Assembly (NCBI RefSeq): GCF_007989825.1
Contig: NZ_BJUA01000015.1
Location: 1-64,000, forward strand
Reading direction: 5' to 3'
Origin: Cellulomonas persica
GTDB lineage: Bacteria > Actinomycetota > Actinomycetes > Actinomycetales > Cellulomonadaceae
Length of the DNA: 64,000 nt
The notes beneath the pieces are model-generated. The model was not told the DNA's origin and searched no databases. It worked only from the letters and a program-made list of their open reading frames with translations. Positions 1 to 64,000 of this stretch are shown in pieces. Position 1 is the first letter of the stretch; each line of letters starts with the position of its first letter. The translations under genes were made by a program, and so were the position numbers.

Positions 1-39
1 TACCAGGCCACCGAGCGCGCCAACGCCGCCCGCTGGTGA
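1..39 (+). CDS. 3' end of an unidentified small gene, possibly WXG100-like
   Basis: Only the last 12 codons are present, reading YQATERANAARW and then TGA. The tail is polar and helical, and it sits directly upstream of a type VII secretion cluster, so a WXG100/ESAT-6-like protein or a neighbouring secretion protein is plausible. The visible residues are too few to assign a family. A perfect hairpin starts eight bases after the stop. Confidence 0.45.
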   Translation, partial: YQATERANAARW

Positions 40-46
40 CCACCCA

Positions 47-78
47 CCGGGCCGTGGCGGACCACCGCCACGGCCCGG
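47..78 (+). terminator. Strong hairpin after the first gene
   Basis: A perfect 14-bp inverted repeat (47-60 with 65-78) encloses an ACCA loop. It lies just past the stop codon at 37-39. There is no clear T-run, as is common for terminators in GC-rich actinobacteria. It would separate the upstream gene from the mycosin cluster. Confidence 0.6.
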
Positions 79-197
79 TCAGCACGTCAGCCGTGGCGGA
101 CCGCCGGCACGGTTCGCTCAGCACCGCACCACCGCACCCGCACGTCGCCCCGCCCGTCGGGCCGGCAGGACGGGCGGCGATCGCGGGTGAGCACATC

Positions 198-227
198 GCG
201 ACATCGAGCACTGCGACATCGAGCACT
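198..227. repeat. Perfect 15-bp tandem duplication
   Basis: GCGACATCGAGCACT occurs twice back to back (198-212 and 213-227), ending three bases before the G-run ribosome binding site of the next gene. It lies in the untranslated leader or promoter zone of the type VII cluster. Function is unknown; it may simply be a slippage duplication. Confidence 0.8.
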
Positions 228-238
228 ACGGGGGGACC

Positions 239-652
239 GTGGCCGGCAGCCTGCGGATCGAGGATCTGGACGTCCTGAAGCAGCAGGTCAGCGCACTGCT
301 GACCCAGTTCGACGAGGTCGAGGCTGCGACCACCAAGACGACCCGCGTGCGCGTCAACCAGGACAGCTCGACCTGGTCGCCGTTCCCCGCCGCCACGCAG
401 TTCGCGGCGGTCTACCGCGCTCAGATCGCCAAGATCGAGAACGACCTGCGCACCATCCGCACCGAGCTGGAGAACATGCGCACCGCGCTCGACAAGGGAG
501 CGGCGGACCTCGAGGCCACGGAGGCCGAGGTCGCGGCGATCTTCAGCCGGCTCAACACCATCGCCGAGGAGGGCGCACCCGCGCCGACCCCGGGCCCGTA
601 CCTGCCCGGCCGTCCCCCGATGCCCACGGACGGCAACCGGGTGGCCTGGTGA
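239..652 (+). CDS. WXG100-superfamily-like helical protein of the type VII locus
   Basis: This 137-residue protein is nearly all alpha-helical: helix one at about residues 5-40, a break containing SSTWSPF, then a long helix at about 50-108 with leucine/alanine heptads, and a proline-rich tail. That hairpin plan resembles WXG100/ESAT-6 or the larger type VII partner proteins, although no exact W-x-G is seen. The GTG start is preceded by GGGGGG at 230-235 with 3-base spacing. Its stop overlaps the GTG of the mycosin gene (GTGA), so the two are translationally coupled. It is likely a secreted substrate or structural partner; the exact role is not known. Confidence 0.65.
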   Translation: MAGSLRIEDLDVLKQQVSALLTQFDEVEAATTKTTRVRVNQDSSTWSPFPAATQFAAVYRAQIAKIENDLRTIRTELENMRTALDKGAADLEATEAEVAAIFSRLNTIAEEGAPAPTPGPYLPGRPPMPTDGNRVAW

Positions 653-2007
653 ACCGACTGCGAGCCGCGGCCTGCGGACTCGGTGCGGGACTGCTCCTGG
701 TCGCGGTGCCCGTGCAGGCCACCGCGACCACCTCCACCGACCCCGACGACGGTCTGTGGTACTTCACGAAGACCCAGACGGCCGAGCGGCACGAGACGAC
801 GACGGGCAAGGGCGTCCAGATCGCGGTCATCGACACGGCGATCAACCCGGACGTCCCGGAGCTGCAGGGCGTCGATCTCCACGTGCGCGAACCGTCGTAC
901 TGCGCGGCGCAGGCCGGGGGCACGGCGATGCCCGCGGCGGCCGACGACCCCGCGGCCGCGCACGGCACGGGCATGGTCTCCCTGATCGTCGGCAACGGGA
1001 AGGGCATCGGCGGCGAGCGAGGCCTGCTCGGGATCGCCCCCGACGCCGAGGTCCACTTCTACGCGAACATGACGCTGCCCGCGGATGCCGACGTGCGATG
1101 CCCCCAGACCGCCTACGACCCGGACGCGGGCGTGGACACCGGCTGGTTCGCGCGGGCGATCGACCAGGCGGTGGCCGACGGCGCCGACATCATCTCGATC
1201 TCGCTGGGTGTCTCATTGCCCCTCGACGCACCCGCGGTCGCGCGTGCGCTGCACGCCGGCGTCGTGATCGTGGCCGCGGAACCCGACGACGACACCGGGT
1301 ACCCCGCGCGGCTCAACGGCGTCGTCGGGGTGGACTCGATCGGCCCGGACGGTCAGGTGTGGCAGGGCGCCGGCGGCGGCAAGGTCGTCGCGCCCGGCGA
1401 GCAGATCCGCGCCTTCACCGAGGAGTTCGACGGCTACCACCTCACGAACGGCTCCTCGAGCGCGACCGCGTACACGGCTGGTGCGCTGGCCCTGGTCTGG
1501 TCCGCCTACCCCGACGCCACCGCCAACCAGATCCTGCAGACGCTCGTGCGCAACACCGACGGTGAGGACCACGAGCTGTACTTCGACGAGAAGTACGGCT
1601 ACGGCGTGGTGAACGTCCGGCACATGCTCGAGCACGACCCGACGACGTACCCCGACGAGAACCCGCTGCTCTCCGACGACCCCGACGCCGTCCCGAGCAT
1701 CGCCGAGATCGCCGACCCCACGCCGCTCGCGGCGGCGACGCCCAGCGAAGCTCCCACAGCCGCCCCGAGCGGCGAGCCGACCAGCGCGACGAGCGAGCAG
1801 CCCACGCCCGGCGACGACGCCACCGCGGACGACTCCGACTCCACCGTCCCGCTGCTCGTCGGTGCCGCCGCGATCGTCGCGGCGCTCGTCGCGGTCGTCG
1901 GGCTCGCGGTGCGCCGAGCCCGCTCGACGCGCGGCGGAGCAGACGGGGCAGACGCCGCACCACCCACGCACCGACCCGGCCAGGATCCACGACCAGGGGG
2001 ACAGTGA
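649..2007 (+). CDS. mycP: Mycosin-like subtilase (S8) of type VII secretion
   Basis: The protein has 452 residues: a signal peptide (about 1-26), a peptidase S8 domain, a Pro/Thr/Ala-rich linker, and a C-terminal membrane helix (about 400-425) followed by basic residues. This is the layout of mycosins, membrane-anchored proteases of ESX systems. The apparent triad is Asp62 (VIDTA), His105 (AHGTG) and Ser270 (NGSSSA). Where subtilases have AAxGN, this protein reads AAEPD at 209-213, so the oxyanion-hole Asn is replaced by Asp213. The GTG at 649 was chosen over upstream in-frame ATGs because it begins the signal peptide and overlaps the preceding stop codon. Confidence 0.88.
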   Translation: MNRLRAAACGLGAGLLLVAVPVQATATTSTDPDDGLWYFTKTQTAERHETTTGKGVQIAVIDTAINPDVPELQGVDLHVREPSYCAAQAGGTAMPAAADDPAAAHGTGMVSLIVGNGKGIGGERGLLGIAPDAEVHFYANMTLPADADVRCPQTAYDPDAGVDTGWFARAIDQAVADGADIISISLGVSLPLDAPAVARALHAGVVIVAAEPDDDTGYPARLNGVVGVDSIGPDGQVWQGAGGGKVVAPGEQIRAFTEEFDGYHLTNGSSSATAYTAGALALVWSAYPDATANQILQTLVRNTDGEDHELYFDEKYGYGVVNVRHMLEHDPTTYPDENPLLSDDPDAVPSIAEIADPTPLAAATPSEAPTAAPSGEPTSATSEQPTPGDDATADDSDSTVPLLVGAAAIVAALVAVVGLAVRRARSTRGGADGADAAPPTHRPGQDPRPGGQ

Positions 2008-2008
2008 C

Positions 2009-3376
2009 ATGACCGACACCCAGGCGGCCGAGCTCGCCAAGACGCTGCAGGCCGACGTCAGCGCCGCGCTCGCCGACGCGGCGGACCTCGAGGCGCTGCA
2101 GGAGCCCCTGCAGGCGGTGAGCACGACGCTGAAGCGCATGTCGAGCGACCTCGGGCTCGAGGGTCTGTCCGGTGACGCGGCCAAGGAGAGCCTCGCGAAG
2201 GTCGCGAAGGCGATGCTCGGCCGCGTCGACGCGCTCGTCGGGATCGCCGGCATCGCCAAGGAGGCGGCGACGACGATCGCTGCCGCGCAATCGGCCTACC
2301 ACGACCTCCCCCGCGGGTACCTGACCTACACCGAGCGCCAGCGCCTGATCGAGGCCGGCTCGACCACGGGTCTGCCGTACATCGAGGCCGGGCTCGCCGC
2401 TGCACGCGAGGACGCCGCCGCGACGGCCGTCGCGGCCGCGGCGACCACGCTCGGGGAGCTCACCAAGCAACTCCCCGAGGCCGCGGACCACTACCGCGAG
2501 GACACGCCAGGGGGCAGCTCGCCGGGCAGCGGTCCCGGGTCCCGCACTCCGTCCCCGTACGTCCCGCCGGGCACGCGACCGCCGTCGTCGTACGTGCCGG
2601 GGACCCCGCCACCCTCCGGTGGAGAGGACGACCCGCGGAACCCCGGCGACCGCGACCCGTACGACCCCGGACCGGTCACCCCGCAGCCGCCACCCCCGGG
2701 CGACGACGGCCGGACCCCTCCTGGTGAGGACCCGGACGTCCCCGGACCCGACGACCCGCGGTGGCCCGGCCCCGGTGACGACGACGACACGCACGGCGAC
2801 GACCGGCCCGGCGACGGCACGGTGTACGGGCCGAACCCGGTCACCGGCGGCCCCGTCGGCGGTGGCGGCGGTGGCGGGACCGGGGGGAGCCCCTCGCTGG
2901 GCTCGCACCCCGGTCTGGGCAGCTCCACCTCCGGACCCGGTGGCGGCGGTGCGGGTGGCGCCGCTGGCGGTGCGCTCGCGGGCGGCGTCGCCGTCGGTGG
3001 CACGGCGCTCGGGGCCTTCGGTGCCGCGCGGTTCGGCGGCGGTGGCACGGCCGGTCTCGGTGGTGCCGCCGCGGGCCAGCTGGGTGGCGCCGTGCTCGGG
3101 GGGTCGACGGGTGCGGCCGGGGCGGCGGCCGGCGGCGCCCGTGGTGCGGTGACCGGTGGCCGCGGAGCGCCCGCAGGCATGATGGGTGGCGCGATGGGCG
3201 GTGCCGGGGGTGCCGGCAAGGACGCCAAGCGTCGCGCCGGCTCGCTCGGCTACCTCGCGCCCGAGCTCGAGGACGAGGAGGCGCCCACAGCACGCGCGAC
3301 GGGTCTCAACCGCGGCTCGCGCGCCGACGCGCCCAAGGTCGCGGTCGACGCCGCGGAGGACGACGAGACCTGGTGA
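2009..3376 (+). CDS. Large Gly/Pro-rich protein of the type VII locus, candidate secreted substrate
   Basis: This 455-residue protein is not assignable to a named family. Residues 1-165 are helical and Ala/Leu/Glu-rich, reminiscent of the helical N-termini of type VII substrates. Residues about 170-290 are Pro/Asp/Gly-rich, and about 290-400 almost pure Gly/Ala/Val. The last 50 residues return to charged sequence containing GYLAPELEDEEAP and end in DDETW. No signal peptide or convincing membrane helix is seen. ATG 2009 follows the mycosin stop by one base and has the binding site CAGGGGG. Its place directly after the mycosin suggests a surface or secreted protein cleaved or exported by the system; this is inference. 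Confidence 0.7.
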   Translation: MTDTQAAELAKTLQADVSAALADAADLEALQEPLQAVSTTLKRMSSDLGLEGLSGDAAKESLAKVAKAMLGRVDALVGIAGIAKEAATTIAAAQSAYHDLPRGYLTYTERQRLIEAGSTTGLPYIEAGLAAAREDAAATAVAAAATTLGELTKQLPEAADHYREDTPGGSSPGSGPGSRTPSPYVPPGTRPPSSYVPGTPPPSGGEDDPRNPGDRDPYDPGPVTPQPPPPGDDGRTPPGEDPDVPGPDDPRWPGPGDDDDTHGDDRPGDGTVYGPNPVTGGPVGGGGGGGTGGSPSLGSHPGLGSSTSGPGGGGAGGAAGGALAGGVAVGGTALGAFGAARFGGGGTAGLGGAAAGQLGGAVLGGSTGAAGAAAGGARGAVTGGRGAPAGMMGGAMGGAGGAGKDAKRRAGSLGYLAPELEDEEAPTARATGLNRGSRADAPKVAVDAAEDDETW

Positions 3377-3404
3377 CCTCCGCACGCGCCTGAACGACAC
3401 GCCC

Positions 3405-3435
3405 ACGGGGCGGCACCCGCACGGTGCCGCCCCGT
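3405..3435. terminator. Bidirectional terminator hairpin between convergent genes
   Basis: A perfect 13-bp inverted repeat (ACGGGGCGGCACC at 3405-3417, its complement at 3423-3435) with a 5-base loop lies between the plus-strand Gly/Pro-rich gene and the minus-strand RDD-FHA gene. Confidence 0.7.
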
Positions 3436-3534
3436 TCGCGTCGGGACAGCAGTTGCGGTCTCGACGAGGCGCGCGCCGGTACGCCCGAGGCGACCGGGAC
3501 ACCGGTCGGTGCGGCGCGTCGGCCGCATGGCGCG

Positions 3535-4857
3535 TCAGCCGAGCTGCTCGACGAGCACCGTGCGGTCTCCGAGGCGGATCGTCGAGCCGCTGGGCACGTA
3601 CGTCGGCCGCTCGGGCTCGACGACCACGCTCTGCCCCGACGGCAGCACGGTGACCGTGCCGTTCCCCGAGCCGGCGTCGGCCACCCAGAACCCGCGCGCG
3701 TCGATGCCGAACCGCGCGTGCGTGCGTGACAACGACCGCTGCGGGTCGTCGATCGTCACGACGTGGTCGCAGCGCTCGCCGTCCCGGGGACGTGGCGCAC
3801 GGCCCATGACGCCCGGACCGCTCACGCTCATCGCCTCGCCCGTGTCGAGCGTCAGCACGAACGTGCGTGGCCGGGTGACGGCCTGCGGCACCGGCGGGTG
3901 CGGCGGCGTCGAGGCGAACCCCGGCACCGGTCCACCCGAGAGCGACCCGGCGGCCCCACCGCCGTACGGTGTCGCACCCGGCGTCGGCACGGCGCCCTGC
4001 CCGGCGACGCCGGTCAGGACGGGCGCGGCGCTCGGCACGGCTGCGCCGACCGGCACCGGAGCGCCGACCGGGACGGAGGCAGCGCCACGCACCGTCGGGT
4101 CCGTCTGAAGACCGGCCCGAGCCCCTGCCTGCACGGCCGCCCCGTGCGCGGCCAGGCCCGCGCCGGACGTGTCACGAGGCCCGCGGACGTCCACGACGAC
4201 CGCGCGGCCCGCCTTGTCGTGCCAGCCCTGACGCAGCGGACCGCGGTCCGCCCCGACGGACCCCACGACGACCCACTGCCCGACCCCGGCCACGAGGTGG
4301 CCTCCCAGGAGCACGAGCGCGCGCGAGACCGACCGGGCGAGCCCGGGCGCGTACGGCGACTCCTCACGCGCGGCTCGCAGCCCGAGCAGGAGGTTGCCGA
4401 CCGTGCGGCCCGTGCGCGCCTCCCAGACGACCAGGCCGATCGCGAGCTCGGCGGCGACGAGCGCGGCGAGCACGGCGTTGCGTGTCGCGGCGACGACGGC
4501 CGCGGCGGCCAGGGCCACGGCGAGGGTGTCGAGCGCGAACGCACCGAGTCGCGCTCCGACGCGGGCGGTCCGCACGCCGTCGAACGCCGCACCGAGCGCA
4601 CCGGGGGCGCCGGACGCGCCGGCGGCGCCGGGCTGGGCCGACGGACGGCCCGGGGCCGCCACGGCACGCGACCGGGTCTGGGGGCGCGGGGCCCGCCGGG
4701 ACCGGCCGCCGCCTGCGCCGCCCCGCGCGGAGGTCCGGCGCGTCGGCGGCTGCGCCTCGACGACGATCATCGGCGCCGCGGGCGCACCGCAGCCGGTGCA
4801 GAACCGCGCCCCCTCGCGCAGCGGTCGACCGCATGCCCCGCACGTCAGCTCACTCAT
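3535..4857 (-). CDS. Zinc-ribbon/RDD/FHA membrane protein (copy 1)
   Basis: The 440-residue protein has a Cys4 zinc ribbon at residues 5-25 (CGACG then CTGCG), a basic linker, an RDD-type transmembrane region (about 90-240, with QGWHDKAG near its end), a Pro/Ala/Gly linker, and a C-terminal FHA domain (about 345-440) keeping MGR, SRTH and GNGT, the residues that bind phosphothreonine. It could recruit a phosphorylated partner to the membrane. The ATG overlaps the EccD stop (ATGA), so it is co-translated with that secretion protein. A paralogue lies at 10634-12820. FHA proteins occur in several type VII loci, but this fusion's role is not known to me. Confidence 0.85.
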   Translation of the reverse strand: MSELTCGACGRPLREGARFCTGCGAPAAPMIVVEAQPPTRRTSARGGAGGGRSRRAPRPQTRSRAVAAPGRPSAQPGAAGASGAPGALGAAFDGVRTARVGARLGAFALDTLAVALAAAAVVAATRNAVLAALVAAELAIGLVVWEARTGRTVGNLLLGLRAAREESPYAPGLARSVSRALVLLGGHLVAGVGQWVVVGSVGADRGPLRQGWHDKAGRAVVVDVRGPRDTSGAGLAAHGAAVQAGARAGLQTDPTVRGAASVPVGAPVPVGAAVPSAAPVLTGVAGQGAVPTPGATPYGGGAAGSLSGGPVPGFASTPPHPPVPQAVTRPRTFVLTLDTGEAMSVSGPGVMGRAPRPRDGERCDHVVTIDDPQRSLSRTHARFGIDARGFWVADAGSGNGTVTVLPSGQSVVVEPERPTYVPSGSTIRLGDRTVLVEQLG

Positions 4858-6245
4858 CAGCCCACCATTCCTCGCAGCACGCCGACCAGGCCGGACGCGA
4901 CGACCGACGCGGGCAGCGCCAGCACGACGGCCAGCCCCTCGATCCCGTCGGCGAACCGGGACGCCACCACCGAGTGCCACCCGCGCGCGAGCGCTGCGGC
5001 GACGGCCGCGACCAGGGCGCCGAGCACGAGCGCGCCGACCGCGGCGACCACGCGCCAGGCGGGCGGCACGGCGAGGCCCGCCTCGAGCAGCACGAGCCCG
5101 GCCGCGAGCCGCGGCAGCCACCGGCCCGCGATGCCGCGTGACGCGCGCGGCACGAGCACGAACGCCAGGACGACGCACACGAGCAGCACGACCGCGCCCC
5201 ACCGGTCGACCGACCCGCGCTCGGGTGCCGCCAGGACACCCGGGGCGAGGAGCACGGTCGTCGCGCACGCCAGCGCCACCGCCGTCGTGACGCGACGTTC
5301 CGCGCCGTCGACGGTCCGCGCGACGAGCCGTGCGCTCACCCGGCCGAGCGCACGGGGCCGCGGCGAGCGCACCGACTCGGCCGTGCGCGCGACCTGCGAG
5401 ACGTCGACGAGCTGCTCGTCGGGGATCGCGAGGGCCACGCGCGGCGCAGCGCGCAGCACGAGAGGAGCGAGTCCGACGAGCAGCGCGGGGCCGACCTGCT
5501 GCGGCAGGTCGAGCAGGAGCGTGCCGGACTGCACGGAAGCGGCGACGACGAGCGCGCCGAGCACCACGACGGCCTCGTCGTCCCCGGCCCGCAGCGCCCG
5601 CGTGACGACCGCGCGGAGCCCGGCGACGACGGTCGCGCAGACGAGGGCGACGACGACCGCGAGCCGACGCTGCTCGGAGGTCTCCGGCAGCGTCGCCCAC
5701 GCCCCCGCCGCCGCGGCGAGCACCGGTGCGGCGAGCGTCGCGACGACCGCGGCCACTCCCGCGGTCCCCCGGCCGGTGCGGCCGGTCCCGGCGACGACGA
5801 GCGCGAGGAGCGCGAGCACGCTCGTCGTCCCGGTGGAGGCTGCCGCGGGAAGGTCCGCCACGGGCCCCGCCATCGCCATCAGCAGCAGGACCGCACCGAG
5901 CGCTCCCGCGAGCGCGAGGAGGCCCGCCTGAGGCCGAGGACGACGCGCGAGCACCTCAGGGTCGACCTCGCGACGGCCGCGCGGTCGCGGCGCGGGCCGG
6001 ACGACGTGCAGCGCGGCACCGTCCTCGACGAGCGCGCCCACCGCCGCCCGCACGTCCATCGGCCGGCCGGCCGAGTCCAGGACGAGCGTGCCGGGGACGT
6101 CGAGCGGCACGAGCGCGGCGCGCAGCGCGTCGGCCAGGACGACGTCGCGGCGCAGGGCGACGTGGCGCTGCTCGGTACCGACCGCGACGACGAGCCGCAC
6201 GTGTGCCTGGGACGCGGTGGTCGCGGGCGCGGCGGATGCCGTCAC
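4857..6245 (-). CDS. eccD: EccD-like type VII secretion integral membrane protein
   Basis: The 462-residue protein starts with an approximately 85-residue ubiquitin-like (YukD) fold (HVRLVVAVGTE to ALHVV), then a basic linker and about eleven hydrophobic helices. This is the EccD plan, the channel-forming subunit of actinobacterial ESX systems. GTG 6245 was chosen because AGGGGAGG sits five bases upstream; an ATG 24 codons further upstream would add a disordered extension. The gene is divergent from eccC and coupled to the downstream RDD-FHA gene. Confidence 0.82.
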   Translation of the reverse strand: MTASAAPATTASQAHVRLVVAVGTEQRHVALRRDVVLADALRAALVPLDVPGTLVLDSAGRPMDVRAAVGALVEDGAALHVVRPAPRPRGRREVDPEVLARRPRPQAGLLALAGALGAVLLLMAMAGPVADLPAAASTGTTSVLALLALVVAGTGRTGRGTAGVAAVVATLAAPVLAAAAGAWATLPETSEQRRLAVVVALVCATVVAGLRAVVTRALRAGDDEAVVVLGALVVAASVQSGTLLLDLPQQVGPALLVGLAPLVLRAAPRVALAIPDEQLVDVSQVARTAESVRSPRPRALGRVSARLVARTVDGAERRVTTAVALACATTVLLAPGVLAAPERGSVDRWGAVVLLVCVVLAFVLVPRASRGIAGRWLPRLAAGLVLLEAGLAVPPAWRVVAAVGALVLGALVAAVAAALARGWHSVVASRFADGIEGLAVVLALPASVVASGLVGVLRGMVG

Positions 6246-6317
6246 GACCACCTCCCCTGGTGTGCTGCCTGGTACGGACCTCGTCGGACGGTGGGCGACC
6301 GGGGCGCCACCGCCCAC

Positions 6318-6355
6318 ATGCTACGGGTCCGGATCGCCCGGCTTGCCGGTAGCGT
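6318..6355. promoter_or_regulatory. Divergent promoter region between eccD and eccC
   Basis: TAGCAT on the minus strand (6323-6318) and TAGCGT on the plus strand (6350-6355) are plausible -10 boxes pointing to eccD and eccC. Shared placement suggests the two core secretion genes are co-regulated. No clear operator is seen. Confidence 0.35.
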
Positions 6356-6402
6356 TGCGCCGTCTGTCGAACACCGGCACCCGCCGGGCAGCAGGGAGTC
6401 CC

Positions 6403-9400
6403 ATGTCGATCGTCGCCGACCGGAACGTGCAGGCCGGCCCTCCGCCCGTCCCGACGGGCCAGGTCGTGATGCAGCCGCCGCCCGAGATCCAGCCGTCCGA
6501 CGGCGTGAGCGGCGTCCTGTCGAACCTCGTGCCGATGCTCGGGTCCGTCGGGTCGATCGTGTTCATCGCGATGTCCCAGCCCGGTGGGCGCGGGATGATC
6601 GCAGGCGGCATGTTCCTCGTCGCCTCGCTCGGGTTCGTGGCGGTCAACGGCTGGCGCCAGCGCGCCCAGCACCAGGCGACGGTCGTCGGCGCGCGACGCG
6701 AGTACCTGGCCTACCTCGCTGACCTGCGCCGCACGGTCCGGCAGGCCGCCCGCGCGCAGCGGCGTGCGGCGCAGTGGTACGCGCCCGAGCCGGGCGCGCT
6801 GCCGGCGGTCGCCGAGGAGCGCACGCGCGCGTGGGAGCGCACGCCCGACCACCCCGAGTTCCTGCGGGCTCGCCTCGGCACGGGCGCGCAGCAGCTCTCG
6901 CTGCGCCTCGAGGCACCGCAGACCCCGCCCCTCGCGCAGCTCGACCCGGTCGCCGCCTCGGCCGCGCACCGGTTCCTGGTGACGCACCGCGTGCAGCAGG
7001 ACATCCCACTGTCGGTCGACGTGCGCAGCGCGGCGCGCATCGAGGTCGCGGGCGCCGAGCAGGAGGCCCGGGCGCTCGCGCGCGCGGTCGTCGCCCAGCT
7101 CGCGACGTTCCACTCCCCCGAGCGGCTGCAGATCGCCGTGCTCGCGAGCGAGCGCGCGATGCCGGCGTGGGACTGGGTCAAGTGGCTGCCGCACGCGCAC
7201 TCGACGCGCGAGCGCGACGCGGTGGGCCCCGCCCGCATGATCGGCACGACCCTCGCCGAGATCGAGGGGCTGCTCCCCGAGGGCCTCGCCGACCGGCCGC
7301 GCTTCGGCCCCGCGGCGCCCGGCTCGACACCCACGCCGCACGTCCTCGTCGTCGTCGACGGCGGGCACGTGCCGGTCGGCAACGGCATCCTCACGTCCGA
7401 CGGCGTGCTCGGCATCACCGTGCTCGAGCTGCCCGAGCACTGGGAGGACCTCGAGGACCCGAACGTCCTGCGCTTCCTGCTGGGCGCCGCGCTGCCCGAC
7501 GGCGGCGTGCCCGTCGAGGTGCTGCGCGTCGGGCTCGAGCCGACGCGCCTCAAGGGCGACCAGCTCTCCGTCCCCGAGGCGGAGGCGACCGCGCGCCGCC
7601 TGCTGCCGCTGTTCGTCGACGCCGGGCCGCAGCGCACCGACGGCCAGGTCTCCGCCGAGCTCGTCGACCTGCTCGGACTGGGCGACGTGCGCGACCTCGA
7701 CCTCGCACGCGCGTGGCGACCCCGCCTGCCGCGCGACCGCCTCCGCGTCCCGATCGGCCTGACGCCGCAGGGCCAGCCCGTCGCGCTCGACATCAAGGAG
7801 TCCGCGCAGCAGGGCATGGGCCCGCACGGCCTCATCATCGGCGCGACCGGGTCCGGCAAGTCCGAGGTGCTCCGCACGCTCGTGCTGGCGCTCGCGCTCA
7901 CGCACTCCTCCGAGGACCTCAACTTCGTCCTCGTCGACTTCAAGGGCGGTGCGACGTTCGCGGGCATGGCGGACATGCCGCACGTCTCCGCGATCATCAC
8001 CAACCTCGGCGAGGAGCTCACGCTCGTCGACCGCATGCAGGACGCGCTGCAGGGCGAGATGGTGCGCCGCCAGGAGCTCCTGCGCGCCGCGGGCAACTTC
8101 GCGAACGTCGCGGACTACGAGAAGGCCCGGCGCACCGACCGGCCCGACCTGCAGCCGCTGCCCGCGCTGCTCATCGTGTGCGACGAGTTCTCCGAGCTGC
8201 TGTCCGCCAAGCCCGAGTTCGTCGACCTCTTCGTCGCGATCGGGCGGCTCGGCCGCTCGCTCCAGATGCACCTGCTGCTGTCCAGCCAGCGCCTCGAGGA
8301 GGGGCGTCTGCGGGGCCTGGAGTCGCACCTGTCGTACCGGATCGGTCTGCGCACGTTCTCCGCGGCCGAGTCCCGCACGGTCCTCGGCGTGCCCGACGCC
8401 TACGAGCTGCCGCCGGTCCCGGGCGTCGGCTTCCTCAAGCCCGACCCGACGACGATGATCCAGTTCCGCGCCTCCTACGTGTCCGGGCCGCCGCCCGCGC
8501 GACGACGCACCGCGGTCGGTGGCGTGGGGCCCGTCGCCACCGGACGCGCGCGCCTCGAGTCGTTCACGGCCGCGCCCGTGCTGTCGGCCACACCCGCGCG
8601 CGACGAGCCCGACGAGCCGTTCGAGGACGACCAGGAGAAGCGCGCGACGTTCGACATCGCGGTCTCGCTCATGGCCGGCCGCGGTCCCGCCGCGCACCAG
8701 GTCTGGCTGCCGCCGCTCGTCGTGCCCGAGACCTACGACCGGCTCATGCCGGACCTCACGGTCGACCCCGCGCTCGGCCTGGTGTCGCCGGGCTGGCGCG
8801 CGGCCGGGCCGCTGACCTTCCCGCTCGGGATCGTCGACCGGCCGCTCGAGCAGCGTCGCGAGAACCTCACCGTGTCGCTCGCGGGCGCCGGCGGGCACAT
8901 GGCCGTCGTCGGCGGTCCGCGCTCGGGCAAGAGCACCGCGCTGCGGTCCGTCGTGACCGGCCTGGCGCTCACCCACACCCCGCTCGAGGTGCAGTTCTAC
9001 GTGCTGGACTTCGGCGGCGGCACATTCACGCCGATCGGCGGCCTGCCGCACGTCGCGGGCATCGGCACACGCGCCGAGCCCGACGTGGTGCGCCGGATCG
9101 TCGCCGAGGTCGAGGGCATCGTCGACGCGCGTGAACGGTACTTCCGCGCGCACGGGATCGACTCGATCGAGACGTACCGCCAGCGCCGCGCGGCGGGGCA
9201 GGTCGACGACGGGTACGGCGACGTCTTCCTCCTCGTCGACGGCTGGTCGACCGTGCGCGCCGAGTTCGACGAGCTCGAGCCGCGCCTGCAGGCGCTCGCC
9301 GGGCGTGGCCTGACGTTCGGCATGCACCTGCTGGCCGCCGCGAGCCGCTGGATGGACTTCCGCACGCAGGTCAAGGACCTGTTCGGCACGCGACTCGAGC

Positions 9401-10374
9401 TGCGCCTCGGTGACCCGACGGACTCCGAGCTCGACCGCAAGGTCGCCGCCGCGGTGCCGCGCGACCGTCCCGGGCGCGGCATGGTCGTCTCCAAGCACCA
9501 CGTCCTGACCGCGCTGCCGCGCGTCGACGGCGACGGCTCGGCCGACACCCTCGGCGCCGGCGTGCAGCACCTCGTGCAGTCCGTCGCGCAGTCGTGGCAC
9601 GGCGCGCCCCCGCCCAAGTTGCGCCTGCTCCCCGAGCAGGTCGCGCTCGACGAGCTGCGCGCCCGCGCGCCCCGCGCCCCCGGGCTCTTGCTCGGCATCG
9701 ACGAGGCCGCGCTCGCGCCCGTGGTGCTCGACGTGCGCGAGGAGCACCACCTGTACGCGTTCGGCGACTCCGGCGCGGGCAAGTCCGGGCTGCTGCGGCT
9801 CGTCGCCCGCGAGATCCAGCGCCTGCACACCGCGCAGGAGGCGCAGATCATCGCGGTGGACTTCCGCCGCGCGCTGCTGGGCGAGATCCCCGACGAGTAC
9901 CTGACGAGCTACCTGACGACGCACGAGCAGGCCGGTGCCGAGATCTCCGAGCTCGCCGCGTACCTGCGTGGGCGGCTCCCCGGCCCCGACGTCACACCCG
10001 AGCAGCTCCGCGCCCGCTCGTGGTGGTCGGGCGCCGAGGTGTACGTGCTCGTCGACGACTACGACCTCGTCGCGACGTCGGCGGGCAACCCGCTCGCGGC
10101 GCTGGTGCCGTTGCTCGCGCAGGCCAGCGACGTCGGGCTGCACCTGGTCCTGACGCGACGCACGGGTGGCGCCTCGCGCGCGCTGTTCGACCCCGTCGTG
10201 CAGGCGCTGCGCGACCTCGCCGCGCCCGGCATCGTGATGTCGGGCAGCCCCGACGAGGGTGCGCTCGTCGGCTCGGCGCGGCCCGTCGCGTCCGTGCCGG
10301 GGCGCGCTCAGCTCGTGACGCGCGACGCGGGCCTGCAGGTCGTCCAGCTCGCCTGGACGCCCTCCACGACCTGA
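6403..10374 (+). CDS. eccC: EccC-type FtsK/SpoIIIE ATPase, motor of type VII secretion
   Basis: The protein has 1323 residues, the length of a fused EccCa-EccCb. Two N-terminal membrane helices (about 38-90) anchor it. Three FtsK-like ATPase domains follow, with Walker A motifs GATGSGKS near residue 480, GGPRSGKS near 837 and GDSGAGKS near 1121; Walker B-like ALLIVCDE, VFLLVDG and VYVLVDDY are also present. All three lysines are intact, so all sites may bind ATP. ATG 6403 has GCAGGGAG upstream. A hairpin overlaps the stop codon, so the gene appears to be its own unit. Confidence 0.95.
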   Translation: MSIVADRNVQAGPPPVPTGQVVMQPPPEIQPSDGVSGVLSNLVPMLGSVGSIVFIAMSQPGGRGMIAGGMFLVASLGFVAVNGWRQRAQHQATVVGARREYLAYLADLRRTVRQAARAQRRAAQWYAPEPGALPAVAEERTRAWERTPDHPEFLRARLGTGAQQLSLRLEAPQTPPLAQLDPVAASAAHRFLVTHRVQQDIPLSVDVRSAARIEVAGAEQEARALARAVVAQLATFHSPERLQIAVLASERAMPAWDWVKWLPHAHSTRERDAVGPARMIGTTLAEIEGLLPEGLADRPRFGPAAPGSTPTPHVLVVVDGGHVPVGNGILTSDGVLGITVLELPEHWEDLEDPNVLRFLLGAALPDGGVPVEVLRVGLEPTRLKGDQLSVPEAEATARRLLPLFVDAGPQRTDGQVSAELVDLLGLGDVRDLDLARAWRPRLPRDRLRVPIGLTPQGQPVALDIKESAQQGMGPHGLIIGATGSGKSEVLRTLVLALALTHSSEDLNFVLVDFKGGATFAGMADMPHVSAIITNLGEELTLVDRMQDALQGEMVRRQELLRAAGNFANVADYEKARRTDRPDLQPLPALLIVCDEFSELLSAKPEFVDLFVAIGRLGRSLQMHLLLSSQRLEEGRLRGLESHLSYRIGLRTFSAAESRTVLGVPDAYELPPVPGVGFLKPDPTTMIQFRASYVSGPPPARRRTAVGGVGPVATGRARLESFTAAPVLSATPARDEPDEPFEDDQEKRATFDIAVSLMAGRGPAAHQVWLPPLVVPETYDRLMPDLTVDPALGLVSPGWRAAGPLTFPLGIVDRPLEQRRENLTVSLAGAGGHMAVVGGPRSGKSTALRSVVTGLALTHTPLEVQFYVLDFGGGTFTPIGGLPHVAGIGTRAEPDVVRRIVAEVEGIVDARERYFRAHGIDSIETYRQRRAAGQVDDGYGDVFLLVDGWSTVRAEFDELEPRLQALAGRGLTFGMHLLAAASRWMDFRTQVKDLFGTRLELRLGDPTDSELDRKVAAAVPRDRPGRGMVVSKHHVLTALPRVDGDGSADTLGAGVQHLVQSVAQSWHGAPPPKLRLLPEQVALDELRARAPRAPGLLLGIDEAALAPVVLDVREEHHLYAFGDSGAGKSGLLRLVAREIQRLHTAQEAQIIAVDFRRALLGEIPDEYLTSYLTTHEQAGAEISELAAYLRGRLPGPDVTPEQLRARSWWSGAEVYVLVDDYDLVATSAGNPLAALVPLLAQASDVGLHLVLTRRTGGASRALFDPVVQALRDLAAPGIVMSGSPDEGALVGSARPVASVPGRAQLVTRDAGLQVVQLAWTPSTT

Positions 10375-10399
10375 CCCGCCGCCACCGGCCCGGCGGGTC
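10373..10399 (+). terminator. Terminator hairpin overlapping the eccC stop
   Basis: GACCCGCCG at 10373-10381 pairs perfectly with 10391-10399 across a 9-base loop. The left arm contains the last bases of the eccC stop codon. Confidence 0.5.
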
Positions 10400-10428
10400 C
10401 GGCGACGGTCGGGCGCCAGTCCGACGCC

Positions 10429-10522
10429 GGTTCGTCGGTCCGGCGTCGGAGGTCGGTCCGGCGTCGGTTCGTCGGTCCGGCATCGGTTCGTCGGTCCGAC
10501 GCCGGGTCGTCGGCTCGCGGCG
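10429..10522. repeat. Degenerate 18-19 bp tandem repeat between eccC and the second RDD-FHA gene
   Basis: Four clear copies and one weaker copy of a GGTTCGTCGGTCCGGCGTC-like unit run head to tail (copies begin at 10429, 10448, 10466, 10485 and 10504). The repeat sits in the 259-base gap between convergent genes, where nothing else is evident beyond the eccC terminator. The array itself can form several GC-rich hairpins. Confidence 0.75.
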
Positions 10523-10633
10523 ACGAAACGACGCCGGGACGACGAACAGCCGCGCGGAGGCGACGAACGGGTACTTGCGGGTGGCTGACCCGTCACCGTT
10601 CAGGAGGGCAGCGGGCCTCGGTGGTGGCGGTGG

Positions 10634-12820
10634 TCAGCGGCTCTCGACGTGGACGGTGCGCTCGCCGAGGCGCAGCGACCAGCCGACCGTGACGACCGCA
10701 CGCATCCCGGCGGGCAGCGCGGCGGCGGCGCCGTCCGGGCGCACGACGACGGTGCCGTTGGTCGAGCCGCGGTCCACGACCCAGAGCTCGCCGGGTGCGG
10801 CCAGGCCGAACGCGAGGTGCGTCTTCGACAGCGAGCGTGCGGGGTCGTCGATCGAGACCTTGTGCTCGGCGTCGCCCTGCGGGTCGCGGCCGACGAGGCC
10901 GTCGCCGACGACGTCGACGCGCTCACCGGTGTCGAACGCGAGCCGCAGGCCCTGCGGGACCGGCGCGATCCCGGTCGCGGGCGTGCGCAGCCGCGTCAGC
11001 TCGATCTCGTCGAGCTCCTCGACCCCCCACCGCACGGACGTGACGTCGGGCGTGGCGGCCGGGCGCGGGTCGTCGGCGCGGTGCCGGTCGGTCGCGGTCG
11101 GGGGCGCGGAGACCGGGTCCGCGAGCGGGTGGACGGCGGGCTGCGGGAGGACCGCCTGCGCGCCGGTGGCCGGGTGGTGACCCTCGGGCCCGCTGACGCC
11201 AGCACCCTGCTCGTCGCGCGACGCCCCGGCCGGGGAGCCGATGACCTGCTCGTGCCCCGACGGAGGGGTGTCGCCGAGGGTCCGTACCGAGAGCGTGTCG
11301 CCCGCGAGCGGCTCGGACGTGCCCGTGGACGGGGTCGTCGGGGTCTGCGGACCCGACGATCCCGGGAAGCCCGTGATGAGCGGCCCGGACGCCTGCTGCG
11401 ACGGACGACCCGTCCCTACCCCGGGAGGCAGCGGGACGAGCCCGATGGTGGGCGGGACGTCGATCTCCGGCGTGCCGGGGGTCGTCGCGCCGGGTGTGCT
11501 CGCGGTCGCTGCACTCGTCGTCGGGAGCGGTGCGGCGTGCGTCGGGGCGGCGGAGTCGGACCCGGCGGAGGCCGCCGCGGGTGTGCCGGGGCTCGTCGCC
11601 CCTTCCCCGGCCGGTGCCGCCGGAGGCTCCGGGGCGGTCGGCGCGGCCGGCACGACGCCGGGCCCGGCCGCCGCGGGGACCGGAGACGGCGCCGACGACG
11701 GCGGCGGGGGCGGCGGCGGCGGGACCGGCCCGACCGCACGCGCGACGGCCTGGTCCCATGCCCGCGACGGGTCCTCGGCGCGCGCGACACCCGTCGCGCT
11801 CGCCAGCAGGACGATCGTGCCGGCCGCCTTGTCGTGCCAGCCGCGTTGCGCGGGCGACTTGTCGAAGACGCCGGACGACACGACGAGCCACTCGCCGACG
11901 AAGCACACGACGTAGCCCAGGCTGACGACGAGCTGCCGCAGCAGGATGCGCAGCAGGCCGGCGGGGCGACCGGTCTGCGCCGAGACGGTCCGGATGCCCA
12001 GGAGCGCGCCGCCGAGCGTCGCGCCCGTGATCGACTCGCTGATCCACAGCGCGATGCCGCCGAGGCCGACGAGCACCGACGGGACGAACGACGACGCGAC
12101 CGACGAGGGGCTCACCTCGGGCTCGCCCGACGTGGCGAGCATGATCACGACGCCGATACCCCCCAGGAGCATGAGCCCCGCGGCGTCGATCGCGAACGCG
12201 GCGACCCGGCGCCCCACCGGCGCGACGCTGCCAGGCACGACGGGGAAGGTCTCGCCGACCCGGACGGCCGACCGCGTGCCCGGCTCGCCCGGCGCACGGG
12301 AGGCGGGCGCCGGGGGCCCCGCAGCACCGGCCGCAGCAGGGGCGGGCCCGGCGGGCGCCGGACGAGCGAGACCGGACGCAGCGGCCGGCGGCGCAGCGCT
12401 GGTCGGTGCAGCGCTGGTCGGCGCAGCGCTCGTCGGGCCGGTGCCCGGCGGCGCCGCGGCCGGGGGCGGCGGGTACGCGCCCGAGGCACTGGCCGGGGGC
12501 GGCGGGTACGCATCGGCATCACCCGCCGGGGGCGGCGGGTACGCAGCGGCTGCGCCGGCCGGGGGCGGCGGGTAGGTACCCGGCGACACGGGTGCCGCGT
12601 GCGGGCCGGGGGCCGGCTGCGTCGTGGCGTACGGGCCGGGCGCTGGCGCGACGGGGCCCGACGACGGGACGGGCGGCAGCGGCGTGTACGGCGCGGCCGC
12701 GTGCGGGTAGGGCACGACGGGTGCGGGCGGCACCGCCGTGACGCGCGCACCGCACTCGGCGCAGAACATCGCACCGCTGTCGAGCTCGGCACCGCACGTG
12801 CTGCACTTCTGGGCGCTCAC
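10634..12820 (-). CDS. Zinc-ribbon/RDD/FHA membrane protein (copy 2)
   Basis: This 728-residue paralogue of the 3535-4857 gene has the same order: Cys4 zinc ribbon (CSTCG, CAECG), a long Pro/Ala/Tyr linker, an RDD membrane region (about 195-340, also with QRGWHDKAAG), a second very long Pro/Ala/Thr linker, and a C-terminal FHA domain with VGRD, SKTH and STNGT. The linkers are about 290 residues longer in total. Start is GTG with a GAAGGGG-like site upstream. The pair flanks the EccD/EccC core, which suggests two alternative phospho-dependent adaptors; this is inference. Confidence 0.85.
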   Translation of the reverse strand: MSAQKCSTCGAELDSGAMFCAECGARVTAVPPAPVVPYPHAAAPYTPLPPVPSSGPVAPAPGPYATTQPAPGPHAAPVSPGTYPPPPAGAAAAYPPPPAGDADAYPPPPASASGAYPPPPAAAPPGTGPTSAAPTSAAPTSAAPPAAASGLARPAPAGPAPAAAGAAGPPAPASRAPGEPGTRSAVRVGETFPVVPGSVAPVGRRVAAFAIDAAGLMLLGGIGVVIMLATSGEPEVSPSSVASSFVPSVLVGLGGIALWISESITGATLGGALLGIRTVSAQTGRPAGLLRILLRQLVVSLGYVVCFVGEWLVVSSGVFDKSPAQRGWHDKAAGTIVLLASATGVARAEDPSRAWDQAVARAVGPVPPPPPPPPSSAPSPVPAAAGPGVVPAAPTAPEPPAAPAGEGATSPGTPAAASAGSDSAAPTHAAPLPTTSAATASTPGATTPGTPEIDVPPTIGLVPLPPGVGTGRPSQQASGPLITGFPGSSGPQTPTTPSTGTSEPLAGDTLSVRTLGDTPPSGHEQVIGSPAGASRDEQGAGVSGPEGHHPATGAQAVLPQPAVHPLADPVSAPPTATDRHRADDPRPAATPDVTSVRWGVEELDEIELTRLRTPATGIAPVPQGLRLAFDTGERVDVVGDGLVGRDPQGDAEHKVSIDDPARSLSKTHLAFGLAAPGELWVVDRGSTNGTVVVRPDGAAAALPAGMRAVVTVGWSLRLGERTVHVESR

Positions 12821-12961
12821 CGTGTCCCCTTCTCGTCAGGCGGGGTCAGGCATCGCGTCCCGCCGCGAGCATCGTGCCAGAGATGTCCGCTCAGGCCGAT
12901 GGGCGTTCACACGTCCAGGTGGTGCGGCGCTCCTCGGCCGCGACCGAGGGCGGCGGCGGAG

Positions 12962-13969
12962 TCAGGACGCGCGGTCGACGAGGGCGTCGGCGAACGAGAC
13001 CAGCGCGGACTTCACCGGGCCCTCGGGCAGCGGGTCGAGCACGCGCACGGCGTCCATCGCGAGCGCGACGGCCCGCTCACGCGTCAGGGCGACGACGCGG
13101 TGCTCACGCAGCGCGGCGACGGCCGTCAGCAGAGCGGCGTCGTCGGTCAGGTCGCCGTCGAGCAGCGCGAGGACCGCGCGGTCCTCGTCGGTCGCGTCCG
13201 GGCTCGCACACAGCTCGCGCAGGAGCAGCACGGGCATGGTGGGCACGCGCTCGCGCAGGTCGGTGCCGGGGGTCTTGCCCGTCAGCGAGCCGTCGGCGGT
13301 CAGGTCGATCACGTCGTCGGCGAGCTGGAACGCGACGCCGATGCGCTCGCCGAACTCCGTCACGGTGCTCACGACGGCCGGCGGGCACCCGGCGAACATC
13401 GCGCCGAGGCGTGCCGAGGTCGCGAGCAGCGAGGCGGTCTTGTCGGCGAGCACCTGCAGGTAGTGCGCGACGGGGTCGTCGCCCTCGCGCGGGCCGACGG
13501 TCTCGTGCAGCTGGCCGAGGCACAGCCGCTCGAACGTGCGCGCCTGGATCCGCACGGCCTCGGGGCCGAGCCCCGCGACGGTCGTGGACGCGCGCGCGAA
13601 CAGCAGGTCGCCGGTGAGGATCGCCACCGAGTTGCCCCACACCTCGTGCGCGGAGGGCGCGCCGCGGCGCAGCGGGGCGGAGTCCATGACGTCGTCGTGG
13701 TAGAGCGTCGCCAGGTGCGTGAGCTCGACGACGACGGCCGCGTCGACGACCTCACGCCGCGCACCGTCACCGAGCTCGGCCACGAGCAGGGTCAGCAGCG
13801 GGCGCAGGCGCTTGCCGCCCGCGTTGACGAGGTGCCGTGAGGCGTCGTCGGCCAGCGCGTCGGCGTGCGCGACCGTGTCCCGCAGCGCCTCCTCCACGAG
13901 GGCGAGGCGGGCGGTCAGGCGATCAGCGAGGGCCGGGTCGGCCAGCGGGATGGCCGCGGTCGAAGTCAC
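12962..13969 (-). CDS. Long-chain (E)-polyprenyl diphosphate synthase, menaquinone side chain
   Basis: The 335-residue protein condenses isopentenyl diphosphate onto an allylic diphosphate. The first Asp-rich motif DDVMD is at 92-96 and the second, DDVID, at 218-222; GGKRLRP near residue 51 binds diphosphate. No bulky residues block the site just before the first motif, consistent with a long product such as a heptaprenyl to nonaprenyl chain. It sits next to nuo and the men genes, so it most likely makes the menaquinone tail. The GTG start has TAGGTT six bases upstream and appears leaderless, separate from the nuo operon. Confidence 0.92.
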   Translation of the reverse strand: MTSTAAIPLADPALADRLTARLALVEEALRDTVAHADALADDASRHLVNAGGKRLRPLLTLLVAELGDGARREVVDAAVVVELTHLATLYHDDVMDSAPLRRGAPSAHEVWGNSVAILTGDLLFARASTTVAGLGPEAVRIQARTFERLCLGQLHETVGPREGDDPVAHYLQVLADKTASLLATSARLGAMFAGCPPAVVSTVTEFGERIGVAFQLADDVIDLTADGSLTGKTPGTDLRERVPTMPVLLLRELCASPDATDEDRAVLALLDGDLTDDAALLTAVAALREHRVVALTRERAVALAMDAVRVLDPLPEGPVKSALVSFADALVDRAS

Positions 13970-13975
13970 GGGTCG

Positions 13976-13981
13976 AACCTA
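13976..13981 (-). promoter_or_regulatory. Leaderless promoter -10 box of the polyprenyl synthase gene
   Basis: Minus-strand TAGGTT is followed by six bases and then the GTG at 13969, so transcription should begin at or next to the start codon. Confidence 0.5.
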
Positions 13982-13992
13982 TCCCGCCCGGA

Positions 13993-14021
13993 CGCCTGCC
14001 TCCGCATCGCGGACGCAGGCG
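13993..14021 (-). terminator. Hairpin ending the nuo operon
   Basis: A 13-bp inverted repeat with one mismatch (13993-14005 with 14009-14021) and a 3-base loop lies 36 bases past the nuoN stop and before the promoter of the polyprenyl synthase gene. Confidence 0.6.
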
Positions 14022-14057
14022 CCGGGGCGATCCGGACATCCCGACGGGTCGTGCCGA

Positions 14058-15836
14058 TCAGGGCAGGAACCGCGCGACGTCGGAGATGAGGTCGAGCACG
14101 GGTGTCGGGAAGACGCCGAGCACGACGGTGACGAGCGCGCAGACCCCGATCGCCACCGCGGCGAGGCCCTCCGACGGCACGACCGTGGTGGTCGTCGTCG
14201 GGGCGGACGGCTCGACGAGGGTCGCGACGGCGGTCGTGCCGCCCTCGGTCGCGAGCGCGACGTCGGTGCCCTCGGCAGCCGCGGGCTCGGCCGCAGCCGG
14301 CGTGCCGGCGGCCGTGGCCGGCACAGCGCCCTCCTGGGTGGCCTCGTGCGCGGCGGGCGTGAAGTACATGAGCACGATGATGCGCACGTAGAAGAACGCG
14401 GCGGCGGCCGAGCTCAGGACACCCACGAGCGCGAGCGGCCACGCGCCGCCTTCGACGGCCGCGGAGAACACCGCGAACTTCCCGATGAACCCGGCGGTGA
14501 GGGGGATGCCCGCGAACGACAGCAGGAACAGCGCGAACGCGCCGGCCAGGACCGGGCTCGTGCGACCGAGCCCCGCCCACTGCGACAGGTGTGTCGCCTC
14601 GCCGAGCACCGTGGTGCGCAGGTCCCCGCCCTCGTCGTCGGCGAGCGTGTTGTCGTCGCCGTCCGCGGCAGCGCCCAGCGGCACGACGCTGCGCTCACGC
14701 ACGAGCCAGACGATGCCGAACGCACCGATCGTCGCAACGCCGTAGGCGAGCAGGTAGAACAGCACGGCCGTGATGCCCGCCTCGTCGAGCGCGATCACGC
14801 CCGTGAGCACGAACCCAGCGTGCGCGATCGAGGAGTACGCGAGCAGGCGCTTGATGTCCGTCTGCACGAGCGCGACGACCGTGCCGAGCACCATCGTCGC
14901 GATCGCGACGGTCCACAGCAGCACGTCGAGGTCCCACTGCAGGCCCGGGAACACCGTGTAGTACACGCGCAGCAGCGCGCCGAACGCGGCGATCTTGGTG
15001 CAGGCGGCCATGAAGCCCGTGATGGGCGTGGGAGCGCCCTGGTAGACGTCCGGGGTCCACGCGTGGAAGGGCACCGCGCCGACCTTGAAGAGCAGGCCGA
15101 CGAGCAGCAGCACCGAGCCGACGAGCAGGAGCCCGTCGAGCGACGACGGGTCGCCGACGGCGACGGCGATCTCCGCGTAGCGCAGCGAGCCGGAGTACCC
15201 GTAGAGCAGCGCGACGCCGAAGATCAGCAACGCGGACGCGAACGCCCCCAGCAGGAAGTACTTGAGCGCGGCCTCCTGCGACAGCAGGCGACGGCGGCGG
15301 GCCATGCCGGTGAGCAGGTACAGCGGCAGCGACAGGACCTCGAGCGCGACGAACAGCGTGAGCAGGTCGCCCGTCGCGGGCAGGATCATCATGCCGCCGG
15401 TCGCCAGGAGCAGCAGCGGGTAGACCTCGGTCTGCGTGATGCCCTTGCTGCGGGCGAGCTCCTCGTACTCGGAGCCGGGCACCGACGCGGCGGTCGGCGC
15501 GAACGCGTCCTCGCCGGTCGCGGTGCGGTCGGCCACCACGAGCAGCGCGAGCAGCGTGAGCACGGCGATCGCGCCCTGCAGCACCAGCGTCGGTCCGTCG
15601 ACGAGCAACGAGCCGTCGAGCACGTCGTGCCCGCCGTCCGACTTCACGCCGCTCCACAGCGCGGCGACGGCGACGATCGAGCCGACGAGCGCGCCGAACG
15701 TCAGCGTCAGCTGCACGGGGCGGCGCGCACGGTCCGGCACGAACGCCTCGGCGAGCACGCCGAGCACGCCGGCCGCGAGCACGATCAGCACGGGCGACAG
15801 CGCGCCCCACGCGATGTCCGGTGCGGTGAAGCTCAC
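14058..15836 (-). CDS. nuoN: NADH-quinone oxidoreductase subunit N
   Basis: This antiporter-like proton-pumping membrane subunit of complex I has about 14 hydrophobic helices and the core proton-channel signature around the LPLYLL and PFHAWTPDVYQG segments. At 592 residues it is longer than most NuoN (about 480-530). The extra length is an Asp/Gly-rich loop near residues 380-400 and an Ala/Thr/Glu-rich insert near 495-560 before the last helix. The GTG start overlaps the nuoM stop by four bases. It is the last gene of the operon. Confidence 0.95.
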   Translation of the reverse strand: MSFTAPDIAWGALSPVLIVLAAGVLGVLAEAFVPDRARRPVQLTLTFGALVGSIVAVAALWSGVKSDGGHDVLDGSLLVDGPTLVLQGAIAVLTLLALLVVADRTATGEDAFAPTAASVPGSEYEELARSKGITQTEVYPLLLLATGGMMILPATGDLLTLFVALEVLSLPLYLLTGMARRRRLLSQEAALKYFLLGAFASALLIFGVALLYGYSGSLRYAEIAVAVGDPSSLDGLLLVGSVLLLVGLLFKVGAVPFHAWTPDVYQGAPTPITGFMAACTKIAAFGALLRVYYTVFPGLQWDLDVLLWTVAIATMVLGTVVALVQTDIKRLLAYSSIAHAGFVLTGVIALDEAGITAVLFYLLAYGVATIGAFGIVWLVRERSVVPLGAAADGDDNTLADDEGGDLRTTVLGEATHLSQWAGLGRTSPVLAGAFALFLLSFAGIPLTAGFIGKFAVFSAAVEGGAWPLALVGVLSSAAAAFFYVRIIVLMYFTPAAHEATQEGAVPATAAGTPAAAEPAAAEGTDVALATEGGTTAVATLVEPSAPTTTTTVVPSEGLAAVAIGVCALVTVVLGVFPTPVLDLISDVARFLP

Positions 15837-17374
15837 TGGTCGCTCCCTTCGAGAGCAGCGGCGGCCGGCGCGTCCTCGACGTCGATCACGTCGAGCGTCA
15901 CGTGGGCGGGCGGTCGCACGAGGTCGAGCGCGGGAGCCGGGACGAACCCGAGCACGAGCATGGCCGCGATGAGGGGCGCGACGGCCCAGCGCTCGGTCGC
16001 GGTCACGTCACGCATGCCGGCGAGCTCGTCGCGCGGCGTCCCGGAGAAGATCCGCTGGTAGGTCCACAGCACGTAGATCGCGGCGAGCACCACACCGAGG
16101 GTCGCGACGATCGCCGCGGCCGGGTGCCGGCCGAACGTGCCCACGATGACCATGAACTCGGAGACGAACGTCGACAGGCCGGGCAGCGAGAGCGCCGACA
16201 GACCGGAGACGAGGAACAGCCCCGCCAGCACCGGGACGAGCTTGGCCAGGCCGCCGAAGTCCGCGATCTGCTGCGAGCCGCGGCGGGCGACCAGGAACCC
16301 GGCGAGCAGGAACAGCGCACCGGTCGAGAGCCCGTGGTTGACCATGTAGAACGAGGAGCCGGCGATCGACGTCGACGTGAACGCGAAGATGCCGAGCACG
16401 ATGAACCCGAAGTGCGACACCGACGTGTACGCGATGAGCCGCATGAGGTCCTTCTGCCCGATCGCGAGCAGCGCGCCGTACAGGATCGACACGACCGCGA
16501 GCACGATGATCGTGGGCGCGGCCCAGCGCGAGGCGTTCGGGAACAGGGGCAGGCACAGCGTGAGCATCCCGAAGGTGCCGACCTTGTCGAGCACGCCGAC
16601 GAGCAGCGTCGAGGTGCCGGCGGGCGCCTGCTCGGCCGCGTCCGGCAGCCAGGTGTGCACCGGGAACATCGGCGCCTTGATCGCGAACGCGACGAAGAAC
16701 GCGACGAACAGCCACTTCTCGGTGGTCGGGTCGAGCGCCACACCGGTCAGCTTCTCGGTGAGGAACCCGTCCGGACCACCCGGCCCCTGCAGGTAGAGCG
16801 CGATGACGCCGATCAGCATGATCAGCCCGCCCGCGAGCGAGAACAGCAGGAACTTCACCGCGGCGTAGCGCCGGCCCGCTCCCCCGAAGCCGCCGATCAT
16901 GAAGTAGACCGGGATGAGCATGGCCTCGAAGAGCACGTAGAACAGGAAGACGTCGCGCGCGGCGAACACCGCGACGATGAACGCCTCGAGGACGATCACG
17001 AGCGCGAGGTACTTGCGCAGCGCGTCGGACGACGTGGTGTCCGAGCCCTGCTCCCGCCAGCCGGCGAGCACGACGAGCGGCACGAGCAGCACCGACATCG
17101 CGATGAGCGCGATCCCGACGCCGTCGACGCCGACCGCGTACGACGCTCCGATCGCGGGGATCCACCGGTGCGTCTCGAGCAGCTGGACCGAGCCGGCGTC
17201 CGCGGTGTCGAAGGCGGTGATCGCGAGGACCGCGACGACGAGCTCGACGAGCGCGATGCCGAGTGCCAGGACGCGCGCACGCGGGCGCAGCGCCTTCGGG
17301 GCGAACCACAGCAGCAGCGCACCGAGGACCGGCCACGCGATGAGCGTGGTCAGCCAGGGGAAGTCGGGCGACAT
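15833..17374 (-). CDS. nuoM: NADH-quinone oxidoreductase subunit M
   Basis: The 513-residue antiporter-like subunit pumps protons in the membrane arm. It shows the conserved glutamate in FEAMLIPVYFMIG, the MFPVHTWLPDAAEQAPAG segment, and the broken-helix region of the family. ATG 17374 follows the nuoL stop by eight bases; its own stop overlaps nuoN (GTGA). Length is normal. Confidence 0.96.
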   Translation of the reverse strand: MSPDFPWLTTLIAWPVLGALLLWFAPKALRPRARVLALGIALVELVVAVLAITAFDTADAGSVQLLETHRWIPAIGASYAVGVDGVGIALIAMSVLLVPLVVLAGWREQGSDTTSSDALRKYLALVIVLEAFIVAVFAARDVFLFYVLFEAMLIPVYFMIGGFGGAGRRYAAVKFLLFSLAGGLIMLIGVIALYLQGPGGPDGFLTEKLTGVALDPTTEKWLFVAFFVAFAIKAPMFPVHTWLPDAAEQAPAGTSTLLVGVLDKVGTFGMLTLCLPLFPNASRWAAPTIIVLAVVSILYGALLAIGQKDLMRLIAYTSVSHFGFIVLGIFAFTSTSIAGSSFYMVNHGLSTGALFLLAGFLVARRGSQQIADFGGLAKLVPVLAGLFLVSGLSALSLPGLSTFVSEFMVIVGTFGRHPAAAIVATLGVVLAAIYVLWTYQRIFSGTPRDELAGMRDVTATERWAVAPLIAAMLVLGFVPAPALDLVRPPAHVTLDVIDVEDAPAAAALEGSDQ

Positions 17375-17382
17375 CGCTCTCC

Positions 17383-19386
17383 TCAGCTCTGGACGACGAG
17401 CACGACGACCAGGAGGACCACGAGGCCCCCGAGCATCGTCGCGGCGTAGGTACGGACGTAACCGGTCTGCGCGCGGCGCAGGAGGCTGCCGAGGCCGACG
17501 GTCGAGTGGGCGAGGCCCTTGACCCCGCCGTCGACGACCGCGTGGTCGGCGTAGACCAGGGACCGGGTGAGGTGCTGGCCGGGCTCGACCAGCACGGCGT
17601 CGTTGACGGCGTCCTGGTAGAGGTCGACGCGCGCGGCCCGCGTGAGCGCGGTGCCGAGCGGCGGCACCACGGGCACGGTCGAGACCGCGTAGCGGCGCCA
17701 TGCGACGACCAGGCCGACGACGACCACGGCGAGCGTGAGCGCGATCAGCAGCCACTCGGGCAGGACGGGCTCGCCGTGCTCGGCGTGACCGGTGACCGGC
17801 TCGAGCCAGCCGACGAACCGGCCGCCCAGCGAGAGCACCAGGCCCAGGCCCACGGACCCGACGGCGAGGATGATCATCGGCCAGGTCATCAGCGCGGGCG
17901 ACTCGTGCGGGTGCTGCTCGGACCCGTCCCGCTTCGTCGTCCACCGGCGCTCGCCCTCGAACGTCATGAAGAACAGGCGCGACATGTAGAACGCGGTGAT
18001 GCCCGCGCCGAGGAGCGCGACCGTCCCGAACACCCACGCGCGCCACTGCGCACCGTCGGTCGGGATGAACGCGGCCTCGATGATCTTGTCCTTGGAGAAG
18101 AACCCGGCGAACGGCGGGATGCCGAGGATCGCGAGCCAGCCCATCATGAACGTGATCCACGTGATCTTCATGTAGCGGGCCAGGCCGCCGAAGCGACGCA
18201 TGTCGACCTGGTCGTCCATGCCGTGCATGACCGAGCCGGCGCCGAGGAACATCCCGGCCTTGAAGAAGCCGTGCGTGACGAGGTGGAAGATCGCGAACGC
18301 GTAGCCGACCGGGCCGAGCCCCGCGGCGAGCACCATGTAGCCGATCTGCGACATCGTCGAGGCGGCGAGCGCCTTCTTGATGTCGTCCTTCGCGCAGCCG
18401 ACGATCGCCCCGAACAGGAGCGTGATCGCCCCGATGATGACGACGACGAGCTGCGCGTCCGGCGCGGCCTCGAACACGGCGCCCGAGCGGACGATCAGGT
18501 AGACGCCCGCGGTGACCATGGTCGCGGCGTGGATGAGCGCGGAGACCGGGGTCGGGCCCGCCATCGCGTCGCCGAGCCAGGACTGCAGCGGGAACTGCGC
18601 CGACTTGCCGCACGCGGCGAGCAGCAGCATGAGCCCGATCGCGGTGAGCGTGCCCTCGCTCGCGTGCGCCGCGGGGTCGTCGAGGACCGTCGCGAAGTCC
18701 AGCGCGCCGAAGTGCGCGAACATCAGCCCCATCGCGATGAGCAGGCCGAGGTCACCCACGCGGTTCGCGACGAACGCCTTCTTGGCGGCGACCGCGTACG
18801 GCATGTGGTGGTTCCAGAACCCGATGAGCAGGTACGAGGCCAGGCCCACGCCCTCCCAGCCGACGAACAGCAGGAGGAACGAGTTCGCCAGCACCAGCAC
18901 GAGCATCGCCGCGACGAACAGGTTGAGGTACGCGAAGAACCGCCGCCGGTCCGCGTCGTGCTCCATGTACGCCACGGAGTACACGTGGATGAGCGTGCCG
19001 ACGAACGTCACGAGCAGGACGAACGTGAGCGACAGCGGGTCGAGCCGCATGCCCGCGTCCAGGTGGAACGCGCCCGCGTCGATCCAGGTGCCGAGGTGGA
19101 CGTCGAGCACGCGCTCGTCGGCCGGGCGGTCCAGGATCCGCAGGAAGGTCAGCAGGCCGACGACGAACGCGCCCGCGGAGGCCAGCACGCCCAGCCAGTG
19201 ACCCCACGTGTCGGCACGGCGGCCGAGCAGCAGCAGGATCGCGGCGGAGGCCAGCGGCAGACCGACGAGCAGCGGTGCGACGGAGAAGATCCCGCCGCTG
19301 ACGGTCTCGCCCGCCGGGGAGAGGGTGTCGGTGGCCAGCGTCGCCGCGGGGACGAGCCCGTCGACGACAGAGGTCAGGGTGTGCAC
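17383..19386 (-). CDS. nuoL: NADH-quinone oxidoreductase subunit L
   Basis: The 667-residue distal antiporter-like subunit of the complex I membrane arm carries a long C-terminal lateral helix. Family segments include [46 protein letters not shown] and the lysine-bearing [12 protein letters not shown]. The GTG start is preceded by TGAGGGAG. It lies ten bases after nuoK in the operon. Confidence 0.97.
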
Positions 19387-19396
19387 GCGCGCTCCC

Positions 19397-19696
19397 TCAG
19401 CTCTTCAGGAGGTTGACGTCGTCGATCGACGCCGATCGACGAGTACGGAAGATCGCCACGATGATCGCCAGGCCGACGACGACCTCGGCGGCCGCCACGA
19501 CCATGACGAAGAACGCCAGCACCTGACCGGTGAGCTCACCGTGCATGCGGGAGAACGTCACGAGGCTCAGGTTGGTCGCGTTGAGCATGAGCTCGACACC
19601 CATGAACGCGATGATCGCGTTGCGTCGCAGCAGGACGGTCGCGGCCCCGACGGAGAACAGGATCCCCGACAGCACCAGGTAGTGGGTGAGCGTCAC
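19397..19696 (-). CDS. nuoK: NADH-quinone oxidoreductase subunit K
   Basis: This 99-residue protein has three membrane helices and the conserved acidic residues used in proton transfer ([12 protein letters not shown] and the [12 protein letters not shown] helix). The GTG start overlaps the nuoJ stop by four bases. Length matches the family. Confidence 0.97.
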
Positions 19697-20685
19697 TTGC
19701 CCTCCTCCGAGTCCGGCGCCGAGGCGTCCACGCCCGCGACCGCGTCACCGATGTGCGGCGCACCCACGGGCGCTCCTGCCGGGTCGGCGACGGGCGGCGG
19801 GTTGTCCTGCTGCTCGTCGAGCGCGGTGCGCCCGGACTCGACGGCCGCCTTGCCCGCGATGACGCGGTCGATGCGCGCGGCGTACTCGGCGGCGTCGGCC
19901 TCCTGCCCACGCACGCGCAGCACGCGCGGCACCGAGCTCTCGATCGGCCGGCCGTACGGGTCGAGCGCCGGGACGTCCATCGCGTTGTGCTTGGCGTAGA
20001 CACCGGGCGCGGGCAGCGGCGCGAGGTGCTGGCCGGCGCGCACGCGCGCGTCGGCGCGCTCGCGCTGGCCGAGGCGCGGCGTGAGGCGGCGACGGTGCGT
20101 GAACACCAGCGCGCCGAGCGCGGCGGTCACGAGCAGCGCACCCACGACCTCCATCGCGAACACGTACTCGCCGAAGATCACGCGCGCGATGCCCGTCGGG
20201 TTCGTGTCCTCGTTCGCGGCCCCCAGGCCGACCGGCGTGGGGTACGCGGCCGTGCCGATCACGCCCGCGAGGACGACGAGCAGGCCGATCCCCGCGAGCC
20301 AGCCGATCCACCGCTGGCCGCGGATCGTCTCGACGAGCGAGTCCGCCGAGCTGACGCCGACGAGCATCAGCACGAACAGGAACAGCATCATGATCGCGCC
20401 GGTGTAGACGACGACCTGGACGACCCCGAGGAACACCGCGCCCTGCGTGACGTAGAGGAACGCGAGGCTGACCATCACGAGGATCACGCTGAGCGCGGCG
20501 TGCACGGCCTTGCGCGCGAACAGCAGGCCGAACGACGCGATCACCATGATCGGGGCGAGGACCCAGAACAGCACGGCCTCGGCGGTGGAGGCGTCACCCG
20601 CGGAGTCCACGGCCTGCGGCAGCAGGCCGGCCACGCCGGGCAGGTTCCCGGCGACCACCTCGGCCGCACCGACGAGCGCGCTCAT
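19693..20685 (-). CDS. nuoJ: NADH-quinone oxidoreductase subunit J
   Basis: The first about 190 residues contain five membrane helices and the conserved [20 protein letters not shown] stretch beside the quinone-coupling helix. At 330 residues the protein is longer than the common 165-290: an approximately 130-residue soluble tail rich in Arg, Ala and Pro follows the last helix, a trait of actinobacterial NuoJ. The ATG overlaps the nuoI stop (ATGA). Confidence 0.95.
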
Positions 20686-21518
20686 CGCACACCACCCTGG
20701 CGGTGCGCGGCGGCGACGTTCTGCGCCATGACGGCGGCGGTCGGGCCGACCTGCTCGGCGGCGGTCACTCCCGCCCCCTCGGGCAGCGTCGGGTCGTCGG
20801 GCCGGTGCTCGCGCACCCACGCGCGCTGCGCCTCGGTCGGGCCGGTGACCTCACCGCGGTAGTACTCGGTGTCGGTCGTGCCCTCGACCATCGGGTGCGG
20901 CGCGGCGAGCATCCCCTCGCGCAGCGGCGCGAGCAGGTCGTCCTTCTCGTAGATCATGCCCGCGCGGCTCGGGCCTGCGAGCTCGAACTCGTTCGTCATC
21001 GTCAGCGCACGCGTCGGGCACGCCTCGATGCACAGCCCGCAGAAGATGCAGCGCAGGTAGTTGATCTGGTAGACGCTGCCGAACCGCTCACCGGGCGAGA
21101 ACTGCGCGTCGGGCGTGTTGTCGGACGCCTCGACGTAGATCGCGTCCGCGGGGCACGCCCACGCGCACAGCTCGCAGCCGATGCACTTCTCGAGCCCGTC
21201 CGCGTAGCGGTTGAGCTGGTGCCGGCCGTGGTAGCGCGGCTTCGTCGGGACCGTCTCGCGCGGGTACTGCTCCGTGACGGTCTTGCGGAACATGTTCGAC
21301 AGCGTGACGCCGAACCCGCCGACGGGTGCGAGCAGCGCGCGCACGCCCGAGGACTTCGGGATGAGCGACTCGTACTGCGGCACCGCGGGTGCGCCGACCT
21401 CGCCGGCGGACGTGCGCGGCGCGACGGCCTTGCCGGGCGTGGCACCGGCCGGCCGCGGCGACGAGCCGGCGGGCTGCTGCGGGCGCGGGGCGGGCGGCTT
21501 CTTGCGCGGCTCAGCCAC
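20682..21518 (-). CDS. nuoI: NADH-quinone oxidoreductase subunit I (2x 4Fe-4S ferredoxin)
   Basis: The protein binds clusters N6a and N6b through [12 protein letters not shown] and [12 protein letters not shown], relaying electrons to NuoB. At 278 residues it carries an approximately 50-residue Pro/Ala/Lys-rich N-terminal extension before the core. The GTG start has AAGGAGG upstream and overlaps the nuoH stop by eight bases, so these two genes are tightly coupled. Confidence 0.97.
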
Positions 21519-22875
21519 CGTGCACCTCCTTCGGGTCGGTCGTCGTATCGGCCGTGGCGGCGGACTCGTCGGCGGGGGCGCCGGCCGTCACCCGCGCGCG
21601 GCGCGGCGACGGGGGCAGGACCTGCCCCGGCAGCGGCGGCACCGGGTAGCCGTCGGCGAACGCGTCGAGCACGCGCGGCGTGGTGGGCGCCGGCGTCGGC
21701 TTCTTCTCGGGGATGAGCAGCGAGATCACGACGCCGACGATCACGACGCCCGCGATCCCGAACAGGATCGTGCGCAGCTCGAGGTCCGCGAACTCCGGGA
21801 ACTGGCGCAGCCCCTGGACCACGGCGACCATGACGAGCCAGGTCAGCGCCGCCGGGATGAGCACCTTCCAACCGAGCTTCATGAACTGGTCGTACCGGAA
21901 CCGCAGCACCGAGCCGCGGACCCAGACGAAGAAGAACATGAGCGCCCAGAGCTTGACCAGGAACCACAGCACGGGCCAGTAGCCCTGCTGCAGGAAGCTG
22001 TCCGCGGGGAGGAACGGCGCGCGCCACCCGCCGAGGAACAGCGTCGTGGCGACCGCGGAGACGTTGAGCATGTTGATGTACTCGGCGAGGAAGAACCACG
22101 CGAACTTCATCGACGAGTACTCGGTCATGTAGCCGGAGACCAGCTCACCCTCGGCCTCGGGGAGGTCGAACGGCAGTCGGTTGGTCTCGCCGACCATCGA
22201 CACGATGTAGATGAGGAACGCAGGCAGCAGGGGCAGGAACCACCACAGCTGGGTCTGCGACGAGACGATCTCGGACGTCGACATCGACCCCGCGAGGATG
22301 AACACGCTCACGAGCGACATGCCCATCGCGAGCTCGTAGGAGATCACCTGCGCGGTCGAGCGCACCGCGCCGAGCAGCGGGTACGTCGAGTTGGACGACC
22401 AGCCGCCGAGCACGATGCCGTACACGCCGACCGACGCGCACGCGAGGATGTAGAGCACCGCGACCGGGAAGTCGGTCAGCTGCAGCGGCGTCTCGACCCC
22501 GAACATGTTCACGGTCGGCCCGAGCGGGATCACCGCGAACGTCAGCAGCGAGCAGAACACCGCGATGAGCGGCGCGACGATGTAGACGACCTTGTCGGCC
22601 GCCTTGACCGTCATGTCCTCCTTGAACAGGAGCTTCATGGCATCGGCGAGCGACTGCAGCAGACCGAACGGGCCGTGCACGTTCGGGCCCGGTCGCACCT
22701 GCATGCGCGCGACGACCTTGCGCTCGAACCAGATCGCGATGAGGACGCTCGTGAGCAGGAAGATCAGGATCCCGACCGACTTGATCAGCCAGATCCACCA
22801 CGTGTCGTTGCTGAAGTCGGCGGCGGTCGACCCCTCGGTCGCCGTCACCAGCCCCGCAGCCAGGACGCTGTGCAC
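21511..22875 (-). CDS. nuoH: NADH-quinone oxidoreductase subunit H
   Basis: The 454-residue membrane subunit forms part of the quinone chamber. Family signatures are [15 protein letters not shown] and the acidic loop [20 protein letters not shown]. About eight helices are followed by a C-terminal Pro/Ala-rich cytoplasmic tail of about 80 residues. The GTG start lies one base past the nuoG stop. Confidence 0.97.
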
Positions 22876-22876
22876 C

Positions 22877-25476
22877 TCAGGCCTCCTCGTCGTCCGCCGC
22901 GGCGGTGGGCGCGGTGCCCGGCGCGAGCCGGACGAGCGCACCACCGACGGCGTGCAGCGTGTCGCGCACGGCTGAGCCGGGCGAGTTGGTCGGCAGCCAG
23001 ACGACGAAGTCCGGCATGTCCGTGACGAGCACGGGCAGCGTGATCGTGCCGGCGTCCGTGCCCACCGCGAGCGGCTCGCCGTCCGCGACGCCCACCGACG
23101 CGGCGGTCGCTGCGGACACCCGGGCGACGGGCCGCTTCGCGGTCCCCGCCAGGTGCGGCTCGCCGTCCTGCAGGCGACCGGAGTCGAGCAGGTGGTGCCA
23201 CGTCGCGAGCACGGCGTGGCCGGCCGGGACCGCCGGCGGCTCACCGGGCGCGACGTCGGGCGCCTGCACGCGCGCGCCGTCCCAGCCGCCGAGCTGGTCG
23301 AGCTCGGCGTGCACGTCGGCGACGGAGTCGAGCCCGAGGTCGACCCCGAGCGCGTCGGCGAGCGAGTGCAGCACACGGTGGTCGGGCAGCGCGTGCGACA
23401 CGAGCGCCTGCGGGAACGGCCGCGGACGGCCCTCCCACGTCACGAACGTGCCGGGCTTCTCGACGGGCGGCGCCACGGGCAGCACCACGTCGGCGCGCTC
23501 GGTGACGTCGGACGGGCGCACCTCGAGCGAGACGACGAAGCCGACCTTGTCGAGCGCGTCGCGCACGAGCGCCGGGTCCGGCAGGTCCGCGGGGTCCACG
23601 CCACCGACGACGAGGCCGCCGAGGCCACCGTCGCGCGCGGCGGCGATGATCTGCGACGCCGAGCGTCCCGGGGTCGCGGGCAGCGTCTCGACGCCCCACG
23701 CGGCCGCGAGGTCGACGCGCGCAGCCGCGTCCGCGACCGGGCGACCGCCCGGCAGCAGCGTCGGGAGCGTCCCGGCCTCGACCGCACCGCGCTCACCGGC
23801 ACGACGCGGCACCCACGCGACGCGGGCACCCGTGCGCGCGGCGAGCCGCAGGACGGCGGACAGCGCACCGGCCGACGAGGCCGCGCGCTCACCCACGAGC
23901 ACCACGGCACCCGGCGTGGCGAGCGCCTGCGCGAGCGAGGACAGCGCGTCCTCCTCCGCGTCGGCGACGACGCCGTCGAGCACCTCGGCCTCCGTGCCGG
24001 GCGCCGCCGGCACGAGCGTGCCGGACAGGCGCTGCAGGCCCCGGCTGTCGAGCGCCGCGAGCGAGAAGACCTTCGTCGAGCGCTTGACGACCGCGTCGCG
24101 CAGCCGCAGGAAGAGGATCCCGCCCTCCTCCTCGGCCTCGAGGCCGACGAGGAGCACCGTCGGCGCCGCGGCGACGTCGGCGAACGTGACCTCGAGCGTG
24201 CGGCCCGCGACGTGGTGGCCGAGGAACGCGGCCTCCTCGTCGGAGTGCGGGCGCGCGCGGTGGTCGACGTCGTTCGTGCCGAGCGCGACGCGCGCGAACT
24301 TGGCGTAGGCGTACGCGTCCTCGAGCGTCACGCGACCGCCGGGCAGCACGCCCACGCCGCCCGCCTCGAGCGCCGTGCGCAGGCCCTCGGCCGCGACGCC
24401 GTACGCCTCGAACCAGCTCGCGGGACGCAGCTCGCCACGCGTGCCCTCGGCGAGCCGGTCGCGCACGAGCGGCGTCGTGATGCGGTCGGGCGACGACTGC
24501 CAGCGGAAGCCGAACCGGTCCTTGTCGGTGATCCACTCCTGGTTGACCGCCGGGTCCTCCCCCGCGAGGCGTCGCATGACGACACCGCGACGGTGGTCCA
24601 CGCGGATCGCGGAGCCCTGCGAGTCGTGCTCGGAGACGCCGGGCGTCGAGACCAGGTCGAACGGACGGGCGCGGAACCGGTACGCGGCCGACGTCAGCGC
24701 GCCGACGGGGCAGATCTGCACGGTGTTGCCCGAGAAGTACGACGCGAACGGGCGACCGCTCGTGTCGACGCTGGAGGCGCCCACGGGCGTGTCGCCCGCG
24801 AACCCGAGCACCTGCACGTCGAACGTGCCGATCTGCTGCTGCGCGCCGCGCTTCTGCAGGTCGATCCACACGTCGCCGGCGATCTCCTCGGAGAACCGCG
24901 TGCACCGCTGGCACAGGACGCAGCGTTCGCGGTCGAGCAGGATCTGCGTCGAGATCGCGATCGGCTTGGGGAACGTGCGCTTGATGTCGACGAACCGGCT
25001 CGTGGGCCGGCCGTTGCTCATCGCCTGGTTCTGCAGCGGGCACTCGCCGCCCTTGTCGCACACGGGGCAGTCGAGCGGGTGGTTGATGAGCAGCAGCTCC
25101 ATGACGCCGTGCTGCGCCTTGTCGGCCTCGGCCGACGTGTGCTGCGTCTTGACCTCCATGCCGGGCGTGGCCTCGAGCGTGCACGAGGCCTGCGGCTTCG
25201 GCATCTTCGCCAGCTGACCGTCGCGGCCGGGCGCCCACACCTCGACGAGGCACTGGCGGCACGCGCCGGCGGGTGCGAGCAGCGGGTGGTCGCAGAACCG
25301 CGGGATGGCGATGCCCAGCTGCTCGGCGGCGCGGATGACGAGCGTGCCCTTCGGCACGGTCGTCTCGACGCCGTCGATGCTGAACGTGACCGTGGCCGCA
25401 GGCTCGGCGGGCACCGGGGTCGGTGCGGCCGGGACCAGCGGGGTCCCGGCGGCCTGCGAGCGGTCCGAGGTGATCG

Positions 25477-25480
<4 letters not shown>
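22877..25480 (-). CDS. nuoG: NADH-quinone oxidoreductase subunit G
   Basis: The 867-residue iron-sulfur subunit of the NADH module has an N-terminal plant-type 2Fe-2S domain ([15 protein letters not shown]), the His/Cys ligand segment [19 protein letters not shown], a 4Fe-4S pair ([10 protein letters not shown], and CPVG further on), then a molybdopterin-oxidoreductase-like domain that has lost the cofactor. The ATG overlaps the nuoF stop (ATGA). Length is in the usual actinobacterial range. Confidence 0.97.
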
Positions 25481-26817
<1,337 letters not shown>

Positions 26818-26818
26818 C

Positions 26819-27715
26819 TCAGTCCTCCTTCGCGTCGGCCGAGGCCTGCTTGGTGTCCTGCTCGGACGCGGACGCGTCCTTCTCCGAGGTCACGGGCCTC
26901 TCGGCGCTCGACTGCTCGCCACCCGTCCTCGGCTTCGCGCTCGCGGTCGTCGCGCCCGCTGCCTTCGGGGTCGTCTTCGTGCGCGGCGCACGTGCAGGCT
27001 CGTCCTCGCCCGGGAACGGCGGCGCCGTCCAGCCCTCGTCGTGCGCGAGCACGGTGCCCCGCAGCGTCGCCTCGCCCGCCCCGACACCCTCGTCGGCCCG
27101 GCCGTCCAGGAAGCCGGCCAGGACGTGGGACATCTCCTTGAAGGAGACGACCTTGTCCGCGCCCCGCGTGGGGGCGACGTCCTCGCCCGCCCGCAGCCGG
27201 TCGACGACCTCGGCCGCCGACGCGGGCGTCTGGTTGTCGAAGAACTCCCAGTTGACCATCATCACCGGCGCGTAGTCGCAGGCCGCGTTGCACTCGACCC
27301 GCTCGAGCGTGATCTTGCCGTCCTCGGTCGTCTCGTCGTGCCCGATGCCGAGGTGGTCGCACAGGTGCTCGTAGATCGCGTCGCCGCCCATGATCGCGCA
27401 CAGCGTGTTGGTGCAGACGCCGACCGTGTACTCGCCGTTGGGGTGGCGCTTGTACTGCGTGTAGAACGTCGCGACCGCCGAGACCTCGGCCGTCGTGATC
27501 CCGAGCGTCGCAGCGCAGAACGCGATGCCGCGCGGGCTCACGTAGCCGTCCTCGGACTGCACCAGGTGCAGCAGGGGCAGCAGCGCGGAGCGCTCCTGCG
27601 GGTAGCGCGCGATGATCTGCGCGGCCTCCGCGTCGAGCCGGGCACGCGTCGCCTCGTCGTACGACGTGCGGTGCGCCTGGCCCTCGCCGCGCGGGACGAG
27701 CTCCTCGACGGACAT
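26819..27715 (-). CDS. nuoE: NADH-quinone oxidoreductase subunit E with long C-terminal tail
   Basis: Residues 1 to about 190 are the thioredoxin-fold 2Fe-2S subunit of the NADH module; the cluster ligands lie in CTNTLC and VECNAACDYAP. At 298 residues it exceeds many NuoE proteins (about 160-250): from about residue 200 a Glu/Ala/Lys/Thr-rich, probably disordered tail continues to the end. The ATG shares a base with the nuoD stop. The tail has no recognised function. Confidence 0.95.
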   Translation of the reverse strand: MSVEELVPRGEGQAHRTSYDEATRARLDAEAAQIIARYPQERSALLPLLHLVQSEDGYVSPRGIAFCAATLGITTAEVSAVATFYTQYKRHPNGEYTVGVCTNTLCAIMGGDAIYEHLCDHLGIGHDETTEDGKITLERVECNAACDYAPVMMVNWEFFDNQTPASAAEVVDRLRAGEDVAPTRGADKVVSFKEMSHVLAGFLDGRADEGVGAGEATLRGTVLAHDEGWTAPPFPGEDEPARAPRTKTTPKAAGATTASAKPRTGGEQSSAERPVTSEKDASASEQDTKQASADAKED

Positions 27716-29079
27716 CAGCGGTCCACCCCTCCGAGCACCGGGTCGATCGACGCGACGGCGACGACGACGTCGGCCACCTGCCCGCCCTCGCACATGATCG
27801 ACGTCGCCTGCAGGTTGTTGAAGCTGGGGTCGCGGAAGTGCGCGCGGTAGGGCCGCGTGCCGCCGTCCGAGACCAGGTGCACACCGAGCTCGCCACGGGG
27901 GTGCTCGACCGTCTGCCACACCTGACCGGCGGGGACGCGGAAGCCCTCGGTGACGAGCTTGAAGTGGTGGATCAGGGCCTCCATCGAGGTGCCCATGATC
28001 TCCTTGATGTGCGCGAGCGAGTTGCCCATGCCGTCGGACCCGATCGCGAGCTGCGCGGGCCAGGCGATCTTCTTGTCCTCGACCATGACCGGGCCGGGGT
28101 TCTTCTCGAGCCGGTCCAGCGCCTGCCGCGCGATCTTGATCGACTGGTACATCTCCTCGAGGCGCAGCACGAGGCGGCCCCAGGCGTCGGGCTCGTCCGA
28201 GGTCGGGACGTCGAAGTCGTACGTCTCGTACCCGCAGTACGGCGCGGTCTTGCGCACGTCGTACGGCAGACCGGTCGAGCGCAGGATCGGGCCCGTGACG
28301 CCGAGCGCCATCGCGCCCGCCAGGTTCAGGTGCCCGACGCCCTTGAGGCGCAGCTGCAGGATCGGGTTGGCCAGCATGAGGTCCTCGAGCTGGCGCAGGT
28401 AGTGCTCGACGTTCGTCAGCGCCTCGCGCGTGGCCTCGATGCCGCCCGCCGGGACGTCCTGGGCGACGCCGCCGGGACGGATGAACGCGTGGTTCATGCG
28501 CAGGCCGGTGATCAGCTCGAAGATCTTGAGCAGCTCCTCGCGCGCCGTGAACCCGACGGTCATGATCGTCGTCGCGCCGAGCTCGTTGCCGCCGGTCGCG
28601 ACGCACACGAGGTGGGACGTGATGCGGTTGAGCTCCATCAGCAGGACGCGGATGACGTTCGCCCGCTCCGGGACGTCGTCGGTGATGCCGAGCAGCTTCT
28701 CGACCGCGAGGCAGTAGGCGGCCTCCTGGAAGAGCGGCGCGACGTAGTCCATGCGCGTGCAGAAGGTCACGCCCTGGGTCCAGGTGCGGAACTCCATGTT
28801 CTTCTCGATACCCGTGTGCAGGTATCCGATGCCGGCGCGCGCCTCGGTGACGGTCTCGCCGTCGATCTCGAGCATGAGGCGCAGCACGCCGTGCGTGGAC
28901 GGGTGCTGCGGACCCATGTTGACGACGATGCGCTCCTCGCCGAGGCGGGCTGCCTCCTCGGCGATCTCGGACCAGTCACCGCCGGACGCCTCGAACGAGG
29001 GGACGCCGGTCGTCTCGTCGTCGACGACGTGGCCCGTCGCGCGCGGGCTGTGGTGGGGGGCGGGGCGTGTGGTGCTCAT
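27715..29079 (-). CDS. nuoD: NADH-quinone oxidoreductase subunit D
   Basis: The 454-residue 49-kDa-type subunit forms the quinone site with NuoB. It has the N-terminal [14 protein letters not shown] motif, whose histidine and a downstream tyrosine contact the quinone head, and the conserved [11 protein letters not shown] region. The ATG overlaps the nuoC stop (ATGA). Length is normal for actinobacteria. Confidence 0.97.
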
Positions 29080-29873
29080 CAGGTGTACGACCTCCGCTGG
29101 TCCGCGGGCGGGACGGTGGCGCCCTTGTACTCGACCGGGATCCCGCCCAGGGGGTAGTCCTTGCGCTGCGGGTGACCGGGCCAGTCGTCGGGCATCTCGA
29201 TCCGGGCGAGCCCGGGGTGTCCGTCGAAGATGATCCCGAAGAAGTCGAACGTCTCGCGCTCGTGCCAGTCGTGGCCCGGGTAGACGCCCGTGGTGGACGG
29301 GATGTGCGGGTCGCTCTCGGGCACCGCGACCTCGAGCCGCAGGCTGCGCGAGTGGGTCACCGACGTCAGGTGGTAGACGGCGTGCAGCTCGCGGCCCTCG
29401 TCGTGCGGGTAGTGCACGCCCGAGACGCCCAGGCCCAGCTCGAACCGCAGGTCCTGGTCGTCGCGCAGGTGCTGCACGACCTCGACGAGGTGCTCGCGCG
29501 CGATGGTGAGCGTCAGCTCGCCGCGGTCCACGACCACCGACTCGACCGCGTTGCCGAAGCCCGTGCCGGACGCGTCCAGCAGCTCGGCGAGGATGTCGAC
29601 GACCTCGTCGAACCAGCCGCCGTACGGCCGCTCGCTCGGGCCGGGCAGGAGCACGGTCGTGACGAGACCGCCGTAGCCGCTCGTGTCACCCGAGCCGTGC
29701 GCGCCGAACATGCCGCGCCGCACGTCGACCAGGTCGAGCGGCGTGCGCGCCCCGGCGGCCGGCACGTTCTGCGAGCCGGACTCGAGCGCGGCCTCGCTCG
29801 TGGCCTGCGCCTCGAGCGAGCCGTCGCCCGGCTTCGTCGCCTGGTCGGCGTCCTTCTTCACGTCGTCGCTCAT
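29079..29873 (-). CDS. nuoC: NADH-quinone oxidoreductase subunit C
   Basis: The 264-residue 30-kDa-type subunit has an acidic N-terminal extension of about 45 residues and the family signature [20 protein letters not shown] followed by [16 protein letters not shown] 29873 overlaps the nuoB stop by four bases. Confidence 0.96.
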
Positions 29874-30421
29874 CGCAGCAGACCCGTCATGTGCGAGGTG
29901 GGCGTGGCCGCCAGCGCCGCCGCCTCGGCCGCCGCGGCGGCCTCCTTGCGGTTCACGCCGAGCGGCTCGTTCTGGATCTGGTCGTGCAGCGTCAGGATCG
30001 CGTTGATGAGCATCTCCGGCCGCGGCGGGCAGCCGGGCAGGTAGATGTCCACGGGCACGACGTGGTCGACGCCCTGCACGATCGCGTAGTTGTTGAACAT
30101 GCCGCCCGACGAGGCGCACACGCCCATCGACAGCACCCACTTCGGCTCGGACATCTGGTCGTAGACCTGGCGCACGACGGGGGCCATCTTCTGGCTCACG
30201 CGCCCGGCCACGATCATGAGGTCGGCCTGGCGGGGCGAGGCGCGGAAGACCTCCATGCCGAACCGGGACAGGTCGTAGCGCGGCGCTCCGGCGGCCATCA
30301 TCTCGATCGCGCAGCACGCGAGACCGAACGTGACGGGCCACAGCGAGCCCTTGCGGAAGTAGCCGACGAGGTCCTCGATCGTCGTCAGCAGGAAACCCGA
30401 GGGTGCTTCCTCGATCCCCAT
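29870..30421 (-). CDS. nuoB: NADH-quinone oxidoreductase subunit B
   Basis: The 183-residue subunit holds the terminal cluster N2 that reduces quinone. The tandem cysteines ACCAIEM, then GVCASSGG and LPGCPPRPE, supply the ligands. It lies 93 bases after nuoA, the widest gap in the operon, and overlaps nuoC. Confidence 0.97.
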
Positions 30422-30514
30422 GTCAGGACCTCCTCGTCGTGCCGGACGTGCTCGTGGCGTGGGCTGTGCTGGTGGTGTGCGGGGCGGGCCGCACGGACCC
30501 GCCCGGTCGTGGCG

Positions 30515-30877
30515 TCAGTCCCACTCGAAGCCCCCGCGGCGCCACTCGTAGACGAACGGCACCGTGATGAGCACGAGGAAGGCGACCATCGCGACGAGCC
30601 CGAACAGCGCGAGCTCGACGAAGCTGACCGCCCACGGGTAGAGGAAGACGACCTCGATGTCGAACACGATGAACGTCATCGCGACCAGGTAGTACTTGAT
30701 CGGGAACCGTCCGCCGCCGATGGCGTGCGGGGTCGGCTGGATGCCGCACTCGTAGGCCTCGAGCTTGGCGCGGTTGTAGCGCTTGGGGCCCAGGATGGCG
30801 CTCGCGCCGACGCCACCGAGGGCGAGGACGGCGGCGATGCCCATGAGCCACAGGAGCGGCACGTACGGGTTGGTCAT
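30515..30877 (-). CDS. nuoA: NADH-quinone oxidoreductase subunit A
   Basis: The 120-residue protein has three membrane helices and the conserved YECGIQPTPHA loop that closes the quinone channel. ATG 30877 was chosen because GGAAGG precedes it at good spacing and the family starts there. It follows the menJ-like gene by 34 bases and is probably co-transcribed with it. Confidence 0.96.
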   Translation of the reverse strand: MTNPYVPLLWLMGIAAVLALGGVGASAILGPKRYNRAKLEAYECGIQPTPHAIGGGRFPIKYYLVAMTFIVFDIEVVFLYPWAVSFVELALFGLVAMVAFLVLITVPFVYEWRRGGFEWD

Positions 30878-30911
30878 CGGGCGTCCTTCCTCGGCACTGA
30901 GAGCGGCGGGG

Positions 30912-32204
30912 TCATGCGGCGGGGGCGATCCGGGCGAGGCCGGCGATCGTGCGGTCCACGATGTCACCACCGCGCGGTTCGTAGCAGTCGGACAGGAGCT
31001 TGAGCACGAACTTCATGAGCAGCGGGCGCGGCAGGCCGTAGCGCGTGCAGATGCGCATGACCTCGGGGTGCTCGATGAGCTTCACGAAGACGCGGCCGAG
31101 CGTGTAGTAGCCGCCCAGGTCGTCCTTCATGCGGCTCTGGTACGTGCGCAGCGCACGCTCGCGGCCCGCGGCGGTGCCGCGCGCGAGGCCCTGCGCGATC
31201 GCGTCGGCGGCCACGCGCCCGGCCTGCAGGCCGTAGGCGATGCCCTCGCCGTTGAACGGGCTGACCATGCCGGCCGCGTCGCCCGCGAGCAGCAGGCCGT
31301 CGGCGTACAGCGGTCCGCGGTTGAAGCCCATCGGCAGCGCGGCGCCGCGCACCGGGCCCACCTGGTTCTCGGGCGTGAACTCCCACTCGGCGGGCGCGTT
31401 GCGCATCCAGGCGGCGAACAGCGCCTTGTAGTCGACCTTGGTCGCGGCGGCCGTGGAGCTCACCGAGCCGAGGCCGACGTTCGCCGTGCCGTCGCCGAGC
31501 GCGAAGATCCAGCCGTAGCCGGGCATCAGGTGCGACCGGCCGGGCGCGCCGTCCCACAGCTCGAGGTGCGACTCCATCCACGCGTCGTCGTGCCGCGGGG
31601 TCCGGAAGTACGTGCGGACGGCCACGCCCATCGGGCGGTCGTCGCGCTTGGTGCGGCCGACGCCCGTGGCGAGGCGTGCGCTGACGCCGTCGGCGGCGAC
31701 GACCACGCGGGCCCGGTACGTGATCTCGTCGCCCGCGCGCTTGCCGTCGGCGTCGACCGGACGCGCGGTCACGCCCACGACGCGACCCGAGCGCTCGTCG
31801 TGCACGGCGCCCGTGACGTTCGTCAGCTCGTGCAGCTTGGCGCCCGCGGCACGCGCGTGCTCGGCCAGGATCTGGTCGAGGGTCATGCGCGAACGGGCCA
31901 GACCGTACGAGGGGTACGAGGAGATCTCGGGCCACGGCAGCTCGAGGCGGTGCCCGCCGCCGAGCACGCGCAGGCCCTTGTTGCGGATCCAGCCGTCCTG
32001 CTCGCGGATCGGCACGGCCATGCGGACCAGCTCGGCGACCGCACGCGGCGTCAGCCCGTCGCCGCAGACCTTGTCGCGCGGGAACGACGCCTTCTCGAGC
32101 AGCAGGACGTCGAGCCCTGCACGCGCGCAGTGGTACGCGGTCGCGGCCCCGGCGGGACCGGCGCCCACGACGATGACGTCTGCGTCATCGGTTGCGACCA
32201 CCAC
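30912..32204 (-). CDS. menJ: FAD-dependent geranylgeranyl-reductase-family protein, MenJ-like
   Basis: The 430-residue flavoprotein has an N-terminal dinucleotide motif VVGAGPAG (12-19) and the LLLAGDAAGMVSPFNGEGI FAD motif. Members such as mycobacterial MenJ reduce one double bond of the menaquinone tail, and the position between menG and nuoA supports that role. The GTG at 32204 has GGAG seven bases upstream. As the first gene of the nuo operon it would be expressed with complex I; a Rex-like site lies 15-30 bases upstream. Other members reduce archaeal or chlorophyll lipids, so the exact bond reduced is uncertain. Confidence 0.85.
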   Translation of the reverse strand: MVVATDDADVIVVGAGPAGAATAYHCARAGLDVLLLEKASFPRDKVCGDGLTPRAVAELVRMAVPIREQDGWIRNKGLRVLGGGHRLELPWPEISSYPSYGLARSRMTLDQILAEHARAAGAKLHELTNVTGAVHDERSGRVVGVTARPVDADGKRAGDEITYRARVVVAADGVSARLATGVGRTKRDDRPMGVAVRTYFRTPRHDDAWMESHLELWDGAPGRSHLMPGYGWIFALGDGTANVGLGSVSSTAAATKVDYKALFAAWMRNAPAEWEFTPENQVGPVRGAALPMGFNRGPLYADGLLLAGDAAGMVSPFNGEGIAYGLQAGRVAADAIAQGLARGTAAGRERALRTYQSRMKDDLGGYYTLGRVFVKLIEHPEVMRICTRYGLPRPLLMKFVLKLLSDCYEPRGGDIVDRTIAGLARIAPAA

Positions 32205-32217
32205 GACTTCACTCCAC

Positions 32218-32236
32218 TTGTGACGTTGTTCACTTG
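32218..32236. promoter_or_regulatory. Candidate Rex operator (ROP) before menJ-nuo
   Basis: The sequence contains TGTGACGTTGTTCACT. The Streptomyces Rex consensus TGTGAACNNNTTCACA has GTGA and TCAC arms six bases apart; the same arms (32220-32223 and 32230-32233) and spacing occur here. It lies just downstream of a possible -10 box, where a bound repressor would block transcription. Rex is known to control nuo in Streptomyces, and a rex gene is in this window. Confidence 0.6.
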
Positions 32237-32246
32237 CGCTCGGGCG

Positions 32247-32252
32247 AGTCTA
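32247..32252 (-). promoter_or_regulatory. Possible -10 box of the menJ-nuo operon
   Basis: On the minus strand TATAGACT occurs about 45 bases before the menJ GTG; TAGACT is taken as the -10. This AT-containing patch stands out in the GC-rich gap and overlaps no gene. The Rex-like palindrome begins about ten bases downstream. Confidence 0.4.
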
Positions 32253-32380
32253 TAGGGGCCCTCCGGAGGGTGTCTGCGAAGGCTTACCTCACCTCGTGGC
32301 GCGAGTCGGCCCAGTCCCCGCGAACACCGGGAAACGGACACCGACCCGGCCCCGGGCGGACCGCGACCGCACCGCACCCG

Positions 32381-33076
32381 TCACGCCGGACGGGTCCCCC
32401 GGTGCAGCGCGACGATACCGCCGGACAGGTTCCGGAACGCGACGCCCGACCACCCCGCACGCTTGATGGTCAGCCCCAGCTCGCGCTGGTCCGGCCAGTC
32501 CCGGATCGACTCCGCGAGGTACACGTAGGCGTCCGAGTCGCGCGCGACCGCACGCGCCACGCGCGGCAGCGCCTGCGTGAGGTAGCCGGTGTAGACCGCC
32601 CGGAACGGCGCGAACGTCGGCGTCGAGAACTCGCACACGACGAGCCTGCCCCCCGGCTTGGTCACGCGCAGCATCTCCGCGAGCGCCGCCGGGACGTCCG
32701 GCACGTTGCGCAGACCGAACGAGATCGTCACCGCGTCGAACGACTCGTCGGCGAACGGCAGGTGCAGCGCGTCGCCCGCGACGAACGGCAGGTCCGGGCG
32801 GCGGCGCTTGCCGACGCCGAGCATCCCCTCGGACAGGTCGCACGGGACGACGAGCACACCCGCGTCGGCCAGCGGCTCCGACGACGTGCCCGTGCCCGCC
32901 GCGAGGTCGAGCACCGTCTCGCCCGGCTGCGCCCCGAGCGCCGCGAGCGTCGCCTTGCGCCACTGCCGGTCCTGGCCCATCGAGAGCACGTCGTTCGTCC
33001 GGTCGTAACGCTGCGCCACGGAGTCGAACATCGCTGCGACCTCGTCGGGCTGCTTGTCCAGGTTCGCTCGCGCCAT
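32381..33076 (-). CDS. menG: Demethylmenaquinone methyltransferase
   Basis: The 231-residue class I SAM methyltransferase (UbiE/MenG family) performs the last step of menaquinone synthesis. The SAM motif is [10 protein letters not shown] (55-64), with DLSEGML and the family signature SFGLRNVPD following. Start ATG gives the family-typical N-terminus ending in [13 protein letters not shown]. It is divergent from menF with 104 bases between. Confidence 0.95.
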
Positions 33077-33166
33077 GCGCCCATCGTGCCAGCCCACGCG
33101 GGCTCGGCACGACGCGGCCACCGACGACGGCGCGGCGCGTGGCGTCGACCACCGCGCGCACGGGCC

Positions 33167-33172
33167 TACCCT
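33167..33172 (+). promoter_or_regulatory. Leaderless promoter -10 box of menF
   Basis: TACCCT is followed by eight bases and the ATG at 33181. No ribosome binding site precedes the ATG, which fits a leaderless transcript. Confidence 0.45.
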
Positions 33173-33180
33173 GGTCGGTG

Positions 33181-34569
33181 ATGAGCACGCTGACCTCCGC
33201 CCCTGCGGAGCGACTCCCCCACCCCCTCGTCGTGCGGACCGTCGCGCTCGACCTGCCGGGCGCCCCCGCGACACCCGCGGCCGCGCCCCCCACGGACGGG
33301 ACGCTCCCCGAGGCCGACCCGACCGACCTCCTCGACCTGCTGCCCGCGCCGGGCAGCGAGGCCGCCGACGGTGCCGCGCCGCTCGCGTGGGTGCGCCGCG
33401 GCGACGGGCTCGTCGGCTGGGGTGAGCTGCTGCGCTTCGAGGTCGCCGGCGCCGAGCGGTTCGCGCAGGCCGAGCGCGCGTGGCGCGAGGTGCTCGCGCA
33501 CGCGGTGGTCCGCGACGAGGTCCAGCTCCCGGGCACCGGCCCGGTCGCGTTCGGCTCCTTCGCGTTCGACGAGCACTCGGCGGCCGGTGGCGTCGTCGTC
33601 GTGCCGCGCGTGGTCGTCGGACGACGAGGCGGGCGCGCGTGGCTCACGACGATGACCGTGGGCGCCGCGCTCGGGCCCGTGCCGGACCTCGCCGAGCTCG
33701 TGGGCGCACCGCCCGCCCCCGCGTCGCCCGGCGCGGTCACCTACGGCGACGGCGCGGTCACCGCGGACGGCTGGCGCGACGTGGTCGCCGCCGGGATCGC
33801 CGCGGTGCGCGACGGCGAGGTCGACAAGGTCGTCCTCGCGCGCGACGTCGAGGCCCGCACCGAGCACCCGCTCGACGTGCGCTGGGCGCTGCAGCGGCTC
33901 GCGCACGGGTACTCGTCGTGCTGGACGTTCAGCGTCGACGGCATGCTCGGCGCCACGCCGGAGCTGCTCGTGCGCTCCGAGAAGGGCCTCGTGACGTCCC
34001 GCGTGCTGGCCGGCACGATCCGGCGCACCGGCGACGACGCCGCGGACCTGGCCCGCGCCGCGATCCTCGCGCACTCGTCGAAGGACCTCGAGGAGCACGA
34101 GTACGCCGTGCGGTCCGTCGCGCACGCGCTCGAGCCGTTCTGCTCCTCGACCAACGTCCCCGACGTGCCGTTCGTGCTGCACCTGCCGAACGTGCTGCAC
34201 CTCGCGTCCGACGTCACCGGCGTGCTCGGGGGCGAGGCCCACGCGCACCCCTCCTCGCTCGCGCTCGCCGCGGCGCTGCACCCGACCGCCGCGGTGTGCG
34301 GCACGCCCACCCAGGCCGCCGCGACGCTCATCCGGCGCATCGAGGGCATGGACCGGGCGCGCTACGCGGGCCCGGTCGGGTGGTTCGGCGCCGACGGCGA
34401 CGGCGAGTGGGGCATCGCGCTGCGCTCGGCGCAGACGTCGGCGGCCGACCCGCACCGCGTGCGCCTGTTCGCGGGCTGCGGGATCGTCGCGGCGTCCGAC
34501 CCGGCGGCCGAGCTCGCCGAGTCCGAGGCCAAGCTCGTGCCCATGCGCACGGCCATCGGATCCGACTGA
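33181..34569 (+). CDS. menF: Isochorismate synthase
   Basis: The 462-residue chorismate-binding enzyme converts chorismate to isochorismate, the entry to menaquinone synthesis. The C-terminal half carries the family core: [22 protein letters not shown] with catalytic Glu, [10 protein letters not shown], and [20 protein letters not shown] 33181 was preferred over an ATG 14 codons upstream because of the leaderless-type promoter. EntC/DhbC enzymes share this fold, but the men neighbours and absence of siderophore genes favour MenF. Confidence 0.92.
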
Positions 34570-34639
34570 CGCGCACCTGACGCGCACCTGACCCGCGCCC
34601 GACCGGCCCGCGCCCACGCCTGACCCGCACGGGCAGCAC

Positions 34640-34680
34640 GAGGCCCGGCCGGTCGGCGTGCGCCGACTCGACCGGGCCTC
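34640..34680. terminator. Bidirectional hairpin after menF
   Basis: GAGGCCCGG (34640-34648) pairs with 34672-34680, and an inner GTCGGCG (34652-34658) pairs with 34661-34667. The element lies in the 184-base gap between the convergent menF and htrA-like genes. Confidence 0.65.
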
Positions 34681-34713
34681 GGCGCGGGACCGGGGGTGCC
34701 GGGTCCCGCGGCT

Positions 34714-34746
34714 TCTCGGCGGGTTCAGGGGGGAGCCCCGCCGAGA
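34714..34746 (-). terminator. Hairpin after the htrA-like gene
   Basis: TCTCGGCGGG (34714-34723) and its perfect complement (34737-34746) lie eight bases past the stop of the minus-strand protease gene. Confidence 0.55.
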
Positions 34747-34753
34747 GCTCAGG

Positions 34754-36346
34754 TCAGCCCTGGTTCTGCTGCAACCACTCCCACAGCTCCTGGGGCGTCA
34801 TGCTGTTCAGGTCGGGCATCTGGCTGCCCTGGTCCTGGCCCTGGTCCCCGCCCTGGTCCTGACCCTGGCCCTGGTCCTGGTCCTGGCCGAACGGGTTGCG
34901 GCCCTGGCCGCCGCCCGGCTGCTGCTGCTCGGGCTGCTGCTGGTCCGGCGTCGCGTCCTCCCGCGTCGCGAGCGTGACCTCGACGTCGATCGCCTTGCCG
35001 TCGCGCACCACGGTCAGCGTGACCTGGTCGCCCGACGCGTGCGCCCGGACGAACGCGGTCAGCGACTCCGCGCCGCCCACGGCGTCGCCGTCGATCCCGA
35101 CGACCACGTCGTCGACCTCCAGGCCGGCCTTCGCCGCCGGAGATCCCTCGTTGACCTGCTTGACGACCGCACCCGCACGCGTCACGCCGTCGGCCGTCGC
35201 GGTGCCGTCGTCGAGACCGACGCCGAGGAACGCGTGCTTCGCCGTGCCGGACTCGATGAGCTGGCCCGCGACGTTCTTGACCAGGTCGACGGGGATCGCG
35301 AAGCCCAGGCCGATCGACCCGGACTGCTGCGACGTCGTCGCGATCGACGAGTTGATGCCGATGACGCGGCCCTGAGCGTCGAACAGCGGACCACCGGAGT
35401 TGCCGGGGTTGACCGACGCGTCGACCTGGATCGCGTTGGTCACCGTGGTCTCGGAGCCCGACTCGTCCTGCGTCGAGACGGGACGGTCGATCGCCGAGAC
35501 GATGCCGGTGGTCACGGTGCTCTGCAGGCCGAGCGGGTTGCCGACCGCCATGACCGCCTGGCCGACGCGCACGCCCTCGGACGTGCCGAGCGCGGCCGGC
35601 TGCAGGTCGGACGGCGGGTCGACGAGCTTGATCACCGCGAGGTCCGTGGTCGGGTCCGTGCCCACCACGTCCGCGGTGAAGATGCGGCCGTCGGTCAGCG
35701 TGACCTCGACCTGGTCGTCCTGCGCACCCGCGACGACGTGGTTGTTGGTGACGATGTGGCCCTCGTCGTCGATCACGACGCCCGAGCCGAGCGCCGTGCC
35801 CGACGAGGACGTCGTCTCGATCGCGACGACGGAGGCCTGCACGGCGGCGGAGACGGCCTGCCAGTCCGGGGCGTCGTCCGACGAGCCGGAGACCGGCACC
35901 GTGTCGGTGGACGACTGGCCGAGCTGCGCGAACGAGCTCGAGCCGTTCGAGTCCGCCGGTGCGGCCGGACCGCGGTCGAGCTCGGACGTGATGCCGAGCG
36001 TCGCTGCGGCGGCGACGAGCGCGCTGGCGGCCGCGGCGGTCACCGGGATCCAGATGCGGCGCTTGGGGCGCTCCGGCGCGGCGGGTGCCGCGGGGTCGGT
36101 CGGCTGCGGCCCGGCGGCCCACGGGTTCGGCTGCGGCTGGTGCTGCGCCGGGCCGGCGTGCACGGGGGCGTACGCGGCGGGGGCCGCCGCAGGCGCGGCC
36201 GCGGGGATCGCGGGCTGCGCGGCAGTCGTCGGCACGGCCCCGGTGGGCGCCGCGGGGGTCGGCGGTGCGGGGGTCGGCGGTGCGGGGACCGGCGGCAGCG
36301 GCTGGGTCGGCTCTGCCTGCGGGTGGTTCTCGGGTGTCGTGGTCAT
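34754..36346 (-). CDS. HtrA/DegP-type membrane-anchored serine protease with PDZ domain
   Basis: The 530-residue protein has a Pro/Ala-rich cytoplasmic N-terminus (1-95), one membrane helix (about 98-118), a trypsin-like domain with triad His203, Asp235 and Ser317 (GNSGGP), a PDZ domain (about 375-470), and a Gln/Gly/Asp-rich tail ending in QELWEWLQQNQG. This layout resembles mycobacterial PepD/HtrA envelope quality-control proteases. ATG 36346 has GAGGAG nine bases upstream. The tail contains short GQ/DQG repeats. It is a standalone gene between menF and menD. Confidence 0.92.
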   Translation of the reverse strand: MTTTPENHPQAEPTQPLPPVPAPPTPAPPTPAAPTGAVPTTAAQPAIPAAAPAAAPAAYAPVHAGPAQHQPQPNPWAAGPQPTDPAAPAAPERPKRRIWIPVTAAAASALVAAAATLGITSELDRGPAAPADSNGSSSFAQLGQSSTDTVPVSGSSDDAPDWQAVSAAVQASVVAIETTSSSGTALGSGVVIDDEGHIVTNNHVVAGAQDDQVEVTLTDGRIFTADVVGTDPTTDLAVIKLVDPPSDLQPAALGTSEGVRVGQAVMAVGNPLGLQSTVTTGIVSAIDRPVSTQDESGSETTVTNAIQVDASVNPGNSGGPLFDAQGRVIGINSSIATTSQQSGSIGLGFAIPVDLVKNVAGQLIESGTAKHAFLGVGLDDGTATADGVTRAGAVVKQVNEGSPAAKAGLEVDDVVVGIDGDAVGGAESLTAFVRAHASGDQVTLTVVRDGKAIDVEVTLATREDATPDQQQPEQQQPGGGQGRNPFGQDQDQGQGQDQGGDQGQDQGSQMPDLNSMTPQELWEWLQQNQG

Positions 36347-36481
36347 GGTCGCGAGCTCCTCCTCGGTTCGGCCTCCATGGAACGTCGCGCATCTGGGCGC
36401 ACGCTTGCATGAACCTGTGAGTTCGCTGGAAGTTTGGTGCACACGCGAGAGGGCGGCCGGAACGCACCCGCACGGCCGGGC

Positions 36482-38383
36482 TCAGGCGTCGAGCGCCTGC
36501 GCGGCCGCGGCTGCGACGCTCCGGGCGAGCAGCTGCGTCTGCGCTCGTCGTCCCGCGCGGTCCACCCGCACCTCGACGACGCTCACCCCGCGCCCCGGAG
36601 CGGCGAGTGCGGGCAGCAGCGCGTCGACCTCGACGACGCGCGTGTGCCGCACCCCGTACCCCGCGCACAGTGCGGCGAGGTCGGCGCCGTGCGGCGTGGC
36701 GAAGACGCGCTCGAACACCGCGGCGCGGTGCGGCTCGCCGTGCTCGAGCGTCGCGAAGATCGACCCTCCGTCGTCGTTCGCGACCACGACCTGCAGGTCC
36801 ACGGCGGGCTCGCCGGGACCACGCAGCAGCCCGCCCACGTCGTGCAGGAACGTGAGGTCACCGACGAGCGCACGCACGCGGCGGTGCGGCAGGCCGAGGG
36901 CGACGCCCGTCGCGGTCGACAGCGTGCCGTCGATCCCGGCCAGGCCGCGGTTGGCCAGGACGAGCGGGGGCGTGTCCCAGCGCGCGACGAGGTCGAGGTC
37001 CCGCACCGGGTTGGACGAGCCGACGACGACCACGTCCTGCGGTGCGCTCGCGAGCGCGAGCGTGCGTGCGAGCACCGGGCCGGTGATCCGCGCACCCGTG
37101 CGTGAGCGGCGGCCGCGGACGGCCTCGGGTCCGTCGTCGAGCACCGCGTCGATCGCCGCCCGTGCGGCCTCGTCGGCCGCGAGCCACGACTCGAGCCAGC
37201 CCGCGGGTCCGCGCATGCGGCCCTGGCGCATGCGCGCGGGCGCCTCGAGCAGCACCTGGTCGGCCGAGCGCGCCGCGTCGTACCAGTCGGCGCCGCGCGG
37301 CGCGAGGACGATCACCTCGACGTCGTCGCGCGCGAGGAGCTGCTGGACGGGGCGCGACAGCGTGGGGCGGCCGAGCACGACGACGCGGCGCACGCGACCG
37401 CCGAGCCGCTCGTCGGCCAGGAGCAGGCGGTACGCGCTGATCGCGCACGGCCCGCCGCGGGCGCCCGACGACGGCTCGGCGAGCAGCGGCCACGCGTTGA
37501 CCTCGGCGAGGCGCCGCGCGGCGGCGCCGGCACCGTCACCGGCGACGACCACGGTCGGGATGCCGCTCAGCCGGCCGGGGCCGCGCCGGCTCGCGCGCTC
37601 GGCGGGCTCGGACGTGCGCGGGGTCGTGCCGCTCGTGGCGGCCTGGAGGACCGCGGGGATCGCGCCGGTCGTCGTCGGGACCACGGGGTGCGGACGCGAC
37701 TGCACATGCGTCAGGCCCTCCGGCGAGGGTTCCGGCCACGGCTCGTCGCCCGGGACGAGCGGCTCGCGGAACGCGACGTCGAGGTGCACAGGACCCGGGT
37801 CGCCCGTGCGCGCGCCCGTGGCCGCGGCGACCGCACGTGACGCCACGCGCCGCAGGTCGCGCGCCTCGTGCGGCAGGCCGACGGGCGCGGGCAGGTCGAC
37901 GCCGAGCCGCACCGCGGAGCCGAACATGCCCGCCTGCTCGGTGGTCTGGTTGGCGCCCGTGCCGCGCAGCTCGTGCGGGCGGTCCGCGGTGACGACGACG
38001 AGCGGCAGGCCGCTGTGGTGCGCCTCGAGGACCGCGGGGTGCAGGTTGGCCGCGGCGGTGCCCGAGGTGGTCACGACGGCGACGGGGCGCGCGGTCGCGG
38101 GGCCGTCGTCGGCGTGCGCGGAGGCCTTGGCGAGGCCGAGCGCGAGGAACGCGGCCGCACGCTCGTCGATCCGCACGTGCAGCCGCAGCGCGGGCGCGTG
38201 CTCGGGGCGTTCGCCGTCGGGGGCGCTCGCGTCCGCGAGCGCGTACGCGAACGGCGCGCTGCGCGAGCCGGGGGCGAGGACGACGTCCTCGACACCCAGC
38301 GCCGCGAGCGCCTGCACGAGCACGCGGGCGGCCGCGACAGCGGGCGATCCGGGAGCGGGCGCCGTCGTCACGCCGGACATCAT
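36482..38383 (-). CDS. menD: 2-succinyl-5-enolpyruvyl-6-hydroxy-3-cyclohexene-1-carboxylate synthase
   Basis: The 633-residue thiamine-diphosphate enzyme joins 2-oxoglutarate to isochorismate. The N-terminal pyrimidine domain has APGSRSAPFAYAL, the catalytic-Glu region RIDERAAAFLALGLAK and the TTSGTAAANLHPAV loop; the C-terminal domain has the cofactor motif GDLTFLHDVGGLL through ANDDGGSIF. The start (ATGATG) overlaps the menC stop, so the pair is coupled. The central linker (about 225-270) is Thr/Pro/Arg-rich and longer than usual. Confidence 0.95.
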   Translation of the reverse strand: MMSGVTTAPAPGSPAVAAARVLVQALAALGVEDVVLAPGSRSAPFAYALADASAPDGERPEHAPALRLHVRIDERAAAFLALGLAKASAHADDGPATARPVAVVTTSGTAAANLHPAVLEAHHSGLPLVVVTADRPHELRGTGANQTTEQAGMFGSAVRLGVDLPAPVGLPHEARDLRRVASRAVAAATGARTGDPGPVHLDVAFREPLVPGDEPWPEPSPEGLTHVQSRPHPVVPTTTGAIPAVLQAATSGTTPRTSEPAERASRRGPGRLSGIPTVVVAGDGAGAAARRLAEVNAWPLLAEPSSGARGGPCAISAYRLLLADERLGGRVRRVVVLGRPTLSRPVQQLLARDDVEVIVLAPRGADWYDAARSADQVLLEAPARMRQGRMRGPAGWLESWLAADEAARAAIDAVLDDGPEAVRGRRSRTGARITGPVLARTLALASAPQDVVVVGSSNPVRDLDLVARWDTPPLVLANRGLAGIDGTLSTATGVALGLPHRRVRALVGDLTFLHDVGGLLRGPGEPAVDLQVVVANDDGGSIFATLEHGEPHRAAVFERVFATPHGADLAALCAGYGVRHTRVVEVDALLPALAAPGRGVSVVEVRVDRAGRRAQTQLLARSVAAAAAQALDA

Positions 38384-39351
38384 GCCCGTTCCGGACGCGT
38401 GAGGAGACCACGGACCGCGGCCGTACGGGCACGCCAGCGGGCGTCGAGCTCGTCGTCGGCCGCGGCGGCGGCCACGAGCGCGGCGTCGGGTAGCGGCCGG
38501 CGCACGGGCAGCGCGCCGTCGGCCGGCAGCAGCGGGTCGGCGACGAGGTCGGCCGTCAGGAGCTGCGCGGTGGCCAGGCCGCACGCGTACGGCAGCTCGG
38601 GCAGCGCCGCCGCGAGCGCGACGCCCGCGGCGAGCCCGACCGACGACTCGAGCGCGGACGACACGACCACGGGCAGCCCGATGCGCTCCGCGAGCTCGAG
38701 GCACGCGCGCACTCCCCCGAGCGGCTGCACCTTGAGCACGACGACGTCCGCGGCGTGTGCGCGCGCGACCGCGAGCGGGTCGGCCGCGCGGCGGATCGAC
38801 TCGTCCGCGGCGATCGGGACGTGCGTGCGGCGCCGCAGCGCCGCGAGGTCGTCGACCGTGGGCACGGGCTGCTCGGCGTACTCGAGCCCGCCCGCCGCGC
38901 CGTCGAGCACCGCGAGCCGGCGCACCGCCTCGTCGACGTCCCACGCGGCGTTCGCGTCGACGCGGATCGCGCCGTCGGGGCCGATCGCGTCACGCACCGC
39001 CTCGAGGCGCGCGACCTCGTCGGACACGTCCTGCCCGCGCTCGGCGACCTTGACCTTGGCGGTGCGGCACCCGCCCGAGGCGAGCACGATGCGGCGCGCG
39101 GTGTCCGCGTCGACCGCCGGGACCGTGACGTTGACCGGCACCCGGTCCCGGACCGGCTCGGGCCAGCCGAGCTCGGCGGCCTCGTGCGCGGCCCGCCACC
39201 AGGAGGAGGACTCCTCGTCGTCGTAGTCCCAGAACGGCGAGAACTCCCCCCAGCCCGCGTCCCCACGGACCAGCACGCCGTCGCGCGAGGTCAGGCCGCG
39301 GAACCGGGTGCGCATCGGCACCGACCACACGACGACGTCCGGGGCGAGCAT
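38380..39351 (-). CDS. menC: o-Succinylbenzoate synthase
   Basis: The 323-residue enolase-superfamily enzyme dehydrates the MenD/MenH product. It has the catalytic AKVKV pair, metal ligands in RVDANAAW, LEYAEQP and AADES, and the second lysine in VLKVQPLGG. The gene is divergent from menB with 78 bases between, and its stop overlaps the menD start. Confidence 0.94.
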   Translation of the reverse strand: MLAPDVVVWSVPMRTRFRGLTSRDGVLVRGDAGWGEFSPFWDYDDEESSSWWRAAHEAAELGWPEPVRDRVPVNVTVPAVDADTARRIVLASGGCRTAKVKVAERGQDVSDEVARLEAVRDAIGPDGAIRVDANAAWDVDEAVRRLAVLDGAAGGLEYAEQPVPTVDDLAALRRRTHVPIAADESIRRAADPLAVARAHAADVVVLKVQPLGGVRACLELAERIGLPVVVSSALESSVGLAAGVALAAALPELPYACGLATAQLLTADLVADPLLPADGALPVRRPLPDAALVAAAAADDELDARWRARTAAVRGLLTRPERA

Positions 39352-39416
39352 CGGTCCAGGTTACGTGCCGCACCTGCGACCCCCTCTGCTCGTCGGCCGC
39401 CTTGCCGCCCGCTCGT

Positions 39417-39422
39417 TAGGGT
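39417..39422 (+). promoter_or_regulatory. Leaderless promoter -10 box of menB
   Basis: TAGGGT is followed by seven bases and GTG 39430. This supports choosing 39430 over the in-frame GTG at 39421, which overlaps the box. Confidence 0.5.
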
Positions 39423-39429
39423 GAGCGCC

Positions 39430-40389
<960 letters not shown>

Positions 40390-40423
40390 CGCGGGCGTCG
40401 GGTCGCGGCGCGGCCTCGTCGGG

Positions 40424-40454
40424 CCGGCGCCTGCCCCCCACCCACCGGCGCCGG
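40424..40454. terminator. Possible hairpin between menB and the small membrane protein gene
   Basis: CCGGCGCC (40424-40431) pairs with GGCGCCGG (40447-40454) across a C-rich 15-base loop, in the 66-base gap between convergent genes. Confidence 0.4.
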
Positions 40455-40455
40455 G

Positions 40456-40614
40456 TCAGCTGCCGGACGCGAACCAGGCCATGACGTCGACGACCTGCGC
40501 GACGACGAACGCCGCGCCGATGACGAGAGCGAGCAGGACGACGCCCGCCGCGACGACCGCGCCTGCGGAGGCGACATCGTGCTCGACGAGCTCATGTGCG
40601 GAATCCGTGGTCAT
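40456..40614 (-). CDS. Small single-pass membrane protein, unknown function
   Basis: The product has 52 residues: an acidic N-terminus and one strong hydrophobic helix (about residues 18-44, AVVAAGVVLLALVIGAAFVV). Third codon positions are mostly G or C like its neighbours, supporting a real gene. The start at 40614 (MTTDSAHE) was chosen over one eight codons upstream; neither has a clear ribosome site. No family is recognised. Confidence 0.5.
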   Translation of the reverse strand: MTTDSAHELVEHDVASAGAVVAAGVVLLALVIGAAFVVAQVVDVMAWFASGS

Positions 40615-40706
40615 GGACCCAGGTTCGTCCGCGGGCACCGGTCACCGCGTCGGCCGCCGGACCGGTCCTCCCAGCGCGCTCACCCCACCGCGGGCGGGTG
40701 CACGAA

Positions 40707-40741
40707 GGCCGGGCCTCCACCCGAGGGTGGACGGCCCGGCC
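40707..40741 (-). terminator. Strong terminator of the DUF3048 lipoprotein gene
   Basis: A long inverted repeat (GGCCGGGCC then TCCACCC paired with GGGTGGA, then GGCCCGGCC) folds to about 16 pairs with a 2-base loop and one bulge. It ends 14 bases after the gene's stop. Confidence 0.7.
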
Positions 40742-40755
40742 GACGACAGGTGGAC

Positions 40756-41847
40756 TCAGCTGACCGTGAGCGAACCCTTGCCCTGCGGCACGAGCTCGAC
40801 CCACGTGTTCCCGGGCGCGAGCAGCGCCTCGGTGCCGTCCGGCAGGTAGAGGCGCATCGGGTCCTCGGGCGCGGCCTTCTTCCACGTCACCGCGATCGTC
40901 TTGCCGCCGGTCGCGATCGTGGCGTCGCCCTCGCCCTTGAGCTTGTACGTCGGGACGAGCGTGCCGCCCTGCGCCTTGAACTTGGTCTGCTCGTGCACCG
41001 CGACGATCGAGACGACGTTGACCGCCGAGAGGCGCTCGCCGCTCGCCGCCATCGCGGGCGTCGAGCCCTCCGAGCGCAGCCACGTGCCGCTGGCCGCGTC
41101 CCACGTCCAGGTCGGGTTCGACGCCGCCGACAGGCGGAACGAGAGCGTGCTCGCGGCCGTGCCGCTGGTGACCGCCGTGGCCTCCTCGGCCGTCCGGGCG
41201 AACCCGAACTGCTCCGCCGGGGAGTTCTGGTGGTTCGCGTCGGCGAGGCCCCAGAAGACCGCCATGTCGCCGTAGACGTTGTGCGGCGCAGGGCGTGCGC
41301 TCGAGCGCGACATGCCCTTGACGCCCGCATCGTTGCTGAGGAGCTGGATGCCCGCGTCCTTGGTGAGCGCCACGATGCCCGGCTGACCGCCCGAGAACGC
41401 GAGCAGCGGGTTCAGGGGCTTGAGGATCGTCCAGTCCATGGGGCGGACCGAGCGGATCGGGCCGACCGACTCCGGGACCTGCGAGTGGTACACCGCGACG
41501 AACCGCGAGACCTGGAACTCGACGATCGTCTCCCACACCACGTCGGCCTTCTCGAGGCCCGTCTGCGGGCGCGCGGCCGAGGTGTTCTCGACCTTCACGC
41601 CGATCGCCGGACGGTTCACCGGCTCGCCCTCGATCGGGACGCCCGTGAGCGGCCAGGTCGCCGCCACCGACGGCGTCGGGACCGGCTGCTTGTCGGCGTC
41701 GATCGTCGCCTTCTCGGTGACGGGCGTGGGCGCCGGCTGCGGGTCTGCAGAGCTGCAGGCGGCGGTGAAGGTCAGCGCGAGCGCGCCGAGCAGGCCGAGT
41801 ACACGCACGCTGTTCGTGCGCGGTCGTCGGATGGACGTGGGCGTCAT
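40756..41847 (-). CDS. DUF3048 domain lipoprotein (YerB-like)
   Basis: The 363-residue exported protein has a basic start, a hydrophobic signal and lipobox TAAC with lipid-bearing Cys31. The mature part holds the DUF3048 region (PAIGVKVENTSAARPQTGL through GPIRSVRPMDW) and a C-terminal domain ending in a beta-rich segment. The biochemical function of the family is not established. ATG 41847 has GGGGGAG upstream. It is divergent from menE. Confidence 0.88.
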   Translation of the reverse strand: MTPTSIRRPRTNSVRVLGLLGALALTFTAACSSADPQPAPTPVTEKATIDADKQPVPTPSVAATWPLTGVPIEGEPVNRPAIGVKVENTSAARPQTGLEKADVVWETIVEFQVSRFVAVYHSQVPESVGPIRSVRPMDWTILKPLNPLLAFSGGQPGIVALTKDAGIQLLSNDAGVKGMSRSSARPAPHNVYGDMAVFWGLADANHQNSPAEQFGFARTAEEATAVTSGTAASTLSFRLSAASNPTWTWDAASGTWLRSEGSTPAMAASGERLSAVNVVSIVAVHEQTKFKAQGGTLVPTYKLKGEGDATIATGGKTIAVTWKKAAPEDPMRLYLPDGTEALLAPGNTWVELVPQGKGSLTVS

Positions 41848-42045
41848 CGGTGTCTCCCCCCAGGGTCAGCGGGACCAGGGTGCCACGGACGGCAGCGGGC
41901 GCGTGCATCCGGACCACGTTCGTCCGTGTTCTCCCTCGTTCCTCCCCGTCGTGCTCGGTTCGCCTCCGCACGACGGCGTGCGTCGTGTCGCGTCGATCAC
42001 GTCGCGGCAGGCCGGGACGGGTTCGGCCGACGCGCGTGCGCGACC

Positions 42046-42051
42046 TAGGCT
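42046..42051 (+). promoter_or_regulatory. Leaderless promoter -10 box of menE
   Basis: TAGGCT is followed by seven bases and GTG 42059, with no ribosome binding site between. Confidence 0.55.
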
Positions 42052-42058
42052 GGGGAAC

Positions 42059-43429
42059 GTGAGCCGGCCGCTGCGTGACGTCGCTGCACGCGTCGACCTC
42101 CTGCTCGACCTCCTGCGCCCGGCGCTCGACGGCACGGGTCCCGCGTTGCGCGTGACGTCGTGCACGCCCGGTTCGGGCGCCGCCCGCACGGCCGACGAGG
42201 CGTCCGACGATCGGGCTCGCGACGACGAGGTGCCCGACGACGTCGCGCTCGTCGTCGCGACCTCCGGCTCGACCGGTGAGCCGCGTGCGGCGCTCCTGAC
42301 CGCGGCCGCTCTGCGCGCCTCCGGTCTGGCGACCGAGCGGCGCCTGTCCGGTCCGGGCCGGTGGCTGCTCGCGCTGCCCGTCGACCACGTCGCGGGGCTT
42401 CAGGTGCTCGTGCGCTCGGTGCTCGCCGGGACGCGCCCCGCCGTCGTCGCCGGCGCGCACTTCACCCCTGACGCGTTCACCGCGGCGGTCGCCACCATGA
42501 CCGACGACGAGCGCGGCGACACCGCGACCGACGACGCGGCGACCGCCGACGCGGGCGCGACCAGCAGCGCACCCGGCGGCCGGCCCGCTGTCGAACCCGC
42601 TGCTGGACCCGCGGTCCGCCGCTCGCTGCCGCGGTACGTCTCGCTCGTGCCCACGCAGCTCGTGCGCATCCTGGACGACGACGCGGCGACCGCGGCCGCG
42701 CGCACGTTCGACGCGATCCTGCTCGGCGGCGCGGCCGCTGCGGCTCCCCTGCTCGCGCGCGCCCGGGACGCGGGACTGCGCGTCGTCACGACGTACGGCA
42801 TGACCGAGACGTGCGGCGGGTGCGTGTACGACGGCGTGCCCCTCGACGGCGTGCAGCTCCGGCTGGACGACGACGGCCGCGTGCTGCTCGGCGGCGACGT
42901 CCTGGCCGCGGGCTACCTGGGCCGTCCCGACCTCGACGCCACGACGTTCGTCGAGCGCGACGGCACCCGCTACCTGCGCACGAGCGACCTCGGGCGGATC
43001 GACGACGACCGCCTCACGGTGCTCGGGCGCGCCGACGACGTCGTCGTCACCGGCGGCGTCAACGTCGCGCCCGCGGCCGTCGAGGCGGCCCTCGCGACGC
43101 TGCCGGGGGTCGCCGAGGCGCTCGTCGTGGGCGTCCCCGACGACGAGTGGGGCCAGGCGGTCGCGGCCCTCGTCGTCCTCGACACCTCGGCCGCCCCGTC
43201 GTCGGGCGCGACCTCCTCGGACGGACGGCCGTCGGTCGACCTCGCCACGGTGCGTGCGCACGTCGCGAGCGCGCTCGGTGCGCCGTTCGCGCCGCGCCAC
43301 CTCGTCGTCGTCGACGCGCTGCCGCTGCGCGGACCCGGCAAGCCCGACCGCCGGACGGCCCGCACGGTCGTCGAGACCCACCTCGCGTCGTCCACCGCCC
43401 AGCCCACCTCATCCGGGAGCCCCGCGTGA
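42059..43429 (+). CDS. menE: o-Succinylbenzoate-CoA ligase
   Basis: The 456-residue adenylate-forming enzyme activates o-succinylbenzoate for MenB. It has the phosphate loop ATSGSTGEPRA, the TYGMTETCGG motif, the YLRTSDLGRIDDD aspartate, and the C-terminal catalytic lysine in GPGKPDRR. An Asp/Ala/Thr-rich low-complexity insert lies near residues 155-190. The stop overlaps the menA GTG by four bases, so the two are one operon. Confidence 0.92.
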   Translation: MSRPLRDVAARVDLLLDLLRPALDGTGPALRVTSCTPGSGAARTADEASDDRARDDEVPDDVALVVATSGSTGEPRAALLTAAALRASGLATERRLSGPGRWLLALPVDHVAGLQVLVRSVLAGTRPAVVAGAHFTPDAFTAAVATMTDDERGDTATDDAATADAGATSSAPGGRPAVEPAAGPAVRRSLPRYVSLVPTQLVRILDDDAATAAARTFDAILLGGAAAAAPLLARARDAGLRVVTTYGMTETCGGCVYDGVPLDGVQLRLDDDGRVLLGGDVLAAGYLGRPDLDATTFVERDGTRYLRTSDLGRIDDDRLTVLGRADDVVVTGGVNVAPAAVEAALATLPGVAEALVVGVPDDEWGQAVAALVVLDTSAAPSSGATSSDGRPSVDLATVRAHVASALGAPFAPRHLVVVDALPLRGPGKPDRRTARTVVETHLASSTAQPTSSGSPA

Positions 43430-44295
43430 ACACACCGCAGGAATGGGTCGCCGGCGCGCGGCCCCGCACGCTGCCCGCCGCGGCCGCCCCCGTGCTCGTC
43501 GGCACCGGCGCGGCCGCGCAGCTCGACGCGTCCCATCTCGGGCGCGCGCTGCTCGCACTCGGCGTCGCGCTCGCGCTGCAGGTCGGCGTGAACTACGCGA
43601 ACGACTACTCCGACGGCATCCGCGGGACCGACCTCGACCGCGTCGGCCCCATGCGGCTGACCGCGTCGGGCGCTGCGCGACCGTCCGACGTCCGCAACGC
43701 CGCGTTCCTCGCGTTCGGCGTCGCGGCCGTGCTGGGGCTGTGGCTCGTCGCCGCGTCCGGCACGTGGTGGCTGCTGGCCGTCGGCGCGCTCGCGATCCTC
43801 GCGGCCTGGGGCTACACCGGCGGGCGCACGCCGTACGGGTACCTGGGGCTCGGCGAGGTCGGGGTGTTCACGTTCTTCGGGCTCGTCGCCGTCCTGGGCA
43901 CCACGTACACGCAGGCCGGGCGGCTCTCGTGGGTCGCGTGGGTCGGGGCCGTGGCCGTCGGCCTGCTCGCGTGCGCGCTGCTCATGGTCAACAACCTGCG
44001 GGACATCCCCACCGACGCGCTCGTCGGGAAACGGACCCTGGCGGTGCGGCTCGGCGACCGGCGCGCCCGGTGGGCGTACGCGGCGCTCGTCGTCGTGCCC
44101 GTGCTGCTCGGCATCGTGTGCGCGTTCGCGGCGCCGTGGGCGCTCATGGTCAGCGTGCTCCTCGCGCCGGCCGGGGTGCTCGCCGTCGTCGTGCTGCTCG
44201 GGGCGCGCGGGCGGGCGCTCGTGCCCGTGCTCGCCGGGACGGGGCTGCTCGAGCTCGCGTTCGGGGTGCTGCTCGGGCTGGGGCTCGCGCTCTGA
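43426..44295 (+). CDS. menA: 1,4-Dihydroxy-2-naphthoate polyprenyltransferase
   Basis: The 289-residue UbiA-family membrane enzyme attaches the prenyl chain to the naphthoate ring. The two metal/diphosphate-binding motifs are NYANDYSDGIRGTD and NNLRDIPTD; about eight membrane helices surround them. The start is a GTG coupled to menE. The final step is then methylation by MenG, also in this window. Confidence 0.95.
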   Translation: MNTPQEWVAGARPRTLPAAAAPVLVGTGAAAQLDASHLGRALLALGVALALQVGVNYANDYSDGIRGTDLDRVGPMRLTASGAARPSDVRNAAFLAFGVAAVLGLWLVAASGTWWLLAVGALAILAAWGYTGGRTPYGYLGLGEVGVFTFFGLVAVLGTTYTQAGRLSWVAWVGAVAVGLLACALLMVNNLRDIPTDALVGKRTLAVRLGDRRARWAYAALVVVPVLLGIVCAFAAPWALMVSVLLAPAGVLAVVVLLGARGRALVPVLAGTGLLELAFGVLLGLGLAL

Positions 44296-44299
44296 CGCG

Positions 44300-44884
44300 T
44301 CAGGCGCGCGGCTCGGTCTGACGTCCGACCGGCTGCTCGTCGGTCTGACGCTCGACCGGCTGCTCGTCGGTCTGGCGCTCGACCGGCTGCTCGTCGGTCT
44401 GACGCTCGACCGGCTGCTCGTCGACCTGGGGTGCGGCCGGCTGTTCGTCGGCCTGGGGTGCGGCCGGCTGTTCGTCGGCCTGGGGTGCGGCCGGGTCGGC
44501 GTCCGCCTCGGTCTGTGCCTCGGCCTGTGCGTCGACCCGCGCGGTGTCGTCGGACGGCGGCGCGGCCGGACGCGGCTCGCGAGCCGCTCGGTCCTCGGGG
44601 TGCTCGGCGAGACGCGCCTCGGCGGCGTCGACCGCCGCGTCCTCATAGCTCGCGTCCTCGTCGGACGCCGTCACCCGGCGCGACCCCGCGCGGGCCGTGG
44701 CGCGTTGCTCGACCCAGGCGGCCGCCGCGCGGCTCTGCCGTCCGAGCAGCACGTAGGACAGCGCCCACGCGACGAACAGGCCCGCGACCGGCGCGAGCCA
44801 GGAACGCATGCCGACGAACCACAGGGCGACCGTGACGACCGCGAACAGCGCGAGGCGCAGGAGGGTGTAGACGAGGACTGGCAC
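44300..44884 (-). CDS. DUF4229-type membrane protein with C-terminal repeat tail
   Basis: The 194-residue protein has two N-terminal membrane helices (LVYTLLRLALFAVVTVALWF and LAPVAGLFVAWALSYVLLG) followed by a basic stretch, the plan of small DUF4229 proteins. The C-terminal half is Glu/Ala/Gln/Pro-rich and includes a 9-residue repeat such as DEQPVERQT. GTG 44884 has TACGCT six bases upstream (leaderless). It converges on menA with only four bases between stops. Function is unknown. Confidence 0.75.
   Translation of the reverse strand: MPVLVYTLLRLALFAVVTVALWFVGMRSWLAPVAGLFVAWALSYVLLGRQSRAAAAWVEQRATARAGSRRVTASDEDASYEDAAVDAAEARLAEHPEDRAAREPRPAAPPSDDTARVDAQAEAQTEADADPAAPQADEQPAAPQADEQPAAPQVDEQPVERQTDEQPVERQTDEQPVERQTDEQPVGRQTEPRA
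44324..44492. repeat. 27-bp in-frame tandem repeat
   Basis: The last third of the DUF4229-like gene consists of about six head-to-tail 27-bp units encoding DEQPVERQT or DEQPAAPQA variants. Adjacent units differ by only one or a few bases, so the array is recent and probably length-variable between strains. Confidence 0.85.
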
Positions 44885-44890
44885 GGAGCC

Positions 44891-44896
44891 AGCGTA
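44891..44896 (-). promoter_or_regulatory. Leaderless -10 box of the DUF4229-like gene
   Basis: Minus-strand TACGCT ends six bases before GTG 44884. Confidence 0.45.
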
Positions 44897-44984
44897 GGCG
44901 GGCCCGCGGCCCCGTCGGGCCGCGCCGAGGCCCCACCGCCGCGATCTGCACCACACCGACCGTCACGGCGCGGCCCCCAGCAGA

Positions 44985-44990
44985 TAGCCT
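44985..44990 (+). promoter_or_regulatory. Leaderless -10 box of the PLDc_N gene
   Basis: TAGCCT is followed by six bases and ATG 44997. Confidence 0.5.
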
Positions 44991-44996
44991 GCCGGG

Positions 44997-45338
44997 ATGA
45001 GGTACCTGGGGACGCTGCTGCTGATCGGTCTCGTCGTGTACTGCGTGATCGACATCGTGCGCAGCGAGGACGACGAGCGCCTGGGCGTGCACCCCGCGCT
45101 GTGGGTGCTGCTCGTCGTGCTGTTCCCGTTGATCGGCGGCGTCGTGTGGCTCGCCGTGAGCCGCACGCGACGCGCCGGACGCGCACCGCGGCAGGCCGCC
45201 GGGCCGGTGGCGAGCGGTCCCGTCGCCCCCGACGACGACCCGGAGTTCCTGTGGCGGCTCGAGCAGGAGCGCCGTCGGCGCGAGGGCCGTGGGACCGACG
45301 ACGAGCCCCGCGACTCGACGGGCCCCGCTCCTAGCTGA
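44997..45338 (+). CDS. PLDc_N-domain small membrane protein
   Basis: The 113-residue protein has two helices (LGTLLLIGLVVYCVIDIV and ALWVLLVVLFPLIGGVVWLAV) with the acidic linker RSEDDERLG, matching the phospholipase D-nuclease N-terminal (PLDc_N) membrane module that occurs alone in many actinobacteria. The C-terminal tail is charged, with PEFLWRLEQE. No catalytic domain is present, so no enzyme activity is implied. Confidence 0.8.
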   Translation: MRYLGTLLLIGLVVYCVIDIVRSEDDERLGVHPALWVLLVVLFPLIGGVVWLAVSRTRRAGRAPRQAAGPVASGPVAPDDDPEFLWRLEQERRRREGRGTDDEPRDSTGPAPS

Positions 45339-45458
45339 CCCTTCCGACTGCGGGCAGATGCTCGCAGCGCGAGGCCTCTTCAGGAGGCTGCCCCGGCCCG
45401 TCCTTCCCTGGGCTCCACCCTCTGTGGATGACGACACGGGCATGTCGGGCGATCTCGG

Positions 45459-45464
45459 TACGAT
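45459..45464 (+). promoter_or_regulatory. Leaderless -10 box of the DUF222-HNH gene
   Basis: TACGAT is followed by six bases and ATG 45471. Confidence 0.4.
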
Positions 45465-45470
45465 TCGTAC

Positions 45471-47159
45471 ATGCGTTCGATGCTGTGGGACTCCGGTGCT
45501 CCCGCGGCGACGGCAGCCGAGGGGGTCGCCGTCGTCGCGGGCGGCAGCGCGCGCTCGAGCACCGCAGCGCACTCCGGCACGCTCGGCGTCGTGGCTCCTG
45601 ACGCCGGGGCCGGGGCGGGCGTCGCGCGCCCGGGCGATCTCGGCGTCGGGGGGCCAGACACCGGCGCTGGGCCGGGGACTGGAGCCGCGCGCAACGGCGG
45701 ACCCGGCGGAGGAGCGCCAGACGTCGGCGCTGGGTCGGGGACGGACGTCGCGAGCGCGGTGGCCTCGCTCGTCAGGCTCGCCCGGTCACTGCTCGCCCCG
45801 GCGCGTGCGTCCGCGCGGTGGGCCGGCGCTGACCGGCAGTCGGCGATCGCCGGGATCGACGACGCGGTCGCCGCGCTCATCGCCGCGCGGGCACACCTGC
45901 TCAGCGCCGAGCAGCGGGCCGGCAGCTGGGCCGGGAGCGGGGACCGCGACTTCGCCGCGTGGCGTGGGCGAGTCACGCGCGGCGGCGCACCCGCCGCCTC
46001 GGCCGAGGTACGGGCCGCGGAGGTCGTGACATCGATGCCCGCCGTCGAGGAGGGGCTCGCGAACCGCACCCTGTCGCAGCGGCACGTCGACGTCCTCGCC
46101 CGCACCGCCGCCAAGGCGACGCCCGCGGTCGCCGCGGCCCTGGCCGAGCCCGAGCAGCAGCTCGCGCTCGTGGAGCTCGGGCGTCGGCTCGACGGTCGCC
46201 ACTTCGCGAGCGCGGTCGACCGCTGGGCGGCGGCTGTGGACCCCGTCGCGGTCGAGCGGGACCACGCCGCCCAGCGGGAGCGCCGGCACCTCCACGTGAC
46301 GGACACGCCAGGCGGCACGCAGGTGCGAGGGCTGCTCGACCTGCGCGCGGGTCATCGCCTGCGCCTGGCCCTCGAGGCCGCGAGCCCGCGTCCGACCACC
46401 GACGACCCGCGCTCGCTCGAGCAGCGTCGTGCGGACGCGCTCGTCGCGATCGCAGAGCACGCGCTGTCGGCTCCCGACTCACCACCCTCGGCGTCCGTGG
46501 CGCCGCACGTGTCGGTGGTTCTCTCGCAGGACACGTGGGCGGCGCTCTCGTCCGTCCTCCACCCGCCCCGAACGGACACATCCGCCCGACGATCCCCCGC
46601 GGAGATGCTCGCGGAAGGGCTGCGGGGCGTGACGCCACCCGCCGACGAGGAGGGCGCTCCGATCCCCGTCAGCGAGGTCGTGCGGTTGCTGTGCGACTGC
46701 GAGCTCACGCGCGTCGTCGTCGACGCCGAGGGCCGACCCGTCGACGTGGGCCGGACCCAGCGGCTGTACTCGGGGTACCTGCGGCGCGCGGTGATCGCCC
46801 GCGATCGGGGCTGCGTGTGGTCAGGGTGCGGCGCACGCGCCCGGTGGTGCGAGGTCCACCACATCCAGTAGTGGGACCGGGACGGCGGAGCGACGTCGGT
46901 CGAGAACGGTGCTCTGCTGTGCAGCTACCACCACCACGAGGTGCACCGCCGCGACCTCGTGATCGCCCGCACGCCCGGTGGGGGCACGCACGAGATCCGG
47001 CAGGTCGGCTACACGTTCCGCACGCGCGACGGCCGCGTCGTTGCGTCCGACCAGCCCGACTCGCACGCCACCGGCGACTCGCACGCCACCGGCCCAGCCC
47101 GCACGGACTCCGAGCGCACGACCTCCGATCTCCCCGAGGCCGACGACCGTCCGCCGTGA
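45471..47159 (+). pseudogene. DUF222-HNH endonuclease gene interrupted by an amber codon
   Basis: The frame encodes a Gly/Ala-rich start, a DUF222 domain (about 95-330) and the beginning of an HNH nuclease (CVWSGCGARARWCEVHHIQ). It then meets TAG at 46869-46871 and resumes in the same frame with WDRDGGATSVENGALLCSYHHHEVH to a normal TGA at 47157. Intact relatives read HHxxWWxDGG here, so TGG has very likely become TAG. The product would be 466 residues without the last catalytic histidines. These genes are repetitive and often decayed in actinobacteria. A sequencing error cannot be excluded. Confidence 0.85.
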
Positions 47160-47228
47160 CGTGAGGGAGGAGCGCACCATGACAGGGTGACCGCAGCACG
47201 GGGCGCGTCTCGGCGGGCAGACCGCCCG

Positions 47229-47307
47229 CCCCCGAGCCCTGAGGACGCGGGCGGCGTGCGACGGCCAGCCCCCGACCCTGAGGATGCGGGCGGCGCGCGA
47301 CGGCGCG
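47229..47307. repeat. Two direct copies of a 39-40 bp GC-rich unit
   Basis: A unit starting CCCCCGA(G)CCCTGAGGA and ending GCGACGGC plus a few bases occurs at 47229-47268 and 47269-47307 with few differences. It lies in the 210-base gap between the DUF222 pseudogene and the ccsB stop; no gene or terminator is otherwise evident there. Confidence 0.7.
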
Positions 47308-47369
47308 CCCCGGTCACGCAGCGCGTGCTCGCACGCGAGTCGGTGGCCGCCCCCAGGCGCGTGAGTGGG

Positions 47370-48488
47370 CTAGAAGGCGTACGAGTGCAGGCCCGGGAGG
47401 ACGAGGTTGACGACCGTGAAGTTCGCGAGCACGCACGCGTAGCCGACGAACACGAAGTAGGCCGCCTTGCGACCGCTCCACCCGCGCGTCGTGCGTGCGT
47501 GCAGGTAGCCCGCGTACACGACCCACGCGACGAACGTGCCGACCTCCTTGGAGTCCCAGTTCCAGTACCGACCCCACGCGTCCTCGGCCCAGATCGCGCC
47601 GCCGATCAGCGTGAGGGTCCACAGGACGAAGGCAACCGCGTTGAGCCGGAACGAGAGGGCCTCGAGGCGGCGGGCGTCGGGCACCTGCTCGAGCCAGCGG
47701 AACCGCGGGCCGGTGACGGCCAGGCCCGAGAAGGCCTGACGGAGGCCGTCGGCGGACTTCCACGGGTGGTCGAGGTGCGAGCGACCGGTCTCGCGGCCGT
47801 GCCGCAGCACCTGCAGGACCGCGGTCGCGAACGCGACCGTGAAGATGCCGGTGGCGATGATCGCGACGCCCACGTGCAGCACGAGCCAGTAGTTCTGCAG
47901 CGCAGGTCGGACGGCGTCGGCCCGGACGAAGAAGCTCTCGAGCGCCACGACGAGCGCCGTGACCGCGATGCCCATGACGACGACGCCGAGGAAGGCGATG
48001 ACGCGACGGCGCTGCACGATCGCGAGCACCGTCGTCGCGACGAACACACCGACGAGCGTGAACTCGTACATGTTCGCCGTGGGCCACCGACCGGCGGCCA
48101 CACCCCGCAGCACGATCGCGACGAACAGCAGCGCGCTGCCGAGATAGGTCGTGGAGCGCGCGATGCCCTCGGCGCGCGGCGAGCGACCGGGCGCCGCCTC
48201 GGCGGCCGAGCCCGCGACGGCTGAGACACTGCCCCCGCCCGTCGCGCTCCCGGAGAGGGGCGACGAGACGCGTGCCGACGAGCCCGCACCCGCACCGACG
48301 CCCGCGGTGGCCGGCACGTTCGCGCGGTCCTGGACGGCCGCGGCACCGGCCGCGTCGGCGTCGGCGCCCTCGCGCCGCTGGGCGTTGTCGGCGAGCCGCG
48401 CGAGGTCGACCGTGTAGGCGATCAGCGCGATGGTGAATGCCGTCGCCGCCGCCCAGACGAGCAGCGTGCTCAGATCACCCGTGTTCAT
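47370..48488 (-). CDS. ccsB: Cytochrome c biogenesis protein CcsB/CcsA (ResC)
   Basis: The 372-residue membrane protein is the heme-handling partner of ResB in system II cytochrome c maturation. It has about eight helices, the tryptophan-rich heme motif WAEDAWGRYWNWDSKEVG and histidines in the helices (VLHVGVA, LHARTTR). A Gly/Ser/Ala-rich loop of about 70 residues lies between helices one and two. The ATG overlaps the resB stop (ATGA). Last gene of the operon. Confidence 0.93.
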   Translation of the reverse strand: MNTGDLSTLLVWAAATAFTIALIAYTVDLARLADNAQRREGADADAAGAAAVQDRANVPATAGVGAGAGSSARVSSPLSGSATGGGSVSAVAGSAAEAAPGRSPRAEGIARSTTYLGSALLFVAIVLRGVAAGRWPTANMYEFTLVGVFVATTVLAIVQRRRVIAFLGVVVMGIAVTALVVALESFFVRADAVRPALQNYWLVLHVGVAIIATGIFTVAFATAVLQVLRHGRETGRSHLDHPWKSADGLRQAFSGLAVTGPRFRWLEQVPDARRLEALSFRLNAVAFVLWTLTLIGGAIWAEDAWGRYWNWDSKEVGTFVAWVVYAGYLHARTTRGWSGRKAAYFVFVGYACVLANFTVVNLVLPGLHSYAF

Positions 48489-50497
48489 GCCTTCTCCTCA
48501 TCAGTGACGCGCTGCGCGTCCGGTGCTCGGTCGGCGCCGTGCGGCTTCGGCCCCGACGTGTGCTGGACACGGTCGGCGGCGGCGAGCGCCGCGACGAGCA
48601 CGCGTTCGAGCTCGGGCTGGAGGCCGACGTCGTCGCCGCGCGCGAGCCCGGCGGCGGTCACCACTGTAGATCCCTGGCTCGGACCCGCACCGTCAGCGCC
48701 CTGCTCACGAGCGCCGTGCTCACGAGCACCGTGGTCACGAGCGCCGTGCTCACCAGCGCACTGCTCGCCGGCGGACGCGTGCTGACCGTCTGCAGCGGGC
48801 TTGCCGTCGGGCGCGGGCTGACCGTCGGGTGCGGGCTGACCGTCAGGTGCGGGCCGCCCCTCGGACGTCCCAGCGCCGGCGGTCGGGGTCGCGCGGATCC
48901 ACAGACGGCGGCGCGGGGCGAACAGCGACGCGGCGAGACCCGCGAACGCGGCGAGCGAGAACACGAGCACGTAGGTGAGTGCCGGGTCGTGCCGCAGGTC
49001 GAGCGCGACGTAGCGCGACACGTCCCCGAACGTCACCGAGCCGAGCCCATCGGGCAGCTCGACCGTCTCGCCGGGTCGCAGGTACAGCGTGATCGCCTTG
49101 CCGGAGTCGTCGACCGCCTGCTCCATGCGCGACTCGTCGAGCTGGTAGGCGTTCTGCGGCACCCCGGTGTCGAGCCCGAGGTTGCCCGACCAGACGGACA
49201 GCACGAGCAGCGGCGAGTCGGGCTGGGGGTGCACCGACCGGAACAGGCCGTCGGCGACCTCGACAGCGGTGGGCAGCAGGTAGCCGACGAGCCCGATCTG
49301 CGGCTGGTCGTCGGACACGTCCGGGACCTTCACGACGCCGCGCGAGGTGTAGACCTCGTCCTGCGGCAGGAACGGCACGGCGCCCGCGAAGGCGACCTCG
49401 CCGGACCCGTCGCGCACGGTGAGCTCCGGCGCGTACCCGTTGCCCTGCAGGTAGATCTTGCCGCCGTCACGCTCGAGCGGGTGGTTGACCTTGATCGTCT
49501 CCGCGTGGGGTGTGCCGTCGGGGTCGGTGACCGTCACGTAGGCGGCGAAGTCGCGCGGCTCGAGGGTCTCCTCGTCGAACCGTGCGGTGAAGTCGTCGAG
49601 CCGGACCGTGAAGGGCTGCAGGCTGTCCTCGCGGAACGCCGTGCCCTTCTCGAACGTGTCGTACTCCTTGACGGCGTTCGCCATGCCCCGGCCCTGCAGG
49701 ATGATCGCCTGCCCGCGGTAGTGCAGCATCTGCCCGGCCGCGATCGAGACGAGCAGCCCGACGAGCGCGAGGTGGAAGACGAGGTTGCCCGTCTCGCGCA
49801 GGTACCCGCGTTCGGCCGAGACGGACCACGTGCCCTGGCCCTCGTCGTGCACGTCCACGCGGTAGGACCGCACGAACGGGAGCCACGCGGGGCCGCGCCG
49901 CATCGCGTCACGTGCGGCGAGGACGACCTGCTCGGGTGTGGCGTCGCTCGTCGCGTCGGCGCGCGCCGGGAAGCGCGTGAGCCGGCGGGGCGTGCGCGGC
50001 GGGCGGCCGCGCAGTGCGCCGAGGTGGGCGCGGGCCCGCGGCAGGATGCAGCCGACGAGCGAGATGAACAGCATCAGGTAGATCGCCGAGAACCAGATCG
50101 ACGAGTACACGTCGAAGAACCCGAGCCGGTCGAGCCACGGGCCGAGAGTCGGGTGGTCGACGAGGTACTCCGCGACCTTGGCGGGGTCCTGCGAGTTCTG
50201 CGGGAACATCGTCCCGGGGACGGCCGCGACCGCGAGGAGCATGAGCAGCAGCAGCGCCACGCGCATGCTCGTGAGCTGGCGCCACGCCCAGCGCGCCCAG
50301 CCGACGAACCCGAGCGACGGCAGCTGGGCCGCGGTGGTGTCCCGCTCCCCCGCGGCCCGCGGGCCGGGCGTGACCGAGCCCGCTCGGGCGGTGCCGGTGG
50401 CGTCGCCGTGGGCGGGGTCAGTGGCGTCGGAGGTGTCGGCGTCGGAGCCCGCCGTCGCGAACGTGTCCTCGAGGCCGTCAGGGCGGTAGGCGGTCAT
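48485..50497 (-). CDS. resB: Cytochrome c biogenesis protein ResB
   Basis: The 670-residue protein has an acidic N-terminal extension (about 60 residues), three membrane helices, a large extracytoplasmic domain (about 250-500) and a fourth helix (YVLVFSLAAFAGLAASLF). With CcsB it passes heme to apocytochrome c. The last about 130 residues after the final helix are low-complexity, with PAPDGQ and EHGAR-type repeats. The gene starts one base after the ccdA stop. Confidence 0.93.
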   Translation of the reverse strand: MTAYRPDGLEDTFATAGSDADTSDATDPAHGDATGTARAGSVTPGPRAAGERDTTAAQLPSLGFVGWARWAWRQLTSMRVALLLLMLLAVAAVPGTMFPQNSQDPAKVAEYLVDHPTLGPWLDRLGFFDVYSSIWFSAIYLMLFISLVGCILPRARAHLGALRGRPPRTPRRLTRFPARADATSDATPEQVVLAARDAMRRGPAWLPFVRSYRVDVHDEGQGTWSVSAERGYLRETGNLVFHLALVGLLVSIAAGQMLHYRGQAIILQGRGMANAVKEYDTFEKGTAFREDSLQPFTVRLDDFTARFDEETLEPRDFAAYVTVTDPDGTPHAETIKVNHPLERDGGKIYLQGNGYAPELTVRDGSGEVAFAGAVPFLPQDEVYTSRGVVKVPDVSDDQPQIGLVGYLLPTAVEVADGLFRSVHPQPDSPLLVLSVWSGNLGLDTGVPQNAYQLDESRMEQAVDDSGKAITLYLRPGETVELPDGLGSVTFGDVSRYVALDLRHDPALTYVLVFSLAAFAGLAASLFAPRRRLWIRATPTAGAGTSEGRPAPDGQPAPDGQPAPDGKPAADGQHASAGEQCAGEHGARDHGAREHGAREQGADGAGPSQGSTVVTAAGLARGDDVGLQPELERVLVAALAAADRVQHTSGPKPHGADRAPDAQRVTDEEKA
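48706..48765. repeat. 15-bp in-frame tandem repeats in the 3' end of resB
   Basis: Four 15-bp units (CACGAGCGCCGTGCT and variants) encode a repeated five-residue EHGAR-like peptide. A separate 18-bp array nearby (about 48794-48855) encodes PAPDGQ repeats. Both lie in the cytoplasmic tail and should not affect the ResB core. Confidence 0.75.
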
Positions 50498-50498
50498 G

Positions 50499-51461
50499 TC
50501 ACACCACCGGCACGAAGTCGTCGGTGAACACGCCCTGCAGCCACTGCGCCCACTGGCCCCACACGCCGGTCACGAGCGCGAGCCCCAGGACGACGAGCAG
50601 GCCGCCGCCCACCCGCATGATCGCGAGCCGGTGCCGGCGCAGGAAGGCCAGCGCGCGCGCGGAACGCTCGACGCCGAGCGCGACGAGCAGGAACGGCAGC
50701 CCGAGGCCCACGCAGAACGCGACCGCGAGCACCGCCCCGCGCGCGGCGGACGCCTGGTCGAGCGACAGCGTGTAGATCGCCGCGAGGGTCGGGCCGATGC
50801 ACGGCGTCCACCCGAGCCCGAACGTCACGCCGAGCAGCGGCGCCCCCCACAGCCCCGCGCGAGGCGCGAGGTGCAGACGCTTGTCCTGCTGGAGGAAGGG
50901 CACGAACCCGAGGAAGGCGAGCCCCATGAGGATGACGACGACGCCAAGGACCCGCGACAGCGTGTCCGACCACTGCACGAGTGCGGCGCCGAGCGTGCCC
51001 GCGAGCACGCCGAAGACGACGAAGACCAGCGAGAACCCCGCGACGAACAGGCCCACCCCGACGAGCACGCGCCCACGGCCGGGTGCCGAGGTCACCGACG
51101 AGCCGGCGGTCGTCGAGGACCCCGAGGCGGAGGACCCCGCGGACGAGCCGACGGGCGGGAGGCCGGGTGCCGTGCCGCGCACGATGCCCCCGGCGATCAC
51201 GGGAGCTCCACCGACGGCGGGTGCCGTCCGGCCCGACGCAGCGCCGGTCATGCCGCCGAGGAACGCGAGGTAGCCGGGCACGAGCGGCAGGACGCACGGG
51301 GACGCGAACGACACGAGCCCGGCCAGCACGGCCACGGGGATCGCGAGCGCGAGCGACCCGCTCGAGGCGGTCCGGCCGAACGCGTCACCGGCGTCGGCCA
51401 GCACGGGGCCGGCCGCCGTCGTCCCCGAAGTCACCGACGTGAGCGTCGCGGCGAGGGTCAC
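50499..51461 (-). CDS. ccdA: CcdA-type thiol-disulfide transmembrane protein
   Basis: The 320-residue protein carries reducing equivalents across the membrane to keep apocytochrome c thiols reduced. Redox cysteines are Cys56 (FASPCVLPLVPGY) and Cys221 (GWTPCIGPT) in the paired membrane segments. An approximately 50-residue Gly/Ser/Pro insert (76-128) lies after helix one. The GTG overlaps the stop of the thioredoxin gene. Confidence 0.93.
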   Translation of the reverse strand: MTLAATLTSVTSGTTAAGPVLADAGDAFGRTASSGSLALAIPVAVLAGLVSFASPCVLPLVPGYLAFLGGMTGAASGRTAPAVGGAPVIAGGIVRGTAPGLPPVGSSAGSSASGSSTTAGSSVTSAPGRGRVLVGVGLFVAGFSLVFVVFGVLAGTLGAALVQWSDTLSRVLGVVVILMGLAFLGFVPFLQQDKRLHLAPRAGLWGAPLLGVTFGLGWTPCIGPTLAAIYTLSLDQASAARGAVLAVAFCVGLGLPFLLVALGVERSARALAFLRRHRLAIMRVGGGLLVVLGLALVTGVWGQWAQWLQGVFTDDFVPVV

Positions 51462-52093
51462 GAGGCCACCGGCTCGTCGAGCAGGTCGTCGACCAGCGTG
51501 CGCAGGGTGGAGGCGTCCGCGAGCCCCACGACGCGCGCGGCGACCTTGCCGGACCGGTCGAGCACGACCGTCGTCGGCACGGCGTTGAGCGGGACGACGC
51601 CCTGCAGCGCCGCGACCGCCGCGCCGGTGCGGTCGTCGATGCTCGGGTACGGGATGTCGAACGTGCGCTGGAAGGCCTCGGCCGCGCCGGCCTCGTCGCG
51701 CGAGTTGAGCCCGAGGACCTGGACGCCCTGGGTGGCGTAGTCGTTCGCGAGCGCCACGAGGTCGGGGGCCTCCGCGCGGCACGGCGGGCACGCCGCGTAC
51801 CAGGTGTTGAGGACGACGACGTCGCCCTGCCACGCCGTGACGTCCTGCTCCTGGCCCGCGTAGTCGGTGCCGGAGAGCGCCACGGGACCCTGGCGGTCGC
51901 CGACGGCCCAGGTCGTCGTCGACCCGTCGCCCGACTGGTAGTTCTGGCCGACGACGTCGTTCGTCTGCTCCGCGGGGCCGCACCCGGCGAGCACGACGAC
52001 CGCGGCCACGGCCACGGCGAGGCCGACGAACGGGCGGCGCGCGACGCGACCGACGGCGCGACGGCGCGTGGCAGGACGCTGACGGACGCTCAC
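51458..52093 (-). CDS. resA: ResA/TlpA-like thioredoxin lipoprotein
   Basis: The 211-residue exported protein has a twin-basic start, a hydrophobic signal and lipobox LAGC (Cys38), then a thioredoxin fold with active site C102-PP-C105 and cis-proline in AVPTTVV. CPPC with these neighbours fits a reductant for apocytochrome c CxxCH sites. GTG start, one base after the upstream gene's stop. Confidence 0.92.
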   Translation of the reverse strand: MSVRQRPATRRRAVGRVARRPFVGLAVAVAAVVVLAGCGPAEQTNDVVGQNYQSGDGSTTTWAVGDRQGPVALSGTDYAGQEQDVTAWQGDVVVLNTWYAACPPCRAEAPDLVALANDYATQGVQVLGLNSRDEAGAAEAFQRTFDIPYPSIDDRTGAAVAALQGVVPLNAVPTTVVLDRSGKVAARVVGLADASTLRTLVDDLLDEPVAS

Positions 52094-52094
52094 G

Positions 52095-52835
52095 TCACGC
52101 CCCCGCCACGGTCGCGGCGCCCGGCAGCAGCGCGGCGGCGGGCTCGGTGTAGGTGATCGAGACGAGCTCGTCGTCCTCGTAGCGCAGGCTCGTCAGCGAG
52201 GCGAGCGAGCACTGACGCTTGCGCGGGTCGTGCCACAGGCGGCGGTTCTCGAGCGCGAGCCGCGTGACCCACACCGGCAGTTGGTGCGAGACGAGCACGA
52301 CCTCGTGGCCGCGGGCCTGCTCGCGTGCGTCCTCGACGGCGGCGAGCATGCGGTCGACCTGCTGGCGGTACGGCTCGCCCCACGAGGGCCGGAACGGGTT
52401 GCGCAGGAACGGCCAGTGCTGGGGGTGCCGCAGCGAGCCGTCGCCGACCCCGAACGTCATGCCCTGGAAGTGGTTCTCGGCCTCGATCAGGCGCGCGTCG
52501 GTGCCGATGGGCAGGCCGAACGCGGCCGCGATCGGACCCGCGGTCTCCTGCGCACGCTCGAGGGGCGAGGCGATCACGGCCACGACGTCACGCCGCGGTC
52601 CCGCAGGCACGTCGCTGACCGCGCCGCGCGCGACGGTGTCGGCGGCCTCGTCGTCGTGCCCGAGCTCGCTCAGCCACGCGCCGTCGTACGTGCGTCCGGA
52701 CAGGTGCGTGGCGACGATGCGCGCCATCGCGCGGCCGCGTTCGGACAGGCGGTAGCCCGGCAGGCGGCCGTAGAGCACACCCCCGGGGTTGTGCACCTCG
52801 CCGTGACGCATCAGATGGACGGTGGTCGCGACCAT
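52095..52835 (-). CDS. Histidine phosphatase (phosphoglycerate-mutase-like)
   Basis: The 246-residue protein has the catalytic motif MRHGE (His11), an arginine pair and the second catalytic His in VLVSHQLP. It belongs to the broad-specificity branch rather than glycolytic mutase. Its place at the head of the cytochrome c operon is conserved in mycobacteria (Rv0525-Rv0529), but a role in cytochrome c maturation is not established. Confidence 0.85.
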   Translation of the reverse strand: MVATTVHLMRHGEVHNPGGVLYGRLPGYRLSERGRAMARIVATHLSGRTYDGAWLSELGHDDEAADTVARGAVSDVPAGPRRDVVAVIASPLERAQETAGPIAAAFGLPIGTDARLIEAENHFQGMTFGVGDGSLRHPQHWPFLRNPFRPSWGEPYRQQVDRMLAAVEDAREQARGHEVVLVSHQLPVWVTRLALENRRLWHDPRKRQCSLASLTSLRYEDDELVSITYTEPAAALLPGAATVAGA

Positions 52836-52884
52836 GGCAGTCAGTGTCCCTCACGCACCCGTGTGCTCGTGGCCCGGTCCGCCC

Positions 52885-53538
52885 TCATACGGAGTGACAC
52901 CCGCCACCGGTGAGGTGGGCGCGCACCGCCTCCATCGCCTCGCCGAGCGCGGCGAACTGCTCGGGAGTCAGGACGTCGACGAGGTGGGCCCGTACCGACC
53001 GCACGTGACCCGGCGCCGCGGCGACGAGCCGCTGCCACCCCTGCTCGGTCATGACGCAGTCGACGCCGCGCGCGTCGGACGGGCACGGGCGTCGTTCGAC
53101 GAGCCCGTCGGACTCCATGCGACGGATCGTGTGGGTGAGCCGGCTGCGCGAGTGCGCGAGGCCGGTCGCGATCTCGGACATGCGCATGGTGCGGTCGGGC
53201 GACTCCGAGAGCCGCACGAGCACCTCGTACTCGTGGATGGAGAGTCCCGACTGCTGGTCGAGCTCGTGCGCGAGCACGTCGGAGAGCATCGCGGTGGCGG
53301 TCCGGAACGACCGCCAGGAGACTTGCTCGTCGGCGGTGAGCCAGCGCACGGGCGGTTCCGCCGAGTCGGCGCCGCCCGCGGCGTCACCGGTGGCGTCGGT
53401 CTCGCGAGTCGCATCGCGGCTCGTGTCGAGGGCGTCTCCCGTGACGGTCGTGCGGTCGGCGTCGGTCTCGGCGGTCGCCTCGCGTGGGTCGCGGGCGTCG
53501 GCAGCGCGCGCGACGGTCGCGGCGGTCGGGTCGGTCAC
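52885..53538 (-). CDS. MarR-family transcriptional regulator
   Basis: The 217-residue protein carries a winged helix-turn-helix (about 75-205) with LSIHEYEVLVRLSESPDRTMRMSEIA and HTIRRMESDGLVERR, characteristic of MarR repressors. A Thr/Asp/Ala-rich N-terminal extension of about 60 residues is unusual. GTG start with AGAGGTGA upstream. It is divergent from yceI across 340 bases holding palindromic sites, suggesting control of itself and yceI; the ligand is unknown. Confidence 0.88.
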   Translation of the reverse strand: MTDPTAATVARAADARDPREATAETDADRTTVTGDALDTSRDATRETDATGDAAGGADSAEPPVRWLTADEQVSWRSFRTATAMLSDVLAHELDQQSGLSIHEYEVLVRLSESPDRTMRMSEIATGLAHSRSRLTHTIRRMESDGLVERRPCPSDARGVDCVMTEQGWQRLVAAAPGHVRSVRAHLVDVLTPEQFAALGEAMEAVRAHLTGGGCHSV

Positions 53539-53878
53539 GGGTCACCTCTCTCGTGCGGGCGACGACGCGGCGGTGTCGTGAGCCGGTCGCGCCGGGTCCG
53601 GCCTGCGGGTCGGGCGGACGCGTGGAACGCCTGCACGGGCTCGCTCGCCTGCCGGTCGCGTCCCTGCGACTGCTCGACACGCACGAACCTGCGGTTCGCA
53701 GTCTGGCAGCCGGGACGCGTGACGGACGTGATGCGCACCACGAGCACTTGCGCTCCGCCCCCCACTGTAGTACAACTTTGAACTAACAGGTTGTTGAGAG
53801 TTCAACGATCTCGACGGACCGAGCACCACGACCCGAGAACGACGAACCGCACGACCCCCCACGACAGGAGCACTCGCC
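53539..53878. other. 340-base divergent regulatory region of marR and yceI
   Basis: No gene is seen here. The left 220 bases are ordinary GC-rich spacer. Positions 53764-53810 form a distinct AT-rich island with the operator candidates, which probably holds both promoters. The last 70 bases before yceI include its ribosome site ACAGGAG. Confidence 0.6.
53768..53806. promoter_or_regulatory. Candidate MarR operators
   Basis: TAGTACAAC/TTTGAACTA (53768-53785) is an 18-bp imperfect palindrome with seven of nine matching positions. A second half-similar palindrome is GTTGTTGAgAGTTCAAC (53790-53806). TTGAACT (53778-53784) and AGTTCAA (53799-53805) also pair. Size and symmetry fit MarR dimers. Confidence 0.55.
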
Positions 53879-54439
53879 ATGAGCACCACGACCACCGCCC
53901 TCCCCGCCGGCCTCACCACGGGCACCTGGGCGATCGACCCCTCGCACACCGAGGCGGCGTTCACCGTCCGTCACGCGGGCATCTCCAAGGTTCGCGGCAC
54001 GGTGGCGGTCACCGAGGGCCAGATCGCGGTCGGCGAGGACCTGGCGAGCACGTCGGTCACGGCGACGCTGGACCCCGCGACCGTCTCGACCGGCGACGCG
54101 AACCGCGACGGCCACCTCAAGAGCGGCGACTTCTTCGACGTCGAGAAGTTCGGCCAGTGGTCGTTCACCTCGACCCAGATCCGTCCCGAGGGCGGCGAGT
54201 ACGTCATCGCCGGTGACCTCACGATCCACGGCGTCACGCGTCCGGTCGAGCTCGCGACCGAGTTCAACGGCTCGGCGGTCGACCCGTTCGGCAACACGCG
54301 CGCCGGGTTCGAGGCGTCCGTGACGATCTCCCGCAAGGACTTCGACCTGACGTGGAACGCGGCCCTCGAGGCCGGCGGCGTCCTCGTCTCCGACAAGGTC
54401 ACCATCACGCTCGACGTCTCGGCCATCAAGCAGGCCTGA
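53879..54439 (+). CDS. YceI-family lipocalin-like protein
   Basis: The 186-residue protein is a full YceI domain: GTWAIDPSHTEAAFTVRHAGISKVRG near the start and GDLTIHGVTRPVEL in the middle. The fold binds isoprenoid-like ligands in the best-known members. No signal peptide, so it is cytoplasmic, as in many actinobacteria. The marR-yceI pairing suggests stress-responsive expression. Confidence 0.92.
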   Translation: MSTTTTALPAGLTTGTWAIDPSHTEAAFTVRHAGISKVRGTVAVTEGQIAVGEDLASTSVTATLDPATVSTGDANRDGHLKSGDFFDVEKFGQWSFTSTQIRPEGGEYVIAGDLTIHGVTRPVELATEFNGSAVDPFGNTRAGFEASVTISRKDFDLTWNAALEAGGVLVSDKVTITLDVSAIKQA

Positions 54440-54470
54440 CGCAGCGCTCGCCGGTCGGCGAGCCACTCAC

Positions 54471-54511
54471 CGCCGCGGGGCGGGTCCGCACGTCGGGCCC
54501 GCCCCGCGGCG
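54471..54511. terminator. Bidirectional terminator between yceI and rex
   Basis: A perfect 14-bp inverted repeat (CGCCGCGGGGCGGG at 54471-54484 with 54498-54511) and a 13-base loop lies between the convergent genes. Confidence 0.7.
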
Positions 54512-54563
54512 TCTGCGCCGGAGCACGGCGCGGTGCGAGTCCTCGAGGCCGTGAGCCCGCGCG

Positions 54564-55226
54564 TCAGCGGGCGCGCGGCGGGACCGCGGCGCGCTCGAGG
54601 TCGGCGTGCCGACGCGCGTCGTGGAACGCGAGGATCTGCAGCTCGCTCGCGACGTCGACGGCGCGCACGGTCACGCCGTCGGGCACGCGCAGCGCACGCG
54701 GTGCGAACGTCAGCAGCCCCGTCACTCCCGCGGCCACGAGCGCGTCGCACACGGACTGCGCGTGCTGCGCCGGCACCGCGATCACCCCGACCGACGCGCC
54801 CGTGCGCGCCACGACCTGCGGCAGGTCCTCGATCGGCTCGACGACGAGCCCCGCCACGCGCGTCCCGACGACCTGCGGGTCGACGTCCACGAGCGCCGCG
54901 ACGTCGAACCCGCGCTCGGCGAACCCGCCGTAGCTCGCCAGCGCGTGCCCCAGGTACCCGATCCCGACGATCACGACGGTGCGCCGCGTCGCCACGCCCA
55001 GCACGACACCGATCTGCTGCTCGAGGTGCGCCACGTCGTACCCGACCCCGCGCCGCCCGTACGAGCCGAGGAACGACAGGTCCTTGCGGAGCTGCTCCGG
55101 GGAGACGCCCGCCGCGCGCGCGAGCTCCTGCGACGTCACGACCCCCGCGTCGCGCACCGCCTCGAGCGCGTGCAGGTAGCGGGGAAGGCGCGCGACGGTC
55201 GCGTCGGGGACCTGAGCCGCGCTCAT
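54564..55226 (-). CDS. rex: Redox-sensing transcriptional repressor Rex
   Basis: The 220-residue protein has an N-terminal winged helix (about 10-75, with SQELARAAGVSPEQLRKDLS), a Rossmann domain with GIGYLG at 88-93, and a C-terminal domain-swap helix. Rex senses NADH/NAD+ and represses respiratory genes when NADH is high. The candidate operator before menJ-nuo in this window is a likely target. In Streptomyces hemA follows rex; here yceI converges instead. The start matches the family N-terminus (VARLPRYLHAL). Confidence 0.95.
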   Translation of the reverse strand: MSAAQVPDATVARLPRYLHALEAVRDAGVVTSQELARAAGVSPEQLRKDLSFLGSYGRRGVGYDVAHLEQQIGVVLGVATRRTVVIVGIGYLGHALASYGGFAERGFDVAALVDVDPQVVGTRVAGLVVEPIEDLPQVVARTGASVGVIAVPAQHAQSVCDALVAAGVTGLLTFAPRALRVPDGVTVRAVDVASELQILAFHDARRHADLERAAVPPRAR

Positions 55227-55313
55227 CGGCCCCCACCGGCGACGTCCGTGCCCACCGGGATGCTCGCCGCGGTCGCCAGAGCCATGCTCCTCGTCGCGCC
55301 CACGTGCGCTCCG

Positions 55314-55583
55314 TCAGCGGGCGGCCAGCGCACGCCGCAGCCGCGCCGACTCGATCCGCCAGTACCCCTGACGGACGCCGTCCACCTCGACCACGGGCAC
55401 GAGCTCGCTCAGCTCGCCGAGGTCCCGCCCGGGCTCGACGTCGCGGTCGACGTCCACCTCGCGCCACGTCGTGCCCGCGAGCGTGGCCTCCGCGGCCACG
55501 ACCGCACGCGCGTCGGCGCACAGGTGGCATCCCTCACGCGAGAAGAGCACCACACGGGCGGCGGTCGTCGGCTCGTCGGGCAC
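55314..55583 (-). CDS. Glutaredoxin-like (DUF836-type) small redox protein
   Basis: The 89-residue thioredoxin-fold protein has the active site GCHLC (Cys19, Cys22) and cis-Pro in LVPVVEVDG. A similar gene stands next to rex or hemA in other actinobacteria, so a redox role is likely, partner unknown. GTG start with TAGTGT six bases upstream, consistent with a leaderless transcript. Confidence 0.88.
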   Translation of the reverse strand: MPDEPTTAARVVLFSREGCHLCADARAVVAAEATLAGTTWREVDVDRDVEPGRDLGELSELVPVVEVDGVRQGYWRIESARLRRALAAR

Positions 55584-55589
55584 GTGCCG

Positions 55590-55595
55590 ACACTA
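55590..55595 (-). promoter_or_regulatory. Leaderless -10 box of the glutaredoxin-like gene
   Basis: Minus-strand TAGTGT is followed by six bases and GTG 55583; rex may be transcribed from here as the second gene, 87 bases downstream. Confidence 0.5.
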
Positions 55596-55812
55596 GACCC
55601 GACGAGGGCCGTCGTGGGGCCGTCTCGCCCATCGCCTGCGATCCCGACACGCCTCGCCCGACGCCGACCGCGCCGGACCGCCTCGCCCGGCAGAGCGCCG
55701 CAGCGCCTCGTCCGTGGCCCACCGGGCGGCGGGTGCGGGCGACGGACGGCCGGGCGCGCCGAGCCGTCGACGGTCCGACCGAGCCCGGCACGGGGCTCCC
55801 AGGGAGCCTGGA

Positions 55813-55818
55813 TACAGT
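55813..55818 (+). promoter_or_regulatory. Leaderless -10 box of the HAD phosphatase gene
   Basis: TACAGT is followed by six bases and GTG 55825. Confidence 0.5.
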
Positions 55819-55824
55819 GGCCGG

Positions 55825-56664
55825 GTGTCCGAGCCCAGCGGTCCCGTCGACGCCGATCCGGCGGGTCCCGACCGTGAGGGCGCTCCACGCGCGGCCGCGT
55901 TCTTCGACGTCGACAACACGATCGTGCGGGGTGCGAGCGCGTTCCACCTGGCTGTCGGGCTCTACCGACGCGGGTTCTTCCGGCCGTGGGACCTCGTGCG
56001 GTTCGCGGGCCACCAGCTGCGGTACCGGATGCTCGGCGAGAACCGCCGGCAGATCGACAAGCTGCGCGGCGAGGCGCTCTCGATCATGCGCGGGCACTCG
56101 GTCGCGGAGGTCACCGCGATCGCGGAGGACGTGTACGACGAGGTGCTGCACCTGCGGATCTACCCCGGCACGCGCGCGCTGCTCGACGCACACCGGGCGG
56201 CGGGCCTCCCGGTCTGGTTCGTGACGGCGTCGCCGCGCGAGATCGCCGAGCTGCTCGCGCGACGGTTGGGAGCGACCGGCGCGCTGTGCACCATCGCGGA
56301 CGAGGTCGACGGCTTCTACACGGGCCGGCTCGTCGGGGACATGCTGCACGGCGAGGCGAAGGCGCGGGCCGTCCAGGCGCTGGCCGAGCGTGCGCACCTC
56401 GACCTCACGCAGTCGTACGCGTACGGCGACTCGACGAACGACCTTCCGCTGCTGCGCAGCGTCGGCTTCCCGTGCGCGATCAACCCGGACCGCCGCCTGC
56501 GCCGCCGCGCGGCCCAGCTCGGCTGGCCGGTGCGCGACTTCCGGCCCGCGCGTCGCACGGCCCGCCGCAGCGCGGGTGCCGCGACGTTCGCGGGCGGCGC
56601 GTGGGCGGTCGCGGTCACCGCACGAGCGGCACGACGCGCGTTCCTGTCCCGCGCCGAGCGCTGA
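55825..56664 (+). CDS. HAD-IB family phosphatase (SerB-like)
   Basis: The 279-residue protein has HAD motif I FFDVDNTIVRG (Asp28, Asp30), motif II VTASPREI, and motif IV YGDSTNDLPLL. An alpha-helical cap follows motif I, and a hydrophobic C-terminal segment (GAATFAGGAWAVAVTA) may touch the membrane. It resembles the SerB1 branch in mycobacteria; phosphoserine or a lipid phosphate are both possible substrates. The GTG was chosen from the leaderless promoter. Confidence 0.87.
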   Translation: MSEPSGPVDADPAGPDREGAPRAAAFFDVDNTIVRGASAFHLAVGLYRRGFFRPWDLVRFAGHQLRYRMLGENRRQIDKLRGEALSIMRGHSVAEVTAIAEDVYDEVLHLRIYPGTRALLDAHRAAGLPVWFVTASPREIAELLARRLGATGALCTIADEVDGFYTGRLVGDMLHGEAKARAVQALAERAHLDLTQSYAYGDSTNDLPLLRSVGFPCAINPDRRLRRRAAQLGWPVRDFRPARRTARRSAGAATFAGGAWAVAVTARAARRAFLSRAER

Positions 56665-56888
56665 GCCCACCACCCCCGTCCGGCCAGTGACCTGCTGCTC
56701 CCGACGGACACCGAGCCCGACGGCCACCGCGGCGGTCGGCAGACCAAGTCAGGCGGTCACCGAGGCAGGCGGGGCCTGAACCTTACGTCCCGGTTGCGAC
56801 GGGAACGCCGCTTCGCGACCTCGTCGGCGACCGGTCTGCTTGGGTGCCAGCGCCCTGACCGGGGGCTGATCGCCCGGGGCAAGCCGCC

Positions 56889-56894
56889 TAAGGT
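56889..56894 (+). promoter_or_regulatory. Possible -10 box of the GNAT gene
   Basis: TAAGGT lies eight bases before GTG 56903. The rest of the 238-base gap before this gene shows no other clear element. Confidence 0.4.
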
Positions 56895-56902
56895 GGTCCG
56901 CC

Positions 56903-57442
56903 GTGACCGTTCATGTCCGACTTGCCCGGCACGACGACGCCCCGGCCCTGGCCGAGCTCGCCGCCGTGACGTTCCCGCTCGCGTGCCCTCCGGGGTCGAC
57001 CCCCGAGGACCAGCGCGCGTTCGTCGACACGGTGCTCTCGCAGAGCGCGTTCGAGGGCTACCTCGCCGACGGCCGGCGCACCGTGCTCGTCGCGGAGGAC
57101 GACGAGGACGGCACGCAGCTCCAGGGGTACGCGATGCTCGTGGCGGGCATGCCCGCCGACCCCGACGTGCGCTCGACGCTCTCGCTGTGGCCCACGGTGG
57201 AGCTCTCGAAGTGCTACGTGCGCCCGCAGCGGCACGGCGCGGGTGTGGCGGACCTGCTGATGGACGCGAGCCTGGAGGACGCGCGGGGTCGTCGCGCCCT
57301 CGGCTGCTGGCTCGGCGTGAACCAGCTCAACGAGCGCGCGCAGCGCTTCTACCACCGGCACGGCTTCCGCCGGGTCGGTACCAAGCACTTCCGCGTGGGT
57401 TCCCGCATCGAGGACGACTACGTCCTCGAGCGCGTCCTGTGA
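56903..57442 (+). CDS. GNAT-family N-acetyltransferase
   Basis: The 179-residue protein is one GNAT domain. The acetyl-CoA loop is QRHGAGVADLLM (about 112-123), and NERAQRFYHRHGFRRVG is the typical C-terminal strand-helix signature. The acceptor substrate cannot be told from sequence. It converges with the GH51 gene, 28 bases apart. Confidence 0.88.
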   Translation: MTVHVRLARHDDAPALAELAAVTFPLACPPGSTPEDQRAFVDTVLSQSAFEGYLADGRRTVLVAEDDEDGTQLQGYAMLVAGMPADPDVRSTLSLWPTVELSKCYVRPQRHGAGVADLLMDASLEDARGRRALGCWLGVNQLNERAQRFYHRHGFRRVGTKHFRVGSRIEDDYVLERVL

Positions 57443-57470
57443 CCCGAGCGCCCTCCCCGGGTCGCGCCCG

Positions 57471-58985
57471 TCAGCCCTGGGTCGTCAGGCGGACCACGTT
57501 CCACGAGACCGGCGGCACCTCGACGCGCAGGTGACCGTCGGCGACCTGTGCGGTCGCATTCGCGCGCGGGAGCACGGAGCTGTCGTCGTCGGCAGTCGCC
57601 TGCCACGTGTGGTCCGGGTTCGCGAGCGTGCTGGCGTCGACGAGGCGCAGGCCGGGGATCGACCGCAGGTCGACGTCGAGCAGCGCGGGCTCGTCCGTCG
57701 AACGGTTCACGGCGAACAGCGCGACGTCACCGGTCTCGGCGTCGTACGTCGCCACCGCGTCCGCGAGCGCGGCGTCGCCGTACTTGGCGGTCTCGTACGT
57801 CGCGACGTCGAGCGCGACCCGCAGCACGTCGCCGCGCGCGAAGCGCGACGCCTGCGCGAACGGGTGGAAGGTCGTCTGCTTCCAGGAGCGGCCGCCGGGC
57901 TCGGTCATGATCGGCGCGATGACGTTGACGAGCTGCGCGAGCGACGCGGCGTGCACGCGGTCGCTGTGCCGCAGCAGGCTGATGATCAGGTTCCCGACGA
58001 CGACCGCGTCCGCGACGTTGTACCGGTCCTCGAGCAGGATCGGGGCGACGGGCCAGTCGTCGCCCGTGGGCGGCTGGGACTCGGCGCGGTGCTGGTACCA
58101 GACGTTCCACTCGTCGAACGAGATGTGGATCCGCTTGGCGAGCTTCTTGTGCGCACGGACCGCGTCGGCGGTCGCGGTGACCGACTCGATGAAGTGGTCC
58201 ATGTCGGTCGCGGACGCGAGGAACGAGCCGAGGTCGCCCTCGTCCTCCCAGTAGTACGCGTGCGCGGAGATGAGGTCGACGTGCTCGTAGGCCTCGGTGA
58301 GCACGATGCGCTCCCACTCGCCGAACGTGGGGATCGCGACACCGGACGAGCCGCACGCGACGAGCTCGAGGTCGGGCTGGATCATGCGCATCGCACGGGC
58401 CGTCTCGGCCGCGAGCCGGCCGTACTCGTAGGCCGTCTTGTGCCCGATCTGCCACGGGCCGTCCATCTCGTTGCCCAGGCACCACATCGTGATGTCGTGC
58501 GGCTCGGGCGTGCCGTTCGCGCGGCGCAGGTCCGACAGGCGGCTGCCGCCCTTGACGTTGCAGTACTCGAGCAGGTCGAGCGCCTCCTGGACGCCCCGCG
58601 TGCCCAGGTTGACCGCCATCATCGGCTCGACGTCCGCCGCCTTGGTCCAGCGCATGAACTCGTCGACACCCACCGTGTTCGGCTCGGTCGAGTGCCATGC
58701 GAGGTCGAGCCGGCTCGGGCGCTCGGCCACCGGGCCCACGCCGTCCTCCCAGCGGTACCCCGACACGAAGTTGCCGCCCGGGTACCGCACGGTGCTCACG
58801 CCGAGCTCACGCGTGAGCTCGATGACGTCCTTGCGGAAGCCGTCACCGTCGGCCGTCGGGTGCGACGGGTCGTGGATGCCGGTGTAGACGCACCGCCCCA
58901 GGTGCTCGACGAACGAGCCGAACGTGCGACGGCGCACGGGGCCCACTCGGAACGCGGGATCGATGGTGATGCTCACGGGGATCAT
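57471..58985 (-). CDS. GH51 alpha-L-arabinofuranosidase
   Basis: The 504-residue enzyme releases arabinofuranose from arabinoxylan or arabinan oligosaccharides. The (beta/alpha)8 barrel holds the acid/base Glu173 (LGNEMDG) and nucleophile Glu292 (FDEWNVWY), almost the same numbers as the Geobacillus enzyme; a beta domain fills the last about 130 residues. There is no signal peptide, so it acts inside the cell on imported oligosaccharides. ATG 58985 has AGAAGG upstream. No sugar transporter or regulator adjoins it. Confidence 0.94.
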   Translation of the reverse strand: MIPVSITIDPAFRVGPVRRRTFGSFVEHLGRCVYTGIHDPSHPTADGDGFRKDVIELTRELGVSTVRYPGGNFVSGYRWEDGVGPVAERPSRLDLAWHSTEPNTVGVDEFMRWTKAADVEPMMAVNLGTRGVQEALDLLEYCNVKGGSRLSDLRRANGTPEPHDITMWCLGNEMDGPWQIGHKTAYEYGRLAAETARAMRMIQPDLELVACGSSGVAIPTFGEWERIVLTEAYEHVDLISAHAYYWEDEGDLGSFLASATDMDHFIESVTATADAVRAHKKLAKRIHISFDEWNVWYQHRAESQPPTGDDWPVAPILLEDRYNVADAVVVGNLIISLLRHSDRVHAASLAQLVNVIAPIMTEPGGRSWKQTTFHPFAQASRFARGDVLRVALDVATYETAKYGDAALADAVATYDAETGDVALFAVNRSTDEPALLDVDLRSIPGLRLVDASTLANPDHTWQATADDDSSVLPRANATAQVADGHLRVEVPPVSWNVVRLTTQG

Positions 58986-59152
58986 GCGGGACCTTCTGAG
59001 ACGTCGGGGCTGTCACGGTGCGCCTCGCAGCGGGGCGGGCCGGACCTGTCGCGACAGCGTCGACGCGACGAGGCACGGTCCACCCGCGGACTGGGCGACC
59101 TGTTTCTCCATCGTTGTAGAACGGGCCGATCATGTCACGTCAATACACGAAA

Positions 59153-59182
59153 GAAGGGCCCGACCACGCGGTCGAGCCCTTC
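59153..59182 (-). terminator. Terminator of the bS22 gene
   Basis: GAAGGGCTCGACC pairs with GGTCGGGCCCTTC (13 bp, one G-T wobble, 4-base loop), read on the minus strand and followed by TTTCGTGTATT. It lies 28 bases past the stop and is the clearest intrinsic terminator in the window. Confidence 0.85.
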
Positions 59183-59210
59183 TCTCATGCGCTGCCTGCG
59201 CAGCGCGAGG

Positions 59211-59309
59211 TCACTTCTTGTTGCGACGCTGGTGACGCGTCTTGCGCAGCAGCTTGCGGTGCTTCTTCTTGGCCATCCGCTTGCGGCGCTTCTTGATGAC
59301 GGAGCCCAT
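59211..59309 (-). CDS. Small ribosomal protein bS22 (AURKAIP1/COX24 domain)
   Basis: A 32-residue, extremely basic protein beginning MGSVIKKRRKRMAKKKHRK and ending RRNKK. This matches the actinobacterial 30S protein bS22 (for example Rv0500B), related to the mitochondrial COX24 motif. It is flanked by a -10-like TAAGGT about 135 bases upstream (minus strand, 59449-59444) and a strong terminator, so it is its own unit. The GNAT/HTH neighbourhood matches mycobacteria. Confidence 0.92.
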   Translation of the reverse strand: MGSVIKKRRKRMAKKKHRKLLRKTRHQRRNKK

Positions 59310-59627
59310 GGGTCCACTCTCGCTTCCGGGTGTGGCCCGCGGAGGCGGACCGGTGCTGGTCGATCGGCGCGTGGCCACCCGTGAGGGCCTCGGCGGCGCG
59401 CTCGCACGCGCAACCGTCCACGCAGAGGAAAGTCCGAGCGCCTACCTTACGCGATCGGCGGGCATGCCCGCGACGCGCAGTCGGCCGCCGGACGGATGCC
59501 GGGCGTCACACCCGGCGCGGTCCCGCCGCAGCGGCGCCTCGCGCGGCGCGTGGTGCGACGCCGACGCGCCCGTCGGGACGACGTCGGCACCCGTCAGGAC
59601 GAGCGGCGCGTCAGGACGAGCGGCGCG
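59310..59627. other. 318-base gap upstream of bS22
   Basis: Holds the probable bS22 promoter (minus-strand TAAGGT, 59449-59444) and an approximately 135-base leader, which is long compared with the leaderless genes nearby. The right part holds two copies of the 17-bp repeat. No further gene is supported. Confidence 0.5.
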
Positions 59628-59642
59628 TCAGGACGAGCGGCG
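59592..59642. repeat. Three perfect 17-bp tandem repeats spanning the HTH stop codon
   Basis: CGTCAGGACGAGCGGCG is repeated exactly three times (59592, 59609, 59626). The third copy encodes the last residues and stop (RRSS, TGA at 59630-59628) of the minus-strand HTH gene; the others are downstream untranslated DNA. Confidence 0.9.
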
Positions 59643-59864
59643 CTCGGTGTCCTGCTCGGGCGCGATCGCGGACATCGACGACCGCAGGTACGCGTCGAGC
59701 GCGTCCTGCGGGACGCGGAAGGAGCGGCCGACGCGCACGCCGGGCAGCTCGCCCGAGTGCAGCAGCCGGTACACCGTCATCTTGGAGACGCGCATGACGT
59801 CGGCGACCTCCACCACCGTCAGGTAGCGCACGCGGCCCGGCTGGTCGCTCATCTTGGCGGTCAT
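59628..59864 (-). CDS. BldC-like helix-turn-helix (excisionase-family) DNA-binding protein
   Basis: The 78-residue protein is a MerR/excisionase-type winged HTH: LTVVEVADVMRVSKMTVYRLLHSGELPGVRVGRSFRV. It matches Rv0500A of mycobacteria, which also sits beside bS22. Two starts are possible: ATG 59864 abutting AGGAGG, or ATG 59852 (MSDQPG) twelve bases from it; the second gives 74 residues. Related BldC proteins control development; targets here are unknown. Confidence 0.85.
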   Translation of the reverse strand: MTAKMSDQPGRVRYLTVVEVADVMRVSKMTVYRLLHSGELPGVRVGRSFRVPQDALDAYLRSSMSAIAPEQDTERRSS

Positions 59865-60117
59865 CCTCCTGGGCGTCGTCCGACGCTCGTCCACGGCCCG
59901 ACCGGCGGTCCGGCTCGTGCCCACGTCCAGCCCGTCGTCCGGCTGGCTGGTGCCAACCCTAGTGGCGCGTGGGACACGAGTGAAAGGGGTGACGAGAGTG
60001 ACAACCGAACGTGCGACGCACGACCCCGACGATCGGCACCGCCGAGGACGAACCGGACACCTTCCGGGCGTGGGCGACCCGCCCGGCAGCGGAGCACGGG
60101 TCGCCGCAGGCCGACGC

Positions 60118-61293
60118 TCAGTCGTGGTCGACGTCGAGGCCCAGGTGCGGGAAGCTCAGCGACCGGGTCGCGCGGATCGCGCGGTCCACGTCGTCGGACG
60201 GGTCGAACCCCGACCGCCACGCACGGAACGTCGGCTCGGCCACGTCCGACATCCGGTCCGGCCCCTCGCGGCCGTACTGCTGCGCGACGCGCTCGCGCCA
60301 CGCCTGGGGCACCGTCGTGCCCGGCGCGACGTCCCGGTGCGCGGCCACCGCGAGGAGCCGCGCCCACGCCCGCGGCACGACGTCGATGATCGCGTAGCCG
60401 CCGCCCCCGACCGCGACCCACCGCCCGTCGGTCAGCTCGTGCGCGAGCTCGTCGAGCCGTCGGGCGACGAGGACCTGCGCGTCGACCGAGACCCGCAGGT
60501 TGCTCAGCGGGTCGAGGCCGTGCGTGTCGCAGCCGTGCTGCGTGACGAGCACCTGCGGTCGGAAGGCGCGCACCACCGCCGGCACCACGGCGTCGAACGC
60601 GCGCAGCCAGCCCGCGTCGCCCACCCCGGCGGGCAGCGGGAGGTTCACCGCCGAGCCGGGCGCACCCGCGCCTCCGGTCTCGTCGGGATGACCGCTGCCG
60701 GGGAACAGCGAGCGCCCCGACTCGTGCATCGACACCGTGAGCACCCGGGGGTCGTCCCAGAACACCGCCTGCACGCCGTCGCCGTGGTGCGCGTCGACGT
60801 CCACGTACGCGACCCGCTCGGCGCCCTCGGCGAGCATCGCGCGGATCGCGACGGCGACGTCGTTGTAGACGCAGAAGCCCGACGCGGCGCCCGGCATGGC
60901 GTGGTGCATGCCGCCCGTGATGTTCACGGCGTGCGTGCGCTGCCCGCGCCAGACCGCGAGCGCGGCGTCCACCGTCCCCTGCACGACGCGCGCAGAGGCC
61001 TCGTGCATGCTCGGGAACAGCGGGTCGTCGGCGGTCCCGAGACCGCGCGCCTCGTCGCGCACACCCTCGTCGGCCGCCCGTCGCACCGCCGCGACGTACG
61101 CGGGCTCGTGCACGGTCGCGAGCAGCTCGTCGTCGGCGATCTCGGCCGCCACGAGGTCGACGTGCTCGAGCAGCCCGAGCTCGGCCGCGAGGTCGATCGT
61201 GAGCGCGAGCCGGTCCGGTGCCATCGGATGCCCCCGGCCGAAGTCGTAGCGCAGCATCTCGGGGGCCCACTCCACGCGTGGCCGCTGCGTCAT
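60118..61293 (-). CDS. acuC: AcuC-type histone-deacetylase-family protein
   Basis: The 391-residue class I HDAC-fold hydrolase has catalytic histidines 130-131 (GGMHHAMPG), zinc ligands Asp167 and His169 in VDVDAHHGDGV plus Asp in HGCDTHGLDPL, and GGGGYAIIDVVPRAW near the end. AcuC of Bacillus removes acetyl from acetyl-CoA synthetase; no acuA or acs is adjacent, so the substrate here is open. ATG 61293 is closely preceded by GAGG. Confidence 0.88.
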   Translation of the reverse strand: MTQRPRVEWAPEMLRYDFGRGHPMAPDRLALTIDLAAELGLLEHVDLVAAEIADDELLATVHEPAYVAAVRRAADEGVRDEARGLGTADDPLFPSMHEASARVVQGTVDAALAVWRGQRTHAVNITGGMHHAMPGAASGFCVYNDVAVAIRAMLAEGAERVAYVDVDAHHGDGVQAVFWDDPRVLTVSMHESGRSLFPGSGHPDETGGAGAPGSAVNLPLPAGVGDAGWLRAFDAVVPAVVRAFRPQVLVTQHGCDTHGLDPLSNLRVSVDAQVLVARRLDELAHELTDGRWVAVGGGGYAIIDVVPRAWARLLAVAAHRDVAPGTTVPQAWRERVAQQYGREGPDRMSDVAEPTFRAWRSGFDPSDDVDRAIRATRSLSFPHLGLDVDHD

Positions 61294-61620
61294 GCCCTCA
61301 CCCAAACATCCCCGGGCCACCCTGTCGAACGGCGCGCTCCCCCAGGCCCGCAGGCCGCGGGCCGCGGTGGACCGGCAGTGGACCGGCAGTAGACCGGCAG
61401 TGGACCGGCGGTGGACGGGCCGGAGTCCGGCGACGAGTCGGCCCACGACGCCCGACGACCCGTCTCGCGGCCGCGGGCGGTGCACGGCCGCAAGCCCCGG
61501 GTCGTGCCAGAGTGTGCGATGCACGTCCGTCGGCCCGGGCCGGGACGGGCGGACGACGTGGGCACGACCGAGCCCGCCGGCGTGTGCCGGGTCGGGGCGA
61601 CGTCACGGGTAGGAGGGAGC
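61294..61620. other. 327-base divergent region between acuC and trkH
   Basis: Contains an 11-bp tandem array, otherwise GC-rich spacer without a supported gene. Codons upstream of the trkH GTG stay open in frame for 70 residues but have a proline/arginine composition unlike a transporter, so they are taken as untranslated. Confidence 0.5.
61367..61421. repeat. Five 11-bp tandem repeats upstream of acuC
   Basis: GTGGACCGGCA occurs at 61367, 61378, 61389 (one change), 61400 (one change) and 61411 (more diverged). Eleven bases is about one DNA turn, so repeated sites would lie on one face of the helix. Confidence 0.8.
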
Positions 61621-63006
61621 GTGGGCGGCATGGCGCGCACGGGTCCCGGCGTCCTGTGGCGAGCCCGCGAGATCGTCGACCGGTCGGCCCGCCAGTCGCC
61701 CGCGCGGCTCGCGCTGGGCGTGTTCGCAGCGGTCATCGCGCTCGTCACGGTGCTGCTGTCGGCGCCGTGGGCCACCGCGCACGGCAGCCGGGCGCCGTTC
61801 GTCGACGCGCTGTTCACGGCGACGTCCGCGAGCACCGTCACCGGGCTCGTCGTCGTCCCGACGGGCGAGTACTGGTCGACGTGGGGGCTCGTGGTCATCC
61901 TCGTCGCGATCAAGATCGGCGGCCTGGGCGTCATGACGCTCGCGTCGCTGCTGGGCATGGCGGTGTCGCGGCGCATCGGCCTGACGCAGCGCCTCCTGGT
62001 CTCCTCCGAGACGAAGTTCACGCGGCTCGGCGAGGTCGGCTCGCTCGTGCGCACGGTCATCGTGACGTCGACGATCCTCGAGGTCGCGATCGCGCTCGTC
62101 CTGCTGCCGCGGTTCCACATGTACGACGAGTCGTGGGGCACGGCCGCCTGGCACGCGATCTTCTACGGGGTGTCGTCGTTCAACAACGCCGGGTTCGTGC
62201 CGACCCCCGCGGGCCTCGCACCGTTCATCTCGGACTGGTGGGTGCTGCTGCCCATCATCGTCGGCGTGTTCATCGGGTCGCTCGGCTTCCCGGTGATCCT
62301 CAACGTCGCGCAGCACCTGCGTGAGCCGCGTCGGTGGAGCCTGCACGCCAAGCTGACGATCACGACGAGCGTCGCGCTCGCCGCCGCGGGCGCACTGCTC
62401 GTCGCCGGGTTCGAGTGGACGAACCCGGGCACGTTCAAGGACCTCGACGCGTCGGGCACCGCGCTCGCGTCGTTGTTCGCGGGCGTCATGCCCCGCTCGG
62501 CAGGGTTCTCGACGGTCGACGTCGGGCAGATGCACGAGTCGACCTGGCTGCTGTACGACGCGCTCATGTTCGTCGGCGGCGGTTCCGCGTCCACCGCGGG
62601 CGGCATCAAGGTCACGACGCTCGCGGTCATGCTGCTCGCGATCGTCGCCGAGGCGCGCGGCGACCGCGACGTCGAGGCCTACGGGCGGCGCATCCCGCGC
62701 GACGCGCTCCAGGTCGCGATCGCCGTCTCGCTCATCTCCGCGACGTTCGTGCTCATCGCGTCGCTCCTGCTGCTCGCGATGACCGGCGAGCGGCTCGACA
62801 CCATCCTGTTCGAGACGATCTCCGCGTTCGCCACGTGCGGCCTGAGCACGGGCATCACGCCCACGCTGCCCGACGGCGCGAAGTACGTGCTCACCGTCCT
62901 GATGTTCATCGGCCGGACCGGCACGATGACGCTTGCGGCGGCGCTCGCGCTGCGCAACCGTCGTCGGGTGATCCGGCTACCGGAAGAGAGGCCGATCATT
63001 GGCTGA
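61621..63006 (+). CDS. trkH: TrkH/KtrB-type potassium uptake channel subunit
   Basis: The 461-residue membrane protein has four repeated helix-pore-helix units; pore segments are TSASTVTGL, SSFNNAGF, MPRSAGFST and SAFATCGLSTG, each with the selectivity glycine. It takes up K+ with its TrkA partner, encoded next. GTG 61621 (VGGMARTG) is favoured because AGGAGG lies four bases upstream; ATG 61630 is the alternative. The length is that of KtrB rather than E. coli TrkH. Confidence 0.93.
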   Translation: MGGMARTGPGVLWRAREIVDRSARQSPARLALGVFAAVIALVTVLLSAPWATAHGSRAPFVDALFTATSASTVTGLVVVPTGEYWSTWGLVVILVAIKIGGLGVMTLASLLGMAVSRRIGLTQRLLVSSETKFTRLGEVGSLVRTVIVTSTILEVAIALVLLPRFHMYDESWGTAAWHAIFYGVSSFNNAGFVPTPAGLAPFISDWWVLLPIIVGVFIGSLGFPVILNVAQHLREPRRWSLHAKLTITTSVALAAAGALLVAGFEWTNPGTFKDLDASGTALASLFAGVMPRSAGFSTVDVGQMHESTWLLYDALMFVGGGSASTAGGIKVTTLAVMLLAIVAEARGDRDVEAYGRRIPRDALQVAIAVSLISATFVLIASLLLLAMTGERLDTILFETISAFATCGLSTGITPTLPDGAKYVLTVLMFIGRTGTMTLAAALALRNRRRVIRLPEERPIIG

Positions 63007-63706
63007 GACCATGCGCGACCCGCGGGCAGGCACCCAGAACGCCCCGCGCACGCCCAAGAAGGACTCCGGCGTCCTGGTGATCGGGCTGGGCCGGTTCGGC
63101 TCGGCGATCGCCGCGACGCTCGACCGGCTCGGGCAGGACGTGCTCGCGGTCGAGCGCTCCCCCGATCTCGTGGCGCAGTGGGCGGGCCGGATCGCGCTCG
63201 TCGAGGCGGACGCGACCAACCCCGAGGCGCTCGAGCAGCTCGGCGCGCGTGACTTCCCCGTGGCCGTCGTCGGCGTGGGGTCGTACCTCGAGGCGTCCGT
63301 GCTCATCACGGGCAACCTCGTCGACATCGGCATCCCGCAGATCTGGGCCAAGGCGATCTCGAACGAGCACGCGCGCATCCTGCAGCGCATCGGCGCCCAC
63401 CACGTGGTGCTGCCCGAGGCCGACGCCGGCTCGCGGGTCGCCCACCTGGTGTCCGGCAAGCTGCTCGACTACATCGAGGTCGAGGACGGGTTCACGGTCG
63501 TCAAGATGCGCCCGCCGAAGGAGACGCAGGGCTTCACGCTCGCGCAGAGCAAGATCCGCGAGCGCTACGGCGTGACCGTGGTCGGCGTGAAGTCACCGGG
63601 GCTGGACTTCGTGTACGCGACTCCCGAGACGCGCATCTCGCAGAACGACATCATCATCGTCTCGGGCCACGCGGACCTGCTCGAACGGTTCGCCGCGCGC
63701 CCCTGA
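62999..63706 (+). CDS. trkA: TrkA/KtrA-type potassium uptake regulator
   Basis: The 235-residue cytosolic gating subunit has an RCK N-domain with nucleotide motif GLGRFG (29-34) and EAD ending the second strand, and an RCK C-domain from about 150. TTG 62999 is well placed after AGAGAGG (7 bases) and overlaps the trkH stop; ATG 63011 is possible but 19 bases away. Coupling with trkH makes a complete two-part uptake system. Confidence 0.92.
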   Translation: MAETMRDPRAGTQNAPRTPKKDSGVLVIGLGRFGSAIAATLDRLGQDVLAVERSPDLVAQWAGRIALVEADATNPEALEQLGARDFPVAVVGVGSYLEASVLITGNLVDIGIPQIWAKAISNEHARILQRIGAHHVVLPEADAGSRVAHLVSGKLLDYIEVEDGFTVVKMRPPKETQGFTLAQSKIRERYGVTVVGVKSPGLDFVYATPETRISQNDIIIVSGHADLLERFAARP

Positions 63707-63823
63707 GGTGGGGTGTCGCTCGCCGTGCCGCACCGCTACCATCGCTGCTCGCGGCCCGGTGAGGTGCCGCGCGAGCACGTCCGGCGGTGCCGGACGCTGC
63801 CGACCAGGAGCGGAGGTCCGCGG

Positions 63824-64000
63824 ATGGCGAAGACGCCGTCGGACGACGAGGTGCGCGCCCGGCTGGACGCCGTCGCGTATGGCCTCGCCGTCACGCCCGG
63901 CTTCCGGATCGCCGACCTCGACGCGGCCTCGACACCGTCGTTCGACGCCGGACGCACGGAGGGCGAGAAGCTGCTCGCGCGCATGGGCGAGCGCATGTCG
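63824..64000 (+). CDS. 5' end of a probable PPK2-family polyphosphate kinase
   Basis: Fifty-nine codons are present before the window ends. The sequence (VTPGFRIADLDAAST, then FDAGRTEGEKLLARMGERM) resembles the N-terminal region of PPK2 polyphosphate:nucleotide phosphotransferases, which read PGFRLxDxDPxATPGF before the kinase domain. ATG 63824 has GGAGG seven bases upstream. A TACCAT box about 85 bases upstream may be its promoter. The kinase core is outside the window, so the assignment is moderate. Confidence 0.55.
   Translation, partial: MAKTPSDDEVRARLDAVAYGLAVTPGFRIADLDAASTPSFDAGRTEGEKLLARMGERMS

Follow-up and report, generated by a model that had tools for sequence, protein, structure and literature searches.

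An ESX-4-like type VII secretion locus in Cellulomonas persica with RDD-FHA proteins that may add a phospho-signalling layer

How secretion by type VII systems (T7SS) of the T7SSa type is switched on is, to our knowledge, poorly known, and in the literature we met no phospho-reader dedicated to the T7SSa machine. Kinase, phosphatase and FHA parts, one of them membrane-anchored, are known for other T7SS types, and we found none described for T7SSa. In M. tuberculosis, ESAT6 secretion falls when the substrate CFP10 carries a phosphomimetic change (PMC10653824). T7SSd, also from Actinomycetota, includes TsdD, a membrane Ser/Thr kinase, and TsdI, a large Ig-like envelope protein of 1654 aa, but carries an FHA domain on its ATPase TsdC, which groups with EssC (PMC11217815). 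The T7SSe, T7SSf and T7SSj types have PPM phosphatases and a separate FHA component, TsxJ, anchored in the membrane by two helices in the case of TsfJ of T7SSf; however, these are systems of Bacillota, their TsxJ has an N-terminal DUF6382 and neither an RDD domain nor a Cys4 ribbon, and FHA is found on the ATPase too (PMC11217815). In T7SSb, the FHA domains of EssC lack the phosphothreonine residues and are linked only to protein stability (PMC4925161). The tails through which the FHA proteins DgcB, GarA and OdhI bind themselves have a hydrophobic residue at −3 and Glu at −2 (PMC6733907).

The window, that is, the whole 64,000-nucleotide stretch of the C. persica genome analysed here, contains the following features, with two RDD-FHA proteins (RDD1 and RDD2) on either side of an eccD-eccC core:

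239..652, +: small helical WXG-like protein, 137 aa, a probable T7SS substrate partner (gene call; WXG100 match weak, E 0.0098, under cut-off; congeners have homologues at the matching position)
649..2007, +: mycosin-type subtilase (Peptidase_S8 3.7e-29; TIGR03921 5.9e-42, 144 bits against a cut-off of 278.75)
2009..3376, +: 455-aa Pro/Gly-rich protein, by position alone perhaps PPE/Esp-like (no family match in Pfam and NCBIfam profile searches; a partly similar protein follows the mycosin in some congeners)
3535..4857, −: RDD1, 440 aa, with Cys4 ribbon, RDD membrane domain, Pro/Ala linker and FHA (Pfam, FHA residues, model, EccD-side place across the order)
3538..3855, −: FHA domain of RDD1 (Pfam, alignment, profile search, model, Foldseek)
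4207..4566, −: RDD domain of RDD1 (Pfam)
4780..4845, −: Cys4 zinc ribbon of RDD1 (Pfam just under cut-off, alignment, pLDDT 73-86)
4857..6245, −: eccD, divergent (PF19053 6.8e-8, 32.2 bits against a cut-off of 30; no NCBIfam match)
6403..10374, +: eccC, fused EccCa-EccCb ATPase, 1323 aa (TIGR03924 5.3e-276 and TIGR03925 1.5e-254, both above cut-off; Pfam)
10634..12820, −: RDD2, 728 aa, with Cys4 ribbon, RDD, very long Pro/Ala linkers and FHA (Pfam, tree, model with low mean confidence)
10637..10948, −: FHA domain of RDD2 (Pfam, whole-genome scan, profile search, model)
10994..10996, −: Thr609 of RDD2, in the linker motif [LIV]-E-x-T-R, one codon before R610, a proposed phosphorylation site
11819..12226, −: RDD domain of RDD2 (Pfam)
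12743..12805, −: Cys4 zinc ribbon of RDD2 (PF13240 9e-7, above cut-off)
12962..13969, −: polyprenyl diphosphate synthase (PF00348 1.8e-58), a boundary marker outside the system that adjoins RDD2 even in congeners without T7SSa

The identity of EccC is certain, and EccD, though divergent, is a real member of its family. That this is a genuine T7SSa follows from the second half of the system, which lies at the end of another contig (C21) and comprises eccB (TIGR03919 188.1 bits, cut-off 154; PF05108 8.8e-61), a second eccD (TIGR03920 106.1 bits, cut-off 94.95; YukD also matched), a mycosin (TIGR03921 2.4e-82, 276.9 bits against the equivalog cut-off of 278.75), a PP2C phosphatase and a pair of WXG100 proteins, both above cut-off. 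Both mycosins are clear subtilases of the mycosin family that fall below the equivalog cut-off, and the two EccD proteins share no blastp similarity. EccB, fused EccC, EccD, probable mycosins and a WXG100 pair are all present, as in the T7SSa/ESX-4-like systems of Actinomycetota, and EccE and EccA are missing in some or all ESX-4 types (PMC11217815). The EccC is a canonical T7SSa ATPase with no FHA match in Pfam or NCBIfam, unlike the N-terminus of EssC/TsxC in the T7SSb and T7SSd types, and it is accompanied by EccB, EccD and mycosin. The locus differs from T7SSa in having two dissimilar EccD, additional RDD-FHA proteins and a PP2C, features that the excerpted text of PMC11217815 does not give for that type; the terms RDD, Micrococcales, Cellulomonas, Microbacterium, DUF58 and zinc do not occur in that text. 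We read the locus, with a probability of about one half, as a T7SSa of ESX-4-like type to which a layer of phospho-signalling has been added, in which RDD1 is the reader and RDD2 a switch.

The sequence-only reading had placed two proteins of the order Cys4 ribbon, RDD, Pro/Ala linker and FHA around eccD-eccC, and Pfam and the models bear this out. RDD1 matches RDD (5.2e-8), FHA (1.2e-6, 29.3 bits, cut-off 20.7) and, slightly below the cut-off of 25, the zinc ribbon (3.4e-5, 23.9 bits), while RDD2 matches RDD (1e-16) and the zinc ribbon; its FHA is slightly below cut-off on its own (0.0015, 19.3 bits, cut-off 20.7) and above it in the whole-genome scan. A profile built from eight FHA domains of RDD-FHA proteins, run against solved structures, had among its best matches the FHA domains of entry 6hc1 (8.8e-8), GarA (2.5e-6) and OdhI (6.8e-6), and Foldseek with the RDD1 model, whose pLDDT exceeds 90 across the FHA, found FhaA, GarA and OdhI among the matches listed. 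The RDD2 model is poor outside the FHA core and ribbon. Residues R353, S377, H380 and N399 of RDD1, equivalent to R645, S665, H668 and N688 of RDD2, are invariant across all 12 aligned sequences; we take these to be the phosphothreonine-contact positions, so that both pockets look intact and phosphothreonine binding is predicted. The alignment of phosphate-binding residues on which the earlier proposal depended thus stands, also at EccC loci more widely, where the residue pattern fits 65 of 70 FHA matches; the five others are three degenerate-looking domains in family f11, one at locus L239 partly without the pattern, and one cut by the end of its stretch.

These residues bear on a different view of RDD1, namely that it is a T7SSa subunit whose FHA is a phosphorylation-independent structural docking module, as in T7SSb EssC. 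FHA domains beside or on the ATPase recur among T7SS types (PMC11217815), those of EssC function without phosphothreonine residues (PMC4925161), and two Microbacterium RDD proteins (L104, L115) have two FHA domains each, recalling the EssC pair; yet the retained pattern and its invariance make this rather unlikely.

Across the order, RDD1-type genes keep company with the secretion core. Among 105 EccC loci, at least one FHA occurs at 58, in several families, and RDD and FHA share a single ORF at 44; named EccC loci, the best 80 of 592, served for comparison, and of these six have an FHA and are from Microbacterium (three), Leifsonia, Gulosibacter and Cellulomonas, while the remaining 74, presumably of other orders, have no FHA (0/74). 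At 96 of the 105 loci, 49 of 56 FHA matches lie within 1.5 kb of a same-strand eccD ORF and 48 of 56 within 3 kb of EccC. In five families FHA was absent from all 32 EccC loci, so a T7SSa machine need not have one. The proposed domain order beside EccC recurs as to RDD and FHA, but the Cys4 ribbon, found in 14 of 14 RDD1-type proteins from the window's family, is present in only 4 of 26 elsewhere and is not general. Translational coupling of RDD1 to eccD likewise holds in part: the RDD1 start and eccD stop share one base (TGATG), but the junction is a gap in the five other congeners where it was read. Four-base overlaps of eccD with an RDD-FHA ORF occur in C. gelida, Microbacterium L115, G240 (L193), G268 (L212) and G257 (L213), and of RDD-FHA with eccC in Microbacterium L100, Leifsonia L113 and G004. 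Given that eccD has an RDD1-type gene as its neighbour in several families, we propose that RDD1 is a regulatory subunit of T7SSa.

The RDD-FHA architecture is nevertheless not specific to T7SS. Among the matches listed, 43 genomes without EccC (E<=1e-150) have a match spanning RDD and FHA, against 27 with one, so the expectation that the pair would be confined to type VII genomes holds only by half; including part-length matches, the model hits 117 of 299 genomes without EccC (E<=1e-150) and 70 of 97 with it. These counts would suit general kinase-signalling proteins placed at T7SSa loci by shared regulation or chance clustering, with no contact with the machine. We consider that quite improbable given the same-strand eccD neighbours, the ORF overlaps with eccD or eccC across several genera, a genus-level RDD1 clade (support 0.974), and only two, not three, strong full-length RDD-FHA loci in three congeners without T7SSa (G181, G276, G400).

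RDD2 is of another kind, and the idea of two like adaptors holds only in part. In the tree it clusters with RDD3, an RDD-FHA protein encoded with PFNA-type genes on contig C6, and with two proteins of family f6 (0.972), and so belongs with the PFNA-cluster type, apart from RDD1. Directly before the FHA, all 17 proteins of this group carry [LIV]-E-x-T-R, against 0.08 expected in shuffles and none of 40 proteins outside the group, RDD1 included. The motif falls in a predicted disordered stretch adjoining the FHA (residues 574-621, pLDDT <50) and resembles the self-peptides of GarA and OdhI, agreeing at −3 and −2 (PMC6733907); the FHA domains of DgcB, GarA and OdhI are also the nearest among solved structures by the profile search. 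Unlike GarA, OdhI and DgcB, RDD2 is a membrane protein with a ribbon, the group has Arg rather than Ser at +1 and mostly no hydrophobic residue at +3, and cis-binding is only proposed.

The same grouping would also fit a bystander, in which RDD2 and PP2C are a PFNA-like switch of envelope physiology that merely flanks T7SSa and secretion concerns RDD1 only. In G181, G276 and G400, RDD2 and PP2C remain close to polyprenyl synthase and nuoN, with no EccB match and no EccC above cut-off. These genomes retain divergent EccC-like ATPases, though, and so are not free of T7SS; RDD2 lacks the Cys4 ribbon in all three and has it in 10 of 10 from T7SSa-bearing genomes; in G400 an orphan mycosin separates PP2C from RDD2; and at the two f6 loci the motif-bearing RDD-FHA gene lies close to eccC, beside a PFNA-type kinase and FHA. 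We regard the bystander as a serious, if tentative, alternative.

Under the favoured reading, that of reader and switch, we infer the phosphorylation and binding steps, and any effect on secretion, as follows. RDD1, which accompanies EccD/EccC in the order, would be anchored in the membrane and read phosphothreonine; its RDD domain would keep it in the membrane near EccD, its FHA on a flexible linker would dock a phosphorylated partner at the ATPase, and a Ser/Thr kinase could thereby gate assembly or secretion. RDD2, the second paralogue and of PFNA type, would carry its own switch: Thr609, just N-terminal to the FHA, may be phosphorylated by a kinase, binding would change once this phosphopeptide is captured by the FHA of RDD2 itself or by RDD1, and the PP2C whose gene follows the second mycosin would reset the switch. 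With RDD1 looking like a machine part and RDD2 like a neighbouring switch, kinase control of the secretion machine is a testable idea and, judged from sequence, plausible. If true, an FHA protein coupled to EccD/EccC would offer a tractable non-pathogen model, and the little-understood PFNA cluster would be tied to a secretion system.

The sequence-only reading had suggested looking for a kinase just upstream of the window; none occurs on its contig or on C21; the genome has seven above cut-off, on C1, C2, C5, C6 and C10. Kinase genes show no clear enrichment at EccC loci (6/105 in the order, 3/74 elsewhere), while PFNA-type genes lie at or abut EccC at 7/105 against 0/74, and PP2C at 6/105 against 0/74. 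More broadly, and doubtfully, a PFNA membrane kinase might phosphorylate Thr609-type sites of RDD2 and RDD3, to be read by the RDD1 FHA at the EccC/EccD gate and reset by PP2C, with the giant Ig/cadherin/FN3 protein as surface sensor; on this view PFNA and T7SSa would form a single signalling-secretion system, separated in some genomes and united in others, parallel to the kinase and Ig parts of T7SSd, whose TsdD and TsdI recall the PFNA kinase and the giant protein (PMC11217815). The excerpted PFNA papers on Bifidobacterium (PMC8430577, PMC6803598) contain neither 'RDD' nor 'secretion'; the cluster they describe is like the set on contig C6, where kinase, FN3 protein, MoxR-type ATPase, DUF58, transglutaminase, PP2C and FHA genes accompany RDD3-FHA. 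In relatives, the ORF of a PFNA-type kinase shares 4 bases with the end of eccC (G240), FN3-kinase-FHA genes abut eccC (G261), and in Leifsonia eccC is followed by a kinase, a 1997-aa protein, a MoxR-type ATPase and DUF58. The five PFNA-type kinases examined retain the HRDxKxxN and DFG motifs, and each has a hydrophobic span.

In this 3.66-Mb genome of 44 contigs, the window occupies bases 1-64000 of contig C15. Gene calling with a simple codon-score script placed two RDD-FHA proteins, RDD1 and RDD2, on either side of the type VII secretion (T7SSa) genes eccD and eccC, as follows.

239-3376: small helical protein, mycosin and Pro/Gly-rich protein
3535-4857, minus strand: RDD1, after eccD, with one base in common
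4857-6245, minus strand: eccD, its stop side overlapping RDD1 by one base
6403-10374, plus strand: eccC, opposite in direction to eccD and RDD1
10634-12820, minus strand: RDD2, with a polyprenyl synthase gene and then the nuo side beyond

Past the polyprenyl synthase gene, positions 14058-30877 hold ordinary respiratory-complex (nuo) genes. The genome is close to that of Cellulomonas gelida (96% EccC identity over the best segment). The architecture proposed in the sequence-only reading (Cys4 ribbon, RDD membrane domain, Pro/Ala linker, FHA) was borne out by Pfam for both RDD1 and RDD2, with the RDD1 ribbon and the RDD2 FHA scoring just under the curated cut-offs, and the FHA assignment is backed by a profile search against solved structures and by a structure model of RDD1.

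A congener EccB query gave a single match in the genome, on contig C21, whose end supplies a WXG100 pair, eccD2, eccB and a second mycosin, so that the system is a genuine T7SSa; a PP2C phosphatase gene follows. A genome of the same order, G021, carries this gene order uninterrupted in one piece; we take the beginning of C15 to adjoin the end of C21. The system appears ESX-4-like, as the regions read contained no further ESX genes (EccE and EccA aside). It has two EccD genes (window 4857-6245 and L072:13960-15309), whose products gave no alignment by blastp, with a YukD domain match in EccD2 and none in the window EccD. Other ESX systems use two copies of a single EccD; the two proteins here might form a heterodimer. 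Genome G014 contains near-identical tandem mycosin genes (L038:51-4562, L079:16424-19998), some of which open with the N-terminal part of the Pro/Gly-rich protein encoded next, and repeats of this type may explain why contig C15 breaks off where the window begins.

Across the order, EccC was found at E<=1e-150 in 97 of 396 sampled genomes, giving 105 loci, all read at least in part (stretches of 3.5 to 20 kb at 96 loci, 16 of them <19 kb; of the remaining nine, some covered by two stretches of up to 32 kb). An FHA was present at 58/105 loci, and RDD and FHA shared a single ORF at 44/105. By EccC score, FHA occurred at 34/64 high-scoring and 24/41 lower-scoring loci (the interrupted EccC of G261 is possibly misplaced in the latter group), and at 0/32 loci of families f8, f10, f14, f15 and f17. 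At the 96 loci, 48 of 56 FHA matches lay <=3 kb from EccC and 49 of 56 <=1.5 kb from a same-strand eccD ORF; RDD-FHA ORFs shared 4 bases with eccC in L100, L113 and G004, and the same number with eccD in L115, L193, L212 and L213. Two Microbacterium proteins each have two FHA domains. Among the best 80 of 592 named EccC loci, 74 (15 stretches <20 kb, the shortest 5.6 kb) were free of FHA/RDD matches, as judged by home-made HMMs seeded from this order, which diverged members elsewhere can escape and which also underlie every FHA, RDD, kinase, PP2C and PFNA assignment around EccC; the other six were from Microbacterium (3), Leifsonia, Gulosibacter and Cellulomonas. We take these four genera to belong to one order (Micrococcales), and those of the other named loci to lie outside it. 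Outside the window's family the Cys4 ribbon is not a defining feature. Nor is the RDD-FHA architecture restricted to T7SS genomes: among the matches listed, one spanning both domains occurs in at least 43 genomes that lack EccC at E<=1e-150. The whole-genome search for RDD-FHA proteins took three candidates per genome into account, part-length matches included.

A reading of RDD1 and RDD2 as one symmetric pair of adaptors was rejected, because phylogeny and a threonine motif both separate them. Phylogenetic analysis of 57 RDD+FHA proteins (FastTree local supports) placed the genus RDD1 proteins in one clade (n=12, support 0.974) and the genus RDD2 proteins in another (n=13, 0.997), the latter grouping with RDD3, a third such protein of this genome, and two f6 proteins (n=17, 0.972); RDD2 plus RDD3 without f6 had a support of just 0.248. 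The motif [LIV]-E-x-T-R, some 17-33 residues ahead of the FHA, was present in 17/17 members of this RDD2/RDD3/f6 group and in 0/40 others (shuffle expectation 0.08 in each group), and relaxing it to [LIVM]-E-x-T at up to 45 residues left the counts at 17/17 versus 0/40 (expected 0.34 and 0.43). Among the other T7SS or PFNA reference proteins scanned, only RDD2 and RDD3 had it. Self-binding tails are described in the DgcB paper (PMC6733907) as hydrophobic at -3, +2 and +3, with Glu at -2 and Ser at +1; the motif agrees at -3 and -2 in 17/17 and, by eye, at +2 in 15/17, has Arg at +1 and mostly disagrees at +3.

Three congeners (G181, G276, G400), in which EccB gave no match and no EccC rose above cut-off, keep nuoN, the polyprenyl synthase, RDD2 and PP2C together. 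Because they retain RDD2 and hold two strong full-length RDD-FHA loci each, not three (weaker, part-length and broken matches aside), RDD1 accompanies the T7SSa, while RDD2 can occur without it. The second such locus of G276 and of G400 lies ~12 kb from a match to the model's FHA end, like the own PFNA cluster. In G400 an orphan mycosin gene, apparently of full length, also separates PP2C from RDD2 (L279:7990-9147). We infer that the T7SSa was lost rather than gained among these congeners, the number of losses being uncertain given a support of just 0.356 for G181+G276 with G008. RDD2 could be a plain bystander that happens to adjoin the secretion genes; against such a role, its Cys4 ribbon is missing in all three T7SSa-less congeners (L277, L278, L279), where RDD, Thr motif and FHA are retained, and present in 10/10 T7SSa genomes.

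The sequence-only reading had also suggested looking for a Ser/Thr kinase immediately upstream, but the window begins at the contig end and neither C15 nor C21 gave a kinase match (seven above cut-off lie elsewhere in the genome). On contig C6, RDD3 follows a transglutaminase gene in a cluster with a MoxR-type ATPase, DUF58, a kinase, an FHA protein, PP2C and a 2048-aa Ig/cadherin/FN3 protein, a gene set named PFNA in Bifidobacterium (PMC8430577, PMC6803598). PFNA-type genes (MoxR, DUF58, transglutaminase, FN3) occur at 7/105 EccC loci (G286, G094, G268, G257, G317, G378, G261) versus 0/74 named loci of other orders; the associated P = 1.3e-4 for adjacency depends on a per-stretch rate of 1.05% that is a guess, and related genomes are not independent. 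They are also joined to T7SSa in Leifsonia L113, which contributed one of the two seeds of the FN3G profile, and in G004 L078, both outside the 105. PP2C occurred at 6/105 versus 0/74 loci, and follows the second mycosin here, in G021, in G010 and, past a gap, in G014. At 6/105 versus 3/74, a kinase gene alone is no mark of these loci. In another family, L226 and L232 (G304, G123) combine, close to an EccC of the lower-scoring group, an RDD-FHA gene that carries the motif with a PFNA-type kinase, an FHA gene and PP2C.

Most likely, RDD1 would act as a phosphothreonine reader in the membrane, serving this T7SSa, and RDD2 as a PFNA-type switch that PP2C would reset, with every phospho step one that we infer. 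Kinases, PPM phosphatases and FHA components have been published for several of T7SSc-j, where TsdC/TseC retain the consensus for phosphothreonine binding, the FHA protein TsfJ is anchored in the membrane, and the actinomycetotal T7SSd combines a kinase with a large Ig-like envelope protein (PMC11217815); ESX-1 offers another FHA link through its FHA transcription factor EspM (PMC7002343). Judged by title and abstract start, none of the open-licence papers listed dealt with an FHA-RDD part of a T7SSa.

The T7SSa-less congeners may hold other T7SS types, as each encodes a divergent EccC-like ATPase of full length, or two of them (313-370 bits), plus weaker ones. Among 14 such divergent ATPases of relatives, four (L032, L033, L034, L035) have an FHA in the same ORF with the residue pattern kept, and a scan of the remaining ten (L022-L031) turned up no FHA match. 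Finally, between mycP2 and the PP2C/FHA genes of G004 sits a 145-aa ORF (L078:4232-4669) with a hydrophobic span at the C-terminus and three TDGT(I/L)(V/M) repeats, and the N-terminus of the 130-aa FHA protein beside it contains the sequence DIDGTVIVQR; these are possible phosphothreonine docking peptides.
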